From: Sporomusaceae bacterium
GTDB lineage: Bacteria > Bacillota > Negativicutes > UBA1444
Length of the DNA: 64,000 nt
Assembly (NCBI GenBank): GCA_018434355.1
Contig: JAHDPL010000011.1
Location: 1-64,000, forward strand
Direction of reading: 5' to 3'
Every line of letters starts with the position of its first letter. The first letter of the stretch is position 1. The translations under genes and the position numbers were made by a program. This document shows positions 1 to 64,000 of the stretch, piece after piece. Under the pieces are notes generated by a model. That model had not been told where the DNA came from. It worked only from the letters and a program-made list of their open reading frames with translations, and made no database searches.

Positions 1-23
1 CGCATTGATGAAATCCGGCGAAC

Positions 24-623
24 ATGGGACAGACCGATTCAAAATTGGGGACAGGTCTTAAATCAACTGGTGGTTCTTTTCGGCGAGAGAGTGTCCAGGC
101 ATATCCGGTTTTAGTTTACACAAATTTCTTGACAGGTCCAAAGTTAAAAGTATGGTTGGGAAAAGATTTGATGTATTTAGTAATGCCTGAGTTTCAAGAT
201 GAAACTGGACGGGGAGCAGTTCACTACCATTTGCTAATTAATAGAGCTTTTATCCCTGTCGTAAAGTTAAGAAAAATATGGGGACATGGATTTGTGAAAG
301 TAAGCAAGCGCAGAGGGACTACAGTCGAATTAATTGGAATTGCCAACTATACTCGAAGAATCTTTTCTGACGAAAGAATGCGCGGAAAGAAGAAGTATTT
401 TGCGAGTAGAAACTTGAAACGTCCAATTGAACGTTATGGGAGCAATACAAACAAAGAATGGGAAAGAGTAGACGCATTGACTGAAGACCAGATTGAATCG
501 TTCTATGAATATTCTTATGAAGATAATTATCGCGGGGGAGGAGTGCTTTATACTCGGATCATTCTTAAAGAGAAGCCTAAACCAATAGTTAAATTAAAGA
601 TCAAGAAGACTATCCCGTCTTAG
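24..623 (+). pseudogene. 5'-truncated HUH rolling-circle replication initiator (phage/plasmid G2P-like Rep)
   Basis: The middle of this 199-residue frame resembles Rep proteins of filamentous phages and small plasmids. It has an HxH metal-binding motif (H67, H69 in 'GAVHYHLLIN') and a candidate nicking tyrosine in 'IANYTRRIF' (Y109). Intact relatives carry roughly 80 more N-terminal residues with a first conserved strand. Here the first 25 residues are unrelated and encoded by a stretch with two 'GGGACAG' motifs, as if the 5' end was replaced. There is no convincing ribosome binding site before 24. It lies in AT-rich mobile DNA left of a tRNA-Lys fragment. I judge it a remnant; a functional short Rep is less likely. 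Confidence 0.6.
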
Positions 624-640
624 TCAGGATAGTCTTCTTT
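603..640 (+). terminator. Rho-independent terminator after the Rep remnant
   Basis: A 13-bp stem (603-615 with 627-639) is followed by a T-rich run. The Rep stop codon (621-623) lies in the loop. Confidence 0.8.
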
Positions 641-1068
641 TATTTCCCCCCCCATCTTTAAAGTGACTCATGATGAAAAACACGTACCTTATCTTCATAT
701 TTCTCGATAAAAACTGAAGGTAATAGGCACGGATTTTATTCTGAAGGCGTTTCATGACCGCAAAAATTAGTGATTTGTTTGATGTTGTGACTTGGAGGGG
801 TCCATTAGTCGGTAAAAAATCTGTATGGTATGGGAAAAAAATACCACATGGAAGGAATTGCAAAAGATAACTGGAATATAATCTTAAAATTGGTGCGTGA
901 TTATCGATGAGACATAAGGATATGTTGTTTTATTTGATCAACAAGATGAAAGCGCTGACAAATACAGATATATTGACACTTTGCAACATGAAGCCATAGA
1001 TTTTATACTGACGCTCCGGTCTGTCCTTTTAGCCAATATGGTCCACACGTTAATATGGGGGTAATCAA
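641..1068. other. AT-rich stretch without a recognisable gene
   Basis: The only forward frame with any pattern is a 38-codon one at 754-870 without a good ribosome binding site. The rest is interrupted by stops in all frames. A TTGACA at 973-978 could be the -35 of the next gene, but the matching -10 is weak. It may be decayed element DNA. Confidence 0.4.
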
Positions 1069-1701
1069 ATGAAAAGAGTTATTAAATTACTTGTTTTTCT
1101 TTTATTGATTGGATCATCAAATTGTTTTGCATATAATGCAGACGTAAAGCAGCTGCTTGATCAAATTCACAAACTGGATGCGGAACGACAACTTCGCAAC
1201 CAAGAATGGGAAATTACGGCTCAGAATGAATTGCTTAAATTAGCTGGCTCTACGGTATTTTATAAAATGCGGCTCGCTGATTATAATACGAGGTCTGCAT
1301 TGGGGAAATTATCTAATTTGGAGCCGGTGAAAATAAATGCAGTTGACATGCAACAAAAAACATTAGTTCTGCAAAAAGATAATGGCGAGGTAATCAACTG
1401 GAAATATGACAGAAATTCCACTGAACTGCAATATTTCTCCTGGAAAAACTCGATAGACTTGACTTTTGCTAAAAACATAGATGCTTTATCTGAACATGAA
1501 ATAGCTTTAATCAAAAAAGGAAGAACACAATTGGGAATGAGTTGTCTTGCCGTTATGTACGCTTTAGGCCTTCCCACAAGCTCATCACAAAGCATGAATG
1601 ATTCCTTTACATTGGATATATACTATTATTCAGGATCGACGGGCATGTCAGTATATACATTCAAGGATAAGCAACTTGTTAGTATTGATAGGGTTGAATA
1701 A
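1069..1701 (+). CDS. Secreted protein with BamE/SmpA-like C-terminal domain
   Basis: The 210-residue product has a clear signal peptide (MKRVIKLLVFLLLIGSS, cleavage near residue 21, after 'CFA') and is predicted to be exported. The C-terminal third ('IKKGRTQLGMSCLAVMYALG' followed by strands ending in 'YTFKDKQLVSIDRV') has the sequence pattern of the small BamE/SmpA fold, in which a 'kGmt..eV...lG.P' helix precedes a beta sheet. The middle is helical then beta-rich and unrecognised. The start has a good GGGGGTAA ribosome site. The next gene begins 25 bp downstream, so the two are probably co-transcribed. No lipobox cysteine is placed for lipidation. Function unknown. Confidence 0.55.
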   Translation: MKRVIKLLVFLLLIGSSNCFAYNADVKQLLDQIHKLDAERQLRNQEWEITAQNELLKLAGSTVFYKMRLADYNTRSALGKLSNLEPVKINAVDMQQKTLVLQKDNGEVINWKYDRNSTELQYFSWKNSIDLTFAKNIDALSEHEIALIKKGRTQLGMSCLAVMYALGLPTSSSQSMNDSFTLDIYYYSGSTGMSVYTFKDKQLVSIDRVE

Positions 1702-1725
1702 ACTCAATTATTGGGGGTAATGTTT

Positions 1726-4371
1726 ATGACAGTATTAATCACACCACTGATTGAAGAGCTTCTTCAACCCATAGCAGTATCATTTTTTGCTGAACTAACT
1801 AGCACGGTTGAATCTCCAAGACAATTAGTTGTGCACATAAATGATCCAGTTTCTTTTAATCAGGCAGACAAGCATCTTGAAGAAATTTCTTCGAGTTGGA
1901 GAGCCGCAATCGTTAGATCGGAAGGGTGCGTTGAGGGGCTGGAACGAGAAGAACTGCAACTTGGTTATGAGATTAAAAGGTATCAAAGTAGCCCGGCACC
2001 ACGTTCTCCCAAAAAAAATGATAAGAAAGATATTGAACGTTATAATCGAGAAGTTGCTCAACACATGACTAATTTGCAAATTACCAACAACCTGATTGCT
2101 CAACAAACGCGTGTATCTATCCAATTATCTAATGCTCGAAATGATCTCGAAAAAACAAAAACAGATGCAAAGTATAACATTGGTTTACAAGAAAATACTG
2201 TGAATATTGCAATAAACGCAGATGTTGTGGCGGCGGCAAATAAGCTTAAATCTTCAGTTCATAAAATGTCTGCACTCGGGTCAATTGAATTGATTGCTTT
2301 TGATATCATTGTGCGGCGTTTCATCGATCTCTCATTATCCGTTATCAATGACCCCGCACCTCGTGCAGTAATTGAGTCACTTCGCCCATTCACAATGTTA
2401 ACGGGCGACAACTGGAAAGTGGCTTCTCAATTCATTGCAAAGCTCACAACAGATAAACTGACGGCATACAACCAAAATCATCTGCTCTTTGACAAACTTA
2501 TTGAAAAAAATCGCGACTATGATATTGAGTTAATACATCGATTGTCTGCAGAGTGTAATAAAGTTTTGGCAACGCCGAAGGCGTTAGAATTTGAATATAC
2601 GAGCATTATTGATCCGGTGAAACTATCAGAAGTTCAAGAAAAAATGGGAGCCGAGAAAATTAGAGTAACTACAAGTATTTTCGAAGTGGATGAACTGATA
2701 CCGCTCCTGCAACCCGATGTCGTTTCATGCGAAACCATCAGCTTAAATATTGAAGTGCTTTTAAACAATATGAAGAGAAACATTGAAAACATTCCCAATA
2801 TTGAACAAAACGCTTTTTTGCTCAGCCTATATAGTGATGTGACTCTTCAGAGACAATTTAATAACGATGAAATTGAAAAAATTCACTTGCTGTTAAATAG
2901 CCGTTATGGGGAGTTGTCCTTTGTTGAAGGTGAGGAGAAAGTAATACAAAACGGGTATTATTTACAAGAGTTTAATTATGAATTTTTCAAATCCGCGAAG
3001 GAATTGAGTGCTCTTTTTGCAAAGACCTATGATAAAAGCGCTGAACTGAAAGCTTCGCTGGAGCGATTGGAAAAAGATATTACGAAAAGTGCTGATGTTC
3101 CAGCAAAACATGCGTCTAATTTTTTAATCAGTTCGCAAAAATACAAAGTAGCTATGTTATTGCCCATAGTGTCTACATGGGGGACGTGGAAAATCAAGCA
3201 AATTCTGAAGAAGTACGAATCAGGCGTTAGAGCTGGTAATTCAAATTTTCTCGAGTCTCAATCCGTAGTATATGGATTGCTAAAAAAAGCAGAAGTAATG
3301 AGTGTTATCTATAGCGTCGGTATGTTTTTCGCTGCGCTATCATTGCTTGCATTTAATGAAAACACCGATGGGTTTAAGGTGTTGACAGGGGTGACCTTAC
3401 TGCAAGTTATCGCGACGCTGTCAATTAGCTTTACAAAACTGTCAACGGGAAAGAATATGCAAGCAATGGGTGAAACTAAACTAAGGAATATTGGCTGGGT
3501 AGTTGTAGCACTGATTGTCGTATTACTTACAGGATTGGCTTATTTTGTTGAACAAATTCAAGAAAAGAAAGTTATGGCGCAGACGCGTGAATTTTTGCCA
3601 ATAAGCTACATGAAGTCAACCGTTGATTCTGTAAAAGGAGAGGCATTGAAAAGGGAACAATATTTTCGTTGGACTGCAACGATAAAGAGCATAGGAGAAA
3701 AGGAAATAAGGCTTCAAGAAGAAGGCCTTGCTCCTATTGTTACGAGCTTTGATTATGATTATAGAATAAGCAACTTCGCCAAAGAAGGGGATCATTTAAC
3801 CGTATCTTGCAAACTATCTCAATCATCTTCGAACTCATTATGGGTAATGAAAAATTGTCGAATAGAGACGACGTCGCAAGAGGAATTGGCAAGCCTGGAA
3901 AAACATCGAAGTGAATATCAAAAACAAGTTCGAGAGGCTGCAGAAGCAAAGGAAAAAGAAGAACTGCGGCAGGCGGCTGAAAATGAAAAACGCAAAGCAG
4001 AATTAGCTGAACAAGAAAAAATTCAAGCAGCTGAACGTGCCAAGATAGAAACCGAACAAAAAGCAATGTGGAGCGAAATGAGAGAGTCGTTTAATCATAT
4101 CCAGAGCAACAACAACTATCGTGCATTATATTCCGGCATGAAGTGGGATGGACGTACTCTTACTGTGTATGTTACTGATATTTGGAATCGGGCATCCGAT
4201 GATATAAAAAACGCTTATATGAAACAATGTATGACTCTGTGGGCAGGGATGGCTGGGGCTCGAAAACTGCCCTTGTCACTGGACAATGTCAATCTAGAAA
4301 TGATTCACGAAATTTCAGGAAGGAAAGTTGGAACGTGGGATAGTTTTTGGGGTCCCTCTGTTAAAAAATAG
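1726..4371 (+). CDS. Large membrane-anchored coiled-coil protein of unknown function
   Basis: The start at 1726 is preferred (GGGGG at 1713-1717); ATG 1720 or TTG 1711 are alternatives. In the 881-residue product about 500 mostly helical residues are followed by three hydrophobic segments (about 526-543, 555-572, 590-609). Then come a beta-rich stretch (about 625-715), a charged coiled coil rich in E, K, A and Q (about 723-783) and a 95-residue C-terminal domain with 'RTLTVYVTDIW'. I recognise no enzyme motif. It is paired with the BamE-like secreted protein in AT-rich DNA inside a tRNA-Lys integration site. A membrane-sensing, defence or conjugation-related role is possible but not supported by a motif. 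Confidence 0.5.
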   Translation: MTVLITPLIEELLQPIAVSFFAELTSTVESPRQLVVHINDPVSFNQADKHLEEISSSWRAAIVRSEGCVEGLEREELQLGYEIKRYQSSPAPRSPKKNDKKDIERYNREVAQHMTNLQITNNLIAQQTRVSIQLSNARNDLEKTKTDAKYNIGLQENTVNIAINADVVAAANKLKSSVHKMSALGSIELIAFDIIVRRFIDLSLSVINDPAPRAVIESLRPFTMLTGDNWKVASQFIAKLTTDKLTAYNQNHLLFDKLIEKNRDYDIELIHRLSAECNKVLATPKALEFEYTSIIDPVKLSEVQEKMGAEKIRVTTSIFEVDELIPLLQPDVVSCETISLNIEVLLNNMKRNIENIPNIEQNAFLLSLYSDVTLQRQFNNDEIEKIHLLLNSRYGELSFVEGEEKVIQNGYYLQEFNYEFFKSAKELSALFAKTYDKSAELKASLERLEKDITKSADVPAKHASNFLISSQKYKVAMLLPIVSTWGTWKIKQILKKYESGVRAGNSNFLESQSVVYGLLKKAEVMSVIYSVGMFFAALSLLAFNENTDGFKVLTGVTLLQVIATLSISFTKLSTGKNMQAMGETKLRNIGWVVVALIVVLLTGLAYFVEQIQEKKVMAQTREFLPISYMKSTVDSVKGEALKREQYFRWTATIKSIGEKEIRLQEEGLAPIVTSFDYDYRISNFAKEGDHLTVSCKLSQSSSNSLWVMKNCRIETTSQEELASLEKHRSEYQKQVREAAEAKEKEELRQAAENEKRKAELAEQEKIQAAERAKIETEQKAMWSEMRESFNHIQSNNNYRALYSGMKWDGRTLTVYVTDIWNRASDDIKNAYMKQCMTLWAGMAGARKLPLSLDNVNLEMIHEISGRKVGTWDSFWGPSVKK

Positions 4372-4634
4372 TAGTTGATATGAGTGCTTGACTTAGCGTT
4401 GATGATAAAATCAAATTAGTTTCAGTGAAAACAGCGAATCTGGAAATTCAAATAGTTTAAACGCTTTCTATAAGTTAAGTTCGTAATATGCGTTTAACCG
4501 CCTCAGGGCCGTTACTGTTTATTTACTGCTCAACAGCCGAATACTCAAAGAATGCAAGAAGCTAAATGGACAAAATGATGTATGAAAAAGCACTTAGTAA
4601 CACATAAGAAACGCATTGATAAGCTTCAACCCGT

Positions 4635-4679
4635 CTTTTAATCAGGGAGTCGATGGTTCGAGTCCATCGTGGGTCACCA
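4635..4679 (+). repeat. Left attachment core: 3' half of tRNA-Lys(UUU)
   Basis: These 45 bp are identical to 22121-22165. They run from the anticodon loop (CTTTTAA, anticodon TTT) through the anticodon 3' stem, T-arm (GATGG..CCATC), acceptor strand GTGGGTC, discriminator A and CCA. The DNA to the left (AACCCGT) cannot form the 5' half of a tRNA, so this is not a working gene. It marks the right end of one integrated element and the left end of the next. Confidence 0.9.
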
Positions 4680-4687
4680 GTGAAATC

Positions 4688-4722
4688 AAGGATCTTCAGT
4701 TTCGGCTGAAGGTCCTTTTTTG
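4688..4722 (+). terminator. Terminator at the element's left end
   Basis: A stem (4688-4699 with 4706-4717, one G-T wobble) is followed by a run of T. It lies right after the tRNA fragment and would end transcription entering from the left. Confidence 0.8.
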
Positions 4723-4725
4723 CCA

Positions 4726-4747
4726 TTACAAGTATTTTTCTAAGTAT
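4726..4747 (+). repeat. Left copy of a 22-bp repeat, candidate integrase arm site
   Basis: This is a perfect direct copy of 21994-22015 and contains 'AAGTAT' twice. An inverted 10-bp copy of its first half (ATACTTGTAA) lies at 4808-4817. Position near both attachment cores fits arm-type binding sites of a tyrosine recombinase; that role is inferred. Confidence 0.6.
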
Positions 4748-4887
4748 GAACTGTGTCGGAATTAGCAAGAATCCCGATTTATAGCCGTTTGCGCGATGTT
4801 TAAAAATATACTTGTAATGTTTTTGGATTGGCAATTGACTTGCAGAGGCAGCAGGAGTAGTGTGGGTGTCAAAGGGGAGTGGTAGAC

Positions 4888-5151
4888 ATGGCAAAAAAAG
4901 AACCAATCAAGCGACCGAGAATTATAGCAATTCAGGGAGAAGACTGCTATTTGATCGAGGTTGACGATAAGAATAGCCGCGTTTGTGAAGTGAAAGGCGG
5001 CCTTCCGATTCTCATTTTCCCGCCATTCTTAACAATCTCGATCATCGCTCGCGGATATTGGGAGGAATACACAGGGCCGCCGGAATTGGTTGATAAGCTG
5101 CTGGCGGAGGCTGTGGAATACGACGAATGGGCCGCAGCAAACAGAGATTGA
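4888..5151 (+). CDS. Small protein of unknown function, first gene of the satellite-like element
   Basis: ATG 4888 is preferred over GTG 4879 because AAAGGGGAG lies 8 bases upstream. The 87-residue product starts with a basic tail (MAKKEPIKRPR), continues with short strands ('IIAIQGEDCYLIEV'), a hydrophobic 'GLPILIFPPFLTISIIARGY' segment and an acidic helical end. The hydrophobic part may be a membrane segment or a buried core. No family recognised. A terminator follows directly. Confidence 0.55.
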   Translation: MAKKEPIKRPRIIAIQGEDCYLIEVDDKNSRVCEVKGGLPILIFPPFLTISIIARGYWEEYTGPPELVDKLLAEAVEYDEWAAANRD

Positions 5152-5169
5152 ATAGCGATGCCAGGTCGA

Positions 5170-5194
5170 GCACCCGCGTGAGGGTGCTTTTGCT
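5170..5194 (+). terminator. Terminator after the first element gene
   Basis: GCACCC (5170-5175) pairs with GGGTGC (5182-5187), followed by TTTTGCTTT. A one-sided copy of the same right arm (GAGGGTGCTTTTTTT) occurs at about 5729-5743 inside the truncated antirepressor gene. Confidence 0.75.
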
Positions 5195-5306
5195 TTGTCC
5201 GCAGCCGACAATCCTTCCAAGAGCGGACCCATCACAGACGCCGGGCAATTCGGTCACGATGTAGCGCCAGACGATGAGATTCCATTTTGAGCAAAGGAGG
5301 CGCGAC

Positions 5307-5822
5307 ATGAGCAATCTACAAATCTTCAACAATCAAGAGTTTGGCGAAATCAGAATGATGGTGGTGGATGGCAAGCCATATGCGGTCGGCGTTGACGTGG
5401 CGAGGGCGCTGGAATACGCAAAACCAAGTCAAGCAGTAATTGACCACTGCAAAGGTATCCGTAAGTTGGGGATACCTTCTGCGGGAGGGACGCAAGAAAC
5501 AAACATCATCCCCGAAGGCGACATTCTTCGCCTAATAGTCAAGGCGGCAGACCAGTCGAAAAACTGGGAGATTAAAGAAAAGGCGTGTCGGTTTGAAAGC
5601 CTGATATTTGATGAAATCCTGCCGTCCATCAACAAGCATGGCGGCTATCTCACAGCGGACAAAATCGAAGAGGTTCTAATGAACCCGGATACGATTATCA
5701 AACTCGCGCAGAACCTGAAAGCAGAGCGAGGGTGCTTTTTTTATGCCCAAACTGCATTATTTCCTGGATGCGTTTTCAATTTCATGAGCCGAATATCCCT
5801 TCAAGCGTTGAATATCCTCTGA
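5307..5822 (+). CDS. Truncated BRO-N phage antirepressor
   Basis: ATG 5307 has AAAGGAGG 6 bases upstream. Residues 1-110 of 171 match the BRO N-terminal DNA-binding domain of phage antirepressors ('NNQEFGEIRMMVVDGKPYA', 'VARALEYAKPSQAVIDHC'). Residues 110-140 ('HGGYLTADKIEEVLMNPDTI') are the linker that normally leads into a C-terminal domain of 100 or more residues. The family pattern stops at 'NLKAERG' (about 5728), where a terminator-arm-like sequence appears, and the last 30 residues look unrelated and overlap the convergent gene. It may still bind DNA, possibly as a dominant-negative regulator. Confidence 0.7.
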   Translation: MSNLQIFNNQEFGEIRMMVVDGKPYAVGVDVARALEYAKPSQAVIDHCKGIRKLGIPSAGGTQETNIIPEGDILRLIVKAADQSKNWEIKEKACRFESLIFDEILPSINKHGGYLTADKIEEVLMNPDTIIKLAQNLKAERGCFFYAQTALFPGCVFNFMSRISLQALNIL

Positions 5823-7091
5823 TGAAAACCCGACTTTCAACAGCCAGTGAATAATCTTGGCTCGGTCCAGCAAGGCCCCTTTTGAGCGAATCGGTTCGGT
5901 CCAGCGTTGAACCGTCGATGTCGTGGTTTTTCTCGATGGTGCCATGCGCAGCACTTCGGCCACTATTGCTTCATCGGAGAGCCCGGCACGGAATAAAGCT
6001 CGCGCAATGGTTCGAAATTTGGTTTGATCCAGGCCGTGCGAGGTTGCATTGCACTCCGAACTACAAAACACTTTATCCTCGCGCGAAGGAACAAAGTAGA
6101 CCGGGCAGCTTTTGTTGGCGCATTTACGCAAGAATTTTCCTAAATTCCAATCGAGCAAGAACATGAAATAGATATACCCTATCGGATCAGGCAGCCGGAC
6201 AGAAAGAGCGCCTTTCTCTGGGTAAATATCAAGTCCGCGCAACGCACCGCTGAAAATATTGTCCAAGATTTCCTGCGCTTCATCAGATGCGCTTCGACGC
6301 ATAGCGTTGCCCGAGCGTTTCCCTGGGGCATTAGCGTCAGACGGACAGATCACCGGCGATCGCAGGCGGCCTGACTTTTTATTTAGCAGGCGCTTGTGAC
6401 AATATCGGACGATATCGGAAGACAAGAGGTCGCGGGAGGGCTTGCCGGTCAGGAGCTCAATTGCTGGCTGATGACGTTCAATTTCATCGACTAAGGCATC
6501 AAAGGCATCTGATTGTAGGCTTTCGTTAATGGCATTTTTCAGGCGAATAACCCATCGAAGCAATTCGATTTGCCCGACAAAATCATCGAGATAGAGTCGT
6601 TTCCACTCGTACCCAGATGGCGATTGGCATGGCGGACCGAAATTTTGGCACCAGTTGACCAAGTGGCGGGTTTCATCGGAGTCATCGAGGCGTTTCGGAA
6701 TTTTTAGCGAAACAAAGGCTTCGTGAAATCGACTCGGATTTTCGGTTTTCGGATTAAACAACCATAGGCCGGCTCGGGCGGCGACGTCTGGAGGCATGCT
6801 GGCGTAGTAAAAATCAAATGGATCGTAAGCCTTGAAACGTTCAAAGGTGCCTAATGCCGGGCGGAAATATGGGCGCGGCTCAACACGGATGAGCGATTTT
6901 ATGATTCGCCGACCGGTCAGTAAGTCGAATTTAGCCAATTCTTCAGGCCGGGTTGATGCAAAGGAAGGGGGCAACGCGATGAACGGCTGGCGCTCAGCGT
7001 ACAAACGGAAGTCGTCACCGCCAAAGCAAGGGGTTTCGTCAGAGCCTCGAAATAGGTTTGATTTTATGCCGCCGAAATCCAAAGCAAACAC
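5757..7091 (-). CDS. Zinc-finger (CGNR-like) putative DNA-binding regulator of the element
   Basis: This is the only long leftward gene of the element, placed like a lysogeny-control gene opposite the replication operon. The 444-residue product has a C4 zinc motif (C324, C329, C343, C347 in 'KCANKSCPVYF' and 'VFCSSEC'), similar to the CGNR zinc finger of bacterial transcription regulators. A helical C-terminal 100 residues with 'SDEAIVAEVLRM' and 'TTTSTVQRW' looks like a helix-turn-helix. The first 300 residues are unrecognised. GTG 7091 opens the frame, but TTG 7082 has the better-spaced GAGGTG. I infer a repressor or immunity function; no direct evidence. Confidence 0.5.
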   Translation of the reverse strand: MFALDFGGIKSNLFRGSDETPCFGGDDFRLYAERQPFIALPPSFASTRPEELAKFDLLTGRRIIKSLIRVEPRPYFRPALGTFERFKAYDPFDFYYASMPPDVAARAGLWLFNPKTENPSRFHEAFVSLKIPKRLDDSDETRHLVNWCQNFGPPCQSPSGYEWKRLYLDDFVGQIELLRWVIRLKNAINESLQSDAFDALVDEIERHQPAIELLTGKPSRDLLSSDIVRYCHKRLLNKKSGRLRSPVICPSDANAPGKRSGNAMRRSASDEAQEILDNIFSGALRGLDIYPEKGALSVRLPDPIGYIYFMFLLDWNLGKFLRKCANKSCPVYFVPSREDKVFCSSECNATSHGLDQTKFRTIARALFRAGLSDEAIVAEVLRMAPSRKTTTSTVQRWTEPIRSKGALLDRAKIIHWLLKVGFSSEDIQRLKGYSAHEIENASRK

Positions 7092-7112
7092 CTCAAAAAA
7101 GCTATAGGAAAG

Positions 7113-7148
7113 ATGATAGTTTTATCATAGCTTAATATTGCGTATAAT
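7113..7148 (+). promoter_or_regulatory. Rightward promoter with overlapping operator-like palindrome
   Basis: TATAAT at 7143-7148 lies 17 bp from a poor -35 (TTTTAT, 7120-7125). The perfect inverted repeat ATGATA-GTTT-TATCAT (7113-7128) covers the -35. It separates the leftward zinc-finger gene from the rightward replication operon, as expected for a repressor-controlled early promoter. Confidence 0.55.
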
Positions 7149-7189
7149 TCAAGACAAGGGCATTTAAAAACGACAGGAGGCATTGATTT

Positions 7190-7360
7190 ATGGAACAAGC
7201 GACTTATACGATCCCTGAAACCGCAAAAATATTCAGCGTCACGCCAGCTTTGATTTACAAAATGGCAAAGGATGGGAAAATTCCGACGGTCAACATGAAC
7301 CGCCGCAAAGCGGTGCCGGCTTGGTGGATTCGGCAGAAGCTGGCAGAGCCGAAGCGGTAA
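7190..7360 (+). CDS. Small helix-turn-helix protein (excisionase/MerR-like)
   Basis: The 56-residue product is 'MEQATYTIPETAKIFSVTPA...' with an AGGAGG 9 bases upstream. The pattern 'TIPETAKIFSVTPALIYKMA' followed by 'GKIPTVNMNRRKAVPAWWI' is the HTH_17/excisionase layout: recognition helix then wing. It is first in the rightward operon, next to the palindrome, and its stop overlaps the next start (TAATG). It may act as excisionase or as an early regulator. Confidence 0.7.
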   Translation: MEQATYTIPETAKIFSVTPALIYKMAKDGKIPTVNMNRRKAVPAWWIRQKLAEPKR

Positions 7361-8094
7361 TGGCAAAGGACGCGTTTTATTTTCCGCACGATTCCAATGC
7401 GCGAGATGATCCGAAATGCTCACTATTGATAGAACAGTTGGGCCTTGAGGGATTCGGCATTTTTTGGGTGCTCATTGAAATTTTGCGCGAGCAACCGTCA
7501 TACCGATACCCACTGGCGTTGATTCCAGTAATTGCCCGAAAATACAACACGACATCGGAAAAAATCCGGGTTGTCATAGGTAATTATGGGCTGTTCACAA
7601 TTGACGCGGACGAATTTTTCAGCCTATCGCTGAACCGGCGAATGGAACGGATCGAAAAGTTACGCGAGCTCAACCGGATCAAAGGCAAAAAATCAGGGGA
7701 GCGGCGTCGCAATTTGCCAGCTGTGCGAACCACAGATGAGCCACAGTTTAACCGCGGTTCAACCGGGGATGAACAAATAAAAAGAAATAAAAATAATGAA
7801 ATTAATACATCAGATCCATTTTCGCAAGCGCTCGATGATTTCGCGGAACATCGACGCAAGCTGAAGAAGCCGATGACCGATCGAGCCAAGAAGCTGTTGC
7901 TGGCCGACCTCGACAAGCTGGCGGAAACGGACCGTGAAAAGATTTTGATTATTGAGCAGAGCATTTTGCAAGGCTGGTCAGGGGTTTTTGCCTTAAAGCA
8001 ACACGGAAAAGTGGCTGAGAGCAAGCCTGCAGCAAACAGCGGCGCGATCTTCAGCTACGGAAATTCTAACCGACCGCTTTTCGAGGAGCAGTAG
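7360..8094 (+). CDS. Phage replisome organizer (Lin1244/Lin1753-type N-terminal domain)
   Basis: ATG 7360 overlaps the previous stop. The first 100 of 244 residues ('AFYFPHDSNARDDPKCSLLI', 'LGLEGFGIFWVLIEILREQP', 'KYNTTSEKIRVVIGNYGLF') match the N-terminal winged-helix domain of Firmicute phage replication-initiation proteins, which bind the phage origin and recruit helicase. A low-complexity linker (about 120-155) separates a helical C-terminal part. The origin is expected inside or near this gene, but I see no clear iteron array. It is followed 2 bp later by the helicase gene. Confidence 0.75.
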   Translation: MAKDAFYFPHDSNARDDPKCSLLIEQLGLEGFGIFWVLIEILREQPSYRYPLALIPVIARKYNTTSEKIRVVIGNYGLFTIDADEFFSLSLNRRMERIEKLRELNRIKGKKSGERRRNLPAVRTTDEPQFNRGSTGDEQIKRNKNNEINTSDPFSQALDDFAEHRRKLKKPMTDRAKKLLLADLDKLAETDREKILIIEQSILQGWSGVFALKQHGKVAESKPAANSGAIFSYGNSNRPLFEEQ

Positions 8095-8096
8095 CA

Positions 8097-9401
8097 ATGA
8101 TTCACGATCGGAATTTTGACCTGCAATATAAAATCATCGCAGGCATTTGCCAAAACCCAGATTCGCAGGCCGTCGCGTTTGCGAAACTGAACGCAGAGCA
8201 TTTTCACGCGCCAGGAGCTCGCGAATTCTTTGTTCGACTTCAGGTGATGGCGGAAAGCAGCCAGGAAGTGAGTTTGATCACCGCCGCGCAACGCAAGCCG
8301 GATGATTATGATCTAAACGCACTGACCGCATACATGCCGGTTCGCCCAAAGGAAATGGAGTTTTTGGCCGATCAGCTGATCGACATAGCGGCAGGCCGCA
8401 AGCTGCGAAACATCCTGCAAACCTCGCTGGAGCGTCTGGAAACCGAACCGACGTCGAGCGTTAGCGATGGCATCATAAATCAACTTTTCGTGGACACGGC
8501 TCCCCGTGGAGCCGAACAGATTGTTTCAGGTCGAGAGCAAGCGGTCCGCGCCATTGACACCATAACGGCGCGAATGGACCCGCACAAGCGGGCGGCGAAC
8601 GTTTTATATACAAATTTCGTCGAACTGAACTACTCGACCGGCGGATTTGAAAAAGGCGATTTGATCGGAATTTCTGGCCAGACAGGAACGGGAAAAAGCG
8701 CGTTTTGCCAAAATCTCGCCGCAGACATTGGTGTGCGGCAGCGTCAGCCGTTTTTATACATCAACAGCGAAATGAGCCCCGAGCAGATGGATTTTCGCTG
8801 GGCGGCGATGCTCGCAAACCACCAGGAGATCACATTGCAGCGAATTCGAGCCGGGCAGATCGATTGCGGACCTGACGGAAAGCCGAGTGGGCGACACGAT
8901 GAGTTTGACGCGATTTCGGCAGGACTCGACCGATTGTATAATTCACGGTTCAGCAGCGTGACCGTGCCAGATTTGAAAATCGACAGCGTCGTTAATTTAA
9001 TCCGGCGACACCACCGGGCAGAGCAGATTCGGGCCTGCGCGATCGATTATCTCGGTCGTGCTGATATGGTTAGCGGCAAGCGCGACCTCGCGGAATGGCA
9101 GCTGTTGCTGAGTGCAGCGCGGCGACTGAAGACCATGGCACAGCAACTACAGATCGTTATATTTTTGGTTCTGCAATTGACCAAAAGCGGCGATCTTCAG
9201 CAGTCGAAAGCCATCGAAAACGAGCTGGACCTTCATTTATCGCTCGCGCCGATGGATGAAAACGAGATCCGAGCGGAACTTGCCAGGTTGAGCACTTGCA
9301 ATTACAAGTTAAATATTCTCAAAGGCCGGAACGCACCACGCGGATGGATTCCGCTGCGGTTTGATGGACCCAAACTGCGATTTGAAGGGAGGACGAAATG
9401 A
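8097..9401 (+). CDS. DnaB-like replicative helicase of the element
   Basis: The 434-residue product has the SF4 helicase core: Walker A 'GQTGTGKS' (194-201), 'YINSEMSPEQM' (the DnaB 'S.EMs' element), Walker B 'ACAIDYLGR' and a 'LVLQLTKS' motif near residue 360. A short N-terminal helical region replaces the full DnaB N-terminal domain. It should unwind DNA at the element's replication fork after loading by the neighbouring organizer and loader-like proteins. Slightly shorter than host DnaB (about 440-460). Overlaps the next gene by 4 bases (ATGA). Confidence 0.85.
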   Translation: MIHDRNFDLQYKIIAGICQNPDSQAVAFAKLNAEHFHAPGAREFFVRLQVMAESSQEVSLITAAQRKPDDYDLNALTAYMPVRPKEMEFLADQLIDIAAGRKLRNILQTSLERLETEPTSSVSDGIINQLFVDTAPRGAEQIVSGREQAVRAIDTITARMDPHKRAANVLYTNFVELNYSTGGFEKGDLIGISGQTGTGKSAFCQNLAADIGVRQRQPFLYINSEMSPEQMDFRWAAMLANHQEITLQRIRAGQIDCGPDGKPSGRHDEFDAISAGLDRLYNSRFSSVTVPDLKIDSVVNLIRRHHRAEQIRACAIDYLGRADMVSGKRDLAEWQLLLSAARRLKTMAQQLQIVIFLVLQLTKSGDLQQSKAIENELDLHLSLAPMDENEIRAELARLSTCNYKLNILKGRNAPRGWIPLRFDGPKLRFEGRTK

Positions 9402-9820
9402 AAACAAACTCAATCGACGCGCAAACCAATCGCGAAGCCTTGACAGCAACCGTCGCCGAATGGGCGCTCAGTCGGTGGCCAGACTTGGAAATGGAAGAAT
9501 TGCAAAGCAACTTGCCGCTTTTGCATCAGGTCAAAAAGGCCGATGCGACCTGCAAGAATTGCGCAGATCCAGCCGTTTGCCGGAGTGGTCGGTACCGCTG
9601 GAACGCAGAGCTTCGAGACGGGAGACTCCACGCATTCACGGAAGCCTGCGGTCGGAAACTTGCGCCGGCAGCCGAACAGGCGACCGCGAGGGCAAACCTG
9701 TTGCACATTTCGGATGGTCGCCCAAAATGCCGAATCACGCCAGGCCGGCAACGGATTGAGGAAGCGGTAGCGCCAGCAAGCGTACCATTGACAAGCCGGG
9801 CCTTTTCGAAAACGGTCTGA
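9398..9820 (+). CDS. Standalone DnaI-N-like zinc-binding domain protein (putative helicase loader partner)
   Basis: The 140-residue product has four cysteines (C52, C55, C61, C84 in 'CKNCADPAVC...AC') with the spacing of the N-terminal zinc domain of the Bacillus helicase loader DnaI, which binds DnaB. The AAA+ ATPase domain that follows in DnaI is absent. Translational coupling (ATGA overlap) to the DnaB-like gene supports a helicase-interacting role. The last 45 residues are unrecognised. Family assignment is by pattern only. Confidence 0.55.
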   Translation: MKTNSIDAQTNREALTATVAEWALSRWPDLEMEELQSNLPLLHQVKKADATCKNCADPAVCRSGRYRWNAELRDGRLHAFTEACGRKLAPAAEQATARANLLHISDGRPKCRITPGRQRIEEAVAPASVPLTSRAFSKTV

Positions 9821-10011
9821 TGGACCGACGGATTGTGGTCCGCATGCCGACAGGCCGCCTCGTGCTTACAGCCGCGGAGCTTCAGCGCCTTTTTAGCAAA
9901 AGCCCAGAAATCCTGCAAATTGGGTTATTGCGAGCGAAGCACGAAGCGAAAAGACCGAAAAATCAAGGGCGCAAGCAATTTAGGGAGGACGCAAGCGATG
10001 CCGACTACTAA
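9820..10011 (+). CDS. Small basic protein of unknown function
   Basis: The ATG overlaps the preceding stop (TGATG), indicating coupling. The 63-residue product begins 'MDRRIVVRMPTGRLVLTAAE' and ends in a lysine/arginine-rich tail. It overlaps the next gene by 14 bases in another frame. No family recognised. Confidence 0.5.
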   Translation: MDRRIVVRMPTGRLVLTAAELQRLFSKSPEILQIGLLRAKHEAKRPKNQGRKQFREDASDADY

Positions 10012-10249
10012 AAAAGCCCTGGTGCCCAAGCAAGGCGATGCACCGACGCCACACGACCGGCTTTTTGCGCAGGTGCCAGGCGCGAAAAATCTCTACGACG
10101 CATTGCTAAAATTCGTGGCACAAGCCCGGCTCCGGCGCGAAGGCACCGGCGAAATTCGATCAGTCGTTCAAAGTATGACGGAGTTGGCGGTCGCGGAGAT
10201 CGATCAACAAATTGACCAACCAGAATCAGTCGAAAAAAATGGAGGGTGA
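9998..10249 (+). CDS. Small protein of unknown function
   Basis: ATG 9998 has GGGAGG 9 bases upstream. The 83-residue product has a basic N-terminus and two likely helices ('LYDALLKFVAQARLR', 'VVQSMTELAVAEIDQQI'). It is packed between neighbours in the replication/structural operon. No family recognised. Confidence 0.5.
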   Translation: MPTTKKALVPKQGDAPTPHDRLFAQVPGAKNLYDALLKFVAQARLRREGTGEIRSVVQSMTELAVAEIDQQIDQPESVEKNGG

Positions 10250-10253
10250 ACAC

Positions 10254-11045
10254 ATGCCAAACTTTGCAGAAAAATTCCTGGCGCGACGCCGCACAATCCT
10301 TCAAAATTCCGAACTATCCGATCTCGGGCGATTGAACGCCATCAAAGCGGCATTTGCCGAAGCGGAAAGCGAGTACAACCAGCTTTCAAAAGCGAATCGC
10401 GAGCGGAGCGAGGCTTTAAAGAAAGCCGCCGAAGCGCTCGATCCTGGCAAGGCACCCAAACGGGAATTGCCGAAATTTCCAATGCCTGACGAACAATATT
10501 CGTTGACCGATTTTGAGCGAAAGGCTGCACCAGCGTTGGCTTCCGTTGCGGCGATGATGGCCGAGCGACGCGCAGCCGACCGCATGATAACAGCGGCAGC
10601 CGTTCTGCAAGGCTCGGCGCTTCAAGCAAAATTGGAGGAACTCGCGACCCTTGAACGTTTCGGTGAATCCGCGCTCTTGCTGGCGCTGCCGCAAATCATT
10701 GCGCAGCAACAGGCCCGATACGAGAGTGAACGAACGGCGATTCTACAGACGCCTGGCCAGGACGAGCAAACATTAGCTTCACGTCTCGGCGAAATCGCAG
10801 ATCGGTACATTAGCGACCGGATAGCGCTGGACACATGGGTAAATCGCCAAGTTGAGGCGATCGCGAAGCGCGAAACGACCAAGGCGCAGCAAGATTTCAT
10901 CGACAAGCAGCGCCAGGCGGAAGCGGAAATGATGAAGGAAATGGGCGGCATTGCGCTCGAATCGATGATTATCGAAGGCAATTGGCGCGACATTCAGGGC
11001 CTTGTTAGCCTGGAGCCCGGCCTTGATCGCGAGGGCGACCAATGA
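10254..11045 (+). CDS. Helical coiled-coil protein of unknown function, upstream of the tape measure gene
   Basis: ATG 10254 is preferred (GGAGGG 7-8 bases upstream) over ATG 10212. The 263-residue product is almost entirely alpha-helical, alanine- and glutamate-rich, with heptad-like stretches ('AAFAEAESEYNQLSKANRE', 'DKQRQAEAEMMKEMG'). No enzyme motif. Its position two genes before a tape measure protein suggests a virion-assembly or scaffold-like role, but a tail chaperone identity is not shown. Overlaps the next start by 4 bases. Confidence 0.5.
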   Translation: MPNFAEKFLARRRTILQNSELSDLGRLNAIKAAFAEAESEYNQLSKANRERSEALKKAAEALDPGKAPKRELPKFPMPDEQYSLTDFERKAAPALASVAAMMAERRAADRMITAAAVLQGSALQAKLEELATLERFGESALLLALPQIIAQQQARYESERTAILQTPGQDEQTLASRLGEIADRYISDRIALDTWVNRQVEAIAKRETTKAQQDFIDKQRQAEAEMMKEMGGIALESMIIEGNWRDIQGLVSLEPGLDREGDQ

Positions 11046-11440
11046 CCGGCGAAAAGAATTGGCTCGATAGCGTAACCACATTCACCACCGATCGCGGCGT
11101 CGTTTTCGATGCGATCGAAGTTTGCAAATCGCTGAAGCTAAGCACCGAGCGGCTCAAGCAGATTGACCCGCAGCAGATCGTCCATCTGCCAGTGCCGGCC
11201 ACCGGATGGCGGAAGCGCCTGACGGCAAAAGTGGTGATCACGGCGGTCACGCAAGGCGGATTGTTCGAATTATTGCTTCAAAGCAGCGGCCCGGTCGGCA
11301 CCAGCTACCGGCGCTGGCTCGCAAATGATGTAATACCATCGATTTTTTCCAACGGCGGCTGGATGCAGCCGGCACTTGTGGCTGAAATTTTGCAGCGGCC
11401 AGCGATCATCGACGAACTGGCCGCGAAACTGGGGAGGTAG
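11042..11440 (+). CDS. Divergent BRO-N-like domain protein
   Basis: The 132-residue product ends with 'GGLFELLLQSSGPVGTSYRR' and 'WLANDVIPSIFSNGGWM', which match the end of the BRO-N domain (the sGLyrLi.rS....a..F..Wv..eVlPsIr..G.y pattern). It is therefore a second, more divergent BRO-type protein besides the truncated one at 5307. Here it lies between the coiled-coil and tape measure genes, an unusual place for an antirepressor. ATGA overlap with the upstream gene. Confidence 0.6.
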   Translation: MTGEKNWLDSVTTFTTDRGVVFDAIEVCKSLKLSTERLKQIDPQQIVHLPVPATGWRKRLTAKVVITAVTQGGLFELLLQSSGPVGTSYRRWLANDVIPSIFSNGGWMQPALVAEILQRPAIIDELAAKLGR

Positions 11441-11442
11441 CC

Positions 11443-14130
11443 ATGCTCGGAGACAAACTCGTCAAAATTCTGATGACTGCAGATCCCGGAAACACAGGGC
11501 AGGTGCTGGATCAGGTCATGCAAAAAGCCAAGCGGGTGGACGAAAGCCTGCGTGAACTTGGAAGTCGGACCCCGGCAAGCCCGCAGGGAGCCGCAACGCT
11601 TCCTGCTGCGGCAGCTCCACTTCCAAATTCGGTGCCGGCTTCCTACCAAAAAACGACCGGCAGCATTAAGCAATTGGCAGCCGCTTTCGTGGTTGCCCAA
11701 GGCGCGATCATGGCGGTCGAAACCGCTCTGAGATCAGTATCGGGCGCATTTGGCGGTTTTATCAACGTCAACAACCAGATGGAGCAGCTTCGCCTTCAAT
11801 TCGAAGTCATGCTGGGCAGCAAAGCAAAAATGGAAGAGTTGTTCACGATCACCAAGAAATTCGCGGACACGACGCCGTTTAATGACCTGGATTCATACCG
11901 GGCCGGCCAGCAATTGCTCGCAGCTGGCGTGAAGGATGCCAGAGAATACGAGCGATCGCTGCGAAGCGTTGGCGATCTTGCCGCAGCCAGCGGTCGGAGC
12001 ATTGGCGAGGTTGCCAGTGCATATGCCCGATTGAAAAGCGGCGCAACCGGCGAAGCGATGGAAGCGCTGCGACTTATGAATATTTCAAGAGCCATGTTTG
12101 AAGCCCAGGGAATCAGGTTTGACGCAGGCGGCCAGGCACTTGCAACTGCACGACAAATGACCGATGCGCTCGACTCGATCATTTCAAACAATTACGGCGG
12201 CATGACAGAAAAGCTTTCCAAGACATGGGCCGGCCTTTGGTCAACGTTTACCAGCGGCGCTGAAAACTCAGTCCGAACGCTGACCGGCGGCACATTTGAA
12301 TTATTGAAATCGGCGTTGGCGTCAGTTAATGACGCAATGGACGCAGCGCTGAAAGACCCGGACCAGAAGCTCAAACGGCTGGGTGACTCTATTACCGTGG
12401 CCGCAAAAGCTGTCGGTGAATTGGGCGGTCAATTTACCACGCTGGCTGGCAGCGGGGCATCAACAGCGTTTCAGGCACTCGGACAAGCGCTGGCCGCCGT
12501 TGGCTTTGGCCTTTCGACAATTGTTTATTTGACGCGCATGGCCCAGGCTGCCATGCAGCTGCTTTGGGATACTGTGTCGATGAGCGGAAACGCCAGGCAG
12601 AACTTCATGAATAGCATGAACGATGCGAACAGCGCCTATTCGAAGCAAATCGCCCTGGTTCGCTCGGCTCTCGGGATGCAGGCCGATGCAGCCCAGTCCA
12701 GCGCAGACGCTCAAACAAACGCGACAAACAAGATCGCCAAGGCGCAACAGGAAGCCGCGATCAAAGCAGCAGAATCCCGTAATTCGGTCGTTGCCGGACT
12801 GAAAACCATCATGGCAGTCCAGGAATCGGCCTGGGCCGTTGAAAAAGCCAAGGGACGAGACACTACTCAACTGGCGCAAATGGAAATGGAACAACGCAAG
12901 CTGAACCTTTCGACATTGCAGGAGGCCGAAGGACGGCAACAAGCCGCGATCGAAGCCCAGGGAAAAGCCTATCAAAAGTCGAGCGAACTACTCGCAGCAG
13001 AGGCCGAATACGCAAAGGCTCTGGCGGCGTATTACGACGCATTGATCGAGAAAAAAGAAAAGATGGGCGGGTTTGTAACCCAGACCAGCAAACTGATTGC
13101 CGAAGCCGACGCGATCGAGGCAAAGGGCGGCGACGCAGGAGTGAAGCGGTACGAAGCGCTGAAGTCGGCGGTCACGGAATACCTGGACGGACTGGAGAAA
13201 ATGAAAAACGCCCAGATCCAGGCACAGGCAAACGCAGCCAAGATGGAAAGCGCGGTAAGTGCAGCGCAAAGCGGCAATCTGGCGCAATATCAGAACGTGA
13301 CTGCAGCCATTGAACAGAACGAGCGAATCTTCCAGATCAGTGCGCTACAAGAACGACTGAATCAAATCCGCCAATTGAGTGAAGCCCAGAACCTCGGAGC
13401 ACGTGAGAGGTTCACGCTTTACGAACAGGAGCGCCAAATATTCAGCCAAATGACCGGCGGAATTAGCGCGGCGATTACCGAGACCATGCAGCAGATCGAA
13501 TCATTGCAGAACAAAGCGATGGGCGCAGCATCGAGCGCGATCGGAATCCTTGAAAAGACCGGAGCTGAAAAAAGCGCTTATGAGGAAGTTGCAAGCATGA
13601 TCCGAGGCTTAAATCTCGACATGAGCAAGATGAGCCTGCAAACGCTCGGCCAGATGGCGAGCCTTTCCGACCAGCTGAAAAACAAAGGCGTTAGCGCAAA
13701 AGATTTGATGCCAAATTCCGGCCAGGTGCTTGAAGCGCTTCGCAAAGAGCTAACCGGAATCCCTGACATGATCGGAAAACTGCAGGGCGGACTTCAAACA
13801 TTGATCGGGCTATCTGCGCAGATAGGAGCGCAAGCGGCGAACAATTTCTGGGGCCCATGGGAAGAAAAACTCAGCGGGCTAAAAGAGCAAATTGCATCGC
13901 TCGCAATGACCAATCTCGCTCCGGCAGGAAGCATCTTGCCAGCGGTTGAACTTCCGCGAACCAACACACAGGCCCAAACACAAACCGTCAACGTGGCTAC
14001 AAATACCCAACTGACAGTTCAGGGAAGCACGCTGCGCGAAGTTGATGAGATTGTGGCTAAGGCCAGGGATCGTTTCAGCGACGAACTATACGCAGCGCTT
14101 CAGGAAGCAAACGCCAGATTTGCGCTGTAG
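11443..14130 (+). CDS. Phage tail tape measure protein
   Basis: The 895-residue product shows the conserved tape-measure N-terminal domain: 'QLRLQFEVMLGSKAKMEELF', 'KKFADTTPFNDLDSYRAGQQ', 'SVGDLAAASGRSIGEVASAY' and 'YGGMTEKLSKTWAGLWSTF' (about residues 112-275). A hydrophobic stretch (about 300-375) and long Ala/Gln/Glu-rich helices follow, ending in 'VATNTQLTVQGSTLREVDEI'. Tape measure proteins set tail length and line the tail tube. No tail tube, chaperone, baseplate or sheath gene is in the element, so it would have to assemble with helper-phage proteins. The frame is intact and starts 2 bp after the preceding stop with GGGGAGG, so decay is not apparent. Confidence 0.85.
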   Translation: MLGDKLVKILMTADPGNTGQVLDQVMQKAKRVDESLRELGSRTPASPQGAATLPAAAAPLPNSVPASYQKTTGSIKQLAAAFVVAQGAIMAVETALRSVSGAFGGFINVNNQMEQLRLQFEVMLGSKAKMEELFTITKKFADTTPFNDLDSYRAGQQLLAAGVKDAREYERSLRSVGDLAAASGRSIGEVASAYARLKSGATGEAMEALRLMNISRAMFEAQGIRFDAGGQALATARQMTDALDSIISNNYGGMTEKLSKTWAGLWSTFTSGAENSVRTLTGGTFELLKSALASVNDAMDAALKDPDQKLKRLGDSITVAAKAVGELGGQFTTLAGSGASTAFQALGQALAAVGFGLSTIVYLTRMAQAAMQLLWDTVSMSGNARQNFMNSMNDANSAYSKQIALVRSALGMQADAAQSSADAQTNATNKIAKAQQEAAIKAAESRNSVVAGLKTIMAVQESAWAVEKAKGRDTTQLAQMEMEQRKLNLSTLQEAEGRQQAAIEAQGKAYQKSSELLAAEAEYAKALAAYYDALIEKKEKMGGFVTQTSKLIAEADAIEAKGGDAGVKRYEALKSAVTEYLDGLEKMKNAQIQAQANAAKMESAVSAAQSGNLAQYQNVTAAIEQNERIFQISALQERLNQIRQLSEAQNLGARERFTLYEQERQIFSQMTGGISAAITETMQQIESLQNKAMGAASSAIGILEKTGAEKSAYEEVASMIRGLNLDMSKMSLQTLGQMASLSDQLKNKGVSAKDLMPNSGQVLEALRKELTGIPDMIGKLQGGLQTLIGLSAQIGAQAANNFWGPWEEKLSGLKEQIASLAMTNLAPAGSILPAVELPRTNTQAQTQTVNVATNTQLTVQGSTLREVDEIVAKARDRFSDELYAALQEANARFAL

Positions 14131-14141
14131 GAAAAATCAAG

Positions 14142-14170
14142 CCGGGTGCATGAACAAATCGTGCACCCGG
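14142..14170 (+). terminator. Hairpin between tape measure and terminase genes
   Basis: The 9-bp stem CCGGGTGCA/TGCACCCGG has an 11-nt loop. There is no T-run, so it is more likely an attenuator or mRNA-stability element than a simple terminator. Confidence 0.5.
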
Positions 14171-14187
14171 AGCAGGGGAGTGAGAAT

Positions 14188-14739
14188 ATGCCACCGACAA
14201 AATTTAGACCGGATCGCCATCCAATGATCATTCAGGCGCTCGCTTCGGTGGGCAAAAACCGCGACGAAATTGCTGCTTTGATGGAGATTTCCCGCGACAC
14301 CTTGTATTCATGGCAAAAACGCTGGCCGGAGGTCAAGGCGGCGCTTGAACACGGCGCGGTCGAAGCCAACGCAGAGATCGTTGCAAGCCTTTTCAAGCGG
14401 GCGACCGGGTACGAATTCGAAGAAACCCGAACAGCGATCATCAAACGCCCGGATGGCACCCAGGAAACGAGGGTGGAAAAAGTCAGGAAATTCGTCGCAC
14501 CAGACACGACTGCGCTGATTTTTTGGTTAAAAAACCGCCTGCCGGATCAATTCAAAGACGTGAACGACCTGCGGCACTCGGGCGCGGTGAAAGTCGAGCA
14601 TGAAGTTGACGCGGAAATTAAAGAACTGCTCAAAAACAACCCGGAAGCAAAAGCTGCGGTACGTGCGGCGTTTGAAACGCTGTACCCTGGGCCGTACGCG
14701 ATCAAGGGAGGCGCGAACGATGCCAGAAAAGCCATCTAA
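14188..14739 (+). CDS. Phage terminase small subunit (TerS-like)
   Basis: ATG 14188 has AGGGGAG 7 bases upstream. The 183-residue product has an N-terminal helix-turn-helix ('KNRDEIAALMEISRDTLYSW'), the central 'EIVASLFKRATGYEFEE' helix and the 'APDTTALIFWLKNRLPDQFK' segment typical of small terminase subunits. TerS recognises the packaging site and presents DNA to the large terminase. No large subunit is present. Phage satellites often carry only a TerS to redirect helper packaging to their own DNA, and I infer that role here. Overlaps the next gene by 20 bases. Confidence 0.8.
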   Translation: MPPTKFRPDRHPMIIQALASVGKNRDEIAALMEISRDTLYSWQKRWPEVKAALEHGAVEANAEIVASLFKRATGYEFEETRTAIIKRPDGTQETRVEKVRKFVAPDTTALIFWLKNRLPDQFKDVNDLRHSGAVKVEHEVDAEIKELLKNNPEAKAAVRAAFETLYPGPYAIKGGANDARKAI

Positions 14740-14935
14740 ATGGGCGCACTTAGGGCAGGCCATGAATCCGTTTGAAGTCGCCGCCTATTTGAAGCAGGCA
14801 ATTTCGGCTTATGCCGGGACCGAGCATGGCGGCGTGAAAACCGTGAGTGATCTGCCTGGCCCGGCCATTAGCGTCGAGATGGGCGAAGGAAGCGCGTTTG
14901 AGATTCACATCACCAGAGGAGGGCGCTGGTTATGA
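14720..14935 (+). CDS. Small protein of unknown function
   Basis: ATG 14720 has GGGAGG 8-9 bases upstream and overlaps the terminase gene. The 71-residue product ends in short strands ('AISVEMGEGSAFEIHITRGG'). ATGA overlap with the next gene marks one operon. No family recognised. Confidence 0.5.
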   Translation: MPEKPSKWAHLGQAMNPFEVAAYLKQAISAYAGTEHGGVKTVSDLPGPAISVEMGEGSAFEIHITRGGRWL

Positions 14936-15165
14936 CAAAAACCAACAACATGACCTGCCCGGAATTTGAACAACTGCTAATCAGCGCGGCGGGTGGATTC
15001 ACCGATCCGGCTATCGGCATCGCCATTGGCGCAAAGCCCTTGAAAGAAGCCGGTGCATACCCCGAGGGCAACGGGATCGCGCTTTTTATGGATGATGGCG
15101 AGACTTTCCTTGTTAGCATTCACCGGATCAACCAGCGGCCAAACTTCATCGATTCGGCCCGCTGA
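14932..15165 (+). CDS. Small protein of unknown function
   Basis: The 77-residue product, 'MTKTNNMTCPEFEQLLISAA...', is followed by a beta-rich half ('NGIALFMDDGETFLVSIHRI'). It is the last gene of the rightward structural operon, ending where a leftward gene converges. No family recognised. Confidence 0.5.
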   Translation: MTKTNNMTCPEFEQLLISAAGGFTDPAIGIAIGAKPLKEAGAYPEGNGIALFMDDGETFLVSIHRINQRPNFIDSAR

Positions 15166-15240
15166 TTGATTGGGATTTCAAACGGATTTAGGCCAGGATG
15201 CGGTGAAACCGCCCCGCATGGTGCGATGATAGCCGGGAAT

Positions 15241-15267
15241 AAAAAATAAAGGCTGCACAAGGCAGCC
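15241..15267 (-). terminator. Terminator of the leftward ribbon-helix-helix gene
   Basis: On the minus strand GGCTGCC-TTGT-GCAGCC is followed by TTTATTTTTT. It sits just past the stop codon at 15279. Confidence 0.75.
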
Positions 15268-15278
15268 AAGGGCAAAAG

Positions 15279-15476
15279 CTATTCAGATTTTTCATCGGTG
15301 GGCAGGACAATTGGGCCGTTTTCCTTTTCGTAGGCCGCGATGATCCGCTCGACGTTATACACAAGCTCGTTGTTCATGGAGCGGCGGTTTCTTTCGGCAA
15401 CGACTTTCAGCTTTGCCAAGAGCGACGCTTCGATGCGGACCGAGTAGGCCACAACCGGATCGCCTTTTATAGCCAC
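15279..15476 (-). CDS. Arc-like ribbon-helix-helix DNA-binding protein
   Basis: The 65-residue product shows the Arc/MetJ layout: an N-terminal strand ('AYSVRIEASLLAKL') followed by two helices ('RRSMNNELVYNVERIIAAYE'). Such dimers bind short operators and repress transcription. It is the second leftward gene of the element and reads away from the promoter at 15587, so it may control that promoter or the small-gene cassette. A 15-residue tail is disordered. Another RHH-like protein is encoded at 16907. Confidence 0.75.
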   Translation of the reverse strand: MAIKGDPVVAYSVRIEASLLAKLKVVAERNRRSMNNELVYNVERIIAAYEKENGPIVLPTDEKSE

Positions 15477-15524
15477 AACACATTCACCTCGCGTTCAATT
15501 TGCACGCCCAGTTTATCACAAAAC

Positions 15525-15555
15525 GCCTGCCTCGGCCACAGAAAACGAAGCAGGC
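15525..15555. terminator. Possible bidirectional hairpin
   Basis: GCCTGC (15525-15530) pairs with GCAGGC (15550-15555) across a 19-nt loop, followed by a T-rich stretch on the plus strand. Weak because of loop size. Confidence 0.3.
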
Positions 15556-15586
15556 AATTCTTTTGCATATTTATTTTGGCTACATA

Positions 15587-15615
15587 TTGACTACAAAACG
15601 GGTATGTTATATGAT
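15587..15615 (+). promoter_or_regulatory. Sigma-70-type promoter of the small-gene cassette
   Basis: TTGACT (15587-15592), a 17-bp spacer and TATGAT (15610-15615). It starts the rightward run of tiny genes from 15672 to the integrase. Confidence 0.65.
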
Positions 15616-15671
15616 GTGACTAACAAAAGCGAAGGGGCTGAAAAGCCTTGAAAACAAAGGGGCGCGAGAGA

Positions 15672-15854
15672 ATGAGCAAGATGTCGACCAGAGAAGCGAA
15701 AGCCAGATTGGCCGAGATTATTGCAGGACAGCAACCGGATGCACTGGCGGCCATTGAGGACGTAGCAGATCGCAAGATTGAGGAAATGACCGTTGGCGAG
15801 CTGATCGACTTCATCATCGAATCGGCGGAACCCCTGAACCCCTTCTGGCGCTAA
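15672..15854 (+). CDS. Small acidic helical protein of unknown function
   Basis: ATG 15672 has AAGGGG 10 bases upstream. The 60-residue product is acidic and helical ('STREAKARLAEIIAG', 'RKIEEMTVGELIDFIIE'). First gene after the promoter at 15587. Its size and acidity recall small phage takeover proteins, but nothing specific is recognised. Confidence 0.5.
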   Translation: MSKMSTREAKARLAEIIAGQQPDALAAIEDVADRKIEEMTVGELIDFIIESAEPLNPFWR

Positions 15855-15911
15855 AGCACCGAAAGAACCAAAGCCGAGCCGGCGGCCAATCCGGCGAAGG
15901 AGGCGTTGACA

Positions 15912-16277
15912 ATGACAAAGGCCGAATTTGAAAAACTGGCCGGAACGAAAATTTCTCAGGAACAGTTCGATCAGATCGAAACCGTATACATGTGGCACCC
16001 GGCAATTTCCGGCATTGACGATAAAACGCAGATCGTCCAACTCTGGCGGCTTGGTGTGATTCCCGACTTGCTAAATAAAGCCTACATCATGCACAACCGT
16101 CAACCGGAGCAAGAGGAAAACGCCGTGCGCAACTATGCGGTGACGTATTTAAACCTTGATACCGGCATTGTTGGAGTTGCCACTTTTACTGACCCAGATA
16201 CGCGAGAGGCACTAAGGTCTTTTAGGGCGTGCTACCGACACGCAGCCTATCAAATTATCAGCGTGGCTGAATATTAA
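15912..16277 (+). CDS. Unknown protein of the small-gene cassette
   Basis: ATG 15912 has AAGGAGG 9 bases upstream. In the 121-residue product a helical first half ('KAEFEKLAGTKISQEQFDQI') precedes a beta-rich second half ('NYAVTYLNLDTGIVGVATF'). No family recognised. Confidence 0.5.
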   Translation: MTKAEFEKLAGTKISQEQFDQIETVYMWHPAISGIDDKTQIVQLWRLGVIPDLLNKAYIMHNRQPEQEENAVRNYAVTYLNLDTGIVGVATFTDPDTREALRSFRACYRHAAYQIISVAEY

Positions 16278-16315
16278 GCGGAAACCTGGTTGTACCCAGG
16301 GGGAAGGAGACCATC

Positions 16316-16519
16316 ATGAAATTCATTGCGACGCTTAACGGCAAGAAAATCAAAACGTTTCCGGCGGTCCGCGAGCTTGGCTCCGGCAGCCTTTGCAGGC
16401 GGTTCGATGAATTTTGCAAAGGCCACGGATTCGGCACCAAGATCGATACGGCAAAATCCTTCGGTTTCATTGGCTGGGCGAATGCCGCAGGCGACATGGT
16501 GATTCTGGAGCGAGTGTGA
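16316..16519 (+). CDS. Small protein of unknown function
   Basis: ATG 16316 lies just after GGGGGAAGGAG. The 67-residue basic product, 'MKFIATLNGKKIKTFPAVRE...', has an aromatic/glycine-rich C-terminal half. No family recognised. Confidence 0.5.
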   Translation: MKFIATLNGKKIKTFPAVRELGSGSLCRRFDEFCKGHGFGTKIDTAKSFGFIGWANAAGDMVILERV

Positions 16520-16539
16520 AAAGCAAGGAGGGAAAAGCG

Positions 16540-16719
16540 ATGTTCAGCAAAGGCACATTGATCCAGTCGGTCAGAACCGGCAGCACTTACCAAATCGCCG
16601 GAAAATGGAGCGGAAACCTGGTACTCGCTCCGATCAGCGAATCTGACGCCGATTGCCTTTTGTACCAGGCAGGCGAACTTCAGGAATTGATCGATGCCGG
16701 GGATTTCATCAAAAAATGA
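16540..16719 (+). CDS. Small beta-rich protein of unknown function
   Basis: ATG 16540 with AAGGAGGG 6-7 bases upstream. The 59-residue product reads as short strands ('TLIQSVRTGSTYQIAGKW', 'LVLAPISESDADCLLY') then a helix ('AGELQELIDAGDFI'). No family recognised. Confidence 0.45.
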   Translation: MFSKGTLIQSVRTGSTYQIAGKWSGNLVLAPISESDADCLLYQAGELQELIDAGDFIKK

Positions 16720-16733
16720 AAGGGGGGATTGCC

Positions 16734-16901
16734 ATGATCGCAGTAGCCAGCGCGGGACCACTGGCACATAAACAGATGCCGACGCTTTGGTGCATCTTTG
16801 AGAAGCGGATCTGTGAATTCGCCAAGAACCAGCAGCCGGTATTTGAATGCACCTGCAGGCGCGACGAAGAAATGCCGTGCCGCACAAGTGAAAGGGGGTG
16901 A
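16734..16901 (+). CDS. Small cysteine-containing protein of unknown function
   Basis: ATG 16734 has AAGGGGGG upstream. The 55-residue product has four cysteines in 'LWCIFEKRICEF', 'FECTCRRDEEMPC', possibly a small zinc site. Its stop codon overlaps the ribosome binding region of the next gene. Confidence 0.45.
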   Translation: MIAVASAGPLAHKQMPTLWCIFEKRICEFAKNQQPVFECTCRRDEEMPCRTSERG

Positions 16902-16906
16902 AATGG

Positions 16907-17107
16907 ATGGAAGAAACGAAAGCGGCACCCAAATTGCGACGCAAGCACGTCACGGTTCGGATGCCGGAAGCCACATGGAAAAAACTTCAGGCGATGGCAA
17001 ACACCCAGGGGCTGACACTGAATGCGCTTTTGCTCGGCAGAATCAACGAATTGATCAGCGAAGATGCTGGCAAGGAAACCGCCAAAGGGGCGATTAAATT
17101 TGTTTGA
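16907..17107 (+). CDS. Ribbon-helix-helix-like DNA-binding protein
   Basis: ATG 16907 with AAGGGGGTG 6 bases upstream (GTG 16898 is an alternative). The 66-residue product has a strand ('RKHVTVRMPEATWKKLQAMA') and a helix ('GLTLNALLLGRINELISED') in the Arc-like order. It may regulate the cassette or the integrase. Overlaps the next gene by 8 bases. Confidence 0.6.
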   Translation: MEETKAAPKLRRKHVTVRMPEATWKKLQAMANTQGLTLNALLLGRINELISEDAGKETAKGAIKFV

Positions 17108-17255
17108 CGGGTACGATATTGTGATTGAGCGCAAGACTGGCAAGATTCTCAAATCGACACCACTGGACCCGGAGCGCTGCGCAAAGTTCTTGGCACCATT
17201 TGTGATGAAGGCGGCAACCAAGCCGGAACCAGCGGACCCAGAGAAAAACAAGTGA
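17100..17255 (+). CDS. Small protein of unknown function with TTG start
   Basis: TTG 17100 has AAAGGGG 9 bases upstream. The 51-residue product is 'MFDGYDIVIERKTGKILKST...' with a proline/charge-rich tail. Support is the ribosome site and close packing only. Confidence 0.4.
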   Translation: MFDGYDIVIERKTGKILKSTPLDPERCAKFLAPFVMKAATKPEPADPEKNK

Positions 17256-17374
17256 CCGGCATCTGTTAGCGCAGACACCGGTCATAGCGGGCCAAGGAAG
17301 GACAGCCATAGCCACCGCTTGATTTATTTTAGCACAAGCGGTGGAGAATTTCAAAAACGAAGGAGGCCACTGCA

Positions 17375-17623
17375 ATGTTTGAACACGACAAACTGACACC
17401 AGCCGACGAAAGAGTGACGCAGCTGCTTGATGAACTACTGGCAAACGCCGATGAAGGAACCAGAGCCAAATTGATGGCGCTGGATGAAGCGATGGTAGAA
17501 GCCGAGCGCGATCGGGCGATCCGAATGTATAACGCAGGCGTGGAGGTTGGGGTTAATTCCGCATACAGGAAGATTCGCGCAAAACAATCCGATCATCAGC
17601 GATTCGCCAGAATGTGCATGTGA
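17375..17623 (+). CDS. Small acidic helical protein
   Basis: The 82-residue product has AAGGAGG upstream. It is helical and acidic at first ('DERVTQLLDELLANADEGT', 'LMALDEAMVEAERDRAIRMY') with a basic end ('YRKIRAKQSDHQRFARM'). Last of the tiny genes before the integrase. No family recognised. Confidence 0.5.
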   Translation: MFEHDKLTPADERVTQLLDELLANADEGTRAKLMALDEAMVEAERDRAIRMYNAGVEVGVNSAYRKIRAKQSDHQRFARMCM

Positions 17624-17743
17624 CAATATGGAGACCGCTGGCCAGCCAGGAAAACCTGCAACCTTCGCGGCTGGTCGGCGGCCAATCGCACCAAACAATG
17701 GCGGAAAACCGCTGGTCATATTTTGAAACAGGAGGATCGGACC

Positions 17744-19093
17744 ATGGCAGCAGGCATGACTATAAGCATTTTCAAGGACAATCGGCACGGCGGATACATT
17801 GCCGAGCTTATTTATTTAGACGAACGCACTGGCGAAAAGAAGTCGGTGCGCCGGCATGGCAAAGGCCGCAAGGAAGCAGCGGGCAAAATAGACCTGATCC
17901 GACAGCAGATCGATGAAAGCGGATTCTTGCCGGACAAGGCCAAGATTACCCTGGGCGGTTGGCTGAACCGCTGGTTGGAAACATACCAGAAGAACATCAT
18001 CAAAATTCGGACCTACCAGCAACAGCAGATGTATGTCGACAAATACATCATCCCGGCGCTCGGCTCAAAACCGCTGACGCAGCTAAAAGGTGCCGACATT
18101 CAGCAGTTTTTTAACACAATGCTTGCCAGCGGCAGGCTTGCTGCGCAGAAGCGGATCAAACGCATGGAAGCGGAGCAGAAACAAGCAGCTGCGAAGAAGA
18201 CGCGCCGCAAATTTGGCGAAAAGGAAAAACCAAAACCGAAACCGGCGCTACCGGAAGGAATGACACCCGGTCTTTCCACCCACACGATCCGAATTTTTTA
18301 TTCATTGCTGAACAAGGCGCTCAAACAGGCGAAGAAGGATGGACTGATCCGAGTTAACCCGATCGAAGCGACAACCAAACCAAAGGTGAAGTCGCGCCCA
18401 ATTAAGCTACTGTCGGAGGCGGAAGCGAACCGGTTTCTGGACGCAGCGGCAAAGCACCGGCTGTATGCCGCCTTTCTGCTTTCCTTTGGCACCGGAATGC
18501 GGCGTGGTGAAATCCTGGCGCTAAAATGGAAAAATATCAATCTCAAAACCGGCAGTATTTCCATCAAAGAATCCCTGAACTGGCTGGACGGAACAGGCAT
18601 CGTCTTTGATACGCCGAAGACCGAGGCGTCAATTCGCACGGTCGAGATACCGAAGGATATCCTGGATGAGCTAAAGGCACACAGATCCCGGCAGGCCCAG
18701 GAGAAGCTGGATGCACGCGCCAAGGCGAAAAAACACGCGGAAAAATTCGGCTGCAAGGTTGATTTTGCAGCGTATTACCAGGATACGGGGATGGTATTTT
18801 GTACGCCGGAAGGAAGGCCGATTGATCCGCATAATTGGGCGCGGCTTAAGAAAAAGATTGCCGAAGAAGCGAAGGTGCCCGATTTTCGAATTCACGACAT
18901 GCGCCATTTCTTCTGCACACAGCTGATAAAGCGCGGTGTAAACGTCAAGGCAGTCCAGGGCATGCTCGGGCATTCCACGGCGGCCATGACGCTGAACGTT
19001 TACAGTCACGTTGACCAAGAGATGCTCAAAGATGCGGCGGCCACGATGGTAGGCGTGCTGACTAAGCGCAAGAAGGCTGCCGGGGAAAAATAA
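17744..19093 (+). CDS. int: Tyrosine-family site-specific integrase
   Basis: ATG 17744 has AGGAGG 8 bases upstream. The 449-residue product has an N-terminal arm-binding domain, a SAM-like core-binding domain and a catalytic domain with R253 or R254 ('GTGMRRGEILALKW'), K292 ('TPKTEASIR'), H384-R387 ('HDMRHFF'), H410 ('GHSTAAM') and nucleophile Y420 ('NVYSHV'). It should catalyse recombination between the 45-bp tRNA-Lys cores. A Lys/Glu/Gln/Pro-rich insertion of about 50 residues (about 125-177) separates the core-binding helices. Unusually for a tRNA-site integrase, it is 3 kb from the attachment core, with cargo genes in between. Confidence 0.92.
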   Translation: MAAGMTISIFKDNRHGGYIAELIYLDERTGEKKSVRRHGKGRKEAAGKIDLIRQQIDESGFLPDKAKITLGGWLNRWLETYQKNIIKIRTYQQQQMYVDKYIIPALGSKPLTQLKGADIQQFFNTMLASGRLAAQKRIKRMEAEQKQAAAKKTRRKFGEKEKPKPKPALPEGMTPGLSTHTIRIFYSLLNKALKQAKKDGLIRVNPIEATTKPKVKSRPIKLLSEAEANRFLDAAAKHRLYAAFLLSFGTGMRRGEILALKWKNINLKTGSISIKESLNWLDGTGIVFDTPKTEASIRTVEIPKDILDELKAHRSRQAQEKLDARAKAKKHAEKFGCKVDFAAYYQDTGMVFCTPEGRPIDPHNWARLKKKIAEEAKVPDFRIHDMRHFFCTQLIKRGVNVKAVQGMLGHSTAAMTLNVYSHVDQEMLKDAAATMVGVLTKRKKAAGEK

Positions 19094-19122
19094 TTCTACA
19101 GAGTGATTACATTGCCAGAACA

Positions 19123-19166
19123 GGGGCGCTATAATGATCATGACCGATCAGAAGCGTCCCCGTTTT
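19123..19166 (+). terminator. Terminator after the integrase gene
   Basis: GGGGCGCT (19123-19130) pairs with AGCGTCCCC (19153-19161) with one bulge, followed by GTTTTATT. It separates the integrase from the cargo genes. Confidence 0.55.
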
Positions 19167-19279
19167 ATTAATGCACCCTTGGCTTTTGCAGGTGAAATGA
19201 AGGCAGGTACCGAATATTTAACCGGATAATCGGACCACCCGACTAACTTTGCAGACGAGGAAGAGGGGCATTGCATTTC

Positions 19280-19918
19280 ATGGAATGGCAGGATCGTATC
19301 CCGGAAGACATCAGAGACCTGTATGAAATTCACAACTACCATCACGCGGCAGAGGTGCTCGCAACAAGCTACCAGCAGGAGTTTGATGAGATCATGAATG
19401 CGCTGCGAAACTTCAGGATTAGCGAAGCGGATTTGATGGCTGGCGGCGGCAACGAATCGACCATCCCCAAAAAATTCTCCGAGATGCTACGTCCGCTTAG
19501 CTGGTATGAAACCAAAATACAGGGCGATTTATTGATCCGAAAAATCGTGTCCGGTAATGGCGCGGGACAAACCATCGCCGAAGAGCTAAAGATCGAGAAG
19601 TTCCTCGACGGACACAAGGTGGACTACGTGAAAAACCAGGTCGCGTTTGACCTGGAGTGGAACAGCAAGGACCAGACTTTTGATCGCGATCTTTATGCAT
19701 TTCGGGCTTTTCACGAATGCCGGCTTATTGGCGCAGCGGTATTGGTAACCAGATCAGAGGCCATGAATACAGCATTTAAACGGTTTGGCATTATGAAAAA
19801 ATACGGAGCGAGCACCACCTGGATGGGTAAGCTACTCTACAGATTGAACGCTGGACGCAATGGCGGGTGTCCGGTGCTGGTTTTTGGCATTACGCCGAAG
19901 GTGATAAACGGAGGATGA
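19280..19918 (+). CDS. BglII/BstYI-family type II restriction endonuclease
   Basis: The 212-residue product is close in length to BglII and BstYI endonucleases. The family core is visible: 'VDYVKNQVAFDLEWNSKDQT' followed by 'FDRDLYAFRAFHECRLIGAA' and 'ITRS'-like 'VLVTRSEAMN', then 'STTWMGKLLYRLNAGRNGGC' near the C-terminus. By family it should cut at a GATC-centred site (AGATCT or RGATCY), but specificity cannot be read here. ATG 19280 lies 11-12 bases after GAGGGG. The methyltransferase gene follows after 4 bp. Confidence 0.75.
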   Translation: MEWQDRIPEDIRDLYEIHNYHHAAEVLATSYQQEFDEIMNALRNFRISEADLMAGGGNESTIPKKFSEMLRPLSWYETKIQGDLLIRKIVSGNGAGQTIAEELKIEKFLDGHKVDYVKNQVAFDLEWNSKDQTFDRDLYAFRAFHECRLIGAAVLVTRSEAMNTAFKRFGIMKKYGASTTWMGKLLYRLNAGRNGGCPVLVFGITPKVINGG

Positions 19919-19922
19919 AGCA

Positions 19923-20588
19923 ATGAGCCCCATTGAGCAATTCAGGCAGATGGCGGAAACGCAGAAATTCAAGACGGTACTCGCGGACCCGCCGTGGCAA
20001 TTTCAAAATAGAACCGGCAAGATGGCACCAGAGCACAAGCGGCTAAAACGCTACGAGACCATGAAGCTGGATGAAATCTGCAGCCTACCGGTTGCCGACA
20101 TGTTGGACACAACGGCGCACCTTTACCTCTGGGTACCGAACGCGCTGATGCCGGAAGGGATCGAAGTCCTTAAAGCCTGGGGATTCGCATACAAGACAAA
20201 TCTGATATGGTACAAAGTGAGAAAAGACGGCGGACCAGACGGCAGGGGCGTCGGTTTCTATTTCCGAAACGTAACGGAGATGATCCTGTTCGGAGTTAAA
20301 GGAGCAAACGCCCGAACGCTTCAGCCAGGGCGCAGCCAGGTGAATATCATTCGATCAATGAAGCAGGAGCATTCTCGCAAGCCGGATGAGTTATACGAGC
20401 TCATAGAGCGATGCAGCCCAGGACCATACCTCGAAATGTTTGCTCGCGGTGTTCGACCAGGCTGGACCTCATGGGGCGATCAAGCGAACGAAGACTACAA
20501 GCCGACATGGTCGACATACCAAAACAACTCAGGGCGGGAGACGTTCGACAAAGAGAAGGCCATGGCCCTGTTTGAACGGCGAGCGTAG
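19923..20588 (+). CDS. MT-A70-family DNA adenine N6-methyltransferase
   Basis: The 221-residue product has the catalytic 'LADPPWQF' motif (DPPW), the MT-A70 signature 'HLYLWVPNALMPEGIEVLKA', 'KTNLIWYKV' and the SAM-pocket end 'YLEMFARGVRPGW'. It should methylate adenine in the site cut by the upstream enzyme, giving a complete type II restriction-modification pair. The two genes are 4 bp apart, so co-expressed. It could alternatively be an orphan phage methylase, but the BglII-like partner favours the pair. Confidence 0.8.
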   Translation: MSPIEQFRQMAETQKFKTVLADPPWQFQNRTGKMAPEHKRLKRYETMKLDEICSLPVADMLDTTAHLYLWVPNALMPEGIEVLKAWGFAYKTNLIWYKVRKDGGPDGRGVGFYFRNVTEMILFGVKGANARTLQPGRSQVNIIRSMKQEHSRKPDELYELIERCSPGPYLEMFARGVRPGWTSWGDQANEDYKPTWSTYQNNSGRETFDKEKAMALFERRA

Positions 20589-20631
20589 CAAAAAATAGGC
20601 GAATTAAAAACTATTCATGGAGGATAGGAAG

Positions 20632-21063
20632 ATGAACGAAGTAGTAGTGTTTTTTGACAGTATGAAAAAACTTGATCGCGTTTCGCTGGCGAAGAAGTTT
20701 TTGTTTAAATTTATGGTAGTTGATAGAGCCTTCTGGGGCATGCCAGAGCAAAGAAGCAAGACTCAAGAGCATTATGTTATTATTGGCATTACCGATTCAC
20801 TCTGGGCAATATGGGAGAAAAATTCGACCACATTTAATACCCCTGCCGATCAAGAAAAGGTGATCGTTGAAATCGCACGGCGCGAAATTGACCAAAGAAT
20901 TAAAGAAGGTCCTCTACCGGAAGAGTTTGCCATAGATAAGGGAAGTTACGATTATTCAACACCAAACAACCAATGCCCCTATGATCCGGCGTTGATTGCC
21001 GATTTTGGAACACCGTTTGTCGTTACGGTTCCCAATCGACCTATTGGATTTAAGGCCGAATAA
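20632..21063 (+). CDS. Unknown cargo protein downstream of the restriction-modification pair
   Basis: ATG 20632 has GGAGG 8 bases upstream. The 143-residue, mostly helical product ('LDRVSLAKKFLFKFMV', 'KVIVEIARREIDQRI') has no motif I know. More AT-rich than the element's replication genes, suggesting a separate origin together with the following FRG gene. Confidence 0.5.
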   Translation: MNEVVVFFDSMKKLDRVSLAKKFLFKFMVVDRAFWGMPEQRSKTQEHYVIIGITDSLWAIWEKNSTTFNTPADQEKVIVEIARREIDQRIKEGPLPEEFAIDKGSYDYSTPNNQCPYDPALIADFGTPFVVTVPNRPIGFKAE

Positions 21064-21141
21064 TTATTTCCGAGTTGGCAAGACAAAACGCGAACGATTC
21101 GGCTGGAACAATACAGGCTTCCATAATAGAGGTGCATTGTT

Positions 21142-21954
21142 ATTATTAATGAAGTCAGGATTATAGACTGGAAAAATTTACTGGAAGTTTTCGAGATCCT
21201 TGGAATACAACAAGATCGATACATATGGCACTTGCGAGGCCAGGCGGATGCATCATGGAATCTTACGCCATCGCTGGTTCGCTACTTTAATATGGGAGAG
21301 GTAACTGCGCCCAAAGCGCACGGCATTGAAATCTCCGTGTTGCGCGAATTTCAGTCACAGGCCCATTTGTATGTCCCCGCAAACGTTCTTAGTCAAGTCC
21401 GCTCTTTTGTAGCTTGGATGATGCTGATGCAACACTATTCTTGTCCAACCCGATTACTTGACTGGACACAATCACCGTTTGTTGCAACCTATTTTGCCGT
21501 TGAACAACGATCAGAAAAAGATGGAGCAATATGGTTGTTCAACTCGCCGTTACTAAATACGATTATGGAAGAAAAATATGGTGCCCTCCATTTTAAGGAG
21601 CACCAAGAACTGATGTTTGAGCACGAACATGCAATACCGGCAATTTATCCGATAATGGGAGCTATCCACACTGAAAGGTCGTCAGCGCAACAAGGAGCTT
21701 ATACTTTTGGCTGCAGCCTTGTTGGGAATCATGAAACGATAATCGCCGAGTGTTTTGCCGAGAAATACCCGAAAGCGAATGGTTCGGCAGATAAACTTCT
21801 AAACAAGATCATCATTCCTGCGAGCTTAAAAGAAGAATTTGTTGCCAGGCTGCACACAATGAATATAAATGCCCGGACGCTTTTCCCAGGAGCCGACGGG
21901 CTCGGGAGGTCAGCCTCGGAAATTGTTCGCCAACGGGTTTGGTCGAAAAACTGA
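21142..21954 (+). CDS. FRG-domain protein without a standard start codon
   Basis: The frame encodes an FRG domain: 'IDWKNLLEVFEILG', then the signature 'WHLRGQADASWNLTPSLVR', 'HYSCPTRLLDWTQSPFVATY', 'FAVEQRSEKDGAIWLFN' and 'QQGAYTFG'. FRG domains occur in phage, toxin and defence contexts; their activity is not settled. The frame opens after a TAG at 21127. No ATG, GTG or TTG occurs before the domain begins, and TTG 21232 would cut into the signature. ATT codons at 21142 or 21145 lie 9-12 bases after GAGG (21129-21132), so an AUU start or a 5' frameshift must be considered. Last gene before the right core; possibly a toxin-like guard gene. Confidence 0.7.
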   Translation: MINEVRIIDWKNLLEVFEILGIQQDRYIWHLRGQADASWNLTPSLVRYFNMGEVTAPKAHGIEISVLREFQSQAHLYVPANVLSQVRSFVAWMMLMQHYSCPTRLLDWTQSPFVATYFAVEQRSEKDGAIWLFNSPLLNTIMEEKYGALHFKEHQELMFEHEHAIPAIYPIMGAIHTERSSAQQGAYTFGCSLVGNHETIIAECFAEKYPKANGSADKLLNKIIIPASLKEEFVARLHTMNINARTLFPGADGLGRSASEIVRQRVWSKN

Positions 21955-21993
21955 AACGGAGAAAGTGACGACAACGGCGATCACACAAAACGC

Positions 21994-22015
21994 TTACAAG
22001 TATTTTTCTAAGTAT
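21994..22015 (+). repeat. Right copy of the 22-bp repeat, candidate integrase arm site
   Basis: Perfect direct copy of 4726-4747, located 106 bp left of the right attachment core. Confidence 0.6.
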
Positions 22016-22120
22016 AAACCTGACAAACCTGCATTTTCGCCGTTTAACGCTATTGACGAAAACACCTGATTAATCAAGGTTTTGTTTACTGTATTGACGC
22101 GGTTTAACGAAAGGACCGCC

Positions 22121-22165
22121 CTTTTAATCAGGGAGTCGATGGTTCGAGTCCATCGTGGGTCACCA
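22121..22165 (+). repeat. Right attachment core: 3' half of tRNA-Lys(UUU)
   Basis: Perfect copy of 4635-4679. The sequence to its left (GGACCGCC) cannot supply the 5' anticodon stem, so no tRNA is encoded. It marks the end of the second element, giving a core-to-core unit of 17486 bp. Confidence 0.9.
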
Positions 22166-22176
22166 ACATACAAACG

Positions 22177-22210
22177 AAAGTTCCGGCGAGGTCGCCGGAA
22201 CTTTTTGTTT
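22177..22210 (+). terminator. Terminator, probably of the original tRNA-Lys transcript
   Basis: AAAGTTCCGGC pairs with GCCGGAACTTT, followed by TTGTTTT. It lies just outside the element and would serve the tRNA gene before integration. Confidence 0.8.
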
Positions 22211-22452
22211 TGCCAGATACAGATTTGTCAAGTTTGATACAAGTACAGCAAACGCTATGCAGAATAGCTGATTGGCAATTTTAATCTCTGATAAAGGCTT
22301 GTCTGAAAGGAACAGGTAAGCACTGAAAGGCGCGAAGCAACAATTTATAAGATTTTTTTCAATAAATGCGGAAAAAAAAGAGGAATATTTTTTTTGTTGA
22401 CGAAATAAGGAAAAAGGTCCTAAAGCCAAATAATAAGGAGGTATGTATCTAC
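22211..22452. other. AT-rich intergenic region before the HU gene
   Basis: No gene seen. Runs of A and T at 22345-22395 may be part of a curved, UP-like promoter region. TTGACG at 22396-22401 is a possible -35, but no well-spaced -10 was found. Confidence 0.35.
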
Positions 22453-22740
22453 ATGAACAAAACGGAACTCATTGCCTCGGTAGCTGCCAAAACCAAGAGC
22501 ACCAAAAAGGCCGCAGGTATTGCAATTGAAGCAGTCGTAGAAAGCATCCAAAAAGAACTGGCCAAAGGCGGAAAAGTTCAACTTATCGGTTTTGGAACCT
22601 TCCAGGTTCGCGCCCGCAAAGAGCGCAAAGGCCGCAATCCGCAAACCGGCAAACCGATCAGCATTCCTGCTTCCAAGCACCCGGTGTTCTCGGCTGGTAA
22701 AGCGTTGAAAGACGCTGTCAACGCCAAGAAGAAAAAATAA
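22453..22740 (+). CDS. hup: DNA-binding protein HU
   Basis: ATG 22453 has AAGGAGGT 10 bases upstream. The 95-residue product has the full HU/IHF pattern: '[20 protein letters not shown]', the core '[20 protein letters not shown]', and the DNA-binding arm '[20 protein letters not shown]'. HU is a dimeric nucleoid protein that bends DNA without sequence specificity. A terminator follows directly. Gene number (hupA or hupB) is not assignable. Confidence 0.95.
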
Positions 22741-22779
22741 GACGAACTCAGTTTTCTAAACCAAAGATTGTGGGACCGA

Positions 22780-22810
22780 CAGGGCTTTGCACGACAAAGC
22801 CCTGTTTTTT
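22780..22810 (+). terminator. Terminator after HU
   Basis: CAGGGCTTTG pairs with CAAAGCCCTG, followed by TTTTTT. Confidence 0.9.
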
Positions 22811-22846
22811 ATCGCTGAAAAGCGCCGGAACAGCTTTGAAGCAGTC

Positions 22847-22918
22847 TTGACATTGTACAAAGAAAGGCGTATCATCATTTTCGTGGTACCGAAAAAAACC
22901 AAATAGTTTTTATGGTTT
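22847..22918 (+). promoter_or_regulatory. Promoter and possible operator of the tetR-RND operon
   Basis: TTGACA (22847-22852), 17 bp, TATCAT (22870-22875). Downstream, AAACCA (22896-22901) and TGGTTT (22913-22918) form an inverted repeat inside an A/T-rich leader, a candidate TetR-family operator for autoregulation. Confidence 0.65.
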
Positions 22919-22939
22919 CGATAGAAGGAGGTGAGTTGG

Positions 22940-23536
22940 ATGAAAATGCGAATTATGGCAGCTGCAATGGAAGAAATGAATGAATTTGGCGTTCGTTTTA
23001 CGATGAGTAACCTGGCTGCCCGGTTGGCTATCAGCAAACGGACATTATATGAGCATTTTGATTCCAAGGAAGTCTTGATTGAAGCCATTGTCGATGTCAT
23101 TATTCTGGATATGCAGACGCAGCGACAGCGTATTTTGGAAGATCCGTATCTGGGTTTGAAGGAAAAGTTAATCAAAATGTTGTCCGTGCGGCCTGCAACG
23201 TTTATCAAAATGGAAGACCGGGTTAAACTGGACCTGCGCCGTCAGTTCCCCGGCCTTTGGAAACGGGCGCATGAATCGACGGAAGCGCAGTGGGATATGA
23301 TTGATGAGGTTTTGCGCGAAGGCATTGATGAAGGTTGCTTCAGGCCGATACATGTGCCTGTGGTTCGAAAACTTTTGCAGGGAGCGGTTAACGAAATCTC
23401 CGATTACGATTTTTTGTTGGAACAACGTAAGACGTTCCACGAGATGATCGGTTTCATTACTGACATTGTGATATATGGAATTATGCTGCCGGACAAACAG
23501 GAAGAAGCGACAGACCTGACGGCACGCAAGGAGTGA
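22940..23536 (+). CDS. TetR/AcrR-family transcriptional regulator
   Basis: ATG 22940 has AAGGAGGTG upstream. The 198-residue product has the TetR helix-turn-helix at residues 5-45 ('FTMSNLAARLAISKRTLYEH', 'FDSKEVLIEAIVDVI') and a helical ligand-binding domain. It probably represses its own operon, which continues with the two RND genes 5 bp downstream, and releases DNA on binding a pump substrate. The ligand is unknown. Confidence 0.85.
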   Translation: MKMRIMAAAMEEMNEFGVRFTMSNLAARLAISKRTLYEHFDSKEVLIEAIVDVIILDMQTQRQRILEDPYLGLKEKLIKMLSVRPATFIKMEDRVKLDLRRQFPGLWKRAHESTEAQWDMIDEVLREGIDEGCFRPIHVPVVRKLLQGAVNEISDYDFLLEQRKTFHEMIGFITDIVIYGIMLPDKQEEATDLTARKE

Positions 23537-23541
23537 AAGGG

Positions 23542-24693
23542 ATGCAGACTATGAATACTATGAGTTTTCGAATGAAGTTGATTGTCGGGGTCGTTGTGTT
23601 GGCAATAGTTGCTGCTGTCGGCTTCAGAATGGGATGGATCGGCGCAAAGCCCAAACAAGGCGGGCCACGGGTTGTTGATGTAAAGGCGATCCAGTTGACG
23701 GCAAAGGATACGCCGATAAGTTATGAATTTGTCGGTGAGATTGAGGCGAGCGACTCGGCGCAGATCAAAGCGAAAGTTACCGGCAATATCATAGAAAAGT
23801 ATGTTGTCGGCGGCTCGACGGTCAAGCAGGGTCAGCCATTATTCCGCATTGAGGCGCGGCAATATGAAACGACAGTCATGTCCAGCGATGCGGCTGTTGC
23901 TGAGTCCGAGGCGGCGCTCAGCCTGATCCGTCGCGATGTTATCCGCTACCGGCAATTGGCGGCGCATGGAGCGATTTCTCAGCAAACCCTGGATAATGTA
24001 CTTGCTCAGGAAACACAGGCGATTGCAAAACTGAATGCCAATAAGGCGAAAGCGGAGCAAGCGCGATTGGATTTGCGCGATACGCTGGTAGTATCGCCAA
24101 TGACCGGTAGAATTGACGTAAAAGACATCGGTATCGGAAATTATGCAACTGCCGGCCAAACTACTTTGGCTACAGTTTCTGCAATTGAGACGGTGCGGGT
24201 TAAATTTAGCATGAGTGAAAATGAATATCTAAAATTGTTTGCCCGACTTAAAGGGATCGGTGCGCTCGAGCCCGGACACAAAATCAATCTTCGACTCAGC
24301 GACGGCCAAGAATATCCGCTCGCCGGTTCGATTGAACAAGTGGACAGCGGGATGGGGCAGGGGACTGGCACGATGACGCTAAAAGCTCTGGTGGAAAATC
24401 CGCAAAAAATGCTCTTGCCAGGTATGTTTGCCAGAGTTGTCGCCACCGGGGAAGTGCGAAAATCCGCACTGGTAATTCCCCAGCGAGCGGTGCAGGAACT
24501 GCTTGGCAAAACCTTCGTGACTGTTGTTGGTGAAGGCGATAAGGCGGAAACTCGCCCCGTGAAGATGGGGCCGCGTGTCGGTTCGGGTTGGGTCGTCGAA
24601 GAAGGATTGAAGCCTGGCGACAAGGTGATTGTCGAAGGGGCGCTGAAGTCCGCTCCGGGAACTATGTTAAAGGTGACGATGATCAATGGCTAA
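23542..24693 (+). CDS. RND efflux membrane fusion protein (AcrA/MexA-like)
   Basis: The 383-residue product has an uncleaved-looking N-terminal membrane segment ('KLIVGVVVLAIVAAVGF') and the order of HlyD-family adaptors: lipoyl half ('GNIIEKYVVGGSTVKQGQPL'), helical hairpin ('AAVAESEAALSLIRRDVIRY'), second lipoyl half ('VVSPMTGRIDVKDIGIGNYA'), beta barrel and membrane-proximal domain. No lipobox cysteine, unlike Gram-negative AcrA. It bridges the inner-membrane pump to an outer-membrane channel, indicating a two-membrane envelope. ATG 23551 is an alternative start. Overlaps the pump gene by 8 bases. Confidence 0.9.
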   Translation: MQTMNTMSFRMKLIVGVVVLAIVAAVGFRMGWIGAKPKQGGPRVVDVKAIQLTAKDTPISYEFVGEIEASDSAQIKAKVTGNIIEKYVVGGSTVKQGQPLFRIEARQYETTVMSSDAAVAESEAALSLIRRDVIRYRQLAAHGAISQQTLDNVLAQETQAIAKLNANKAKAEQARLDLRDTLVVSPMTGRIDVKDIGIGNYATAGQTTLATVSAIETVRVKFSMSENEYLKLFARLKGIGALEPGHKINLRLSDGQEYPLAGSIEQVDSGMGQGTGTMTLKALVENPQKMLLPGMFARVVATGEVRKSALVIPQRAVQELLGKTFVTVVGEGDKAETRPVKMGPRVGSGWVVEEGLKPGDKVIVEGALKSAPGTMLKVTMING

Positions 24694-27600
24694 ATTCTTT
24701 ATTGATCGTCCCATCTTTGCAATTGTTGTTTCGATTTTCATTGTTCTGGGCGGTTTGATTGCGGGTTTCAATCTGCCGATTGCCCAATATCCCCAAATCA
24801 CACCGCCGACAATCAATGTATCGGCGAACTATAACGGCGCGAACGCGGAAGTTGTCGAGCAGAGCATCGGCCAGGTCATCGAGTTGCAGGTCAATGGCAC
24901 CGAAGGCATGGTTACGATGGATTCTACAAGCGCCGATAATGGCGTATACTCTCTGAATGTCAAATTTGAACTGGGCAAGGATGCCGACCTCGCTTCGGTG
25001 CAAACGCAAAACCGCGTGACCCAGGCGAACGCCCAACTGCCGACAGAAGTCACCTCTTCCGGCATTGTTACGAAAAAAGCCACGCCTGACCGCGCGATGA
25101 TCTTTGCGTTATGGTCGCCGAACGGCACGTATGATCGCGGATTCATGAAAAACTACGGCAGCATTTATCTCGTGGAAGAACTGAAACGGGTCAAAGGCGT
25201 AGGGACGATTCAGGAGTTCGGTTCTGACTATGCGATGCGGATATGGCTGCAGCCTGACAAGATGGCTCAGCTTGGGGTAACAACGACCGATATTGCCGCC
25301 GCATTGAAAGATCAAAACGTCCAGGCGCCGGTTGGCGCGGTCGGTCAAAGTCCTTCCGCAGGTAAGCAGGACTTCCAGTACACAGCCCGCGTCAAAGGAC
25401 GTATGGAAACGCCCGAGGAGTTTAGCCAGATCATTATTCGGAGCCAGAGCGACGGATCGCTTGTCCGGATCAAAGATGTGGCGCGGACGGAGATGGCGGA
25501 CAAGGACTACCTATTTGCCGCCTTTAGCAATGGAATGCCTTCCGTCGGTTTTTCGATTCAGCTAGCCTCTGATGCCAATGCGCTTGATACGATTCGCGAG
25601 TGCTCAGCAATCCTTGAACGGGCTTCAAAATCGTTTCCGGCAGACATGAAGTACGGCACAGTAGTCGATAACACGAGATTCGTGCGGGAATCGCTCATCG
25701 AAGTGGCCAAGACGTTTTTTGAAGCACTGATGCTGGTTATGCTCATCGTATTCATCTTTCTGCAGTCCTGGCGCGCCACGCTGATTCCGATGTTGGCGGT
25801 GCCGGTCTCGTTGCTTGGTACGTTCGGTGCTTTTCTATTGATGGGCTTCTCCATCAACACGCTGACACTGTTTGCGATGGTGCTGGCCATCGGTTTGGTC
25901 GTTGACGATGCCATCGTTGTTGTCGAGGCGGTTGAATACCACATGCGCTTTAATGGACTGCCGCCACGGGAAGCGACATACAAGGCCATGGAAGATGTTT
26001 CCGGGCCGATTGTGGCGATTGCCTTCGTATTGGCGTCTGTCTTTATTCCGGTCGCATTTTTTGGCGGTACCGTCGGGGTGCTGTACAAACAGTTTGCTTT
26101 GACGATTGCCGTATCCATGGCGTTATCAGCAGTAGTCGCATTGTCGCTGACCCCGGCGCTTTGCGCCATGCTACTGCAACCTCATGATCCGAATGCACAC
26201 AAAGGAAAACTCGGACACTATCTGTCGCGTTTTACGGACTGGTTTGAAGGGTTGCGGGAACGCTATGAACGCGGTGCTGTAAAAGTATTATTCCGGGCCA
26301 AGTTCAGCCTATTGTTGATGCCGTTATTATTGGTCCTGGCATGGGGAATCTCCGGGTTTGTACCATCCTCTTTTGTGCCCAGTGAAGACCAGGGCTATTT
26401 TGTAGCGACGGTTTCCTTGCCGGAAGCTGCCAGCATGAAACGGACCGAGGAAGTGGCAAACAAGATTGCCGAAGAGATCCGCAAACTGCCGGGCGTGAAA
26501 CAAACCATGATCGTGGCAGGCATCGATATGTTGGCAGGGGCCAACAAATCTAGTTCAGCAGTTATCTTTACCGAACTGACGCCGTGGAAAGAGCGAACTA
26601 CAAGCAATTTGAGCGTCGATAATATTGTCAGAAGCGCGATTGGCGTTGGCAGTCGGATTCCCGAAGCGAACACCATGGCTTTCAACGTGCCGCCGCTACC
26701 AGGTATCGGCAGTTTGGGCGGATTCAGTTTCATCCTGCAGGATCGCAGCGGTCATACGCCGCAGGAATTGGATGACACAACGAAGGCATTTCTGGCGGAA
26801 GCGCGCAAACGTCCTGAAATTGCGATGATTTATTCAACATTCCGAACCGATACCCCGGGTTACAAATTCGATGTCGACCGGGAAAAGGCGAAGAAGCTGG
26901 GAGTGCCGGTAAGTAGTATTTTTAATACATTGCAGGCGTTTCTGGGCGGGCTTCAAGTCAACGATTTCAACCGCTTCGGACGAACCTATAAAGTGGTCAT
27001 GCAAGCGGACGCCCCTTATCGACAGGGCGTGGAAGACTTGCGCACTCTCTTTGTGGAAAGCAACACAGGGGTAATGATTCCACTCAGCACATTGGTGCAA
27101 GCGGTCCCGGTAAATAACCCTACAGCGATCAAGCGATTCAACGGATTCCGGTCCGTATTGATCGGCGGCAGCCCGGCGCCCGGTTACAGTTCCGGTCAAG
27201 TCATCAAAGCGCTAGAGGAAGTGGCGGCGCAATCTTTGCCGCAAGGATACAGCTATGAATGGGCTGATCAAAGTCGGGAGGAAAAGGTCTCCGGCGGGCG
27301 AACCCCGATTCTGTTCGGTCTCGCATTGCTCTTTGTATTCCTGTGCCTGGCGGCTTTGTATGAAAGTTGGACTGTTCCTTTTGCCGTTCTGTTGACGGTA
27401 CCCACGACAATCTTCGGCGCATTTCTGTTTATGTTCATGCGCGGCTTGGAAAACAGCGTGTATATGCAAATCGGCCTGGTCATGTTGATCGGTCTGGCGG
27501 CAAAAAATGCGATTTTGATTGTAGAATTCGCTAAAATCCGGGTCGAAAGAGGCATGCCGATCCGCGAGGCCGCGATTGAAGCGGCCAAACTAAGGATGCG

Positions 27601-27862
27601 TCCCATCATCATGACATCGTTGGCTTTCATCGTCGGCGTTTTTCCGTTGGTATTCGCCAGCGGAGCAGGCGCAGGTTCACGAAATGCGATGGGTACGACT
27701 GTCGTCGGTGGGATGGCGCTTGATACAGCATTGGGAATCTTCGTAATCCCTTGCCTGTTTGTCGTGGTCGAAGAATTTTCGGAATGGATTCAGGCGCGAC
27801 GCAAGAAACCGGTCAATACTTTGACGGCGTCACAAGAAGCAACTGACCCGTATCGGGATTGA
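24686..27862 (+). CDS. RND multidrug efflux transporter (AcrB/HAE1 family)
   Basis: The 1058-residue product has the typical length and two-fold layout of AcrB: TM1 'IFAIVVSIFIVLGGLIAGF', large periplasmic loops and twelve membrane segments. The proton-relay Asp pair is present in TM4 ('GLVVDDAIVVVE') and the Lys in TM10 ('GLAAKNAILIVEF'). It pumps amphipathic compounds outward using the proton gradient. No TolC-like gene follows; the operon ends in a strong terminator, so the outer-membrane channel must be encoded elsewhere. Confidence 0.95.
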   Translation: MAKFFIDRPIFAIVVSIFIVLGGLIAGFNLPIAQYPQITPPTINVSANYNGANAEVVEQSIGQVIELQVNGTEGMVTMDSTSADNGVYSLNVKFELGKDADLASVQTQNRVTQANAQLPTEVTSSGIVTKKATPDRAMIFALWSPNGTYDRGFMKNYGSIYLVEELKRVKGVGTIQEFGSDYAMRIWLQPDKMAQLGVTTTDIAAALKDQNVQAPVGAVGQSPSAGKQDFQYTARVKGRMETPEEFSQIIIRSQSDGSLVRIKDVARTEMADKDYLFAAFSNGMPSVGFSIQLASDANALDTIRECSAILERASKSFPADMKYGTVVDNTRFVRESLIEVAKTFFEALMLVMLIVFIFLQSWRATLIPMLAVPVSLLGTFGAFLLMGFSINTLTLFAMVLAIGLVVDDAIVVVEAVEYHMRFNGLPPREATYKAMEDVSGPIVAIAFVLASVFIPVAFFGGTVGVLYKQFALTIAVSMALSAVVALSLTPALCAMLLQPHDPNAHKGKLGHYLSRFTDWFEGLRERYERGAVKVLFRAKFSLLLMPLLLVLAWGISGFVPSSFVPSEDQGYFVATVSLPEAASMKRTEEVANKIAEEIRKLPGVKQTMIVAGIDMLAGANKSSSAVIFTELTPWKERTTSNLSVDNIVRSAIGVGSRIPEANTMAFNVPPLPGIGSLGGFSFILQDRSGHTPQELDDTTKAFLAEARKRPEIAMIYSTFRTDTPGYKFDVDREKAKKLGVPVSSIFNTLQAFLGGLQVNDFNRFGRTYKVVMQADAPYRQGVEDLRTLFVESNTGVMIPLSTLVQAVPVNNPTAIKRFNGFRSVLIGGSPAPGYSSGQVIKALEEVAAQSLPQGYSYEWADQSREEKVSGGRTPILFGLALLFVFLCLAALYESWTVPFAVLLTVPTTIFGAFLFMFMRGLENSVYMQIGLVMLIGLAAKNAILIVEFAKIRVERGMPIREAAIEAAKLRMRPIIMTSLAFIVGVFPLVFASGAGAGSRNAMGTTVVGGMALDTALGIFVIPCLFVVVEEFSEWIQARRKKPVNTLTASQEATDPYRD

Positions 27863-27881
27863 TGAACAAAGGATAGTGAAC

Positions 27882-27927
27882 AAAAAATCCGGCGAAGCAG
27901 GCAAGCGCTTTCTTCGCCGGATTTTTT
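27882..27927 (+). terminator. Terminator of the RND operon
   Basis: AAAATCCGGCGAA pairs with TTCGCCGGATTTT across a 16-nt loop; T-runs on both strands may make it bidirectional with the converging gene. Confidence 0.85.
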
Positions 27928-27953
27928 CTATGTTTGCTATGTTAGAAAAGCTC

Positions 27954-29015
27954 TTATTTGAGCCAGCGACGAAATAAGAGTGGCGTTAGTAATAAGATGA
28001 AAAACAAACGAAAGATTTGATAAGATGCGATGACCGATAAATCGGCGCCGAGTGCGATTCCGGTCACGCTCATTTCAGCGATTCCGCCGGGCGCCATGCT
28101 GAGAAAAGTAGTGACGTTTGAATAGTCGTAATAATTGGATAGCATGAATGCGATGCCGAGGGAAGCGGCGATCACAGCTGCGACGCCCAATAATGTATAG
28201 GTGGTCAAGATTCGCCAATTGCTCAGACTGGCCAGCTCGATCTTAACGCCCATGTATGCGCCGACAGCAATTTGGCAAAGGATCGTCAACCAAGTCGGTA
28301 GGTTGGGGCAAGAAACGCCTGCTAGCGAGAGAGCGGCTCCGGCAAGGATTGGACCCATTAAAAACGGGGTCGGCAAGTTAACCTTATTGCCAAGCAACGC
28401 TGCAATCAATGCGACAGTCAGTACAGGGAAAGCGCTGCTTGGAATTGGCGTCCAGAAAATCATCGCATTGGCGGTTGCATCGATGTTTGCGCCGGAGTTG
28501 CCGAACCCTCCGACTGCTTGCGTAGCTAAATACGGCACGATAAAAACCACTGACAACAAGCGAATGGTGTGCATGAAGGAAACGACCGAAACATCGGCGT
28601 CTTCTATTTCTTCACTCATCAGCACCATTTGGGAAAAGCCGCCGGGAACGCTGCCAAGCATGCCGGTGGTAAAGCTGATGCCTGTGTTGCGGTGCGTAAT
28701 GTAACCCAAAATCAAACTCATCAATAATATCAACACCGTTACCAGCAACATAACCGGCAGTTGCGCCAATATCTGAGCGGCAGCTTCTACGGTGAACGCC
28801 TTACCGATAAGATAACCCAGAACTACCAATGCTGCATTGCGAACTGATAGCGGAAACTTTTGCTGTTGCTTGCGCAGTTGTCCCCAAATCACGACGAAGC
28901 TAAGTGGCCCCAGCATCCAAGCAAGTGGGATTTGCAGAGAATAAAACAAAACACCGCCGGTTGCGGCCAGAAAAAATATTTTTAGGGTTGAGAGCGCCTG
29001 TTGCATAAAAAGCAT
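27954..29015 (-). CDS. AbrB-family membrane protein (AbrB-type duplicated permease domain)
   Basis: The 353-residue product has about ten hydrophobic segments in two similar halves ('GYLIGKAFTVEAA', 'GMLGSVPGGFSQMVLMSEEI' and 'FLSMAPGGIAEMSVTGIALG'). The paired 'PGG' motifs are typical of the AbrB/'putative ammonia monooxygenase' family. Despite that database name it has no monooxygenase features; it is probably a transporter or regulator-like permease of unknown substrate. ATG 29015 is close (3 nt) to AAGGAG; ATG 29006 is an alternative. Confidence 0.75.
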   Translation of the reverse strand: MLFMQQALSTLKIFFLAATGGVLFYSLQIPLAWMLGPLSFVVIWGQLRKQQQKFPLSVRNAALVVLGYLIGKAFTVEAAAQILAQLPVMLLVTVLILLMSLILGYITHRNTGISFTTGMLGSVPGGFSQMVLMSEEIEDADVSVVSFMHTIRLLSVVFIVPYLATQAVGGFGNSGANIDATANAMIFWTPIPSSAFPVLTVALIAALLGNKVNLPTPFLMGPILAGAALSLAGVSCPNLPTWLTILCQIAVGAYMGVKIELASLSNWRILTTYTLLGVAAVIAASLGIAFMLSNYYDYSNVTTFLSMAPGGIAEMSVTGIALGADLSVIASYQIFRLFFILLLTPLLFRRWLK

Positions 29016-29040
29016 ATTCTCCTTGCAGATTTGAAACGAG

Positions 29041-29081
29041 AAAAAACAATAAAACGCGACAGTTTAAGTCGCGTTTTATTG
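29041..29081 (-). terminator. Terminator of the leftward cysteine-rich gene
   Basis: A perfect 14-bp stem (29047-29060 with 29068-29081), 7-nt loop, then a T-run on the minus strand. Confidence 0.85.
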
Positions 29082-29103
29082 AATGATAAATAAAGTCGCC
29101 GAC

Positions 29104-29307
29104 TTACATAGAACGCCGTTTGGTATTTGTTGTGCAGGTTTTGCAGTCGCCAACTTCGCCATAGGAAAGACATTCGGTGAGCCGCACCATGGTAACCGGC
29201 TGATTGCTGTCGCCAGTGATATATTCATCTTCGAAGATTGCCAGTACAATATCTCGGTTGACTTTGTCGCAAAAAAAAGGTTGAGCACCGATTAATTTTT
29301 CATTCAT
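29104..29307 (-). CDS. Small cysteine-containing protein of unknown function
   Basis: ATG 29307 has GGGAGAGG upstream on the minus strand. The 67-residue product has C at 'QPFFCDKVNRDI', 'LTECLSYGEVGDCKTC' and a Ser/Arg-rich end. The C-x9-C-x2-C arrangement with acidic neighbours could bind a metal or form disulfides. It is monocistronic, bounded by its own terminator. No family recognised. Confidence 0.55.
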   Translation of the reverse strand: MNEKLIGAQPFFCDKVNRDIVLAIFEDEYITGDSNQPVTMVRLTECLSYGEVGDCKTCTTNTKRRSM

Positions 29308-29397
29308 GCAATCCTCTCCCTTGATTGTTAATTCATTGTTCGACAACAACCTGCCTGTTTCCTTTTTCTAAAATATGGACAGGTAGTTTTTGCGAAC

Positions 29398-29426
29398 TTG
29401 ATTTTATTGTAATTCTTGGTTAAAAT
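29398..29426 (+). promoter_or_regulatory. Promoter of tRNA-Gly
   Basis: TTGATT (29398-29403), 17 bp, TAAAAT (29421-29426), about 40 bp before the tRNA. Confidence 0.6.
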
Positions 29427-29466
29427 AAAGAAGCTTGAAAGGTAATTTCAAGCAAAATAATGTGGT

Positions 29467-29541
29467 GCGGGCGTAGCTCAGTGGTAGAGTACCGGCTTCC
29501 CAAGCCGTGGGTCGCGAGTTCGAATCTCGTTGCCCGCTCCA
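29467..29541 (+). tRNA. tRNA-Gly(CCC)
   Basis: A complete cloverleaf with encoded CCA: acceptor GCGGGCG/TGCCCGC, D-arm 'GCTCAGTGGTAGAGT', anticodon loop CTTCCCA (anticodon CCC), T-arm 'GCGAGTTCGAATCTCGT'. 75 nt. Confidence 0.95.
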
Positions 29542-29551
29542 GGAATCAACA

Positions 29552-29590
29552 TTCTGCAGCTTCTTCGAGTTGCAGGATTTTTCTTTTTCA
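29552..29590 (+). terminator. Terminator after tRNA-Gly
   Basis: CTGCA/TGCAG stem with partial pairing of GCTTC/CGAGT, followed by a long T-rich run. Confidence 0.65.
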
Positions 29591-29896
29591 AGAAGATTTC
29601 TGACTTAGAACGCGATCTCTTAACCCTCGTGTCCAATATAAGACAAATTCTTGCCAATGAAAATCACGAGGTCGGTTTAACCGACGTCGTGATTTTAGAA
29701 AAATATAGAACAACTCGAAACAATTCGAAACCAGAACTGAGTCGACGGAATAGGGCAAGAGATTTGCTGCAGATTCGCCGTTTATGAAGCGGTTGCTTGA
29801 CGAATATGCGGTTCTCTTGCTAAACTGAAAATAGACACAATTTCTCCAACGCGCTATATTCAAAAAAAGGAACAGAAAGAAGGGAGAATGATTCGC
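29591..29896. other. Intergenic region upstream of the universal stress gene
   Basis: No gene is supported. Imperfect inverted segments ('CACGAGGTCGGTTTAACCGA', 'CGTCGTG' at about 29667-29691) may form a hairpin. Forward frames here lack ribosome sites. Confidence 0.3.
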
Positions 29897-30802
29897 ATGG
29901 AAAAACCGAAGAAAATCCTAGTTGCCTACGATGGTTCCCCTCATAGTAAATCGGCGCTTGATTGGGCGATTCGCTTGGGAGAAGATGTCGGCGCCGAGTT
30001 GGAACTGGTCAAGGTTTTTGAACCGATAGTCCGGCAATATACGCGAGGGGATTACAATATTACCGAAAAGATTGCTGCTCAATTTGCAGAAATGGAAAAA
30101 ACGGATCGCCAGATGATGGAGGATGCGAAGCATTTTTGCGAAGGGGTCTGCAAACTAAAAGTTACGGTGAGCGTACTGAAAGGCAACGTCACTTCGACAT
30201 TGCTTGACTATGCCGAAAAATCCGGCGTCGATCTGATTGTAACCGGGACAAAAGGGCATGGAGTTTTGGAAGAAATGCTTGTCGGAAGTGTTACCAACAA
30301 ATTGGTCAGTTTGTCGAAGTTGCCGATTTTGGTGGTGAAGGACCAACACGAATCAACCAAAACGAGTTTGCATAAAATCGCAGTTGCTTATGATGGTTCC
30401 GGTTATTCCAAGGCGGCGTTGGGGCTGGCGCTCGACATGGCAAAAGGTGCAAAAGCCGAGGTTTTTGCGGTAAAAGTAATCGATTCACTCGAAATCGCTC
30501 GCATTTATAGCAAAGCTGAGTCGGGATCGATGACGAAGATGCTTGAGCAAGACCCGGTCAATCAGGCGATGATTGCGGAAGCGCAAGCGATTGCCGCTGC
30601 AAAAGGGATGACTCTCTCCGTGGAACTGCTGATGGGCGAAAGCGTTACTGCCACATTGATCGAGTATGTGGAGAAGAACGGCGTAAACATGATTGTCGCA
30701 GGCACACTCGGACACCCGTTGCTTGACCAGATTCTGATCGGTAGCGTGACGAGGAACTTGATCAGTGTTTCCAAGGTGCCCGTATTGGTGGTAAAAAAAT
30801 AA
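29897..30802 (+). CDS. Tandem-domain universal stress protein (UspA family)
   Basis: The 301-residue product contains two Usp domains of about 145 residues, starting 'PKKILVAYDGSPHSKSALDW' and 'LHKIAVAYDGSGYSKAALGL'. Both end with the ATP-binding pattern G-x2-G-x9-G-S: 'TGTKGHGVLEEMLVGSV' and 'AGTLGHPLLDQILIGSV', so both probably bind ATP. These cytoplasmic proteins are induced by stress and growth arrest. ATG 29897 has better spacing (10) from GGGAG than ATG 29888. Monocistronic, with terminator. Confidence 0.9.
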   Translation: MEKPKKILVAYDGSPHSKSALDWAIRLGEDVGAELELVKVFEPIVRQYTRGDYNITEKIAAQFAEMEKTDRQMMEDAKHFCEGVCKLKVTVSVLKGNVTSTLLDYAEKSGVDLIVTGTKGHGVLEEMLVGSVTNKLVSLSKLPILVVKDQHESTKTSLHKIAVAYDGSGYSKAALGLALDMAKGAKAEVFAVKVIDSLEIARIYSKAESGSMTKMLEQDPVNQAMIAEAQAIAAAKGMTLSVELLMGESVTATLIEYVEKNGVNMIVAGTLGHPLLDQILIGSVTRNLISVSKVPVLVVKK

Positions 30803-30819
30803 GTTTTCCCGGTCCTTGG

Positions 30820-30852
30820 GTCCCCTCCGAAAAATATCGGAGGGGACTTTTT
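30820..30852 (+). terminator. Terminator after the Usp gene
   Basis: GTCCCCTCCGA pairs with TCGGAGGGGAC, followed by TTTTT. Confidence 0.9.
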
Positions 30853-30921
30853 GTCGGCAGGAATCGTTGGCTGTTGCCGAGAAACAAACAGAAACACAGC
30901 GTTGAAAGGAAGCGAAGGAAA

Positions 30922-31257
30922 ATGATTGCAAACTATGGGCAAACGAAGGCTGTTCCGGCAGGGGAAAAATGTCAACGACGGGTGTTGATTCCGGGACCGG
31001 AGATGATGTTGGTGGAATTCCGGTTTCAAAAAGGCGGCATCGGTACCCCACACAAGCATGAAGCGCATGAGCAGGTCGGTTATATCGCAAAAGGCAGTTT
31101 TGAACTCACTGTTGATGGCCGAGTTCAAGTAGTGCGAACGGGAGATACTTATTATGCAGCGAAAAATGTACTGCATGGGGTGGTGGCGCTTGAGGAGGAC
31201 TCGGTGATTATTGATACGTTCACTCCGCCACGGGCAGACTTTTTGGCCGCAGAATAG
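30922..31257 (+). CDS. Small cupin-domain protein
   Basis: The 111-residue product has cupin motif 1 ('TPHKHEAHEQVGYIAKGSFE', with the HxH and E metal ligands) and motif 2 ('GDTYYAAKNVLHGV', with the H ligand), forming a single metal-binding beta barrel. Substrate unknown; relatives act as sugar/amino-acid binding sensors or isomerases. Another cupin is encoded at 34415. ATG 30922 follows AAGGAA. Confidence 0.8.
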   Translation: MIANYGQTKAVPAGEKCQRRVLIPGPEMMLVEFRFQKGGIGTPHKHEAHEQVGYIAKGSFELTVDGRVQVVRTGDTYYAAKNVLHGVVALEEDSVIIDTFTPPRADFLAAE

Positions 31258-31300
31258 TCTTTACCAAAGCGCGAATCAATAGATGGCAGGGAGGTTCGTG

Positions 31301-32332
31301 ATGCGAATAGATAAAAATGTGCGACGCAGCTTGAGTGTGTTTCTGCTGGTTGTTGTCTGTTGCGTCTGGCAGAGCGGGCTGGGGTCAGCTAACCCGATGT
31401 TGGGTTTGTTTGAGCAGGGCGAGCGGAGATTTTTGGTGCGTGAACGGGCAGACCAGTTGGAGCTGGTGTTTGACGCTTCGGACAGAGCGGACAATCAGTT
31501 TTCCTTGTATTCGGTCTATCCGCTTAAGTTTCTGTCAAAAAACAGTTATCGCTTGCTGGCTTATGGGCCGCTGCGCAAAGAATCTGCGACCGTGACTTTT
31601 GAACAAGACCGGCAGGGCAGAGCGGTTGCCGTTACCATCGGCGAAAGCCGGTACCCGAAAAAATTCTTTGATATTGAATTAGGAAAAACATTTCAGATAA
31701 AATCGCTGCTTCCCGCTGATGAATTGCGCAGGAGAGCATTGGCGGCAACACCGCCGAAGGAATCGGGTCAATTTGTCGCTGCTGACTTGGTGGAACTGAT
31801 CGGCATGGACCCGACACTGAAACTCGACATTCGCTATGCCGGTACAAATAATTTCATGGGGATGCAGTTGTACGACGAACCGCGGGCATTCTTGCAGAGA
31901 CCGGCGGCCGAGGCGCTGGTCAGGGTAAATGCCTTGCTGAAGAAATATGGTTACGGACTGATTGTTTACGATGCATACCGGCCCTGGTATGTGACCAAGA
32001 TGTTTTGGGATGCGACGCCGGATTCGCAAAAGATCTTTGTCGCCGATCCTGCCAAAGGGTCCCGGCATAATCGCGGTTGCGCCGTGGATGTCGGGTTCTA
32101 TAGCCTGGCGACAGGCGAGCCAGTTGATATGGGCAGCGATTATGACGAGTTTTCGATTCGGGCTTTTCCAACCTATCCCGGAGGTACTGCTGGGCAAAGG
32201 GAGCGGCGGGAACTGCTGCGACTGCTGATGGCCGGCGAGGGATTCACGGTCTATCCCGAAGAATGGTGGCATTTTGATTTTGCCGGTTGGCAAAAGTACC
32301 CGATTCTCAATCTGCGTTTCGAGCAACTTTAG
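31301..32332 (+). CDS. Exported D-Ala-D-Ala dipeptidase (VanX/DdpX, peptidase M15D)
   Basis: ATG 31301 is preferred (AGGGAGG 6 bases upstream). The 343-residue product has a signal peptide ('SLSVFLLVVVCCVWQSGLG'), about 120 residues of unassigned beta-rich sequence, then a VanX domain with the zinc motif 'GSRHNRGCAVDVGF' (SxHxxGxAxD) and the catalytic 'EEWWHFDF' (ExxxH). These enzymes cleave D-Ala-D-Ala dipeptides released from peptidoglycan. No VanA/VanH partners are nearby, so cell-wall recycling or nutrition is more likely than glycopeptide resistance. The extra N-terminal domain is unusual for the family. Confidence 0.88.
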   Translation: MRIDKNVRRSLSVFLLVVVCCVWQSGLGSANPMLGLFEQGERRFLVRERADQLELVFDASDRADNQFSLYSVYPLKFLSKNSYRLLAYGPLRKESATVTFEQDRQGRAVAVTIGESRYPKKFFDIELGKTFQIKSLLPADELRRRALAATPPKESGQFVAADLVELIGMDPTLKLDIRYAGTNNFMGMQLYDEPRAFLQRPAAEALVRVNALLKKYGYGLIVYDAYRPWYVTKMFWDATPDSQKIFVADPAKGSRHNRGCAVDVGFYSLATGEPVDMGSDYDEFSIRAFPTYPGGTAGQRERRELLRLLMAGEGFTVYPEEWWHFDFAGWQKYPILNLRFEQL

Positions 32333-32371
32333 CTTTTGAGCATAGTTGCCAGGCGATTTGATGTTTAAAAG

Positions 32372-32400
32372 ACTTCCGGCCTAGCCCCGGAAGTTTTTTG
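32372..32400 (+). terminator. Terminator after the dipeptidase gene
   Basis: ACTTCCGG pairs with CCGGAAGT, followed by TTTTTG. Confidence 0.85.
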
Positions 32401-32444
32401 TTTCTTGCGTCTGTAAGTTATAATTGAACAGAGGTGACAACACA

Positions 32445-33917
32445 GTGGAAGCGATTGCAAAAACGAACTCGATCATGTTGCTGGTCGGGGCCATGATGGT
32501 GGCAGGGGTCATGGCCGCAAAGTTCTCCAATCGGGTCGGCGTACCGGCGTTGGTTCTGTTCGTCGGATTGGGGATGCTACTCGGGCGCTTCTTTTACTTT
32601 GACGATGCGTTTGTCACCCAGTTGTTTGGAACATTTGCCCTGATTGCGATTTTGTTCGACGGTGGATTGAACACCTCATGGCCTGAAGTCCGGCCTGTAA
32701 TGAAAGTGGCAGGAGTATTGGCGACGTTAGGTGTCATCGTTACCTCTCTGGTTTTGGGCTTTTTTGCCCGCTTTTTGCTCGATGTATCTTGGTTGGAAGC
32801 GATGCTGTTCGGATCGATTGTTGGTTCGACCGATGCTGCGGCTGTATTTGCGGTAATTGGCGGTCACAGCGTGCGGAAAAAACTGGCGGCGACGCTGGAG
32901 GCCGAGTCCGGTTGCAATGACCCAACTGCCATATTTCTCACATTGCTCTGCATTCAACTCTTGACCAATCCAGAGACAAGTGTTTTTCAAATGGTGCTGT
33001 ATTTCATTCGAGAAATTGGGGTCGGGGGTCTCATCGGCTATTTGTTCGGCAAGTTGATGGTGCGATTGATTAACAGGATTCAGATGCAAAGTTCGGGGCT
33101 ATATCCGATTTTGTCGCTGGCTTGTGCCGTTATGGCGTATGCTTGCACGGCGGCTCTCGGCGGTAGCGGCTTTTTGGCAGTATATATCATGGCGATTGTG
33201 GCCGGAAATTCAGAGATGGTGTATCGACCGGCGATCTTTCGGTTCAACGAAGGTTTTGCCTGGATGATGCAGATTTTTATGTTCGTTTTATTAGGCTGGC
33301 TGGCGTTTCCCGAACAACTGGCGACGTTGCTGCTGCCGGGGTTGCTGCTTGCCTTGCTGCTCATGTTTGTTGCACGCCCGATTGGAGTCTGGATAAGTAC
33401 GTTGCGGACTTCGTTCAGCCCCAGAGAAAAAATATTTTTGTCCTGGGCAGGATTGAAAGGAGCCGTGCCGATCGTACTTGCCACATATCCGATGATTGCC
33501 GGCTTGCCGCATGCAAACCTGATTTTCAATGCGACTTTCTTTGTTGTCCTCACTTCGGCGTTGATGCAGGGAGCGACGATTAATCCGATTGCAAGGCGTC
33601 TGGGGTTGGTGGAACCGGCGAGACGTCAGTCTGCCTATACTGTGGAGCTGGTCGCGCTGGAAAAAACCGATAGCGAAATTGTCGAAGTCGAAATTCAATC
33701 GTCTAGCGCCGCCGCTCAACGCAAGATAAGTGATCTTTCCCTGCCGGCCAATGTGCTGATTGTGGCGGTGGTTCGTGAGTCTGCCGTCATCACGCCGCGC
33801 GGCGGAACCCGACTTCTGCCGGGGGATTTGATTTATGTTCTGACTTCAAAACAACAATTGAACTGTATTCAGGATGTGTTCGCCACTGATGAAGGCGGGA
33901 TTTGTGAACTTAAATAG
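32445..33917 (+). CDS. CPA1-family K+ or Na+/H+ antiporter with RCK_C domain (NhaP2/CvrA-like)
   Basis: GTG 32445 has AGAGGTG 8 bases upstream. In the 490-residue product twelve or so membrane segments carry the CPA1 core ('FDGGLNTSWPEV', 'GSIVGSTDAAAVFAVIGG', 'LEAESGCNDPTAIFLTL', including the transport-site ND). About 75 C-terminal residues ('RKISDLSLPANVLIVAVVRE' to 'LLPGDLIYVLTSKQQL') form an RCK_C/TrkA-C regulatory domain. This combination is typical of potassium/proton antiporters of the NhaP2/CvrA group. Probably exports K+ under alkaline or osmotic stress. Confidence 0.85.
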   Translation: MEAIAKTNSIMLLVGAMMVAGVMAAKFSNRVGVPALVLFVGLGMLLGRFFYFDDAFVTQLFGTFALIAILFDGGLNTSWPEVRPVMKVAGVLATLGVIVTSLVLGFFARFLLDVSWLEAMLFGSIVGSTDAAAVFAVIGGHSVRKKLAATLEAESGCNDPTAIFLTLLCIQLLTNPETSVFQMVLYFIREIGVGGLIGYLFGKLMVRLINRIQMQSSGLYPILSLACAVMAYACTAALGGSGFLAVYIMAIVAGNSEMVYRPAIFRFNEGFAWMMQIFMFVLLGWLAFPEQLATLLLPGLLLALLLMFVARPIGVWISTLRTSFSPREKIFLSWAGLKGAVPIVLATYPMIAGLPHANLIFNATFFVVLTSALMQGATINPIARRLGLVEPARRQSAYTVELVALEKTDSEIVEVEIQSSSAAAQRKISDLSLPANVLIVAVVRESAVITPRGGTRLLPGDLIYVLTSKQQLNCIQDVFATDEGGICELK

Positions 33918-34024
33918 CGCTTCGCGGAAGCACGGCAGGGATTTTGACCAAGCAGGTGGAATTAATTTTAAATAAGCTGGAGAGGTAACGTTGATTCTGA
34001 AACAAAATGACAGGAGGGAACACT

Positions 34025-34375
34025 GTGTTTGCACTGAATTTTCAATGGCCGCAAAACGAAGAGCTACTGATTGGGCGAAAAAAGGACTGTACAGTACGGC
34101 TGGGGGATATCCGGGAAATATATCCGGAAAACTCGGTCGTCTGGGTGACGGTCGGCCCTAAGTATGGCGCCAAACGCAAGCTCTATCCGGCGATGATCGA
34201 TACGATTTATACCAAGGAGTTTCATGCGCTGACTTTGAACGATCTGCGGCATCAGAGCCCGGATATCAAGTCAGTCGAAGATTTGCGGGAGTATTTTCAG
34301 AGCAAGTATCAAAAGCACATCCTGCCGGATGACATTGTGACAGTCATTTATTTTTCTGAGATCATTGAGCGCTAA
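34025..34375 (+). CDS. ASCH-like domain protein
   Basis: GTG 34025 has CAGGAGGG upstream. The 116-residue product has the ASCH (PUA-like) pattern: 'LLIGRKKDCTVRLGD' at the start (G-R-K-x2-T-x-R), a middle 'TIYTKEFHALTLNDL', and 'DIVTVIYFSEI' at the end. ASCH proteins bind RNA or hydrolyse modified cytidine. Substrate unknown. Next gene after 39 bp. Confidence 0.65.
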   Translation: MFALNFQWPQNEELLIGRKKDCTVRLGDIREIYPENSVVWVTVGPKYGAKRKLYPAMIDTIYTKEFHALTLNDLRHQSPDIKSVEDLREYFQSKYQKHILPDDIVTVIYFSEIIER

Positions 34376-34414
34376 CTAACCTGCAAAATCAATAATGGAG
34401 GGAGGGTGTCGGCT

Positions 34415-34765
34415 GTGATAAAAAAGGCGGAGTCATTGCAACCGGTCATTTACCAGAATCGATTTGGCGGTAACGGGGAAATTTCGATGAAACCGTTGTT
34501 GACGCCGGAAGAATTTTGCGGCAAAGGGCGACTGTTGTCGCACACAGTCATTTTTCCCGGCTCCTCGATAGGCCTGCATACGCACAAAGGCGATTTTGAA
34601 ACCTACTACATCCTTAAAGGCGAAGGAGTGGTCGACGACAATGGTGAACTGACTGCGGTCGGTCCCGGCGACGTCGTTTACACCGGCAGCGGTGAGAGCC
34701 ACTCGATAGAAAATACCGGCAAGCAGAATCTGGAACTCATCGCGATGATATTGTTTGAACCATAA
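34415..34765 (+). CDS. Cupin-domain protein
   Basis: The 116-residue product has cupin motif 1 ('IGLHTHKGDFETYYILKGEG') and motif 2 ('GPGDVVYTGSGESHSIENT'), a single-domain metal-binding cupin. GTG 34415 lies 9 bases after GGAGGGAGG; GTG 34406 is an alternative. Likely in an operon with the ASCH and PLD-like genes. Function unknown. Confidence 0.8.
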   Translation: MIKKAESLQPVIYQNRFGGNGEISMKPLLTPEEFCGKGRLLSHTVIFPGSSIGLHTHKGDFETYYILKGEGVVDDNGELTAVGPGDVVYTGSGESHSIENTGKQNLELIAMILFEP

Positions 34766-34776
34766 GGAGGGCTCGT

Positions 34777-35436
34777 GTGAATAGAAAAACCTGGGTGCGA
34801 CGCAGCGTTCTGGCGGTGTTGCTGCTGTTTGTACTATCGCTGTGGGGTTGCGGCAGTTCGCCCGCCGATAAGGCAAGCGACAAGAAACCGGCAGCAGCCA
34901 CATCGGCAATGTCGCAGGCGAAGGCGGCCAAAACGCCGATGCCGGCTGCTATCAAACAGCCGAACACGGTCAAGGCGTCCGGAACGATTGAAGTCGCGTT
35001 CAGTCCCAACGGTGGTGGCGCAGCGACGATCATCAGGGCGATCGGCCAGGCGCAGAAGACAATAAAAGTTCAGGCCTATAGTTTTACCAACGCAGATATT
35101 GCCAAGGCGCTATTGGAAGCGTCCAAACGCGGAGTGCAAGTCCGAGTGGTCCTCGACAAGAGCCAGGAAACCGAAAAATATACTTCGGCTACTTTTCTGG
35201 CAAATGCCGGCGTTCCGGTTCGGATTGACGATGATTTTGCCATCGCTCACAACAAAATTATGATTTTGGATGACGAAACAGTGATCACAGGCAGCTTTAA
35301 CTTTACCAAGGCCGCCGAAGAACGCAATGCGGAAAACGTGTTGGTGATTCGCGGCAACAAGGAACTGGCCCGGCTTTATCTGCAAAACTGGCAGTGGCGC
35401 TGGGATGCGTCCGAGGCTTACAAACGCAAGGAATAG
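34777..35436 (+). CDS. PLD-superfamily lipoprotein (Nuc-like phosphodiesterase)
   Basis: GTG 34777 has AAGGAGG upstream. The 219-residue product has a lipoprotein signal ('AVLLLFVLSLWGCGSS', lipobox cysteine C26), a Lys/Ala/Pro linker and one HKD motif ('HNKIMILDDETVITGSFNF', HxKx4D) near residue 160, as in dimeric single-HKD nucleases such as Nuc. 'AEERNAEN' follows in the family position. Probably membrane-anchored facing outside the cytoplasm, cutting nucleic acid or phospholipid. Confidence 0.85.
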   Translation: MNRKTWVRRSVLAVLLLFVLSLWGCGSSPADKASDKKPAAATSAMSQAKAAKTPMPAAIKQPNTVKASGTIEVAFSPNGGGAATIIRAIGQAQKTIKVQAYSFTNADIAKALLEASKRGVQVRVVLDKSQETEKYTSATFLANAGVPVRIDDDFAIAHNKIMILDDETVITGSFNFTKAAEERNAENVLVIRGNKELARLYLQNWQWRWDASEAYKRKE

Positions 35437-35481
35437 CGGCGGATAGAGAGATCGGCGACAGAAATTTCTCCCGGAAAAAAC

Positions 35482-35520
35482 AGACGGAATCGTGTCACGG
35501 CACGGTTTCGTCTATTTTGT
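35482..35520 (+). terminator. Terminator after the PLD-like gene
   Basis: AGACGGAATCGTG pairs with CACGGTTTCGTCT using two G-T wobbles, followed by ATTTTGTTG. Confidence 0.75.
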
Positions 35521-35541
35521 TGCTGTTCAATATTGTTACGC

Positions 35542-35614
35542 GGAACAAAACGTGACGCAACCGAAAAAGCCTGAATATTCAAGGAGTGCTGCCATTTGCG
35601 TAACGTTTTGTTGC
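35542..35614. promoter_or_regulatory. Inverted pair of 19-bp activator-like sites upstream of the sigma-54 promoter
   Basis: The plus-strand site 35596-35614 (TTGCGTAACGTTTTGTTGC) and the minus-strand reading of 35542-35560 (TTGCGTCACGTTTTGTTCC) agree at 17 of 19 positions. They are centred 54 bp apart, close to five helical turns. Their place about 110-190 bp upstream of the -24/-12 promoter is typical of enhancer sites for sigma-54 activators. The activator at 40668 is the obvious candidate. Confidence 0.65.
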
Positions 35615-35724
35615 TAATTTTGCCTTCGCAAAAGTCACGAAACGGTTTGCGACGCTTGTCGCCTTTGAGCAGAAAAACGTTAAGAAAGTTGAATTAACAG
35701 GCATTTCAACAATATGCTGAAATT

Positions 35725-35741
35725 TTGGCACGATTCTTGCG
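35725..35741 (+). promoter_or_regulatory. Sigma-54 (-24/-12) promoter
   Basis: TTGGCACGATTCTTGCG matches the sigma-54 consensus TTGGCAC-N5-TTGC. It is the only such match I noticed in the window, and it lies upstream of a five-gene operon followed by a sigma-54 activator. Confidence 0.85.
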
Positions 35742-35752
35742 ATGCATAGTGA

Positions 35753-35770
35753 ATGAGTTGCGCAACTCAT
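35753..35770. promoter_or_regulatory. 18-bp perfect palindrome at the transcript start
   Basis: ATGAGTTGCGCAACTCAT begins about 12 bp after the -12 element, so it covers or follows the start of transcription. It could be an operator for a second regulator or a 5' hairpin. Confidence 0.55.
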
Positions 35771-35803
35771 AAAAAGCGATCAGCAAGAACAGGAGAAGCT
35801 AAA

Positions 35804-36832
35804 ATGGAAAAAAAAGATTTTCATGTCGGTTTGGTTGGCTGGGGACTTTATTTGCCGGAAAACTATATTACGGCCGAAGAACTATCGCCGCAAATCAACA
35901 TACCGGTAAACATCATTAAGGAAAAAATGGGTTTTTGCAAAAAACCTCTGGGCGGGCCGGACGATCATTGCGTTGCGATGGGGATCAAGGCTGCGAAACA
36001 GTGTCTGGAGAAGACCGGCGTTGATCCGCAGGAGATAGATCTGATCATTTGGGCAGGAGAAGACTACAAAGAATATGTTTGCTGGACAGCTTCGATTGCG
36101 GTGCAGGAAGCGATCGGCGCAAAAAATGCCTGGGCGTTTGACAGCGCGTTGCGCTGCGCCGGAACCCCGCTGTCTCTGAAGCTGGCCAAGGACCTGATGT
36201 TTGCCAACCCGGAAATCAAAACGGTACTGATTGCCGGCGGCAATACCAACTGCTATTTGATCGATTACCGGCGTCCGGAGCAATCGTTTATGTTCGACAT
36301 GGCGCCAAGCGGCTTGGCAATGTTGCTGAAACGGGACTGGCTGGAGAATGAAGTGCTGGAATCTCATATCATCACTGAAAGTTCGATGTGCAACGATGTG
36401 ATGTCAGTCAAAGGCGGCACCAAGAACCCATTAACCGCAGATGACGTAGCGACGGAAAGTTGGCGGATCAACGTCACTGATCCCGAAGGAATGAAGCAGA
36501 GGCTGGGAGCGACTTCGCTTCAGGCATTCACCGGTGCGGTGCGTGGCGCGCTCAAACGCAGTGGACTGACTGAACAGGACGTTGCCTGGGTCTGCCCAGT
36601 GCATATAAACCCCAAAGCACACAAGGCGATTTTGACGGACCTGGGCCTGACGGAAGACCATGGCGCCTATCTTTATGATTATGGCCACTGCGGTCACGGC
36701 GATCAACTAATCGGGTTGGAGATGGGTCTACGACAAGGAAAAATCCAAGAGGGCTCTGTAGTGGTATTCCTTGGAGCCGGAACCGGCTATGCTTTTTCGG
36801 CAACAGCAATACGTTGGGGTCGTCGGCAATAG
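35804..36832 (+). CDS. KAS III / HMG-CoA synthase-like condensing enzyme with altered active site
   Basis: ATG 35804 has AGGAGA upstream. The 342-residue product has the length and fold pattern of FabH-type enzymes: 'FHVGLVGWGLYLPENYI' N-terminal strand, candidate nucleophile C118 ('DSALRCAGTPLSL') and H267 ('CPVHINPKAH'). The position of the usual catalytic Asn ('N..GN.s') reads 'YGHCGHGDQLIG' (H295, H298). So it may use CoA thioesters but condense, cleave or hydrolyse them differently. Placed first in the sigma-54 operon with a CoA-transferase and a symporter, it suggests catabolism rather than fatty acid synthesis. Confidence 0.7.
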   Translation: MEKKDFHVGLVGWGLYLPENYITAEELSPQINIPVNIIKEKMGFCKKPLGGPDDHCVAMGIKAAKQCLEKTGVDPQEIDLIIWAGEDYKEYVCWTASIAVQEAIGAKNAWAFDSALRCAGTPLSLKLAKDLMFANPEIKTVLIAGGNTNCYLIDYRRPEQSFMFDMAPSGLAMLLKRDWLENEVLESHIITESSMCNDVMSVKGGTKNPLTADDVATESWRINVTDPEGMKQRLGATSLQAFTGAVRGALKRSGLTEQDVAWVCPVHINPKAHKAILTDLGLTEDHGAYLYDYGHCGHGDQLIGLEMGLRQGKIQEGSVVVFLGAGTGYAFSATAIRWGRRQ

Positions 36833-36855
36833 AACAGCGGAAGGAGGAGAGTACA

Positions 36856-38151
36856 ATGTCATTTGCGGAACTATACAAACGCAAATTGATGACGGCAGAA
36901 GAAGCTGTACGCAAGATTCACAGTCATGACGAAATCGTGGTGGCGGTGGCGGCGTCTGAACCACCGGGATTGCTGAGCAAACTGCACACAGTGAAAGACC
37001 AGGTGGAAGATGTTTCGGTCGTCATGGTTTTGCCGTTGGGTGAATATGATTATTACATGAAGCCTGAAATGAAGGGACACTTCCTGCTCAACGCCTGGTA
37101 CTTCGGCGGCGGTTGCCGCAAGGTGTTTGGCCAGGGAACTGTTTCCTTCAATCCGACCCATTTGCACAACTGCATGGCAAAACGGATTGATGTGAAAAAT
37201 CCCAGAATCTTTTTTGGTACTGCGGCGCCGATGGACAAGAACGGTTGCCTTAATCTGTCGCTGGGGATCATGGTCGAAAAAGACGCGATTGAAAACGCCG
37301 ACCTAGTCGTGATTGAAGTCAATGAAAACTTGCCGCGCACTCATGGCGATACACTGATTCACATCCGCGACGTGGACGTGATTGTGGAAAATCATCGGCC
37401 GGTCCCGGCGCTGCCGGCAGTCGTGCCAACGGAAAAAGACAAACTGATCGGCCAATTTATTGCCGAATTGGTTGAGGATGGCTCTACGATTCAGCTGGGA
37501 ATCGGCGGCATTCCGAATGCGGCGGCGTTATTCCTTGCCAATAAGCGCGATTTGGGGGTTCACACGGAGATGCTTTCCGATGCGATCGTTGACCTGGTGG
37601 AAGCAGGGGCCATCACCGGACGGGAAAAAACGATCTGGAAAGACAAGATTGTCGCAACGTTTGCCTTCGGTTCCAAAAAACTATATGACTTCATCCATGA
37701 GAACCCGATGATAGAGATGCAACGCGGCTCGGTTGTCAATGATCCGTATGTGGTCGGACAAAACCATAAGATGGTTTCAATCAATACAACGTTGCAGGTT
37801 GATCTGTTCGGGCAGTGCTGCTCGGAAGCGATCGGTTTCCGCCAATACAGCGGTAGCGGCGGAGCGGCAGATACCGCGGCCGGCGCCCAGAAATCCAAAG
37901 GTGGCAAGTCGATCATGGCCCTTTATTCTACTGTGAAGGAGGATTCTCTATCGTCGATTGTTCCGGTGTTGAGTCCCGGTGCAGCAGTTACCCTGTCGAG
38001 GAACGATGTGGACTATGTGGTCACGGAATATGGCATCGCCAGTCTGCGCGGCACCAATCTGGCGGAACGTGTCAAACGGCTGTCCGCAGTGGCGCATCCA
38101 AAATTCAGGGATATGTTGTTGGAAGAAGCAAAAAAGATGCAACTTTGCTAA
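36856..38151 (+). CDS. Acetyl-CoA hydrolase/transferase family CoA-transferase
   Basis: ATG 36856 has GGAGGAG upstream. The 431-residue product matches the 4-hydroxybutyrate / butyryl-CoA:acetate CoA-transferase group. It has the catalytic glutamate in 'LGVHTEMLSDAIVDL', the 'IQLGIGGIPNAAALFL' CoA-binding loop and 'VVTEYGIASLRGTNLAERV' near the end. It transfers CoA from a donor such as acetyl-CoA to a carboxylate, the expected step after uptake by the downstream symporter. Exact acid unknown. Confidence 0.85.
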   Translation: MSFAELYKRKLMTAEEAVRKIHSHDEIVVAVAASEPPGLLSKLHTVKDQVEDVSVVMVLPLGEYDYYMKPEMKGHFLLNAWYFGGGCRKVFGQGTVSFNPTHLHNCMAKRIDVKNPRIFFGTAAPMDKNGCLNLSLGIMVEKDAIENADLVVIEVNENLPRTHGDTLIHIRDVDVIVENHRPVPALPAVVPTEKDKLIGQFIAELVEDGSTIQLGIGGIPNAAALFLANKRDLGVHTEMLSDAIVDLVEAGAITGREKTIWKDKIVATFAFGSKKLYDFIHENPMIEMQRGSVVNDPYVVGQNHKMVSINTTLQVDLFGQCCSEAIGFRQYSGSGGAADTAAGAQKSKGGKSIMALYSTVKEDSLSSIVPVLSPGAAVTLSRNDVDYVVTEYGIASLRGTNLAERVKRLSAVAHPKFRDMLLEEAKKMQLC

Positions 38152-38178
38152 GGCTAATTAAAAGGAGGAGGATTGACT

Positions 38179-38319
38179 GTGGGAGACTTTGATATGTTTG
38201 GCTTGCCTACGATCTCGTTCGTCATGTTGTTCATCATTTGGCCACTATGGTTGTTGCTCAGCTTTCTCTATGGATTCTTATATAAAGAAGGGCGGGAAGA
38301 CGAATGGGACATCCTGTAG
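38179..38319 (+). CDS. Small membrane subunit paired with a sodium/solute symporter
   Basis: GTG 38179 follows AAAGGAGGAGG. The 46-residue product has one hydrophobic segment ('ISFVMLFIIWPLWLLLSFLY') with a charged C-terminus. It overlaps the symporter gene by 16 bases. Small membrane proteins next to SSS-family transporters (for example the YhdT-PanF and YjcH-ActP pairs) have the same arrangement. Confidence 0.65.
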   Translation: MGDFDMFGLPTISFVMLFIIWPLWLLLSFLYGFLYKEGREDEWDIL

Positions 38320-39812
38320 TAATCGGCATTTTCGTTGCTTATTTCGTGATTGTGCTGGGGCTCGGTTATATCGCCTCAAAAACACAAAAAAACATGACGG
38401 ACTTCATTGTTGCCGGTAGACAAATGGGACCGGTGCTTGTCGCCTTTTCCACTTGCGCCACCATTGCCAGCGGATTCTTCTTTGTCGGTCTGCCTGGTCT
38501 GTGCTACAACCTGGGTTATCAGCCTCTGTTGAGTTTGCCTGCAATCAATGCCATACTGGCTTATGTCGTGGTTTTTGGCTTGCTGGCCAAACCGATGCGC
38601 TATCTGAGCGAAAAACATGGCGCATTGACGGTGCCGGACCTGTTTCAGACCTTGTATGAAAACAAACACATCCGCACCCTATGCTCCACGATCATCCTGA
38701 TCGGTATTTTCGTGTATATGGTCTCGCAATGGGCGGCTATGGGCATCATGTTCCAGACTTTGCTGGGATCGACCTACATAGTCGGTCTGTTGGTCGGAGT
38801 GGTCATTGTCGGTGGCTATTGCACCTTTGGCGGCCAGACCGGCAATATCTACAATGACGCTTTTCAAATGGTCGTGATGATGTTCGGCGGAATTCTGGTT
38901 CTCGTGTTCGGCTTTGACCATGTCGGCGGATTTACCCAAATGAACCTTACGCTGGGCAAAGCACGTCCCGAGCTACTGCTGCCGTTCTCTGACACTTACG
39001 GGCTTTCCTTCTGGACATTCATTTCCTTCTTCCTGCTATATGCGGTCGGCACAGTCGGTCAACCGCAATTTACCACCCGCTTTTACACCATCCGTAAAGT
39101 GGATATGCTGCGCTGGGCGCCGGCGATAGCGGCCAGTTGCTATTTCGTCATCACCTTCTTCCTGTTTGCCGGCATGATCTACCGGGCGGCGGTGCTGCAA
39201 GGCAAAGTTCCCGCGTTGACCAACCCGGACCTGGCGGTATCGCAGTATATCGTCACCTTCATGAATCCGACGATGGCCGGCCTAGTTCTGGCGGCGGCGG
39301 TCGCCGCAATCATGTCCACCGTTTCCACCTTTATCGTGGTGGCAGCTTCCACTGTTACGCGTGACATCCTTGAGCAGGGGATGGGCAAGAAATTGACCGA
39401 GTCACAAGGTCTGTGGTATTCACGTTTTGCCTCGATCGCCATTTGCGTCTTGACGGTACTGCTGGCAATTAAACCGCCTGACCTGATTGCCTGGCTGGGC
39501 AATGCCGCATTCGGCTTTTTGTCGGCCAGCCTGGGCCCAGCTTTGGTAGCTGGAGTGCGCTGGCGCCGCGCCAACTGGCAGGGAGCTCTGGCCAGTATGT
39601 TCATCGGCGGCGGTCTTGCCTTGGTTCTGTACTTCATGAAAACAGCTAAGATGATTGCACCCAAACTGGATACCGGCGCAATTGCATTTCTGGTATCGAT
39701 TGTCGTGATGATCGTAGTGTCGCTGATGACATCCGAGCAGGTCCGCAGCGCGTTGCCTGCCAAGAAGAAAGCCAAGGTGGCAGAAGCTATTCCTGTGCCG
39801 GACAATTCATAA
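38304..39812 (+). CDS. Sodium:solute symporter (SSS/SLC5 family)
   Basis: The 502-residue product has about 13 membrane segments and SSS signatures ('DFIVAGRQMGPVLVAFSTCA', 'GTVGQPQFTTRFYTIRKV', 'AAAVAAIMSTVSTFIVVAAS'). It resembles the PanF/ActP branch that carries monocarboxylates or pantothenate with Na+. With the CoA-transferase and KAS III-like enzyme it forms a likely route for import and activation of an organic acid. The start lies inside the upstream small-subunit gene, so translation is probably coupled. Confidence 0.88.
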   Translation: MGHPVVIGIFVAYFVIVLGLGYIASKTQKNMTDFIVAGRQMGPVLVAFSTCATIASGFFFVGLPGLCYNLGYQPLLSLPAINAILAYVVVFGLLAKPMRYLSEKHGALTVPDLFQTLYENKHIRTLCSTIILIGIFVYMVSQWAAMGIMFQTLLGSTYIVGLLVGVVIVGGYCTFGGQTGNIYNDAFQMVVMMFGGILVLVFGFDHVGGFTQMNLTLGKARPELLLPFSDTYGLSFWTFISFFLLYAVGTVGQPQFTTRFYTIRKVDMLRWAPAIAASCYFVITFFLFAGMIYRAAVLQGKVPALTNPDLAVSQYIVTFMNPTMAGLVLAAAVAAIMSTVSTFIVVAASTVTRDILEQGMGKKLTESQGLWYSRFASIAICVLTVLLAIKPPDLIAWLGNAAFGFLSASLGPALVAGVRWRRANWQGALASMFIGGGLALVLYFMKTAKMIAPKLDTGAIAFLVSIVVMIVVSLMTSEQVRSALPAKKKAKVAEAIPVPDNS

Positions 39813-39910
39813 CGCAGGATTTTTGCTGCAAATCACGAAAAATATGGATAGCGGTCAATCGGTGCGTGGCGACTTGCCGCGCACCGATTGACAAGAAAAG
39901 AGGTGTCGTG

Positions 39911-40543
39911 GTGAAAACAATCGCAATTTGCGGCTCGCAACGGGAAAATGGCAACACAGAATTTTTTATGCGGGTCGTGCTGGATGAACTGGCAAACAAG
40001 GGGATGGAGACAGAGTTCGTTTCGCTGCGGGGCAAGACGATTCTGCCCTGTCGAGGTTGTTACCAATGCCTGTCAGCCGGGCACTGTACCATTGAAGATG
40101 ATTTTGCCGAGGTTTTTGACAAGATGAGAACGGCAGACGGCATTCTCATCGGATCGCCAGTTTATGTAGCCAGACCCACCGCGCTGATGTCGGCCTTGCT
40201 GGAACGGGCTACCTTTTCCGGTCGCGCGGCCGGCCAACCGCTGGCAGGAAAAGTCGGCGGACCGGTGACGGTGGCGCGTCGGACCGGGCAGGCGTTCGCC
40301 TCGGCTGAACTTCTGCTGTGGTTCTTTATCAATGATATCGTAGTGCCGGGGTCGATGTACTGGAATGTCGGCGTTGCCGGAGCACGCGGCGCGTTTGACG
40401 CCGAAACCGATGCCGAAGGCATCGAAATCATGAAACGCTATGCGGTCAACATGGAGCGTGTCATGACAGCACTGGAAAAACATGGCGGACAGGCAGAATC
40501 TGCCGACCGCGACAAGTTGTTCTTCCAACCGGCGAAAGCATAA
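39911..40543 (+). CDS. NADPH-dependent FMN reductase / iron-sulfur-flavoprotein-like protein
   Basis: GTG 39911 has AGAGGTG upstream. The 210-residue product has the flavodoxin-like FMN-binding start 'KTIAICGSQRENGNTEFFMR', a cysteine cluster 'CRGCYQCLSAGHC' as in iron-sulfur flavoproteins, and 'ILIGSPVYVARPTALMSALL'. It may transfer electrons from NAD(P)H to an unknown acceptor. Last gene before a terminator in the sigma-54 cluster. Confidence 0.8.
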   Translation: MKTIAICGSQRENGNTEFFMRVVLDELANKGMETEFVSLRGKTILPCRGCYQCLSAGHCTIEDDFAEVFDKMRTADGILIGSPVYVARPTALMSALLERATFSGRAAGQPLAGKVGGPVTVARRTGQAFASAELLLWFFINDIVVPGSMYWNVGVAGARGAFDAETDAEGIEIMKRYAVNMERVMTALEKHGGQAESADRDKLFFQPAKA

Positions 40544-40560
40544 GGAATTACTGCTTTGAG

Positions 40561-40592
40561 CGGGCCTGGCGCAAGTCGGGCCCGTGTTTTTT
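40561..40592 (+). terminator. Terminator of the sigma-54 operon
   Basis: CGGGC pairs with GCCCG around a GC-rich loop, followed by TGTTTTTTG. Confidence 0.7.
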
Positions 40593-40667
40593 GTCAAACA
40601 GGCAGGCTAAAGCCGGCTGTGCGGCGAATTAGGATATTCGTTGAAAAAGAAAGGCGGTGCGCTGGGG

Positions 40668-42056
40668 ATGAACGAGGAACGACCGGCAGCGTTGGAAGAA
40701 AAATTTGTCGAAAATGTGTTTCGCATCTTCGATCATATGCCGATCGGAATCAATTTTGTCGATGAAAACGGCAAGGTGATCCGGCTGAATAAAGCGATGC
40801 TGGATTATTTCAAATTTACCCATGATGTCGAAGGCCGGCACATTTATGAAATTGAACCGACATCCCGGCTGCCGATCGTGTTGCAGACGCGCAAGGCGGA
40901 AATCGGTCAGCGGCATCGCTTTGCCGATGGGCGTGAAGCGATCGTGCACCGGATTCCGGTCATTGATAACGGAAAGCTGATCGGTGCGCTGGGCATCATT
41001 TTATTTGGTGATGTGCAGGATGTGTATTTGCTGGCCGAACGCAACCGTTTGTTGCTGAACAAACTGGCGCATTATGAAAAAGAAAAATCGCCTTATCAGG
41101 CGAAATACGGTTTGCATGACATTCTGGGCGACAGTCCGGACACCCGGGCCTGCAAGGAGCAGGTGCGCCGCATCGCGCGTTCCAATTCCAACGTGTTGAT
41201 TATCGGCGAATCCGGTGTTGGCAAAGAACTGTTCGCTCATGCCATTCACCTGGAAAGTCCCCGGCGCGATGCGCCGTTTGTCAGACTCAACTGTGCGGCG
41301 ATTCCTGAAACTCTATTGGAATCGGAGTTGTTCGGCTATGTGGAAGGCGCGTTCACCGGCGCGAAGAAAGGCGGACAAGCCGGAAAATTTGAACTGGCTG
41401 AAGGCGGCACTCTGTTTCTCGATGAAATCGGCGACATGCCTTATGCCATGCAGGCGAAACTGTTGCGCGTGTTGCAGGAACGAGAGTTTGAGAGGGTCGG
41501 CGGCAAAGAGATCATCCGCGTGAATGTGCGGGTGGTTTCGGCGACGAACGTCGAACTCGAGTCACTGGTTCAAACTGGCGGTTTTCGTCGAGACCTGTTT
41601 TATCGGCTGAATGTGCTCAGTTTAAAAATCGGCCCGCTGAGGGAACGACGGGAAGACATCCCCAACCTGGTCTATCATTTTCTTGGCCAGATTTATCAGG
41701 AAAACGGCTGTTACGCAACCATCTCGCAAGAATGCCTGGCTGCGCTGGCCCGCTACTCCTGGCCGGGAAACATCCGGGAATTGCGCAACGTGGTGGAAAA
41801 AATCGCGCTGGAAGCGGAGGGCCGGGTGTCGCGGCTGGAAGATATGCCGGCCTATATCCGGCGCAATCTCGGCAGCGCCAGTGTCCCGCTGGACAAAAGC
41901 AAAGGCCTCCGGGCCTTGCTGGCGCAAGTGGAGGCCGACAGTATCCGTCAGGCGCTGGAGCAATGCGGCGGTTGCAAGACCCAGGCGGCGGCCTGTTTGC
42001 AAATTCCCAAGATGCGTTTGTACCGTAAGTTGAAACAATTCAAGCTGGAAAGCTGA
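40668..42056 (+). CDS. Sigma-54-dependent transcriptional activator (PAS-AAA+-Fis)
   Basis: The 462-residue product has a PAS-like sensor (about residues 15-125, 'RIFDHMPIGINFVDENGKVI'), then an AAA+ domain with Walker A 'GESGVGKE' and the sigma-54-contacting loop 'EGAFTGAKKGG'. Walker B is 'GGTLFLDEIGDM' and the arginine finger region 'GGFRRDLFYRLNVL'. A Fis-type helix-turn-helix ends the protein ('CGGCKTQAAACLQIPKMRLY'). It should sense a small molecule through PAS and activate the promoter at 35725. ATG 40668 is preferred; TTG 40641 is possible. Confidence 0.92.
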   Translation: MNEERPAALEEKFVENVFRIFDHMPIGINFVDENGKVIRLNKAMLDYFKFTHDVEGRHIYEIEPTSRLPIVLQTRKAEIGQRHRFADGREAIVHRIPVIDNGKLIGALGIILFGDVQDVYLLAERNRLLLNKLAHYEKEKSPYQAKYGLHDILGDSPDTRACKEQVRRIARSNSNVLIIGESGVGKELFAHAIHLESPRRDAPFVRLNCAAIPETLLESELFGYVEGAFTGAKKGGQAGKFELAEGGTLFLDEIGDMPYAMQAKLLRVLQEREFERVGGKEIIRVNVRVVSATNVELESLVQTGGFRRDLFYRLNVLSLKIGPLRERREDIPNLVYHFLGQIYQENGCYATISQECLAALARYSWPGNIRELRNVVEKIALEAEGRVSRLEDMPAYIRRNLGSASVPLDKSKGLRALLAQVEADSIRQALEQCGGCKTQAAACLQIPKMRLYRKLKQFKLES

Positions 42057-42062
42057 GTCGCC

Positions 42063-43370
42063 TTAGAACAGTCTGGGCAAGGCGGGAAGTTTCGGGATAA
42101 CCGGGGCAATCGGCGCGGCGGGGTTGCCGGGCAAGGCGGGAGCGCCAGGCAGACCAGGCAGCAAAGGATTTTTGAATAGCAGTTTCAGGTTGTTGATACT
42201 TTCGGCATCACCGATATAAATCGACTGTCCGGCAATTTTGGCGGTGATGTTGAAGTAACGTGTCTTTGCGCCGCGTTTGGCGAAGTTGCCTGACAATGCA
42301 TCAAAGGCAATGCCGGAAACCGACCCGGCTCCCATATCGAAGGTTCCATCCGCGTTGGCGTTCGCCCAGGATCCCTGTCCCTGCACCGCCGCCGAAAAGT
42401 TCAAGCGACCGCTGATGTCTTTGTCGGACAGCTGAGAACTGTCCAGGTTTTGCCCGGACAAATTTTGGACGTAGCGCAGTGTATCGGCGTGCAATGGTCC
42501 ACTGGTCTGGATGCTGCCGCCGAAGGCGTTGAAAACGGTGTTGGCGAGCGTCAGCGTACTGTTGGCGAAACTGAAGTCGCCGCTGGCGTTGCTGACAACC
42601 ATGTCGCCCAGCGATCCCGACGATAATTTGAAAGAGCCCTTGGCGGTCGGATTGGCGGTTGTGCCGCTAATTGTTGCCTGGAAAGAAGTCGGTCCTTTCA
42701 GGGGGATGGCGGTGGCATAAGTCGATGGTTCGATGCCTTCGGCGTTCACAACAAGATTGCCGCCGCCGCTAAAGTTCCAAGTTCCTTTGGCTGCAAGCAA
42801 AGAAGCCCCCTCTTTGGTGAGCAGGTCCATGTCGATGTCCGGGTATTTTGCGAAATCAAGCGTGCCGGCAGCGTTTTTGAAGACATAGCGACTGTCCGGA
42901 GTGGTGACGCTGATCGTTGCGTTGATGACAGAAACCTTGCCGCGAAAAGTTCCGCCGGGGGTTGCCGGCTGACCGGCGCTCTTTAGGACAGTGGTTGCGT
43001 TCCACTGTTTTTGCTTATTTTGGTCAAGATTGAGCACCAAGCCGTCCAAGGTGACAGTACGCACCCGTTCGACAGCAAACCGCCGGCTCAGCAGATCAGA
43101 CAGATCGAAATGGATCGATAGCGATTGCGCCGAAGCGACAAGTGCGCCGGATTTGTCCTTTAGCGCAACCTGTTTGGCAGCCAGAGAGCCACTGGTGGAA
43201 AAATCGACAGTGGCGACGGACAATGAACCGTTGAGAGCGTTTGCCGCCGTTTGAATCAACATTTGCTTGACTGTTTCGGTCAATGAAGCGCCGAAAAACC
43301 GCCAACTGCCGAAAGCAAGCAAAAACAATGCGGCTAATGCAATCAGGCTGAACTTGATTTGTTTATTCAT
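42063..43370 (-). CDS. AsmA-like envelope protein
   Basis: ATG 43370 has AAGGGG upstream. The 435-residue product has an N-terminal membrane anchor ('FSLIALAALFLLAFGSWRFF') followed by a repetitive beta-rich body of the AsmA/TamB type ('SLSVATVDFSTSGSLAAKQV', 'RVRTVTLDGLVLNLDQ', 'VSVINATISVTTPDSRYVF'). It ends in a proline-rich tail ('LLPGLPGAPALPGNPAAP'). AsmA-like proteins are linked to lipid transport between membranes, consistent with a diderm cell. Shorter than typical AsmA. Monocistronic, convergent with the sigma-54 activator. Confidence 0.75.
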   Translation of the reverse strand: MNKQIKFSLIALAALFLLAFGSWRFFGASLTETVKQMLIQTAANALNGSLSVATVDFSTSGSLAAKQVALKDKSGALVASAQSLSIHFDLSDLLSRRFAVERVRTVTLDGLVLNLDQNKQKQWNATTVLKSAGQPATPGGTFRGKVSVINATISVTTPDSRYVFKNAAGTLDFAKYPDIDMDLLTKEGASLLAAKGTWNFSGGGNLVVNAEGIEPSTYATAIPLKGPTSFQATISGTTANPTAKGSFKLSSGSLGDMVVSNASGDFSFANSTLTLANTVFNAFGGSIQTSGPLHADTLRYVQNLSGQNLDSSQLSDKDISGRLNFSAAVQGQGSWANANADGTFDMGAGSVSGIAFDALSGNFAKRGAKTRYFNITAKIAGQSIYIGDAESINNLKLLFKNPLLPGLPGAPALPGNPAAPIAPVIPKLPALPRLF

Positions 43371-43555
43371 GGCAACCCCTTCTTTTAATTGAATGGTTCT
43401 GTTTCTATTATGGCAGATTACCGGCATAAAGCAAAAAGAATTTCTTGCCAAAAAGCAGGGTTTAGCGAACCGAATCAGTATTATTACTGTAGTAGAAGAA
43501 TATTTGGTTGAGGTCAGGGCGATACTCACAGGCACGATGAAAGGGGAGGTGTACA

Positions 43556-44119
43556 ATGTCGACAGGACTGATCGCGTTGATCGTGGTTGCGGTGCTTGTG
43601 CTGGGACTAGGCGGATGGCTGGTCGCAACCTATAACTCGATGGTGCGCTTGCGCAATATGGTGCAGAACAGCTGGGCCCAGATCGATGTCCAGCTGAAAC
43701 GCCGGTTTGACCTGGTGCCCAATTTGGTGGAATCCGTCAAAGGCTATGCGGCGCATGAACGGGAGGTGTTTGAAAAAGTCACGCAGGCGCGTTCGATGAT
43801 CCAGTCGGCCCAGTCGCTGGAACAGCGTCAGCAGGGAGAGAACATGCTGACTAACACACTGCGCTCCCTGTTTGCGGTGGCGGAAGCCTATCCGCAATTG
43901 CAGGCAAACCAAAACTTCCTTGACCTGCAACAGCAACTGTCGGATTTGGAAGCAAAAATCGCCTTTGCCCGCCAGTTTTTCAACGACACGACCATGAAGT
44001 TCAACACCGAGATTCAGTCGTTTCCGACCAATATCCTGGCCGGTATGTTCGGTTTCCAATCGATGCCCTATTTTCAGGTGGATGATCTGCAGCGCGAGGC
44101 AGTAGCAGTCAAGTTCTAA
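43556..44119 (+). CDS. lemA: LemA family protein
   Basis: The 187-residue product has an N-terminal membrane helix ('LIALIVVAVLVLGLGGWLVA') and the LemA signature 'YNSMVRLRNMVQNSWAQIDV', 'LKRRFDLVPNLVESVKGYAA' and 'DTTMKFNTEIQSFPTNILAG'. Start ATG 43556 with GGGGAGGT upstream. LemA is a membrane-anchored helical protein of unclear role, often paired with TPM or DUF2207 membrane proteins, as here (12 bp gap). Confidence 0.95.
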   Translation: MSTGLIALIVVAVLVLGLGGWLVATYNSMVRLRNMVQNSWAQIDVQLKRRFDLVPNLVESVKGYAAHEREVFEKVTQARSMIQSAQSLEQRQQGENMLTNTLRSLFAVAEAYPQLQANQNFLDLQQQLSDLEAKIAFARQFFNDTTMKFNTEIQSFPTNILAGMFGFQSMPYFQVDDLQREAVAVKF

Positions 44120-44131
44120 GGGGGCGATCCG

Positions 44132-46027
44132 GTGCGCATTGTCAGATGGGGCTTTAACGCGATTGCACTGCTGATCTTGCTGCTTTTCGTCGTCTTCTTG
44201 TTTTTTGGCGAGTCGGCCTGGTTCCGGCGCGTGACCGGCGAGAAGTTTTATGAGGAACTCGAGTTGCGTGTGGAGGCCAAAGTACTGTCAGACGGCAGCA
44301 TGAACGTCAAAGAAACGCGTTCGCTCCGGTTTAACGGCGAGTTTTCCCGCTATCGCCGCCAGCTGCCGCACAAAGGATTTTCTGACATGCGGATTGTGCG
44401 GGTGGCGGAGCCGTCTCAGGACTATCAGCGTTTGCAGACCGTAACCGGTCGACCGGCCGGGAAGTATGTGTTCACAAGGGGCCACGAGAAAAACAGCGAT
44501 GTATATAATGTTGAACTGTACTTTCAGGCCAAAGATGAAATCAGGACATTTGTCATCGAATATCTGGTCCTCGACGTAGTCCGGCGGCATACCGATGTAG
44601 CAGAACTATATTGGCAGTTTATCGGTCGCAACCGTTCGGTGGACACCGAGTTCATGTCGGTTTCCCTGCAACTACCGCCGGGCGCGCAAGCAGAAGAAGT
44701 CCGGCTGTGGGGACACGGGCCGCAACGCGGTGAAGTGCGAAAAATCAGCGGTGACAAGCTGTGGTGGGAAACGCCGTTCTTGCCGAAGGATCGCTTTTTG
44801 GAAGGACGGGTGGTCTTTCCTCCCCGCTTGACGCCGCAGGCAAAAGTAATCACAGGTCGGGCGGCGTTGCAGGCGATACTGGTCGAGGAGCAACGTTGGG
44901 ACGATCAGCGGGCGGCGGAGCAAAGACAGGCGCTGTATGTGTTGGCGGCTTCAATCTTTTGCACATTGCTGGGTTGGCTGGTTGCCTGGCTTGTTTTCCG
45001 CAGGTACGGAAAAAAATTCAAGAGTCCGCTGGTGGTTGAGTATTACCGGGAACTGCCTGGCACTTATTCGCCGGCCGAAGCAGGCTATCTCCATGAGGTC
45101 GGCAAACTGAAACCACAGGCGATTTCCGCGACTTTCATGGATTTGGCCCGGCGAGGCTATATCCGCATGGAACCTTCGACCACGCCAGACATGACCGACA
45201 TTCTGGTCCGTCAACTGAAACCGTTTGGCGAAGAATTGAGAGTCCACGAACGGCTGCTGCTGGATTTCTTTTTCAATCAAGTGGGGCAGTTGCAACCGGC
45301 CGTCTGGTTCGGCGCGCTAAAGCAGTTTCGCAAGTCAGATCCCCAGGCGACGAAAAACTTCGTTGACGAGTTTCGCACGGTTGTTGAATTGGCTGTTGAA
45401 ACAAAGGGCTATTTCGAGAAAAAGCGAAGAGCGGCGAAAATCTCCGGTTGGTGCGCGGTAATTGCCGCAGGGTTGGCTATGTTGTTCTACGCTGGCCAAG
45501 AATTTGCGCCGATGCTGGCTTCCGCTCTTGTGGCGGCGGGGTTTGCCGCGGTTGCGGTTAAATCGCGTCACTTTACCCAGGAAGGGCAGCAACAGTACGA
45601 TTTGTGGCAGGCGTTCCGCCGGTTCCTGACTGATTTTTCCAATTTGGATCGGGCGCAATTGCCGCAGCTGATATTATGGGAGCATTATCTGGTAAATGCG
45701 GTGGCGCTGGGAGTTGCCGCCGAAGTGATCCGTCAGTTGCCCTTCGTGTATCCCGAACTAAACGACCCTGGCAGTAATTTCGGTTACTATTGGGGCGGCA
45801 TGAGTCATACCCGTTACGACGGGGCCGGTGCGAGCCAGAGTTCTTTTGCCGGACTGGCGGGATTCTCCGAGGTGATGGGGTCACTGAATGATTCTTGGAC
45901 TAGCGCTGTGGCTGCCGCATCGGCGTCTGGCAGTTCGGGTGGCAGTTCTTCTGGCGGCGGTGATGGAGGAGGATTCTCCGGTGGTGGCGGTGATGGCGGC
46001 GGCGGTGGCGGCGGGGACGCAGACTGA
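44132..46027 (+). CDS. DUF2207 membrane protein with glycine-rich tail
   Basis: GTG 44132 follows GGGGGCG. The 631-residue product has an N-terminal membrane helix, an exported beta domain ('ELRVEAKVLSDGSMNVKETR'), membrane segments near 270 and 445-475, and a cytoplasmic winged-helix-like part. The tail is almost pure Gly/Ser/Asp ('GGGGDGGGGGGGDAD'), characteristic of DUF2207 (YciQ-like) proteins partnered with LemA. Molecular role unknown, probably envelope-related. Confidence 0.88.
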   Translation: MRIVRWGFNAIALLILLLFVVFLFFGESAWFRRVTGEKFYEELELRVEAKVLSDGSMNVKETRSLRFNGEFSRYRRQLPHKGFSDMRIVRVAEPSQDYQRLQTVTGRPAGKYVFTRGHEKNSDVYNVELYFQAKDEIRTFVIEYLVLDVVRRHTDVAELYWQFIGRNRSVDTEFMSVSLQLPPGAQAEEVRLWGHGPQRGEVRKISGDKLWWETPFLPKDRFLEGRVVFPPRLTPQAKVITGRAALQAILVEEQRWDDQRAAEQRQALYVLAASIFCTLLGWLVAWLVFRRYGKKFKSPLVVEYYRELPGTYSPAEAGYLHEVGKLKPQAISATFMDLARRGYIRMEPSTTPDMTDILVRQLKPFGEELRVHERLLLDFFFNQVGQLQPAVWFGALKQFRKSDPQATKNFVDEFRTVVELAVETKGYFEKKRRAAKISGWCAVIAAGLAMLFYAGQEFAPMLASALVAAGFAAVAVKSRHFTQEGQQQYDLWQAFRRFLTDFSNLDRAQLPQLILWEHYLVNAVALGVAAEVIRQLPFVYPELNDPGSNFGYYWGGMSHTRYDGAGASQSSFAGLAGFSEVMGSLNDSWTSAVAAASASGSSGGSSSGGGDGGGFSGGGGDGGGGGGGDAD

Positions 46028-46034
46028 ACAAAAA

Positions 46035-46072
46035 ACAGCCGCGGCGAATCGATTTTGATTCACCACAGCTGT
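46035..46072. terminator. Bidirectional terminator-like hairpin
   Basis: A 16-bp stem with several G-T pairs (46035-46050 with 46057-46072), A-rich on the left and T-containing on the right, between two converging genes. Confidence 0.6.
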
Positions 46073-46095
46073 AATTTTGCGTCGTTTGCTTATTG

Positions 46096-46485
46096 TTATT
46101 TCAACAACAGGCTCAGGATCCAGAGACCGTAGACCAGATACACAATGTTGGCGCCCATTGACAAAGGGGTGCGTGGCGACTGGGTCGCCTGCTCATAGGC
46201 GATCAGGTTGACGAAGGTGACGCCGGTCATGACCCAAGTCGGCCAGTGGAACGAATCCAAAGCATAAACATTATATAAGAAGAACAGCCGGAAGGAGACC
46301 AGGAAAATGCTATAACCAAGCACTTTCATGGTGTCTTTGGAATGTTGCGCTTTTTCGGCCTCGGTCAGCGCATCTTTGCGGCGGTTCATTTCCTTGATCC
46401 GCATCAGTGTGTTGAAGAATACGCGACCATGGATGAAGTGCCAGAGAGATAAAGCGATAATGATTGCGGTAAGAATTAATAGCAT
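46096..46485 (-). CDS. Small membrane protein of unknown function
   Basis: ATG 46485 has AAAGGAAC upstream. The 129-residue product has four hydrophobic segments ('LLILTAIIIALSLWHFIHG', 'VLGYSIFLVSFRLFFLYNVY', 'WPTWVMTGVTFVNLIAYEQA', 'NIVYLVYGLWILSLLL') and a charged cytoplasmic loop. Divergent from the LysR gene, which may control it. No family recognised. Confidence 0.65.
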   Translation of the reverse strand: MLLILTAIIIALSLWHFIHGRVFFNTLMRIKEMNRRKDALTEAEKAQHSKDTMKVLGYSIFLVSFRLFFLYNVYALDSFHWPTWVMTGVTFVNLIAYEQATQSPRTPLSMGANIVYLVYGLWILSLLLK

Positions 46486-46664
46486 AAATAATCGTTCCTT
46501 TCTTTTCTTTGTGATAAAAATGATGGATGAATTCGTTGATAATGATGGTAAAATGAGTATCGTGGTTAAATCCTTGCTCATTATAGTATGAACGTTCTGA
46601 TGGCGTAAAATAGTCTTTTTCTATACGCTCATAGTTTAAACCGATGTTTGGGGGCTAGTATTGC

Positions 46665-47600
46665 ATGGAATTGCGACAGTTGAAGTACTTTCAGAAGGTC
46701 AGCCGGTTACAGAGCGTCACCAAGGCGGCGGAAGAATTGTTTGTCGCCCAGCCCTCGGTAACCGCGTCGATCCACAAGCTGGAGGCGGAACTGGGGTTGG
46801 CGTTGTTCGACCGCAGCCAGCGCAATATTACATTGACGGTTGAAGGAAGTGTATTCTTGCGCCGGGTGGACGAGATCCTCAGCCGGGTCGATGACGCCGT
46901 GGCGGAGATGAACGATTACCGGCTACGTCAATCCGGTGCGATTCGGGTCGGCATCCCTTCGATGATCGGAGTTTTTTTGTTTCCCAAGGTGTTTACTACA
47001 TTTACAGCCTTGCATCCTCAATATGAACTGACGGTGGTCGAGGAAGGCACGATATCAATTTTGCGCCTATTGGAGCAGGGAAAACTGGACATAGGGTTTG
47101 TGGTGCTGTTTGATCAGATCAAAGACCTGGAAGTGTTGCCTGTGGCAAAAGGGCAGATGATGGTTTGCCTGCCGCCTGGGCACCCGCTGGCCGAGTTGCC
47201 GGCGGTACCGATGTCAAGTCTGCGCGACGAACCATTTATCTTGCTGAAGAAGGGGACATATAACCGGCAGATGATTCTGGAGCAATGCGAAAAAAATCAT
47301 TTTGTGCCGAACATCATCTTTTCGACCAGTCAGTTGGAGACAATCATCGGCCTTGTTGAAAAAGGCGTCGGGATATCTTTCTTGCTGGATGTCATTGCCC
47401 GCAAGCAGCATGGCATTGTCAGCCGGCCGCTGGAAGAACCGTTGTTTCTGGAAACCGGCCTGGTTTGGCCCAAAGGGCGTTATATGTCGAATGCAATCAA
47501 GGCGTTCATCAGTTTTGTCACTGCATCCTTCTCGGCCAAGACGCTGGATGACGTACAGGGAGAACCTGAAGTGGAATTGCGCGACGAAAGCGCAAGTTGA
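46665..47600 (+). CDS. LysR-family transcriptional regulator
   Basis: The 311-residue product has the LysR winged helix at residues 1-60 ('MELRQLKYFQKVSRLQSVTK', 'AAEELFVAQPSVTASIHKLE') and a periplasmic-binding-like effector domain. The 180-bp divergent region shared with the membrane protein gene at 46485 is its likely operator. CynR/CysB-like length. Effector unknown. Confidence 0.92.
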   Translation: MELRQLKYFQKVSRLQSVTKAAEELFVAQPSVTASIHKLEAELGLALFDRSQRNITLTVEGSVFLRRVDEILSRVDDAVAEMNDYRLRQSGAIRVGIPSMIGVFLFPKVFTTFTALHPQYELTVVEEGTISILRLLEQGKLDIGFVVLFDQIKDLEVLPVAKGQMMVCLPPGHPLAELPAVPMSSLRDEPFILLKKGTYNRQMILEQCEKNHFVPNIIFSTSQLETIIGLVEKGVGISFLLDVIARKQHGIVSRPLEEPLFLETGLVWPKGRYMSNAIKAFISFVTASFSAKTLDDVQGEPEVELRDESAS

Positions 47601-47618
47601 TTTGTATTAGGCGGATTT

Positions 47619-48005
47619 TTACCTTAAGAACTTGATGGTGATTTCCGGCAGATATTTAAACTTTGTCGTAAAAGGGTGTTCGATGAATGCTTGCTCATCT
47701 TGGATCATTTTTTCCAGTGAGCTTTTTTCAATGATGTAATAGGGTTTTGTGACGCCAAATGGCGTGTGAACGGCAGAGTCCAGGGCGCCGGTTTCAATAT
47801 GCGAAATTTTTCCGTCATCCAGTTCGAAAGTATAGTCGCCCAGCGGCGCATCTTTGTCGGTGACGCGAATGCCAAACCGGAGCTGCTTTGGGACAAGATG
47901 ACTGAATGCGGCATACAGGGCGGCATGGTTTTTTTCAAAAGCGGCCATGGTTCGTTGGTAAAAGGGTAGAAACTCAGTTTGTATAAATTGATCGGTACTA
48001 TTCAT
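47619..48005 (-). CDS. Protein of unknown function (possible SCP2-like fold)
   Basis: The 128-residue product starts with a helical segment ('YQRTMAAFEKNHAALYAAFS'), then strands 'QLRFGIRVTDKDAPLGDYTF' and 'DGKISHIETGALD', and ends in helices and a strand. The order resembles small sterol-carrier-like domains that bind acyl groups, but this is a weak impression. GGAGGGG lies upstream. Monocistronic and leftward. Confidence 0.55.
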   Translation of the reverse strand: MNSTDQFIQTEFLPFYQRTMAAFEKNHAALYAAFSHLVPKQLRFGIRVTDKDAPLGDYTFELDDGKISHIETGALDSAVHTPFGVTKPYYIIEKSSLEKMIQDEQAFIEHPFTTKFKYLPEITIKFLR

Positions 48006-48157
48006 CTTGCTAGCCCCTCCCTACGATATGTTCAAGTCGGTAAGATAAGTAATTTCACCTATATTGTACTGCTGCTTAGAAAAATTGCAATAAAATTCGG
48101 AAAACTACCCGTGTTGATAGGCTATGCTGATCAGTGGGTCGGTAACTAAGCTTGACC

Positions 48158-48186
48158 TTGACAGGTTTTTAAAAAATCCGTATAAT
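48158..48186 (+). promoter_or_regulatory. Consensus promoter of tRNA-Thr
   Basis: TTGACA (48158-48163), 17 bp, TATAAT (48181-48186): a perfect sigma-70 promoter, 16 bp before the tRNA. Confidence 0.9.
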
Positions 48187-48202
48187 AAATGTCACGTGAC
48201 AC

Positions 48203-48277
48203 GCCGCTGTAGCTCAGTGGTAGAGCAGCGCATTCGTAATGCGCGGGTCGTAAGTTCAAATCTTATCAGCGGCTCCA
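48203..48277 (+). tRNA. tRNA-Thr(CGT)
   Basis: A complete 75-nt cloverleaf with CCA: acceptor GCCGCTG/CAGCGGC, D-arm 'GCTCAGTGGTAGAGC', anticodon loop TTCGTAA (CGT) on stem GCGCA/TGCGC, and a T-arm AAGTTCAAATCTT. Confidence 0.95.
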
Positions 48278-48287
48278 TGAAATCAAG

Positions 48288-48318
48288 CCTTCTCGCTTTT
48301 GGGCGAGGAGGTTTTTTC
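48288..48318 (+). terminator. Terminator after tRNA-Thr
   Basis: CCTTCTCGC pairs with GCGAGGAGG, followed by TTTTTTCTTT. Confidence 0.85.
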
Positions 48319-48448
48319 TTTAGGCAATAGACACGGCATGATGAACCGGTATGCAGGAATTACAGCGCTAATGGAGAATGTATATTCTAACGATAAAAAT
48401 TTGAGATTATTATGCCGCATAAATAATAATTAAGAGGGGGAAATGCTC

Positions 48449-48982
48449 GTGAAGTGGCTCCTAACAGGAGTATTCCTGCTGGGATTTTTGTTCAACTTCC
48501 AAGGCTGTCAGGCGATGACGCCGGAAGAGGCGTATATTGAGAGCATCGCTCCTTTTGCGAAGCAGGTCAAACAACATGGCCTGTTCCCGTCGGTTGCGAT
48601 TGCCCAGAGCTGCCGTGAGACCGGTTTTGGCAAACATCTGGACGCGGTGGATATCTACGGTGAATCGGTGCGAAAGTACAATAATGTGCTGGGGAAAAAG
48701 TGGCGCAGCGGCCACTATTACGAGAAATGGACCAACGAGGGACACGGTGCGAGCCGGCATATGATTATCGGCAAGTTTCAGGCGTATAAATCTTTGGCGG
48801 ACTGTTTTGAGGATTACGCCCGGAACATCAATACGAACCCGGCCTATAGAAACAAGGATACTTCCAATATTCACTCGTTCATCTACTCGATTGCGCCGCG
48901 TTATGCGACCGATAATCCGCACGCCTATTCGAACGGCGTCTTGCGTATCATTGAAAAATATAATCTGACTCGCTACGATTGA
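48449..48982 (+). CDS. Exported glucosaminidase (GH73, FlgJ/LytG-like)
   Basis: GTG 48449 is 8 bases after AAGAGGGGG; ATG 48443 is the alternative. The 177-residue product has a signal peptide ('WLLTGVFLLGFLFNFQGCQA'; the cysteine could be lipidated but the lipobox is poor) and a GH73 domain: 'YIESIAPFAKQVKQHGLFPS', 'VAIAQSCRETGFGKHL' with the catalytic Glu, then 'DCFEDYARNINTNPAY' and 'RYATDNPHAYSNGVLRII'. It hydrolyses N-acetylglucosaminyl bonds in peptidoglycan. Usual 'LAQAALESGWG' reads 'IAQSCRETGFG' here. Confidence 0.85.
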   Translation: MKWLLTGVFLLGFLFNFQGCQAMTPEEAYIESIAPFAKQVKQHGLFPSVAIAQSCRETGFGKHLDAVDIYGESVRKYNNVLGKKWRSGHYYEKWTNEGHGASRHMIIGKFQAYKSLADCFEDYARNINTNPAYRNKDTSNIHSFIYSIAPRYATDNPHAYSNGVLRIIEKYNLTRYD

Positions 48983-48999
48983 CGTAGTCTGGCATCAAT

Positions 49000-49031
49000 G
49001 GCGATGGGTGACACCATCGCTTTGCTTTTTT
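49000..49031 (+). terminator. Terminator after the glucosaminidase gene
   Basis: GCGATGG pairs with CCATCGC, followed by TTTGCTTTTTTG. Confidence 0.8.
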
Positions 49032-49064
49032 GCGGGGTAATAAAATAGTTGGGGAAGTGATGTT

Positions 49065-51773
49065 GTGGAGCAATCTTCAGTCAAAGAAAACGGTAAAGTT
49101 CTCTGGCATGCAATTGATTCGGCTGAGGCGTTGCGCCTGATGGAGTCAGGTAGTGAAGGATTGAGTCAGGAAACTGTCCTGGCCCGACGTGAAAAATTTG
49201 GCTTGAATCGGTTTCCCGAACAAGCACCGCCTGGCCTGTTGCAAATTTTAGTCAACCAATTCATCAATCCATTGATTTACATTCTACTGGCGGCAGCGTT
49301 GGTTTCAGTGCTGATCGGTGAATATGGCGATGCCGGCTTTATCTTTGCCGTGCTCATTTTGAATGCCTGCATCGGTGCGTATCAGGAACTGAAAGCGGAG
49401 CGCAGTTCAGCCGCGCTGAAAAACATGCTGAAGATTTATGCCCGGGTGCGGCGTGCGGGGACTGAGTCGCAGATCACGGCGGAAGAGTTGGTTCCCGGCG
49501 ATATCGTACTGCTGGAGTCAGGGGTGAAAGTGCCGGCCGATATGCGGTTGCTTTCGACGGTTGGTTTACTGGTCGATGAATCGCTGCTAACAGGCGAGTC
49601 GCTGGCGATTGAAAAGAACACTGAGCCGCAAGCGGCAAAAAGTTCGCTTGGCGACAGGCGCAACATGGTCTTTGCCGGTTCGACTGTCACTTCCGGCCGC
49701 GGCACGGGGGTTGTCGTTGATACCGGGCTGCAAACGGAACTGGGCAAAATCGCGACCGCAGTGACGACCTCCGATAGCAGCAAGCCGCCGATTATCATTC
49801 GGATGGAGAAATTCAGCCATCAGATAAGCTTTATTGTACTTGGTGTATGTCTGGTGCTGGGAATATTCGAGGTCATCCAGGGCAAACCGATCCAGGAAGT
49901 TTTTTTGATTATGGTTGCTCTGGCGGTTTCGGCGATTCCTGAAGGGTTGCCGATCGCGATGACGGTCGCCCTGTCGGTGGCCACGCAGCGGATGGCCCGG
50001 CGCAATGTGATCGTGCGAAAATTGACCGCGGTCGAAGGATTGGGTTCCTGCACCTGCATTGCCAGCGACAAGACCGGGACGTTGACGGTAAACAAGCAGA
50101 CGGTGCAACGGCTGTTTTTGTATCCGGATGTCCACTTGCGGGTTTCCGGCGAAGGCTATAACGATCAGGGTGAAGTGTTGAACCTGGACGGCGGCGCGAT
50201 TTCTGAGTCGTTGCAGGATGAGCTGAACGAGCTGGCGCGTACGGGTGTGCTGTGCAATGAAGCGACGCTGAAGCAGGAGCAGGGTGAATGGGTTTCTTCC
50301 GGCGATGCCGTGGATATCGCATTTTTGGCCCTGGGCTACAAGGTCGGAAAAACACCGGCGCGCGCAGTGGAAGGGCTGGAATTGCTGAGTGCGGTGCCGT
50401 TTGAATCGGAGCGCAAATATGCCGCTCAGTTCTTCCGACGTCAAGGTAAGGTTTGGGTGGCGGTGAAGGGCGCGGCGGAAGCCATCGCGCCGATGTGTTC
50501 CTGCGATTGGGACCGAAATCGTGTCTGTGGAGCGTTTGACCCGCAGAAAGTGGAACAGGAAACGCTGCGGCTTTCCGAAGAAGGGTTTCGCGTTTTGGCG
50601 CTGGCGGTTGGTGAAGTGGCGTCAAAAGCCGGCGATGCCTATGACGAAACCGACATTCAAGGGTTGGCGTTCTTGGGCCTGGTCGGGTCGATTGATCCAC
50701 TTCGCCCGGAAGCCAAGCATTCGATCGAGATATGTCACCGGGCCGGAGTTGAGGTCGTCATGATCACAGGCGATCATCCGGCAACGGCTTTCGCAATTGG
50801 CAAAGACTTGGGAATTGCCGATTCGCGCGATCAATTAGCCTCGGGCGCTGATTGGACGCAAATTATGCAGCTGCCCGAACAGGAGCGGTGGCAAAGAGTC
50901 CGTCAATTCAAGGTGTTTGCCCGGGTTGCTCCGCTGCAGAAACTCGAGATTGTCGATGCATTGATGAAGAGCGGTCATTTTGTTGCCGTAACCGGCGATG
51001 GAGCAAACGACGCCCCGGCGCTGCGGCGGGCCAATATCGGCGTCGCCATGGGTTCAGGCACGGATTTGGCCAAAGAAAATGCCGACATTATCGTGATTGA
51101 CGACAACTTCTCTTCGATTGTCGCCGGGGTGGAAGAAGGCCGGTTTGCTTACGCCAATGTTCGAAAGGTCATTTGGTTTCTCATCAGCAACGGCCTCGGC
51201 CTGATTGTATTCTTTACGTTCAATCTGTTCATGGACTGGCCGCTGCCGCTGGTGGCGGTGCAGCTGTTGTGGCTCAACCTGGTGGCCAATGGCATACAGG
51301 ACGTGGGTCTGGCGTTTGAACAAGGCGAATCTGGCGTGATGAACGAAGCGCCGCGTCCGCCGCAGGAAGGAATCTTCAATCGGGCGATGTTGGAGAAGGT
51401 GGTGGTCGGCGCCGCCGCGCAGGCATTGATTTCGATTGTTTTCTGGCATTGGGTGAGCGGCCAGAACTATAGTATTGAAGAGAAACGAAACTTTATGCTG
51501 ATGTTGCTGATCTTTATCGGCAACTTGCAAGTGCTGACCTGCCGGTCGGAACGCCAGTCGATGTTTGCCATGCCGTTCTCCCGCAATCGGTTGCTGATTA
51601 TCGGCATTGTGTTTACCAATGTGTTGCATTATTTTGCCACGCAGAATCCATTTTTGCAGTCGGTTCTCTCGCTGACGCCGCTGAGTCTGGAAAAGTGGAG
51701 TTTGCTGCTGTTGGCGGCGTTGCCGATTGTGGCGGTGATGGAGTTGCAAAAGAAATTTGGGCGGAAAGCTTAG
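49065..51773 (+). CDS. P-type (P2-like) cation-transporting ATPase
   Basis: GTG 49065 follows GGGGAAG. The 902-residue product has the complete P-type layout: N-terminal cation ATPase domain, actuator motif 'LLTGESLAIEKN' (TGES), TM4 'IPEGLPIAM', phosphorylation site D335 in 'SDKTGTLT', nucleotide domain 'KGAAEAI', and hinge 'VTGDGANDAPAL'. It resembles Ca2+-ATPases of the SERCA/PMR1 type, but TM6 reads 'LLWLNLVANGIQDVGLAFE' where Ca2+ pumps have 'NLVTDG'. Loss of that Asp and a shifted Asp suggest another ion, or altered stoichiometry. Confidence 0.88.
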   Translation: MEQSSVKENGKVLWHAIDSAEALRLMESGSEGLSQETVLARREKFGLNRFPEQAPPGLLQILVNQFINPLIYILLAAALVSVLIGEYGDAGFIFAVLILNACIGAYQELKAERSSAALKNMLKIYARVRRAGTESQITAEELVPGDIVLLESGVKVPADMRLLSTVGLLVDESLLTGESLAIEKNTEPQAAKSSLGDRRNMVFAGSTVTSGRGTGVVVDTGLQTELGKIATAVTTSDSSKPPIIIRMEKFSHQISFIVLGVCLVLGIFEVIQGKPIQEVFLIMVALAVSAIPEGLPIAMTVALSVATQRMARRNVIVRKLTAVEGLGSCTCIASDKTGTLTVNKQTVQRLFLYPDVHLRVSGEGYNDQGEVLNLDGGAISESLQDELNELARTGVLCNEATLKQEQGEWVSSGDAVDIAFLALGYKVGKTPARAVEGLELLSAVPFESERKYAAQFFRRQGKVWVAVKGAAEAIAPMCSCDWDRNRVCGAFDPQKVEQETLRLSEEGFRVLALAVGEVASKAGDAYDETDIQGLAFLGLVGSIDPLRPEAKHSIEICHRAGVEVVMITGDHPATAFAIGKDLGIADSRDQLASGADWTQIMQLPEQERWQRVRQFKVFARVAPLQKLEIVDALMKSGHFVAVTGDGANDAPALRRANIGVAMGSGTDLAKENADIIVIDDNFSSIVAGVEEGRFAYANVRKVIWFLISNGLGLIVFFTFNLFMDWPLPLVAVQLLWLNLVANGIQDVGLAFEQGESGVMNEAPRPPQEGIFNRAMLEKVVVGAAAQALISIVFWHWVSGQNYSIEEKRNFMLMLLIFIGNLQVLTCRSERQSMFAMPFSRNRLLIIGIVFTNVLHYFATQNPFLQSVLSLTPLSLEKWSLLLLAALPIVAVMELQKKFGRKA

Positions 51774-51797
51774 CCCTGGAAATCAAGGAGGATGAAG

Positions 51798-52892
51798 ATG
51801 AACAACACCTACTTTGTCGGAATGCCTGTTTCAGCATTGCCGACCCCAGCGCTGGTGGTCGATATTGAAATCATGACCCGCAACATGGAAACCATGACCA
51901 ACTATCTCGCCAAGGTCAATACAAAGCTGCGGCCGCATGCCAAGACCCACAAAACGCCGGCGATCGGTCATTTGCAGATGCGCGCCGGGGCAGTGGGCCT
52001 TTGCTGCGCAACGGTCGGCGAAGCTGAAGTGATGGTTTACGCGGGGATTCCCGAAGTGATGATCGCCAATGAAATCGTCGATCCGGTCTCGCTGCGGCGT
52101 TCGGTGAATCTGGCCCGCCAGGCGCGCGTGCTGATGATCGTCGATGATTGCGAGAACGTGAAGAATCTGGCGGCGGTAGCTCGCCAATACGGCGTGGTGG
52201 TCGATGTGCTGGCCGACCTGGATGTCGGGCAGGGCCGCTGCGGTTGCCGCAGTCTGGAACAGCTGGAACAAGTGGCGCGGGAAGTAGTGAACCAAAAGGG
52301 CCTAAACTTGCGGGGCGTGTTCGGTTATGAGGGGCATTTGCAGTTTTTGCCGGATCGCGAAGAGCGCAGCCGCAAGGGGCGCGAAGCAACCGGGCTATTG
52401 GTGCGGGCGGCCAAAGAGCTGGCCGGCCTGGGGCTGAACATGGAAATCGTCAGCGGCGCCGGTACCGGCACCTACGACATCGCGGCGGAATTTGCCGAGA
52501 TGACCGAAATCCAGGCAGGCTCCTACATTTTTATGGACGGGACCTATCAGAAGCTGGGGCTGCCGTTTCAGCAGTCATTGACGGTGATGTCCACGGTGGT
52601 GAGTCGTCCGAAGGAGGATTTGGCGGTGTTTGACGTGGGGATCAAAGGGATTTCGCCGGAGCGGTTCCATCCATCCCTGCAGGGCGTAGCAAGCGGTTGT
52701 GCCGATGTTAAGAGTCTGTCGGAAGAGCATGCGGTGGCGAATATCGCCGGCGGGTTTGACCCCAAACCAGGCGAAAGATATCATTTTGTGCCCAGCCATT
52801 GTTGCTCCACCGTCAATCTATATGACAGGATGTTTGCCTGCCGCAACGGGATCGTGGAAGCAGTGTGGCCGATTGCCGCCCGTCGGGCCTGA
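51798..52892 (+). CDS. D-threonine aldolase / D-serine dehydratase-like PLP enzyme
   Basis: ATG 51798 has AAGGAGG 6 bases upstream. The 364-residue fold-type III PLP enzyme has the start 'LPTPALVVDIEIMTRNMETM', the cofactor lysine in 'LRPHAKTHKTPAIGHLQ', and the C-terminal metal site 'FVPSHCCSTVNLYD' (His and Cys ligands). It should act on D-threonine, D-serine or another beta-hydroxy-D-amino acid. It opens a cluster ending in a D-aminoacylase and a permease, so D-amino-acid catabolism is likely. Confidence 0.85.
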   Translation: MNNTYFVGMPVSALPTPALVVDIEIMTRNMETMTNYLAKVNTKLRPHAKTHKTPAIGHLQMRAGAVGLCCATVGEAEVMVYAGIPEVMIANEIVDPVSLRRSVNLARQARVLMIVDDCENVKNLAAVARQYGVVVDVLADLDVGQGRCGCRSLEQLEQVAREVVNQKGLNLRGVFGYEGHLQFLPDREERSRKGREATGLLVRAAKELAGLGLNMEIVSGAGTGTYDIAAEFAEMTEIQAGSYIFMDGTYQKLGLPFQQSLTVMSTVVSRPKEDLAVFDVGIKGISPERFHPSLQGVASGCADVKSLSEEHAVANIAGGFDPKPGERYHFVPSHCCSTVNLYDRMFACRNGIVEAVWPIAARRA

Positions 52893-52893
52893 T

Positions 52894-53661
52894 ATGAGAC
52901 GGGACAACCTTGCGTTGGCAAGGGAGTTGGAAGAACAGGAACGCTTCCAGGAGGCATTGACTGAATATGGCAAGGCGGTGGAAGCAAATCCGCAGGACGC
53001 AGAACCACTGCTGCGCCGCGGCTCTCTGCTTGCCGAACTGGGCCAATATGAAGCCGGTATAGCTGACTTTACGGCAGCATTGGCGATTGATCCTTATGCT
53101 GGAAGTGCTTACAACAACCGGGGGGACTTGCTTGCCAGTCTCGGCAGGCATGAGGAGGCGATTGCTGATTTTTCGCAGGCGCTGTCACTAAACGACGCAG
53201 ATGTCGATTCCTATTACAACCGGGGTTTGTCTTTGGCCGAACTGGGAAAACTGCACGAAGCGCTGGCGGACCTGGACAGGGCGCTGGCGATGGATCCGCT
53301 GCATGGTGGCGCTTACAATAACCGAGGTTTGGTCCATGTTCGAATCGGCGATTATTTTAGTGCTGTCGAGGATTTTAGCAAAGCGATCGAGGTGCGGACG
53401 GGATTTGCCTGCTCCTATGACCATCGCGGCTTGGTGTATGAAAAGTTGGGCGATATTTCCCGGGCCATCGCCGATTACAGCTCGGCGATCGCGATTGCGC
53501 CGCACAATGCCGATGCGCTGTATCATCGCGGCGCCGCTTATTTGACGGTGGGCGAGACGGCGAAGGCGATGGCGGATTTTGAACGACTGGTTCAGGGGAA
53601 CGCCGTCAGGCACCCGTTAGCCGTTCTGGCGCGACAGCGACTGCGGTTGCCGGAACAATAG
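52894..53661 (+). CDS. TPR-repeat protein
   Basis: The start codon lies 2 bp after the previous stop. The 255-residue product is about seven tetratricopeptide repeats with the usual 'A..NRG....LG....AI.D...AL..DP' spacing ('AYNNRGDLLASLGRHEEAIA', 'YYNRGLSLAELGKLHEALAD'). No signal peptide, so cytoplasmic; TPR arrays mediate protein contacts. It seems translationally coupled to the PLP enzyme; partner unknown. Confidence 0.85.
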   Translation: MRRDNLALARELEEQERFQEALTEYGKAVEANPQDAEPLLRRGSLLAELGQYEAGIADFTAALAIDPYAGSAYNNRGDLLASLGRHEEAIADFSQALSLNDADVDSYYNRGLSLAELGKLHEALADLDRALAMDPLHGGAYNNRGLVHVRIGDYFSAVEDFSKAIEVRTGFACSYDHRGLVYEKLGDISRAIADYSSAIAIAPHNADALYHRGAAYLTVGETAKAMADFERLVQGNAVRHPLAVLARQRLRLPEQ

Positions 53662-53699
53662 CCAAGATTGATATTGCATGTTTACAGGGAGGAATCCGG

Positions 53700-54071
53700 G
53701 TGTACGGGCGGGATACAATCTATATCATCGGCATCGCGAAATCGCAGCAGCATAATCCGATTACCCAGCAATACGGCAGATTCCTGCTGGGCTTCGTCGT
53801 GAACAAGGATAGCGGCATCATCGAGTCCTGCGGCAGCACGGTTGTGATGAAAAGCACCTATGACTTCCTCGACGACCTGTTCCGCGGCCTCAACATCGAT
53901 ACAGACGGCGAACGGATCCGTAGCGAACTGGAAAACCGCTATTTCGGCGCCTCGCAAAAAGCGATCATGGTGGCTTTCCGCGACGCGCAGCGTCGGTTCC
54001 GCCTGTTCAAAAAAGGAGTGCGCGGCGATGTGCTGACGCGCCAGGATGAATTAAGCGCAAGTTCAAATTGA
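53700..54071 (+). CDS. DUF3870 domain protein
   Basis: GTG 53700 follows GGGAGG. The 123-residue product matches the DUF3870 pattern: 'TIYIIGIAKSQQHNPITQQY', 'LGFVVNKDSGIIESCGSTVV', 'FLDDLFRGLNI' and 'ENRYFGASQKAIMVAFRDAQ'. Function unknown. Its place between a D-amino-acid lyase-like gene and a D-aminoacylase suggests a role in the same pathway, perhaps regulatory or binding. Confidence 0.7.
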   Translation: MYGRDTIYIIGIAKSQQHNPITQQYGRFLLGFVVNKDSGIIESCGSTVVMKSTYDFLDDLFRGLNIDTDGERIRSELENRYFGASQKAIMVAFRDAQRRFRLFKKGVRGDVLTRQDELSASSN

Positions 54072-54201
54072 CAAGTGTGCGTTCGGATGCTACAATTCAT
54101 TACATAAATTCATATTGAGCTGCTTTGTTTGCATAGCGCAGATAAAATCCGGCAACATGAACATCCTGCCAGCTAAGGATGCTTCTGTTTGCCGGTTTTT
54201 T
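54068..54201 (+). promoter_or_regulatory. Promoter and leader with terminator hairpin (candidate attenuator) before the D-aminoacylase gene
   Basis: TTGACA (54068-54073), 17 bp, TACAAT (54091-54096). The leader contains a two-step hairpin: outer AATCCGGCAA with TTGCCGG, inner CATCCT with AGGATG, followed by seven T at 54196-54202, only about 30 bp before the start codon. An earlier GTTTGC in the leader could compete for pairing. This arrangement suits transcription attenuation, but no known riboswitch class is recognised. Confidence 0.5.
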
Positions 54202-54231
54202 TATCAACAATAGTATGAAGGAGGGAGTCTT

Positions 54232-55824
54232 ATGGGCAGTATTGTTTTGCGTGGCGGAACGATTATTGATGGTTCTGGAAGTCCCGGCTATCGCGGCGAT
54301 GTATTGCTGGTCGGCGACCAGATCCGGGCGGTGGGCGAAGTGGAACGCGGGATCGCCGGCCGGGAAATCGATGTCGGGGGCCTGGTTGTCGCGCCGGGTT
54401 TTATCGATCTGCACACGCACACCGATCGCAAAATCTTTGACAATCCGCTGGGCGACAGCAAAGTGATGCAAGGTGTTACAACCGACGTGACCTCTAACTG
54501 CGGAATCGGCCCGTTTCCCGCCTGCACCGCGCGTTTTGCCGAACTGGAATCGTATCTGGGGACACTGAGCGGTTCGTTGCCGGATAGCGGCATATGCTGG
54601 ACCGATTTCAACGGTTTTGCGTCAGAAGTGGAAAAAGTGAATCCCGGCATCAACCTGGCGATGCTGGCAGCCCAAGGCTCTCTGCGCATTGCTGCCGTGG
54701 GCTGGGACGACCGCCCGCCGACGCAGGCCGAACTGGTCGAGATGCAGCAATTGCTGGATGCTTCGCTGTGCCAGGGGGCCTGGGGGATGTCCAGCGGCTT
54801 GGTGTATCCGCCCGGCAGCTTTGCCAAAGCCGATGAACTGACGGCGCTGGCCAAGGTGCTGGCAAGACATCAGACGCTTTATGCCAGCCACATTCGCGGT
54901 GAAAGCGGAACGCTGATGGAGTCGGTCGAAGAAGCAATCGAGCTGGGGCGACAGAGCGGCGCCCGCGTCCAGATTTCCCACCTGAAGGCGATCGGCAAGC
55001 CGTATTGGGGTCAGGGGCTGGCTGCGCTCGGTCGCATCGAAGCTGCCAGGGCGTCTGGCGTGGATGTTTGGGCCGATCAGTACCCTTATGAAGCGACCGC
55101 CACCTCCTTGGCGGCGCTGGTTCCCGGCTGGGCCCAGGATGGCGGAATCGCTGCGCTTTTGGCGCGATTGGCGGACCCGGCTTTGCGTGAAACCCTGCTC
55201 ACAGCCATCGCCAAGGAGATGACGATTCGCGGCGGACCGGACCGAGTGAAGATTTCGGTGCTAAAAACCGCTGAAAATCAGCTGTGGGTCGGCAAAACGA
55301 TTCAAGATGTCGCCGCCGCCCGGAATGTTGCGGCGGAAGAAGCCGTGCGGCAGCTCTTGATCGAGGAAAGCGCCAAAGTCAATGCCGTCTATTTTTCGCT
55401 GGGCGAGGTCGACTTAAACGGCATCATGCAAAGCTCGATCGTAGCTGTGGGCAGCGACGGACAGGCGATGAATCCAGAGCGGGACCGGGCGGAAAACGTG
55501 CATCCGCGCTCTTACGGAACGTTCCCCCGGGTGCTGGGGCGGTTTGTGCGTGAAAAGCGACTGCTTTCGCTGGAACTGGCCGTGTACAAGATGAGCGGTT
55601 TGCCGGCGGCTATCCTGCGGCTAGCGGACCGGGGACTGGTCAAAGCCGGTTTCAAAGCCGATCTGGCGATCTTTGACCCGGCGAGTGTCAGCGATCGGGC
55701 CGATTTTGCCAATCCGCACCAATATCCTGAGGGAATTCCCTATGTGTTCGTTAACGGGACGCTGGCGGTAAAGGATTCTCAACTGACTGGCGAAGGCAAA
55801 GGCGAAGTCCTGAGAAAAAAATAA
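54232..55824 (+). CDS. N-acyl-D-amino-acid deacylase (D-aminoacylase)
   Basis: ATG 54232 has AAGGAGGGAG upstream. The 530-residue product is an amidohydrolase with metal motif 'PGFIDLHTHTDRKIF' (HxH), 'GVTTDVTSNCGIGPFP' (metal-bridging Cys), 'SHIRGESGTLMESVEEAIEL', 'QISHLKAIGKPYWG', 'DQYPYEATATSLAALVP' and 'AVGSDGQAMN' (catalytic Asp). It removes acyl groups from N-acyl-D-amino acids, giving free D-amino acids for the PLP enzyme at 51798. The permease follows after 15 bp. Confidence 0.9.
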   Translation: MGSIVLRGGTIIDGSGSPGYRGDVLLVGDQIRAVGEVERGIAGREIDVGGLVVAPGFIDLHTHTDRKIFDNPLGDSKVMQGVTTDVTSNCGIGPFPACTARFAELESYLGTLSGSLPDSGICWTDFNGFASEVEKVNPGINLAMLAAQGSLRIAAVGWDDRPPTQAELVEMQQLLDASLCQGAWGMSSGLVYPPGSFAKADELTALAKVLARHQTLYASHIRGESGTLMESVEEAIELGRQSGARVQISHLKAIGKPYWGQGLAALGRIEAARASGVDVWADQYPYEATATSLAALVPGWAQDGGIAALLARLADPALRETLLTAIAKEMTIRGGPDRVKISVLKTAENQLWVGKTIQDVAAARNVAAEEAVRQLLIEESAKVNAVYFSLGEVDLNGIMQSSIVAVGSDGQAMNPERDRAENVHPRSYGTFPRVLGRFVREKRLLSLELAVYKMSGLPAAILRLADRGLVKAGFKADLAIFDPASVSDRADFANPHQYPEGIPYVFVNGTLAVKDSQLTGEGKGEVLRKK

Positions 55825-55839
55825 CAGGAGGCAGGAAAA

Positions 55840-57153
55840 ATGGCTGATGCGGGATTCAATATCTGGTGGGGACTGGTCGGACTCCTTCCGTTGTTGCTCT
55901 ATATCGTGCTGGTGCTGCGGGAGATGGATCCGCTGCCGGCCACCATCATCTGTGTGGTGCTGGGGGCGATCATCAATGCAAAGAGCCTGGTTGCCGTCGG
56001 GACTGACCTGTCAAAAGCGATGGGGTCGTTCCTTGGTCTGGTTGGCCTGATCATCATGCTCGGGCGGGGGCTCGGCGAAGTCTTGTCAGAAACGAAAGTG
56101 GCGCATACTCTGGTCTATAAAATCATTTACGGGATTGGCGTCAATACACAGAAGAAGGCGCTATTGGGCATCATGATGGCTACAATGGTGATTGTCGGTT
56201 TATTGGGAACCATGGCCGGCGGGGTAGCAATCATCGCGCCGATCGTCAATCCGATCGCCGCCACGGTCGGCCTGACTCCGGCTGCGGTTGCCGTGCTATA
56301 CCAGTCCGTAGGGGAAGAGGCGCTCACCCTGGGGCCATTTACGCCGCCGGTGGTGACGCTGATCGGTCTGACAAAACTTGATTATGGAACAATGCTGATG
56401 ACGGCCGCTTTGCCGATCGCGTTTGTCACGCTGCTGGTCACCTGGTTTATGGTGCAGCGGATCCAGCGCAGTACGGCGGAGAAGATGCCGGCAGGGGTGG
56501 CTGTGAACAAGGAGATCGAGGCATTTCAGCCGACGACGCACAGTCGGAGGGCGACTACCACCTTTATCGTCATGTTTACGGCCTTGATCGCCTACGGAAT
56601 CTACGTCAAAGCCGCCACTCCCTTTGTCATTACCGTTATGCTTGGACTCTCCTTCGTTGTGGGCATGGTGGGCGGCATGAAGTTCGAGAATGTCTGCAAA
56701 TCGATCGTCAAGGGAATGGCCGGCAATGTCGGACTGTACCTGCTGTTCATTTTACTGGAGCTGTTCATTAATTATGTGGAACATGCCGGAGGATTTAAAG
56801 CGCTCACCTATATGCTGATGCCGCTGATCAATATCGGCGGCAAGGTCGCCGTGGTAATCGCCGGCGGAGCGATCGGCGCTTTCGGTATATCCGGCGCCGT
56901 GGTGGCCGAATTGGTGACGCTGAACAAGATGTTTGCCTCGCTGCTCAAAGAGTACAATGTCTCAATGATCGCCTGGGCGGTGGCGCTGATCGTGGCGACC
57001 CGGGTGACCAATTTCATCATTCCTGGCAGTAACATGGTGGCGATGATGGGCTTCGCCCAATCGAACAATCTGAAAGCGATGATGCGCAACGGCTATGTGG
57101 TGGCGTTGGCCCAGACCGCCCTGCTGGTGATCTACGCATTTGCCTTCCGATAG
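55840..57153 (+). CDS. Ion-transporter-superfamily permease (GntP/DcuC-like)
   Basis: ATG 55840 has AGGAGG upstream. The 437-residue product has about 11-12 membrane segments and two glycine-rich re-entrant-like regions ('GLLGTMAGGVAIIAPIVNPI', 'EEALTLGPFTPPVVTLIGL'), as in the IT superfamily of carboxylate permeases. As the downstream partner of the D-aminoacylase it probably imports N-acyl-D-amino acids or the free amino acids. Substrate is inferred from context only. Confidence 0.75.
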   Translation: MADAGFNIWWGLVGLLPLLLYIVLVLREMDPLPATIICVVLGAIINAKSLVAVGTDLSKAMGSFLGLVGLIIMLGRGLGEVLSETKVAHTLVYKIIYGIGVNTQKKALLGIMMATMVIVGLLGTMAGGVAIIAPIVNPIAATVGLTPAAVAVLYQSVGEEALTLGPFTPPVVTLIGLTKLDYGTMLMTAALPIAFVTLLVTWFMVQRIQRSTAEKMPAGVAVNKEIEAFQPTTHSRRATTTFIVMFTALIAYGIYVKAATPFVITVMLGLSFVVGMVGGMKFENVCKSIVKGMAGNVGLYLLFILLELFINYVEHAGGFKALTYMLMPLINIGGKVAVVIAGGAIGAFGISGAVVAELVTLNKMFASLLKEYNVSMIAWAVALIVATRVTNFIIPGSNMVAMMGFAQSNNLKAMMRNGYVVALAQTALLVIYAFAFR

Positions 57154-57169
57154 GAGCTGCGCATTTCAG

Positions 57170-57200
57170 GGCATTCGGAGTTTCTCCGGATGCCTTTTTT
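57170..57200 (+). terminator. Terminator of the D-amino-acid cluster
   Basis: GGCATTCGGAG pairs with CTCCGGATGCC, followed by TTTTTTT. Confidence 0.9.
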
Positions 57201-57278
57201 TGCTGCCTGGGTTACAATAAAGATAAAAAGACGACCAGGCGCGAAACCCGAAGGGGCATAATGGGGAGGAAGTTCTGA

Positions 57279-58421
57279 ATGAGTAAGAAGAAGCGGCTGA
57301 TTTTGTTGATCAGCCTGGTCTTGTTGGCGGGTCTGCTTGCCGCAGCAGTGGCGAGCGCGAAGTCTCCGGTCGCAACCGCGGATATACCTAAGATCAACTA
57401 TGTGAAAGGTCTGATTCTGACGCAGGAAGCGATGGAGGTCGACCCGACCAGGGCCCAGCGGGGACTTGGCGCTACGCTGATCCGGGCGCGGGTGACATCA
57501 GGACCTGACGCCGGGCAGGAAGTGGTGATCATCAACCGCACGATGGAGCGGTCCTTTTACAACATCATGGCCAAGCCGGGCGATCAAGTGATCTTGGCTC
57601 TGATGACCGACCCCTCCGGCAAGACCAGCTACCATATCGCAGACTATGAAAGGGGAAGCGGGCTGGTCTGGCTGGCAGGACTGTTCATCGTTCTGTTGTT
57701 GCTGTTCGGTCGCGGTGTCGGACTAAGGGCAGTCTTTGTCATCGGCACTTCGCTGGTCATCTTATACTATGGGTTTGTTGGTCAGGTATTGGCTGGCGGT
57801 ATCAATGTTCTTTTGCTGACATTTATTGTCGCGTTGCTGATTAGCGCGATCACTCTTTTTTCGGTGAGTGGCAGGGAACCGAAGACCTGGGCGGCGTTCA
57901 TCGGCACGATGGGCGGAGTGGCGGCTGCCGGCGCGTTGGCGGCGGCTGCCGTCAAGTGGATGCATCTCACAGGACTGTCCAGCGAAGAAGCGATGATTCT
58001 CAAGGCGACGGTTCTGAAACATGTCGATTTTCAGGGGATTCTGTTCGCCGGGGTGGTGCTGGGTGCGCTGGGGGCGGTGATGGATGTGGCGATTTCGATC
58101 GCGGCGGCGCAGCAGGAAGTCTGCCGCAACTGTCCGACGCTCAGCCGCAGGGAGCTGTTTAGTTCCGGCATGTCGGTCGGCCGCGATGTGATGGCGACTG
58201 ATGCGAACACCTTGATTCTTGCCTATGCCGGCAGTTCGCTGCCGCTCGTGCTGCTGATCGCTTCGCAGCCGGACTTGTCGATGCTGCGGATATTCAATCT
58301 GGACCTGCTGGTGACCGAATTTGTCCGTGCTCTGGTCGGCAGCATCGGCCTGGTCCTGTCCATCCCGCTGACGGCGGCGGCCGGAGCCTTTCTGTTGTCT
58401 ATACGCAACAGGGGGAAATAA
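57279..58421 (+). CDS. YibE/F family membrane protein
   Basis: The 380-residue product has a signal-anchor ('LILLISLVLLAGLLAAAVAS'), an exported beta domain ('ATLIRARVTSGPDAGQEVVI'), then seven or so membrane segments. The family signature is 'GVVLGALGAVMDVAISIAAA' followed by 'GMSVGRDVMATDANTLILAY'. YibE/F proteins are uncharacterised multi-pass proteins common in Firmicutes. ATG with AGGAAG upstream. Monocistronic. Confidence 0.9.
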   Translation: MSKKKRLILLISLVLLAGLLAAAVASAKSPVATADIPKINYVKGLILTQEAMEVDPTRAQRGLGATLIRARVTSGPDAGQEVVIINRTMERSFYNIMAKPGDQVILALMTDPSGKTSYHIADYERGSGLVWLAGLFIVLLLLFGRGVGLRAVFVIGTSLVILYYGFVGQVLAGGINVLLLTFIVALLISAITLFSVSGREPKTWAAFIGTMGGVAAAGALAAAAVKWMHLTGLSSEEAMILKATVLKHVDFQGILFAGVVLGALGAVMDVAISIAAAQQEVCRNCPTLSRRELFSSGMSVGRDVMATDANTLILAYAGSSLPLVLLIASQPDLSMLRIFNLDLLVTEFVRALVGSIGLVLSIPLTAAAGAFLLSIRNRGK

Positions 58422-58424
58422 AAA

Positions 58425-58459
58425 ATCCCGCCGCTACCTTGGTATGGATGCGGCGGGAT
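58425..58459. terminator. Bidirectional terminator between converging genes
   Basis: ATCCCGCCGC pairs with GCGGCGGGAT; a T-run on the minus strand serves the kdu operon as well. Confidence 0.8.
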
Positions 58460-58488
58460 CTCTTATTAAGGCCAAAAATAAAACGGAT

Positions 58489-59250
58489 TTAGCGTCCCAG
58501 CCAGCCGCCATCGACGGCAATGACCTGACCCTGGACATATTCGGCTGCGTCGGAGGCCAGGAATACAGCCAAGCCTTTCATGTCTTCCGGCGTGCCCCAG
58601 CGACCGGCCGGGATGCGGGCCAAAATCGCGGGAGCACGTTCGGCGCTTTTTTGCAGGGCGTCAGTCATTTCGGTGGCCATGTAGCCGGGTGCGATCGCGT
58701 TGACATTGATGCCGAGCGGCGCCCACTCGTTAGCCAGCGCTTTGGTCAGTCCGGCGACGGCCGATTTGGCTGCGGCGTAGGACGGCACGATGATGCCGCC
58801 CTGGAAGGCGAGCAAGGAGGCGATGTTGATGATTTTGCCTTTCTTCTGCTTCAGCATTTCCTTGGCTGCAGCCTGGCAAAGGAAAAACAGCGATTTTTGG
58901 TTGATCTGGATGACATCGTCCCAATCCTGTTCGGAGAACTCGATCGCCGGGGCGCGGCGGATGATGCCGGCGCAGTTGACCAGGATATCAATCCGGCCAT
59001 ATTCGGCAACCGCAGCGTCGATGATTTTGGGAATGACCTTGGTGTCGATCAGGTCGGCTTGTACGCCGATACAGCGGCGGCCCAGCGCTTTGACCTTGTC
59101 GACGGTTTCCTGCAAACGGGCGCTGCTGGCCACGACCACCAGGTCGGCGCCGGCTTCGGCAAGGCCGAGGGCCATGCCTGCGCCGAGTCCGCGACTGGCG
59201 CCGGTGACGATGGCGACCCGACCGGTGAGGTTGAATTTTTCAAGAATCAT
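58489..59250 (-). CDS. kduD: 2-dehydro-3-deoxy-D-gluconate (2-deoxygluconate) dehydrogenase, SDR family
   Basis: The 253-residue short-chain dehydrogenase has the Rossmann motif 'VTGASRGLGAGMALGLAEAG', 'NCAGIIRRAPAIEF', catalytic Ser in 'NIASLLAFQGG' and Tyr-Lys in 'SYAAAKSAV'. 'GRIDILVNCAGIIRRAP' is characteristic of KduD, which reduces 2,5-diketo-3-deoxygluconate in unsaturated-uronate catabolism. Downstream of kduI with a 35-bp gap; same strand. Confidence 0.9.
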   Translation of the reverse strand: MILEKFNLTGRVAIVTGASRGLGAGMALGLAEAGADLVVVASSARLQETVDKVKALGRRCIGVQADLIDTKVIPKIIDAAVAEYGRIDILVNCAGIIRRAPAIEFSEQDWDDVIQINQKSLFFLCQAAAKEMLKQKKGKIINIASLLAFQGGIIVPSYAAAKSAVAGLTKALANEWAPLGINVNAIAPGYMATEMTDALQKSAERAPAILARIPAGRWGTPEDMKGLAVFLASDAAEYVQGQVIAVDGGWLGR

Positions 59251-59285
59251 CTATAAAAACCCCTTTCCTGATTTTTTGTGCGAGT

Positions 59286-60113
59286 CTATTTCAAAGCACT
59301 CATCGGAATGTGGTCCATATCGTCGAAAGTCTGGTTTTCGCCGGCCATCCCCCAAATGAAGGTGTAATTGACGGTGCCGACTCCCGAGTGGATCGACCAA
59401 CTGGGCGAAATGACCGCTTCTTCGTTGCGCAGCACAATGTGGCGGGTTTCCTGCGGCTGCCCCATCATATGAAACACGGCGGCATCAGTCGGCAGGTCGA
59501 AATAGAAATAGACTTCCATCCGTCGTTCGTGGGTATGGGTCGGCATGGTGTTCCACATGCTGCCGGGGGCCAGTTCGGTCATGCCCATGACCAGCTGACA
59601 GCTCTTGGCGCCTTGCGGGTGGATGTACTTGTAAATCTTCCGTTCGTTGCCCTGCAAGTTGGAGCCGAGCGCAACCGGCACGATGTCCGAACGCAAAATC
59701 TTCGTTGTTGGGTAGGCGTGATGAGCCGGCGTGCTGTTGAGGTAGAACCGGGCCGGATTGGCCGGGTCGACGCTGCTGAAACGGATTTCCTTCACGCCCA
59801 TTCCGACGTACAGGCCGTCGGTTTTATCGAGGATGTAGTCGGTCCCGTCCAAGCTGACGATGCCGCGTGGACCGACATTGATGATGCCGAGTTCACGCCG
59901 CTCCAGGAAGAAAGAGACCCCCATCTCCTTGCCTGCGACCAGATCGATCGGTTCCACCGGGACCGCGCCGCCGGCGATGATCCGGTCCACATGGCTATAG
60001 ACCAACTTGATCGAACCCGGAACCATGACTGCCGGAATCAGGAATTCTTGCCGCATCTTTTCCGTTGTATAGGTTTTGAAGTCTTCCGGGTGATGAGCAT
60101 AACGAATTTCCAT
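59286..60113 (-). CDS. kduI: 5-keto-4-deoxyuronate isomerase
   Basis: The 275-residue product has the full KduI pattern: 'MEIRYAHHPEDFKTYTTEKM', 'KEMGVSFFLERRELGIINVG', and the zinc motif 'MPTHTHERRMEVYFYFDLP' (H..H.....E), with the last ligand in 'SWSIHSGVGT'. It isomerises 4-deoxy-L-threo-5-hexosulose uronate, the product of pectate or glycosaminoglycan lyases, for the KduD step. No lyase or uronate transporter is in this window. Confidence 0.95.
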   Translation of the reverse strand: MEIRYAHHPEDFKTYTTEKMRQEFLIPAVMVPGSIKLVYSHVDRIIAGGAVPVEPIDLVAGKEMGVSFFLERRELGIINVGPRGIVSLDGTDYILDKTDGLYVGMGVKEIRFSSVDPANPARFYLNSTPAHHAYPTTKILRSDIVPVALGSNLQGNERKIYKYIHPQGAKSCQLVMGMTELAPGSMWNTMPTHTHERRMEVYFYFDLPTDAAVFHMMGQPQETRHIVLRNEEAVISPSWSIHSGVGTVNYTFIWGMAGENQTFDDMDHIPMSALK

Positions 60114-60151
60114 TAACGCACACCTCTTTATATATTTCTTGTCGATTGAAG

Positions 60152-60913
60152 CTAGGCGATGTGGACCTGGAGGCCGCGGTTGCGCAATGCCTGCTCGTCT
60201 TCCGCCGATATACGGGAGTCTGTGATGATCGTGCTGATCTTTTCCAGCGGACAGAACGGGGCAAAGGCAGAATGATGGAATTTGCTGTAGTCGGCCAGAC
60301 AGAGGACCTGCCGGGCTGAATCGATCATTGCCTTCTTCACCTCGGCTTCCTCGGAATTTAACACAGACAGGCCGGAATCAAGGTCTAACGCACTTGTTCC
60401 CAAAAAGACTTTTTTGACAAGATATTTTTCCAGCATTCGTTCCGTATCACGCCCGACCAGCGTGAAAGCTCCTTCGCGGCGCAGTCTGCCTCCCGCGACA
60501 AACAAATTGATGTTGGGTTTGTGCATCAGTTCCATGGCAATATTCAGATCGCTGACCACGACCAAAAGATTCTTGTCGCCGAGTAAGCGGGCCAACTCTA
60601 TCGTTGTCGTACCGCCATCGAGAATCAATGTATCCCCTTCTTCGATGTATTCCAGCGCGGCAAGGCCGATGCGCTGTTTTTCCGCCAGATGCTGCAATTT
60701 ACGTCGCTCGATCGGGAACATGCTGTTGGCAGTGTTTTTCAGAATCGCGCCGCCGTGCACCCGCTCAAGCAACCCCATGCTTTCCAACGTGTCCAGGTCT
60801 TTACGGATGGTTTTTGGGGTCACGGCGAATTTTTCGCTTAGTTGGGAAGCATCGACGCTGCCGGTTTCCGCTAACAAACGGGATATTGCTTCCAATCTTT
60901 TAATCGCCAACAA
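60152..60913 (-). CDS. DeoR-family transcriptional regulator
   Basis: The TTG start at 60913 has AAGGAGGGG upstream on the minus strand. The 253-residue product has the DeoR helix-turn-helix ('VDASQLSEKFAVTPKTIRKD', 'LDTLESMGLLERVHGGA') and the sugar-phosphate-isomerase-like sensor ('DTLILDGGTTTIELARLL'). It lies 38 bp upstream of kduI on the same strand, so it probably controls the kdu genes in response to a sugar-acid intermediate. Confidence 0.9.
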   Translation of the reverse strand: MLAIKRLEAISRLLAETGSVDASQLSEKFAVTPKTIRKDLDTLESMGLLERVHGGAILKNTANSMFPIERRKLQHLAEKQRIGLAALEYIEEGDTLILDGGTTTIELARLLGDKNLLVVVSDLNIAMELMHKPNINLFVAGGRLRREGAFTLVGRDTERMLEKYLVKKVFLGTSALDLDSGLSVLNSEEAEVKKAMIDSARQVLCLADYSKFHHSAFAPFCPLEKISTIITDSRISAEDEQALRNRGLQVHIA

Positions 60914-61033
60914 AACGAAACCCCTCCTTCCATTACTGCTACTATATCATTCAATACGAACATTTTCAAACAATTTAAGAAAAATCAAGAAAAACTGGTA
61001 GATTTTAGTGAAATCAATTGTTTAATCGAATCA

Positions 61034-61089
61034 TTGACAGGAAAGTTAATTCGAGCTATCATATATTATATAAATGATAAATTTTATCA
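61034..61089 (+). promoter_or_regulatory. Promoter with Fur-box-like palindrome
   Basis: TTGACA (61034-61039), 17 bp, TATCAT (61057-61062). TGATAAATTTTATCA (61075-61089) follows the start point and matches the 7-1-7 Fur box TGATAATnATTATCA at 12 of 14 defined positions, suggesting iron-dependent repression. Confidence 0.6.
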
Positions 61090-61115
61090 AATAAATCAAT
61101 TTGTAGAGGTGCGAT

Positions 61116-61271
61116 ATGGAAATGGTTTTGGTGAGTCTGATTGGAGCAGCCGCGGCAGGATATCTAGGATGGCGTGGATATAAATCGATGAATCGCTCCG
61201 GATCCTGCGCCAGCGGAGGCTGTGATGGCTGCTGCGGCTGTAGTGGGCCAACTGAGAAAAGGCAGCAATAA
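61116..61271 (+). CDS. Cys-rich membrane micropeptide (FeoB-associated-like)
   Basis: The 51-residue product has one membrane segment ('MVLVSLIGAAAAGYLGWRGY') followed by 'SGSCASGGCDGCCGCSG', a cluster of five cysteines as in the small Cys-rich proteins associated with FeoB iron transporters. No feoA or feoB is nearby. A Fur-like box precedes it and its stop codon lies inside a very long palindrome. AGAGGTG upstream. Confidence 0.7.
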   Translation: MEMVLVSLIGAAAAGYLGWRGYKSMNRSGSCASGGCDGCCGCSGPTEKRQQ

Positions 61272-61332
61272 TTCTGTTGCAAGAAAGAACCTGTGCAAGC
61301 CTGCGCAGGTTCTTTCTTGCAACAGAATTATT
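61267..61332. repeat. 66-nt near-perfect palindrome
   Basis: Perfect 27-bp arms (61267-61293 and 61306-61332), extended inward by T-G, G-C, C-G and A-T pairs to a 4-nt loop. The sequence is unlike ordinary terminators: long, symmetric and lacking a T-run on either side. It includes the stop codon of the Cys-rich gene. Confidence 0.9.
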
Positions 61333-61442
61333 GAGTTGTGAAAAAATATTGTCTCAGGCAGGAATTGCCGACATTGACGGCAAATAATCATGAGGGAAAT
61401 ACTGCGATTTCAGCAGTGCAATGGCAAGGAGGAATAATAACA

Positions 61443-62492
61443 ATGCCTTGGTTCTTGGCGTATAATGGTCAACAAATCGGTCCGCTGGACGATGCACAGG
61501 CAAAACAGCAGGTGCAAGCCAATCCGCATGGGCTGGCCTGGCGAGACGGATTTGCGCAATGGATGCCGATTCATCAGGTGCCGGAACTGTACCAACCTGT
61601 CCCCCAACCGGCGCCCCAACCCCCGCCCGCCTCACCGGCGCCTTATGGTTATGGCGCGCCGGCTCCGGCTGCGCAAATGAAGCCGACGGAAGTGGCGGAT
61701 GAAGTCGATTATAAAATTGTCGGCTCCGAAATGCAATTTGTCGAGATTGAACTGGATCCCGGCGAAAGCGCTGTAGCGGAAGCCGGAGCGATGATGTACA
61801 AAGCTCCTGTCATTGAAATGGACACTATGTTCGGCGACGGATCACGAGCAGTAGCCCAAGGCGGATTCATGGATAAATTGCTGGGGGCCGGCAAAAGGCT
61901 TATTACCGGCGAGAGCCTGTTTATCACGGTGTTTACGCATCGGGGACAAGGCAAAGCACATGTGGCGTTCGGCGCTCCTTATCCAGGCAATATCATCCCG
62001 GTGAAATTGACCGATGTCGGCGGGATGCTGATTTGCCAAAAGGACAGCTTCCTCTGCGCCGCGCGCGGCGTTTCGATAGGGATTTATTTCCAACGCAAAA
62101 TCATGACCGGCTTATTTGGCGGTGAAGGCTTCATTATGCAGAAGCTGGAAGGCAACGGCATGGTGTTTGTGCATGCCGGCGGCACGATTGTTGAAAGAGT
62201 GCTGCAACCGGGCGAAGTGTTGCACATTGACACGGGTTGCGTTGTCGCATTTGAGTCATCGGTTCAGTTCGATGTTCAACAGGCTGGCAATATAAAAACC
62301 GCACTATTTGGTGGCGAAGGGCTATTTTTCGCCGTATTGCAAGGGCCAGGGCGGATCTGGCTTCAATCGCTGCCGTTCTCAAGACTGGCCGGCCGCATGC
62401 TGCAAGCGGCGCCGCAGCGGGGCGGTTCGAAGGGCGAGGGCTCGATCATCCCAAGCTTTGGCGGATTTATCGGCGGAGACGACGAGAACTGA
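61443..62492 (+). CDS. GYF_2 - AIM24 family fusion protein
   Basis: ATG 61443 has AAGGAGG upstream. The first 55 of 349 residues ('PWFLAYNGQQIGPLDDAQAK', 'GFAQWMPIHQVPEL') form a GYF_2 domain. A Pro/Ala/Gln linker (about 57-80) leads to an AIM24/TIGR00266 domain ('SEMQFVEIELDPGESAVAEA', 'GAMMYKAPVIEMDTMFGDGS', 'FVHAGGTIVERVLQPGEVLH'). The C-terminus has Gly-rich 'SIIPSFGGFIGGDDEN'. AIM24-like bacterial proteins are beta-barrel proteins of unknown role; the GYF part probably binds proline-rich partners. Confidence 0.85.
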   Translation: MPWFLAYNGQQIGPLDDAQAKQQVQANPHGLAWRDGFAQWMPIHQVPELYQPVPQPAPQPPPASPAPYGYGAPAPAAQMKPTEVADEVDYKIVGSEMQFVEIELDPGESAVAEAGAMMYKAPVIEMDTMFGDGSRAVAQGGFMDKLLGAGKRLITGESLFITVFTHRGQGKAHVAFGAPYPGNIIPVKLTDVGGMLICQKDSFLCAARGVSIGIYFQRKIMTGLFGGEGFIMQKLEGNGMVFVHAGGTIVERVLQPGEVLHIDTGCVVAFESSVQFDVQQAGNIKTALFGGEGLFFAVLQGPGRIWLQSLPFSRLAGRMLQAAPQRGGSKGEGSIIPSFGGFIGGDDEN

Positions 62493-62500
62493 TTTTGCAG

Positions 62501-62542
62501 AAAAAGCGCCTGCCTCAAGGGATATTGAGGCAGGCGCTTTTT
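62501..62542. terminator. Bidirectional terminator
   Basis: An 18-bp perfect stem AAAAAGCGCCTGCCTCAA with TTGAGGCAGGCGCTTTTT, 6-nt loop, between converging genes. Confidence 0.9.
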
Positions 62543-62563
62543 AAGTTGCTTGTAAGAGAAGGG

Positions 62564-63715
62564 TTATTTTTTGATGCTGATGAATGCTGCTGCTCGTTCG
62601 TCGCCTAAAACCTCTTTGACAAAAACAGTTTGATTTTCCAGCTCGACAAGATCAAACAGATAGGATTCTTTGAACAGCGTATCGGCTGAATCGCCGAGTA
62701 TTTTAAGTTTTGGCCTGTGCGGCAAGTTGGAATCGGCAGATATCACGACCCCGACCAGGCCGTTAGTCAATTCGACCAGACTGCCGGGGGGGTACATCGG
62801 CAGGCGGGACAGCAAGGCCTTGGCCACATGGAGGTCAAACCGCGAACCAGCGCCGGCCATGATCGATTCGTAGGCCAGGTGCGATTTGCAACCATTGCTG
62901 CCGGCGAAGCTGACGCACATGTTTTCATAAGCATTTACGGCGGAAATGATGCGGGAGAACGGATGCAACGTGCTGTTGGTCAATTGGTGGGGATAACCGG
63001 AGCCGTCTGCGTGCTCGTGATGCTGTTGCGCAACTTGGGCGACAGAGCGTGGCAGCGATGCCGATTCCTGCAATATGGCAAACCCCCAGTTGGTATGTTC
63101 GCGATAAATTAGGTACTCTTCCGGCTTTAAGCTGTCACGCCGAGCCAAGAGGTCCTGGGGGATCATCAGCAGTCCGATATCGTGCAACAGCGCAGCCAAA
63201 GCAATTTCATGCAGTATTTCAGTTTTGTTGATGCCCATTGCCAGGGCTGTTGCGGTGGACAGCAGCGAGACATTGACGGAATGCGCCATGATATCGCGCG
63301 AGTTGCGGTTGATGTGCGCCATATGCACCACAGCCAGCGGATCTTGGGTGACTTCTTCCACGACCTTATGAACGGTTTGCTGCTCTTCTTCCGACATCGA
63401 GAACTGTTCGGCTTTCCTGATCGCGTTGAAGGCATGCTCGACCATCATCCGGGCCCGGTTGCGAGTCACTTCCTTTAATGCCTCGGACACTTCCGGCAGA
63501 TCGATGCGCGGATTGCGAACAAACACCGACAGGATTTCCCATTTTTGCAAGCGTGCAATCAATCGGTCCGTTAGGACGGTCCCGGCCGACAACATGATTG
63601 TGCCATCTTCGTCATACACATCCCTGGCCAGCACCATATCGGGCCGGACGAACTCCAGAGCGAGACGTTGCAGTGAAGGAGGGTTCTTTTCCTGGTTATC
63701 TGTGCAGTTCGTCAT
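62564..63715 (-). CDS. HD-GYP domain cyclic-di-GMP phosphodiesterase
   Basis: The 383-residue product has an N-terminal 'VRPDMVLARDVYDEDGTIML' domain common before HD-GYP, then the HD motif 'ALLHDIGLLMIP' (H178-D179) and GYP motif 'HHEHADGSGYP' (to P242). The 'GI' and 'EHTNWGF' metal ligands are also in place. It should hydrolyse c-di-GMP. A C-terminal DUF3391-like beta part ('GSLVELTNGLVGVVISAD') follows. Its start overlaps the end of the GGDEF gene by 20 bases, so the two are co-expressed. Confidence 0.9.
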   Translation of the reverse strand: MTNCTDNQEKNPPSLQRLALEFVRPDMVLARDVYDEDGTIMLSAGTVLTDRLIARLQKWEILSVFVRNPRIDLPEVSEALKEVTRNRARMMVEHAFNAIRKAEQFSMSEEEQQTVHKVVEEVTQDPLAVVHMAHINRNSRDIMAHSVNVSLLSTATALAMGINKTEILHEIALAALLHDIGLLMIPQDLLARRDSLKPEEYLIYREHTNWGFAILQESASLPRSVAQVAQQHHEHADGSGYPHQLTNSTLHPFSRIISAVNAYENMCVSFAGSNGCKSHLAYESIMAGAGSRFDLHVAKALLSRLPMYPPGSLVELTNGLVGVVISADSNLPHRPKLKILGDSADTLFKESYLFDLVELENQTVFVKEVLGDERAAAFISIKK

Positions 63716-64000
63716 TCAGCAACCCTTCCTCAAGATATTTTGTCACGATACGGCTGCGTAGTTTTGGGCCGTTGCGCGATTTGTCACGATACATATCGGC
63801 ATCGGCCTGTTTGAACAAGTCGCGCATAAGAAGTGAAGGCTCAGTGGCAACGGCGCAACCGATCGAAATGCCAAGCGGCAGATTTTCATGCATTTGATTG
63901 TGATGTTCGACTTTGGCCTGGATTCTTTGTTTGAGCTGATGGGCCGCAGCTAGATCAGTCTGTGGCAGCAGGACGGCGAATTCGTCGCCGCCGATTCGCG
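63696..64000 (-). CDS. GGDEF diguanylate cyclase (C-terminal part, runs off the window)
   Basis: The 101 codons visible encode the end of a GGDEF domain: 'RIGGDEFAVLLPQTDL', then 'LPLGISIGCAVAT' and 'LFKQADADMYRDKSRNG'. The catalytic GGDEF sequence is intact, so c-di-GMP synthesis is likely. The N-terminal sensor lies beyond base 64000. Upstream member of an operon with the HD-GYP gene: opposing activities encoded together. Confidence 0.9.
   Translation of the reverse strand, partial: RIGGDEFAVLLPQTDLAAAHQLKQRIQAKVEHHNQMHENLPLGISIGCAVATEPSLLMRDLFKQADADMYRDKSRNGPKLRSRIVTKYLEEGLLNDELHR

Follow-up and report, generated by a model that had tools for sequence, protein, structure and literature searches.

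Chimeric tails in phage satellites first became known in 2026 with a report on the PLEs of Vibrio cholerae, and it was proposed that these tails are made with a tape measure protein (TMP) of the satellite (PMC12987554). Deletion of the tmp gene cuts transduction by 96–99% in PLE1 and PLE4 (PMC12987554). Putative tmp genes are also present in PLE-like elements and in cf-PICIs (Extended Data Fig. 10 of PMC12987554). In the open-access literature we found no further report of TMPs in satellites of such kind. To our knowledge, no TMP has been reported from the classical PICIs. A statement in PMC12987554 is to the same effect.

We analyzed a stretch of 64,000 nucleotides from the genome of a Sporomusaceae bacterium (the window). 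It contains a 17.5-kb integrative element, here called element B, with an isolated gene for a TMP of 895 aa. As in PLE1, PLE4 and PLE11, a TMP is encoded without the rest of a tail operon, together with an integrase and replication functions. The PLEs, however, carry a tail assembly chaperone, whereas in the window element neither a chaperone nor a baseplate hub was recognised. The window element furthermore comes from another phylum, differs in gene content and has a small terminase, a DnaB helicase and restriction-modification cargo. With the cf-PICIs it shares the integrative, satellite-like organisation and a predicted TMP, yet cf-PICIs have their own capsid genes and in the window element capsid, portal and protease are unmatched. 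Integrase, replication module, small terminase and an island size of 13–18 kb are as in the PICIs and SaPIs of Gram-positive bacteria, from which the window element differs by its TMP and by having no recognised capsid-remodelling gene. Since neither a chaperone nor capsid genes were recognised, we file neither this element nor its two counterparts in G043 and G311 (see below) as PLE or cf-PICI.

The integrative element

Element B spans positions 4680–22165 of the window and is bounded by perfect 45-bp direct repeats at 4635–4679 (+), which is probably also the right end of a tandem element A, and at 22121–22165 (+). The repeats match the 3′ end of tRNA-Lys(TTT) exactly. Contigs C30 and C35 each have an intact copy of this tRNA; both repeats in the window lack its 5′ half. 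Just inside both ends lies a 26-bp repeat with 96% identity (4726–4751 and 21994–22019), which is a candidate arm site for the integrase. An empty integration site was sought in the only congener genome, which is incomplete and has no match to the flank of the element.

At the left end we find an antirepressor-like Bro-N gene (5274–5822, +; phrog_130 6.5e-38, Pfam Bro-N 2.8e-9), whose C-terminal part is apparently lost as judged from the span of the profile match. The replication module consists of an initiator with a Lin1244-like N-terminus (7321–8094, +; Pfam 2e-12, phrog_2562 1.5e-20) and a DnaB-like helicase (8097–9401, +; phrog_19 4.6e-53, Pfam DnaB_C 6e-26). An Arc-like regulator is encoded on the minus strand (15279–15476; Pfam Arc 1.8e-5) and a tyrosine integrase at 17723–19093 (+; phrog_1 4.5e-73). 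Between the integrase and the right repeat (attR) sit a BglII-type restriction endonuclease (19280–19918, +; Pfam PF09195 8.6e-49) and its presumed partner, an MT-A70 methyltransferase (19923–20588, +; Pfam 3.4e-35, PADLOC type II MTase 2e-91). Just inside attR, a gene for an FRG-domain protein (21232–21954, +; PADLOC and Pfam) is the PADLOC defence candidate PDC-S15. Small ORFs are also present. The gene at 5757–7091 (−), which lies on the opposite strand between the shortened Bro-N gene and the replication module, encodes 444 aa; this protein lacks a Pfam match and has a cysteine-rich motif resembling a zinc finger.

The element thus has what is general to phage satellites, namely an integrase with att sites and a packaging function, here the small terminase. 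Among the scanned ORFs, none matched a capsid, portal, large terminase, tube or baseplate gene, as an autonomous virion would require. In view of the tRNA borders, the replication module, the small terminase, the integrase, the defence cargo and the absent structural operon, the region 4680–22165 is very probably a phage-satellite-like integrative element, and the satellite context assumed in the preliminary description is well supported.

The tape measure protein

The 895-codon ORF at 11443–14130 (+) is intact, and its ATG is preceded by GGGGAGGTAGCC, a good ribosome site. At its own base composition, a stop-free stretch of this length is expected by chance with p of about 4e-17, and its codon-position GC resembles that of the adjoining genes. 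With PHROG profiles the protein matches the TMP families phrog_9959 (E = 1e-9) and phrog_4928 (2.5e-13), which is weak but consistent; Pfam and NCBIfam gave no match. In BLAST searches, residues ~72–361 align with annotated phage TMPs at 27–30% identity, and 33 proteins of tail-operon type match the same N-terminal part. A profile that includes 19 phage TMPs retrieves solved TMPs in the PDB. The N-terminal domain was predicted at residues ~105–285 with a pLDDT of 54–91; its top viral fold matches are phage TMPs, the full-length TM-scores are low, and no significant fold match to the TMP model turned up in the PDB. Detectable similarity is limited to residues ~17–400 and the remainder is modelled as long helices. 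The C-terminal two thirds have no relatives in the phage collection, and no close relative beyond the N-terminal domain was found in IMG/VR, the GTDB genome contigs or the phage and plasmid collections. With homology to phage TMPs and a long helical body, the 895-aa protein is a tape measure protein. The TMP N-terminal domain had been described as clear; the domain is present, but the adjective is slightly too strong, as sensitive profiles are required to detect it.

The TMP gene belongs to a same-strand run from 7321 to 15165, which comprises the replication and helicase genes, the TMP and the small terminase, mostly abutting or overlapping. Upstream of the TMP are an all-helical protein (10254–11045, +), with homologs in the G311 and G314 elements, and a protein with a Bro-N/antirepressor N-domain (11042–11440, +; Pfam 4.7e-5, below the cut-off; PHROG antirepressor 2.5e-9). 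Downstream follows the small terminase subunit (14146–14739, +; alternative start 14188; phrog_309 9.4e-37). These are the neighbours that the preliminary description had named; the helicity of the first is a structure prediction of low confidence, and Bro-N and phrog_309 are profile matches. We also agree that the usual upstream tail partners do not accompany the TMP. No other ORF scanned in 4680–22165 has a tail, head, portal or large-terminase match, and near the TMP no tube, sheath, chaperone, baseplate, portal, capsid or large terminase was found. The ORFs adjoining the TMP have no recognisable match to a tail assembly chaperone, although a very divergent one may have escaped detection.

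The helical protein was considered as a chaperone or dedicated partner of the TMP; we reject this because the G314 element has a homolog and no TMP. Its only relatives found are those in G311 and G314, a fold search gave no significant match, and the helical protein of the G043 element has no recognisable relation to it.

Sister elements and tape measure length

An isolated TMP is present in two more integrative elements of the same class, probably the Negativicutes. The G043 element (13.2 kb) is bounded by 55-bp att repeats of tRNA-Gly(CCC) and encodes an integrase, a TMP of 694 aa, a helical protein, a small terminase and a replication protein. The G311 element (~15.3 kb) has a primase, the homolog of the window helical protein, a TMP of 1193 aa with one downstream ORF, and an integrase; its 24-bp repeats, located outside a tRNA, are weaker border evidence than the 55-bp and 45-bp ones. 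Common to the G311 element and a further element at tRNA-Gly in G314 are a small ORF, the first gene and the helical protein (52% identity); the latter element has no TMP. In this satellite family the TMP is thus an optional module. The G314 element (L158, contig C112, 7692–25022) is a 17-kb island with a primase-helicase and several cargo genes.

Most relatives of the TMP domain that we found sit in complete tail operons, and the matches in G005, G013, G040, G113, G163, G293, G317, G323 and G376 were set aside as they lie inside tail or structural operons. The TMPs of the G315 prophage and of the IMG/VR phage L118 are of the same family and length as those of the G311 and G043 elements; in both phages, however, the TMP gene is part of a complete structural operon, downstream of the tube and chaperone genes, unlike in the elements.

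At 694 aa, the G043 TMP falls one residue short of its relative (695 aa, 71% identity) in a phage of 54.6 kb whose tail operon is complete. Its dN/dS (NG86) is 0.13 and 0.19 against two phages and 0.17 between these phages, so purifying selection acts on the G043 copy, which is no nearer to one of the phages than the two are among themselves. The TMP of G311 has 1193 aa and its counterpart in G315, a congener with a complete prophage, 1190 aa. In their alignment 137 and 140 gap positions cancel out, and identity is roughly 16–57% per 100-column block, the last, short block being higher. This pair uncouples length from sequence change and could serve as a natural experiment on which properties of a TMP are kept by selection. 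Among the phage TMPs collected here, 1 of 171 pairs is within 3 aa of each other. The lengths in the sister elements therefore point to retention of the helper's tail length, although the sample is small and proteins as similar as the G043 pair would in part be expected to agree in length anyway. The preliminary description had proposed tails of distinct length. Where this can be tested it is not supported, since the G043 and G311 TMPs equal a related phage TMP within 1–3 residues; a distinct length is disfavoured by the sister elements, if still possible for the window element.

In the G311 element the TMP is directly followed by a secreted-type ORF (L102, 14963–15478), and so it is in the G315 prophage (L142, 15370–15861; 31% identity). 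This ORF was apparently captured along with the TMP.

Candidate helpers

Two resident prophages are candidate helpers, one on contig C17 with a contractile tail and a TMP of 615 aa and one on contig C39 with a long tail and a TMP of 706 aa. Neither TMP can be considered the source of the window TMP, as both are unrelated to it by BLASTP. We did not find a helper TMP for the window element with which the length of 895 aa could be compared. At 0.15 nm per residue, a TMP of this size would predict a tail of about 130 nm. The C17 gene adjoining the terminase genes of that prophage is 38% identical to the small terminase of element B (E = 2e-20), a likeness within the small-terminase family which is a possible packaging link. 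The C17 prophage (G000; L148, L149) has two small-terminase-like genes side by side, of the phrog_309 and phrog_51 types, the first of which resembles that of the element.

Possible role of the tape measure protein

We suggest, with a probability of roughly 60%, that the satellite builds chimeric tails on the tube of a helper with its own TMP; helper dependence, chimeric assembly and benefit are what we infer. Upon helper induction or infection, element B would replicate itself with its initiator and DnaB helicase, and its own small terminase would steer packaging. The TMP would be expressed from the same gene run as the replication and terminase genes. It could then replace the helper TMP in tails that consist of the tube, the sheath or terminator, and the baseplate proteins of the helper. 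Such chimeric tails would have about the length of the helper's tails and would continue to work if the helper's own TMP were targeted, in short supply or unsuitable. An action of the TMP on tails is plausible and has experimental precedent in the PLEs.

A different origin of the gene set would be a full phage that has lost its head and tail genes, with the TMP and the small terminase left by chance. The genes indeed resemble those of phages, the antirepressor gene at 5274 seems to have lost its C-terminal part and, as mentioned, most relatives of the TMP domain belong to complete tail operons. Nevertheless, we consider such a degraded prophage unlikely: the att repeats are perfect, the TMP is intact and the genes from replication to packaging form a compact run on the same strand. 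Moreover, isolated TMPs recur in two bounded elements from different families of the class, and the G043 TMP is under purifying selection without being closer to either phage than the phages are to each other. Likewise, a TMP orphaned by recent deletion, which the preliminary description had considered, does not agree with an intact ORF and with isolation that recurs in separately bounded elements.

It would be rather improbable that the TMP is a decoy which poisons the tail assembly of the helper, protects the host and lowers helper yield while being absent from the particles of the element; the preliminary description had suggested a block of helper tails as an alternative role. PLE TMPs work as replacements (PMC12987554), and the total length of the G311 TMP equals that of the phage TMP despite compensating indels, which is needless for a mere decoy. 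On the other hand, tail assembly is a known target of satellites (PLE11 Rta, Tai systems; PMC12987554, PMC11364771) and element B carries other defence genes. Very unlikely, finally, is a switch in length by which the particles of the element would receive tails of another length than those of the helper. While 895 aa differ from the 615 and 706 aa of the resident prophage TMPs, neither of these is related to the window TMP, and both sister elements keep the phage TMP length.

As the window element and two islands of the same class each carry a TMP and no other tail parts, ruler-swapping may be a repeated strategy. Rather tentatively, we propose that capsid-less satellites outside Vibrio have repeatedly and convergently captured a TMP as a module, each TMP being matched in length to that of the satellite's own helper and swapped into helper tails without a dedicated chaperone. 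In case of such convergence, the TMP would be a selectable hijacking part like the small terminase. Isolated TMPs in an unrelated class, two of them length-matched to the TMP of a related phage, suggest tail hijacking as a general satellite tactic.

A probable upstream element

On contig C30 the intact tRNA-Lys is followed by an integrase, the beginning of a replication gene and, where the contig ends, what seems to be the first part of a transposase gene. At the left end of the window lies the remainder of a rolling-circle-type replication protein. Given this gene order after the tRNA and the rest of the Rep opening the window, a second element (A) most likely sits in tandem upstream of element B at the same tRNA-Lys, C30 and the window presumably being joined. 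Element A would span window positions 1–4679 and G000:C30:50632–53760, with a GC content of ~38%. It encodes an integrase of 395 aa and an 886-aa protein without family match, and an insertion sequence seems to interrupt its rolling-circle-type Rep where the contig breaks off.
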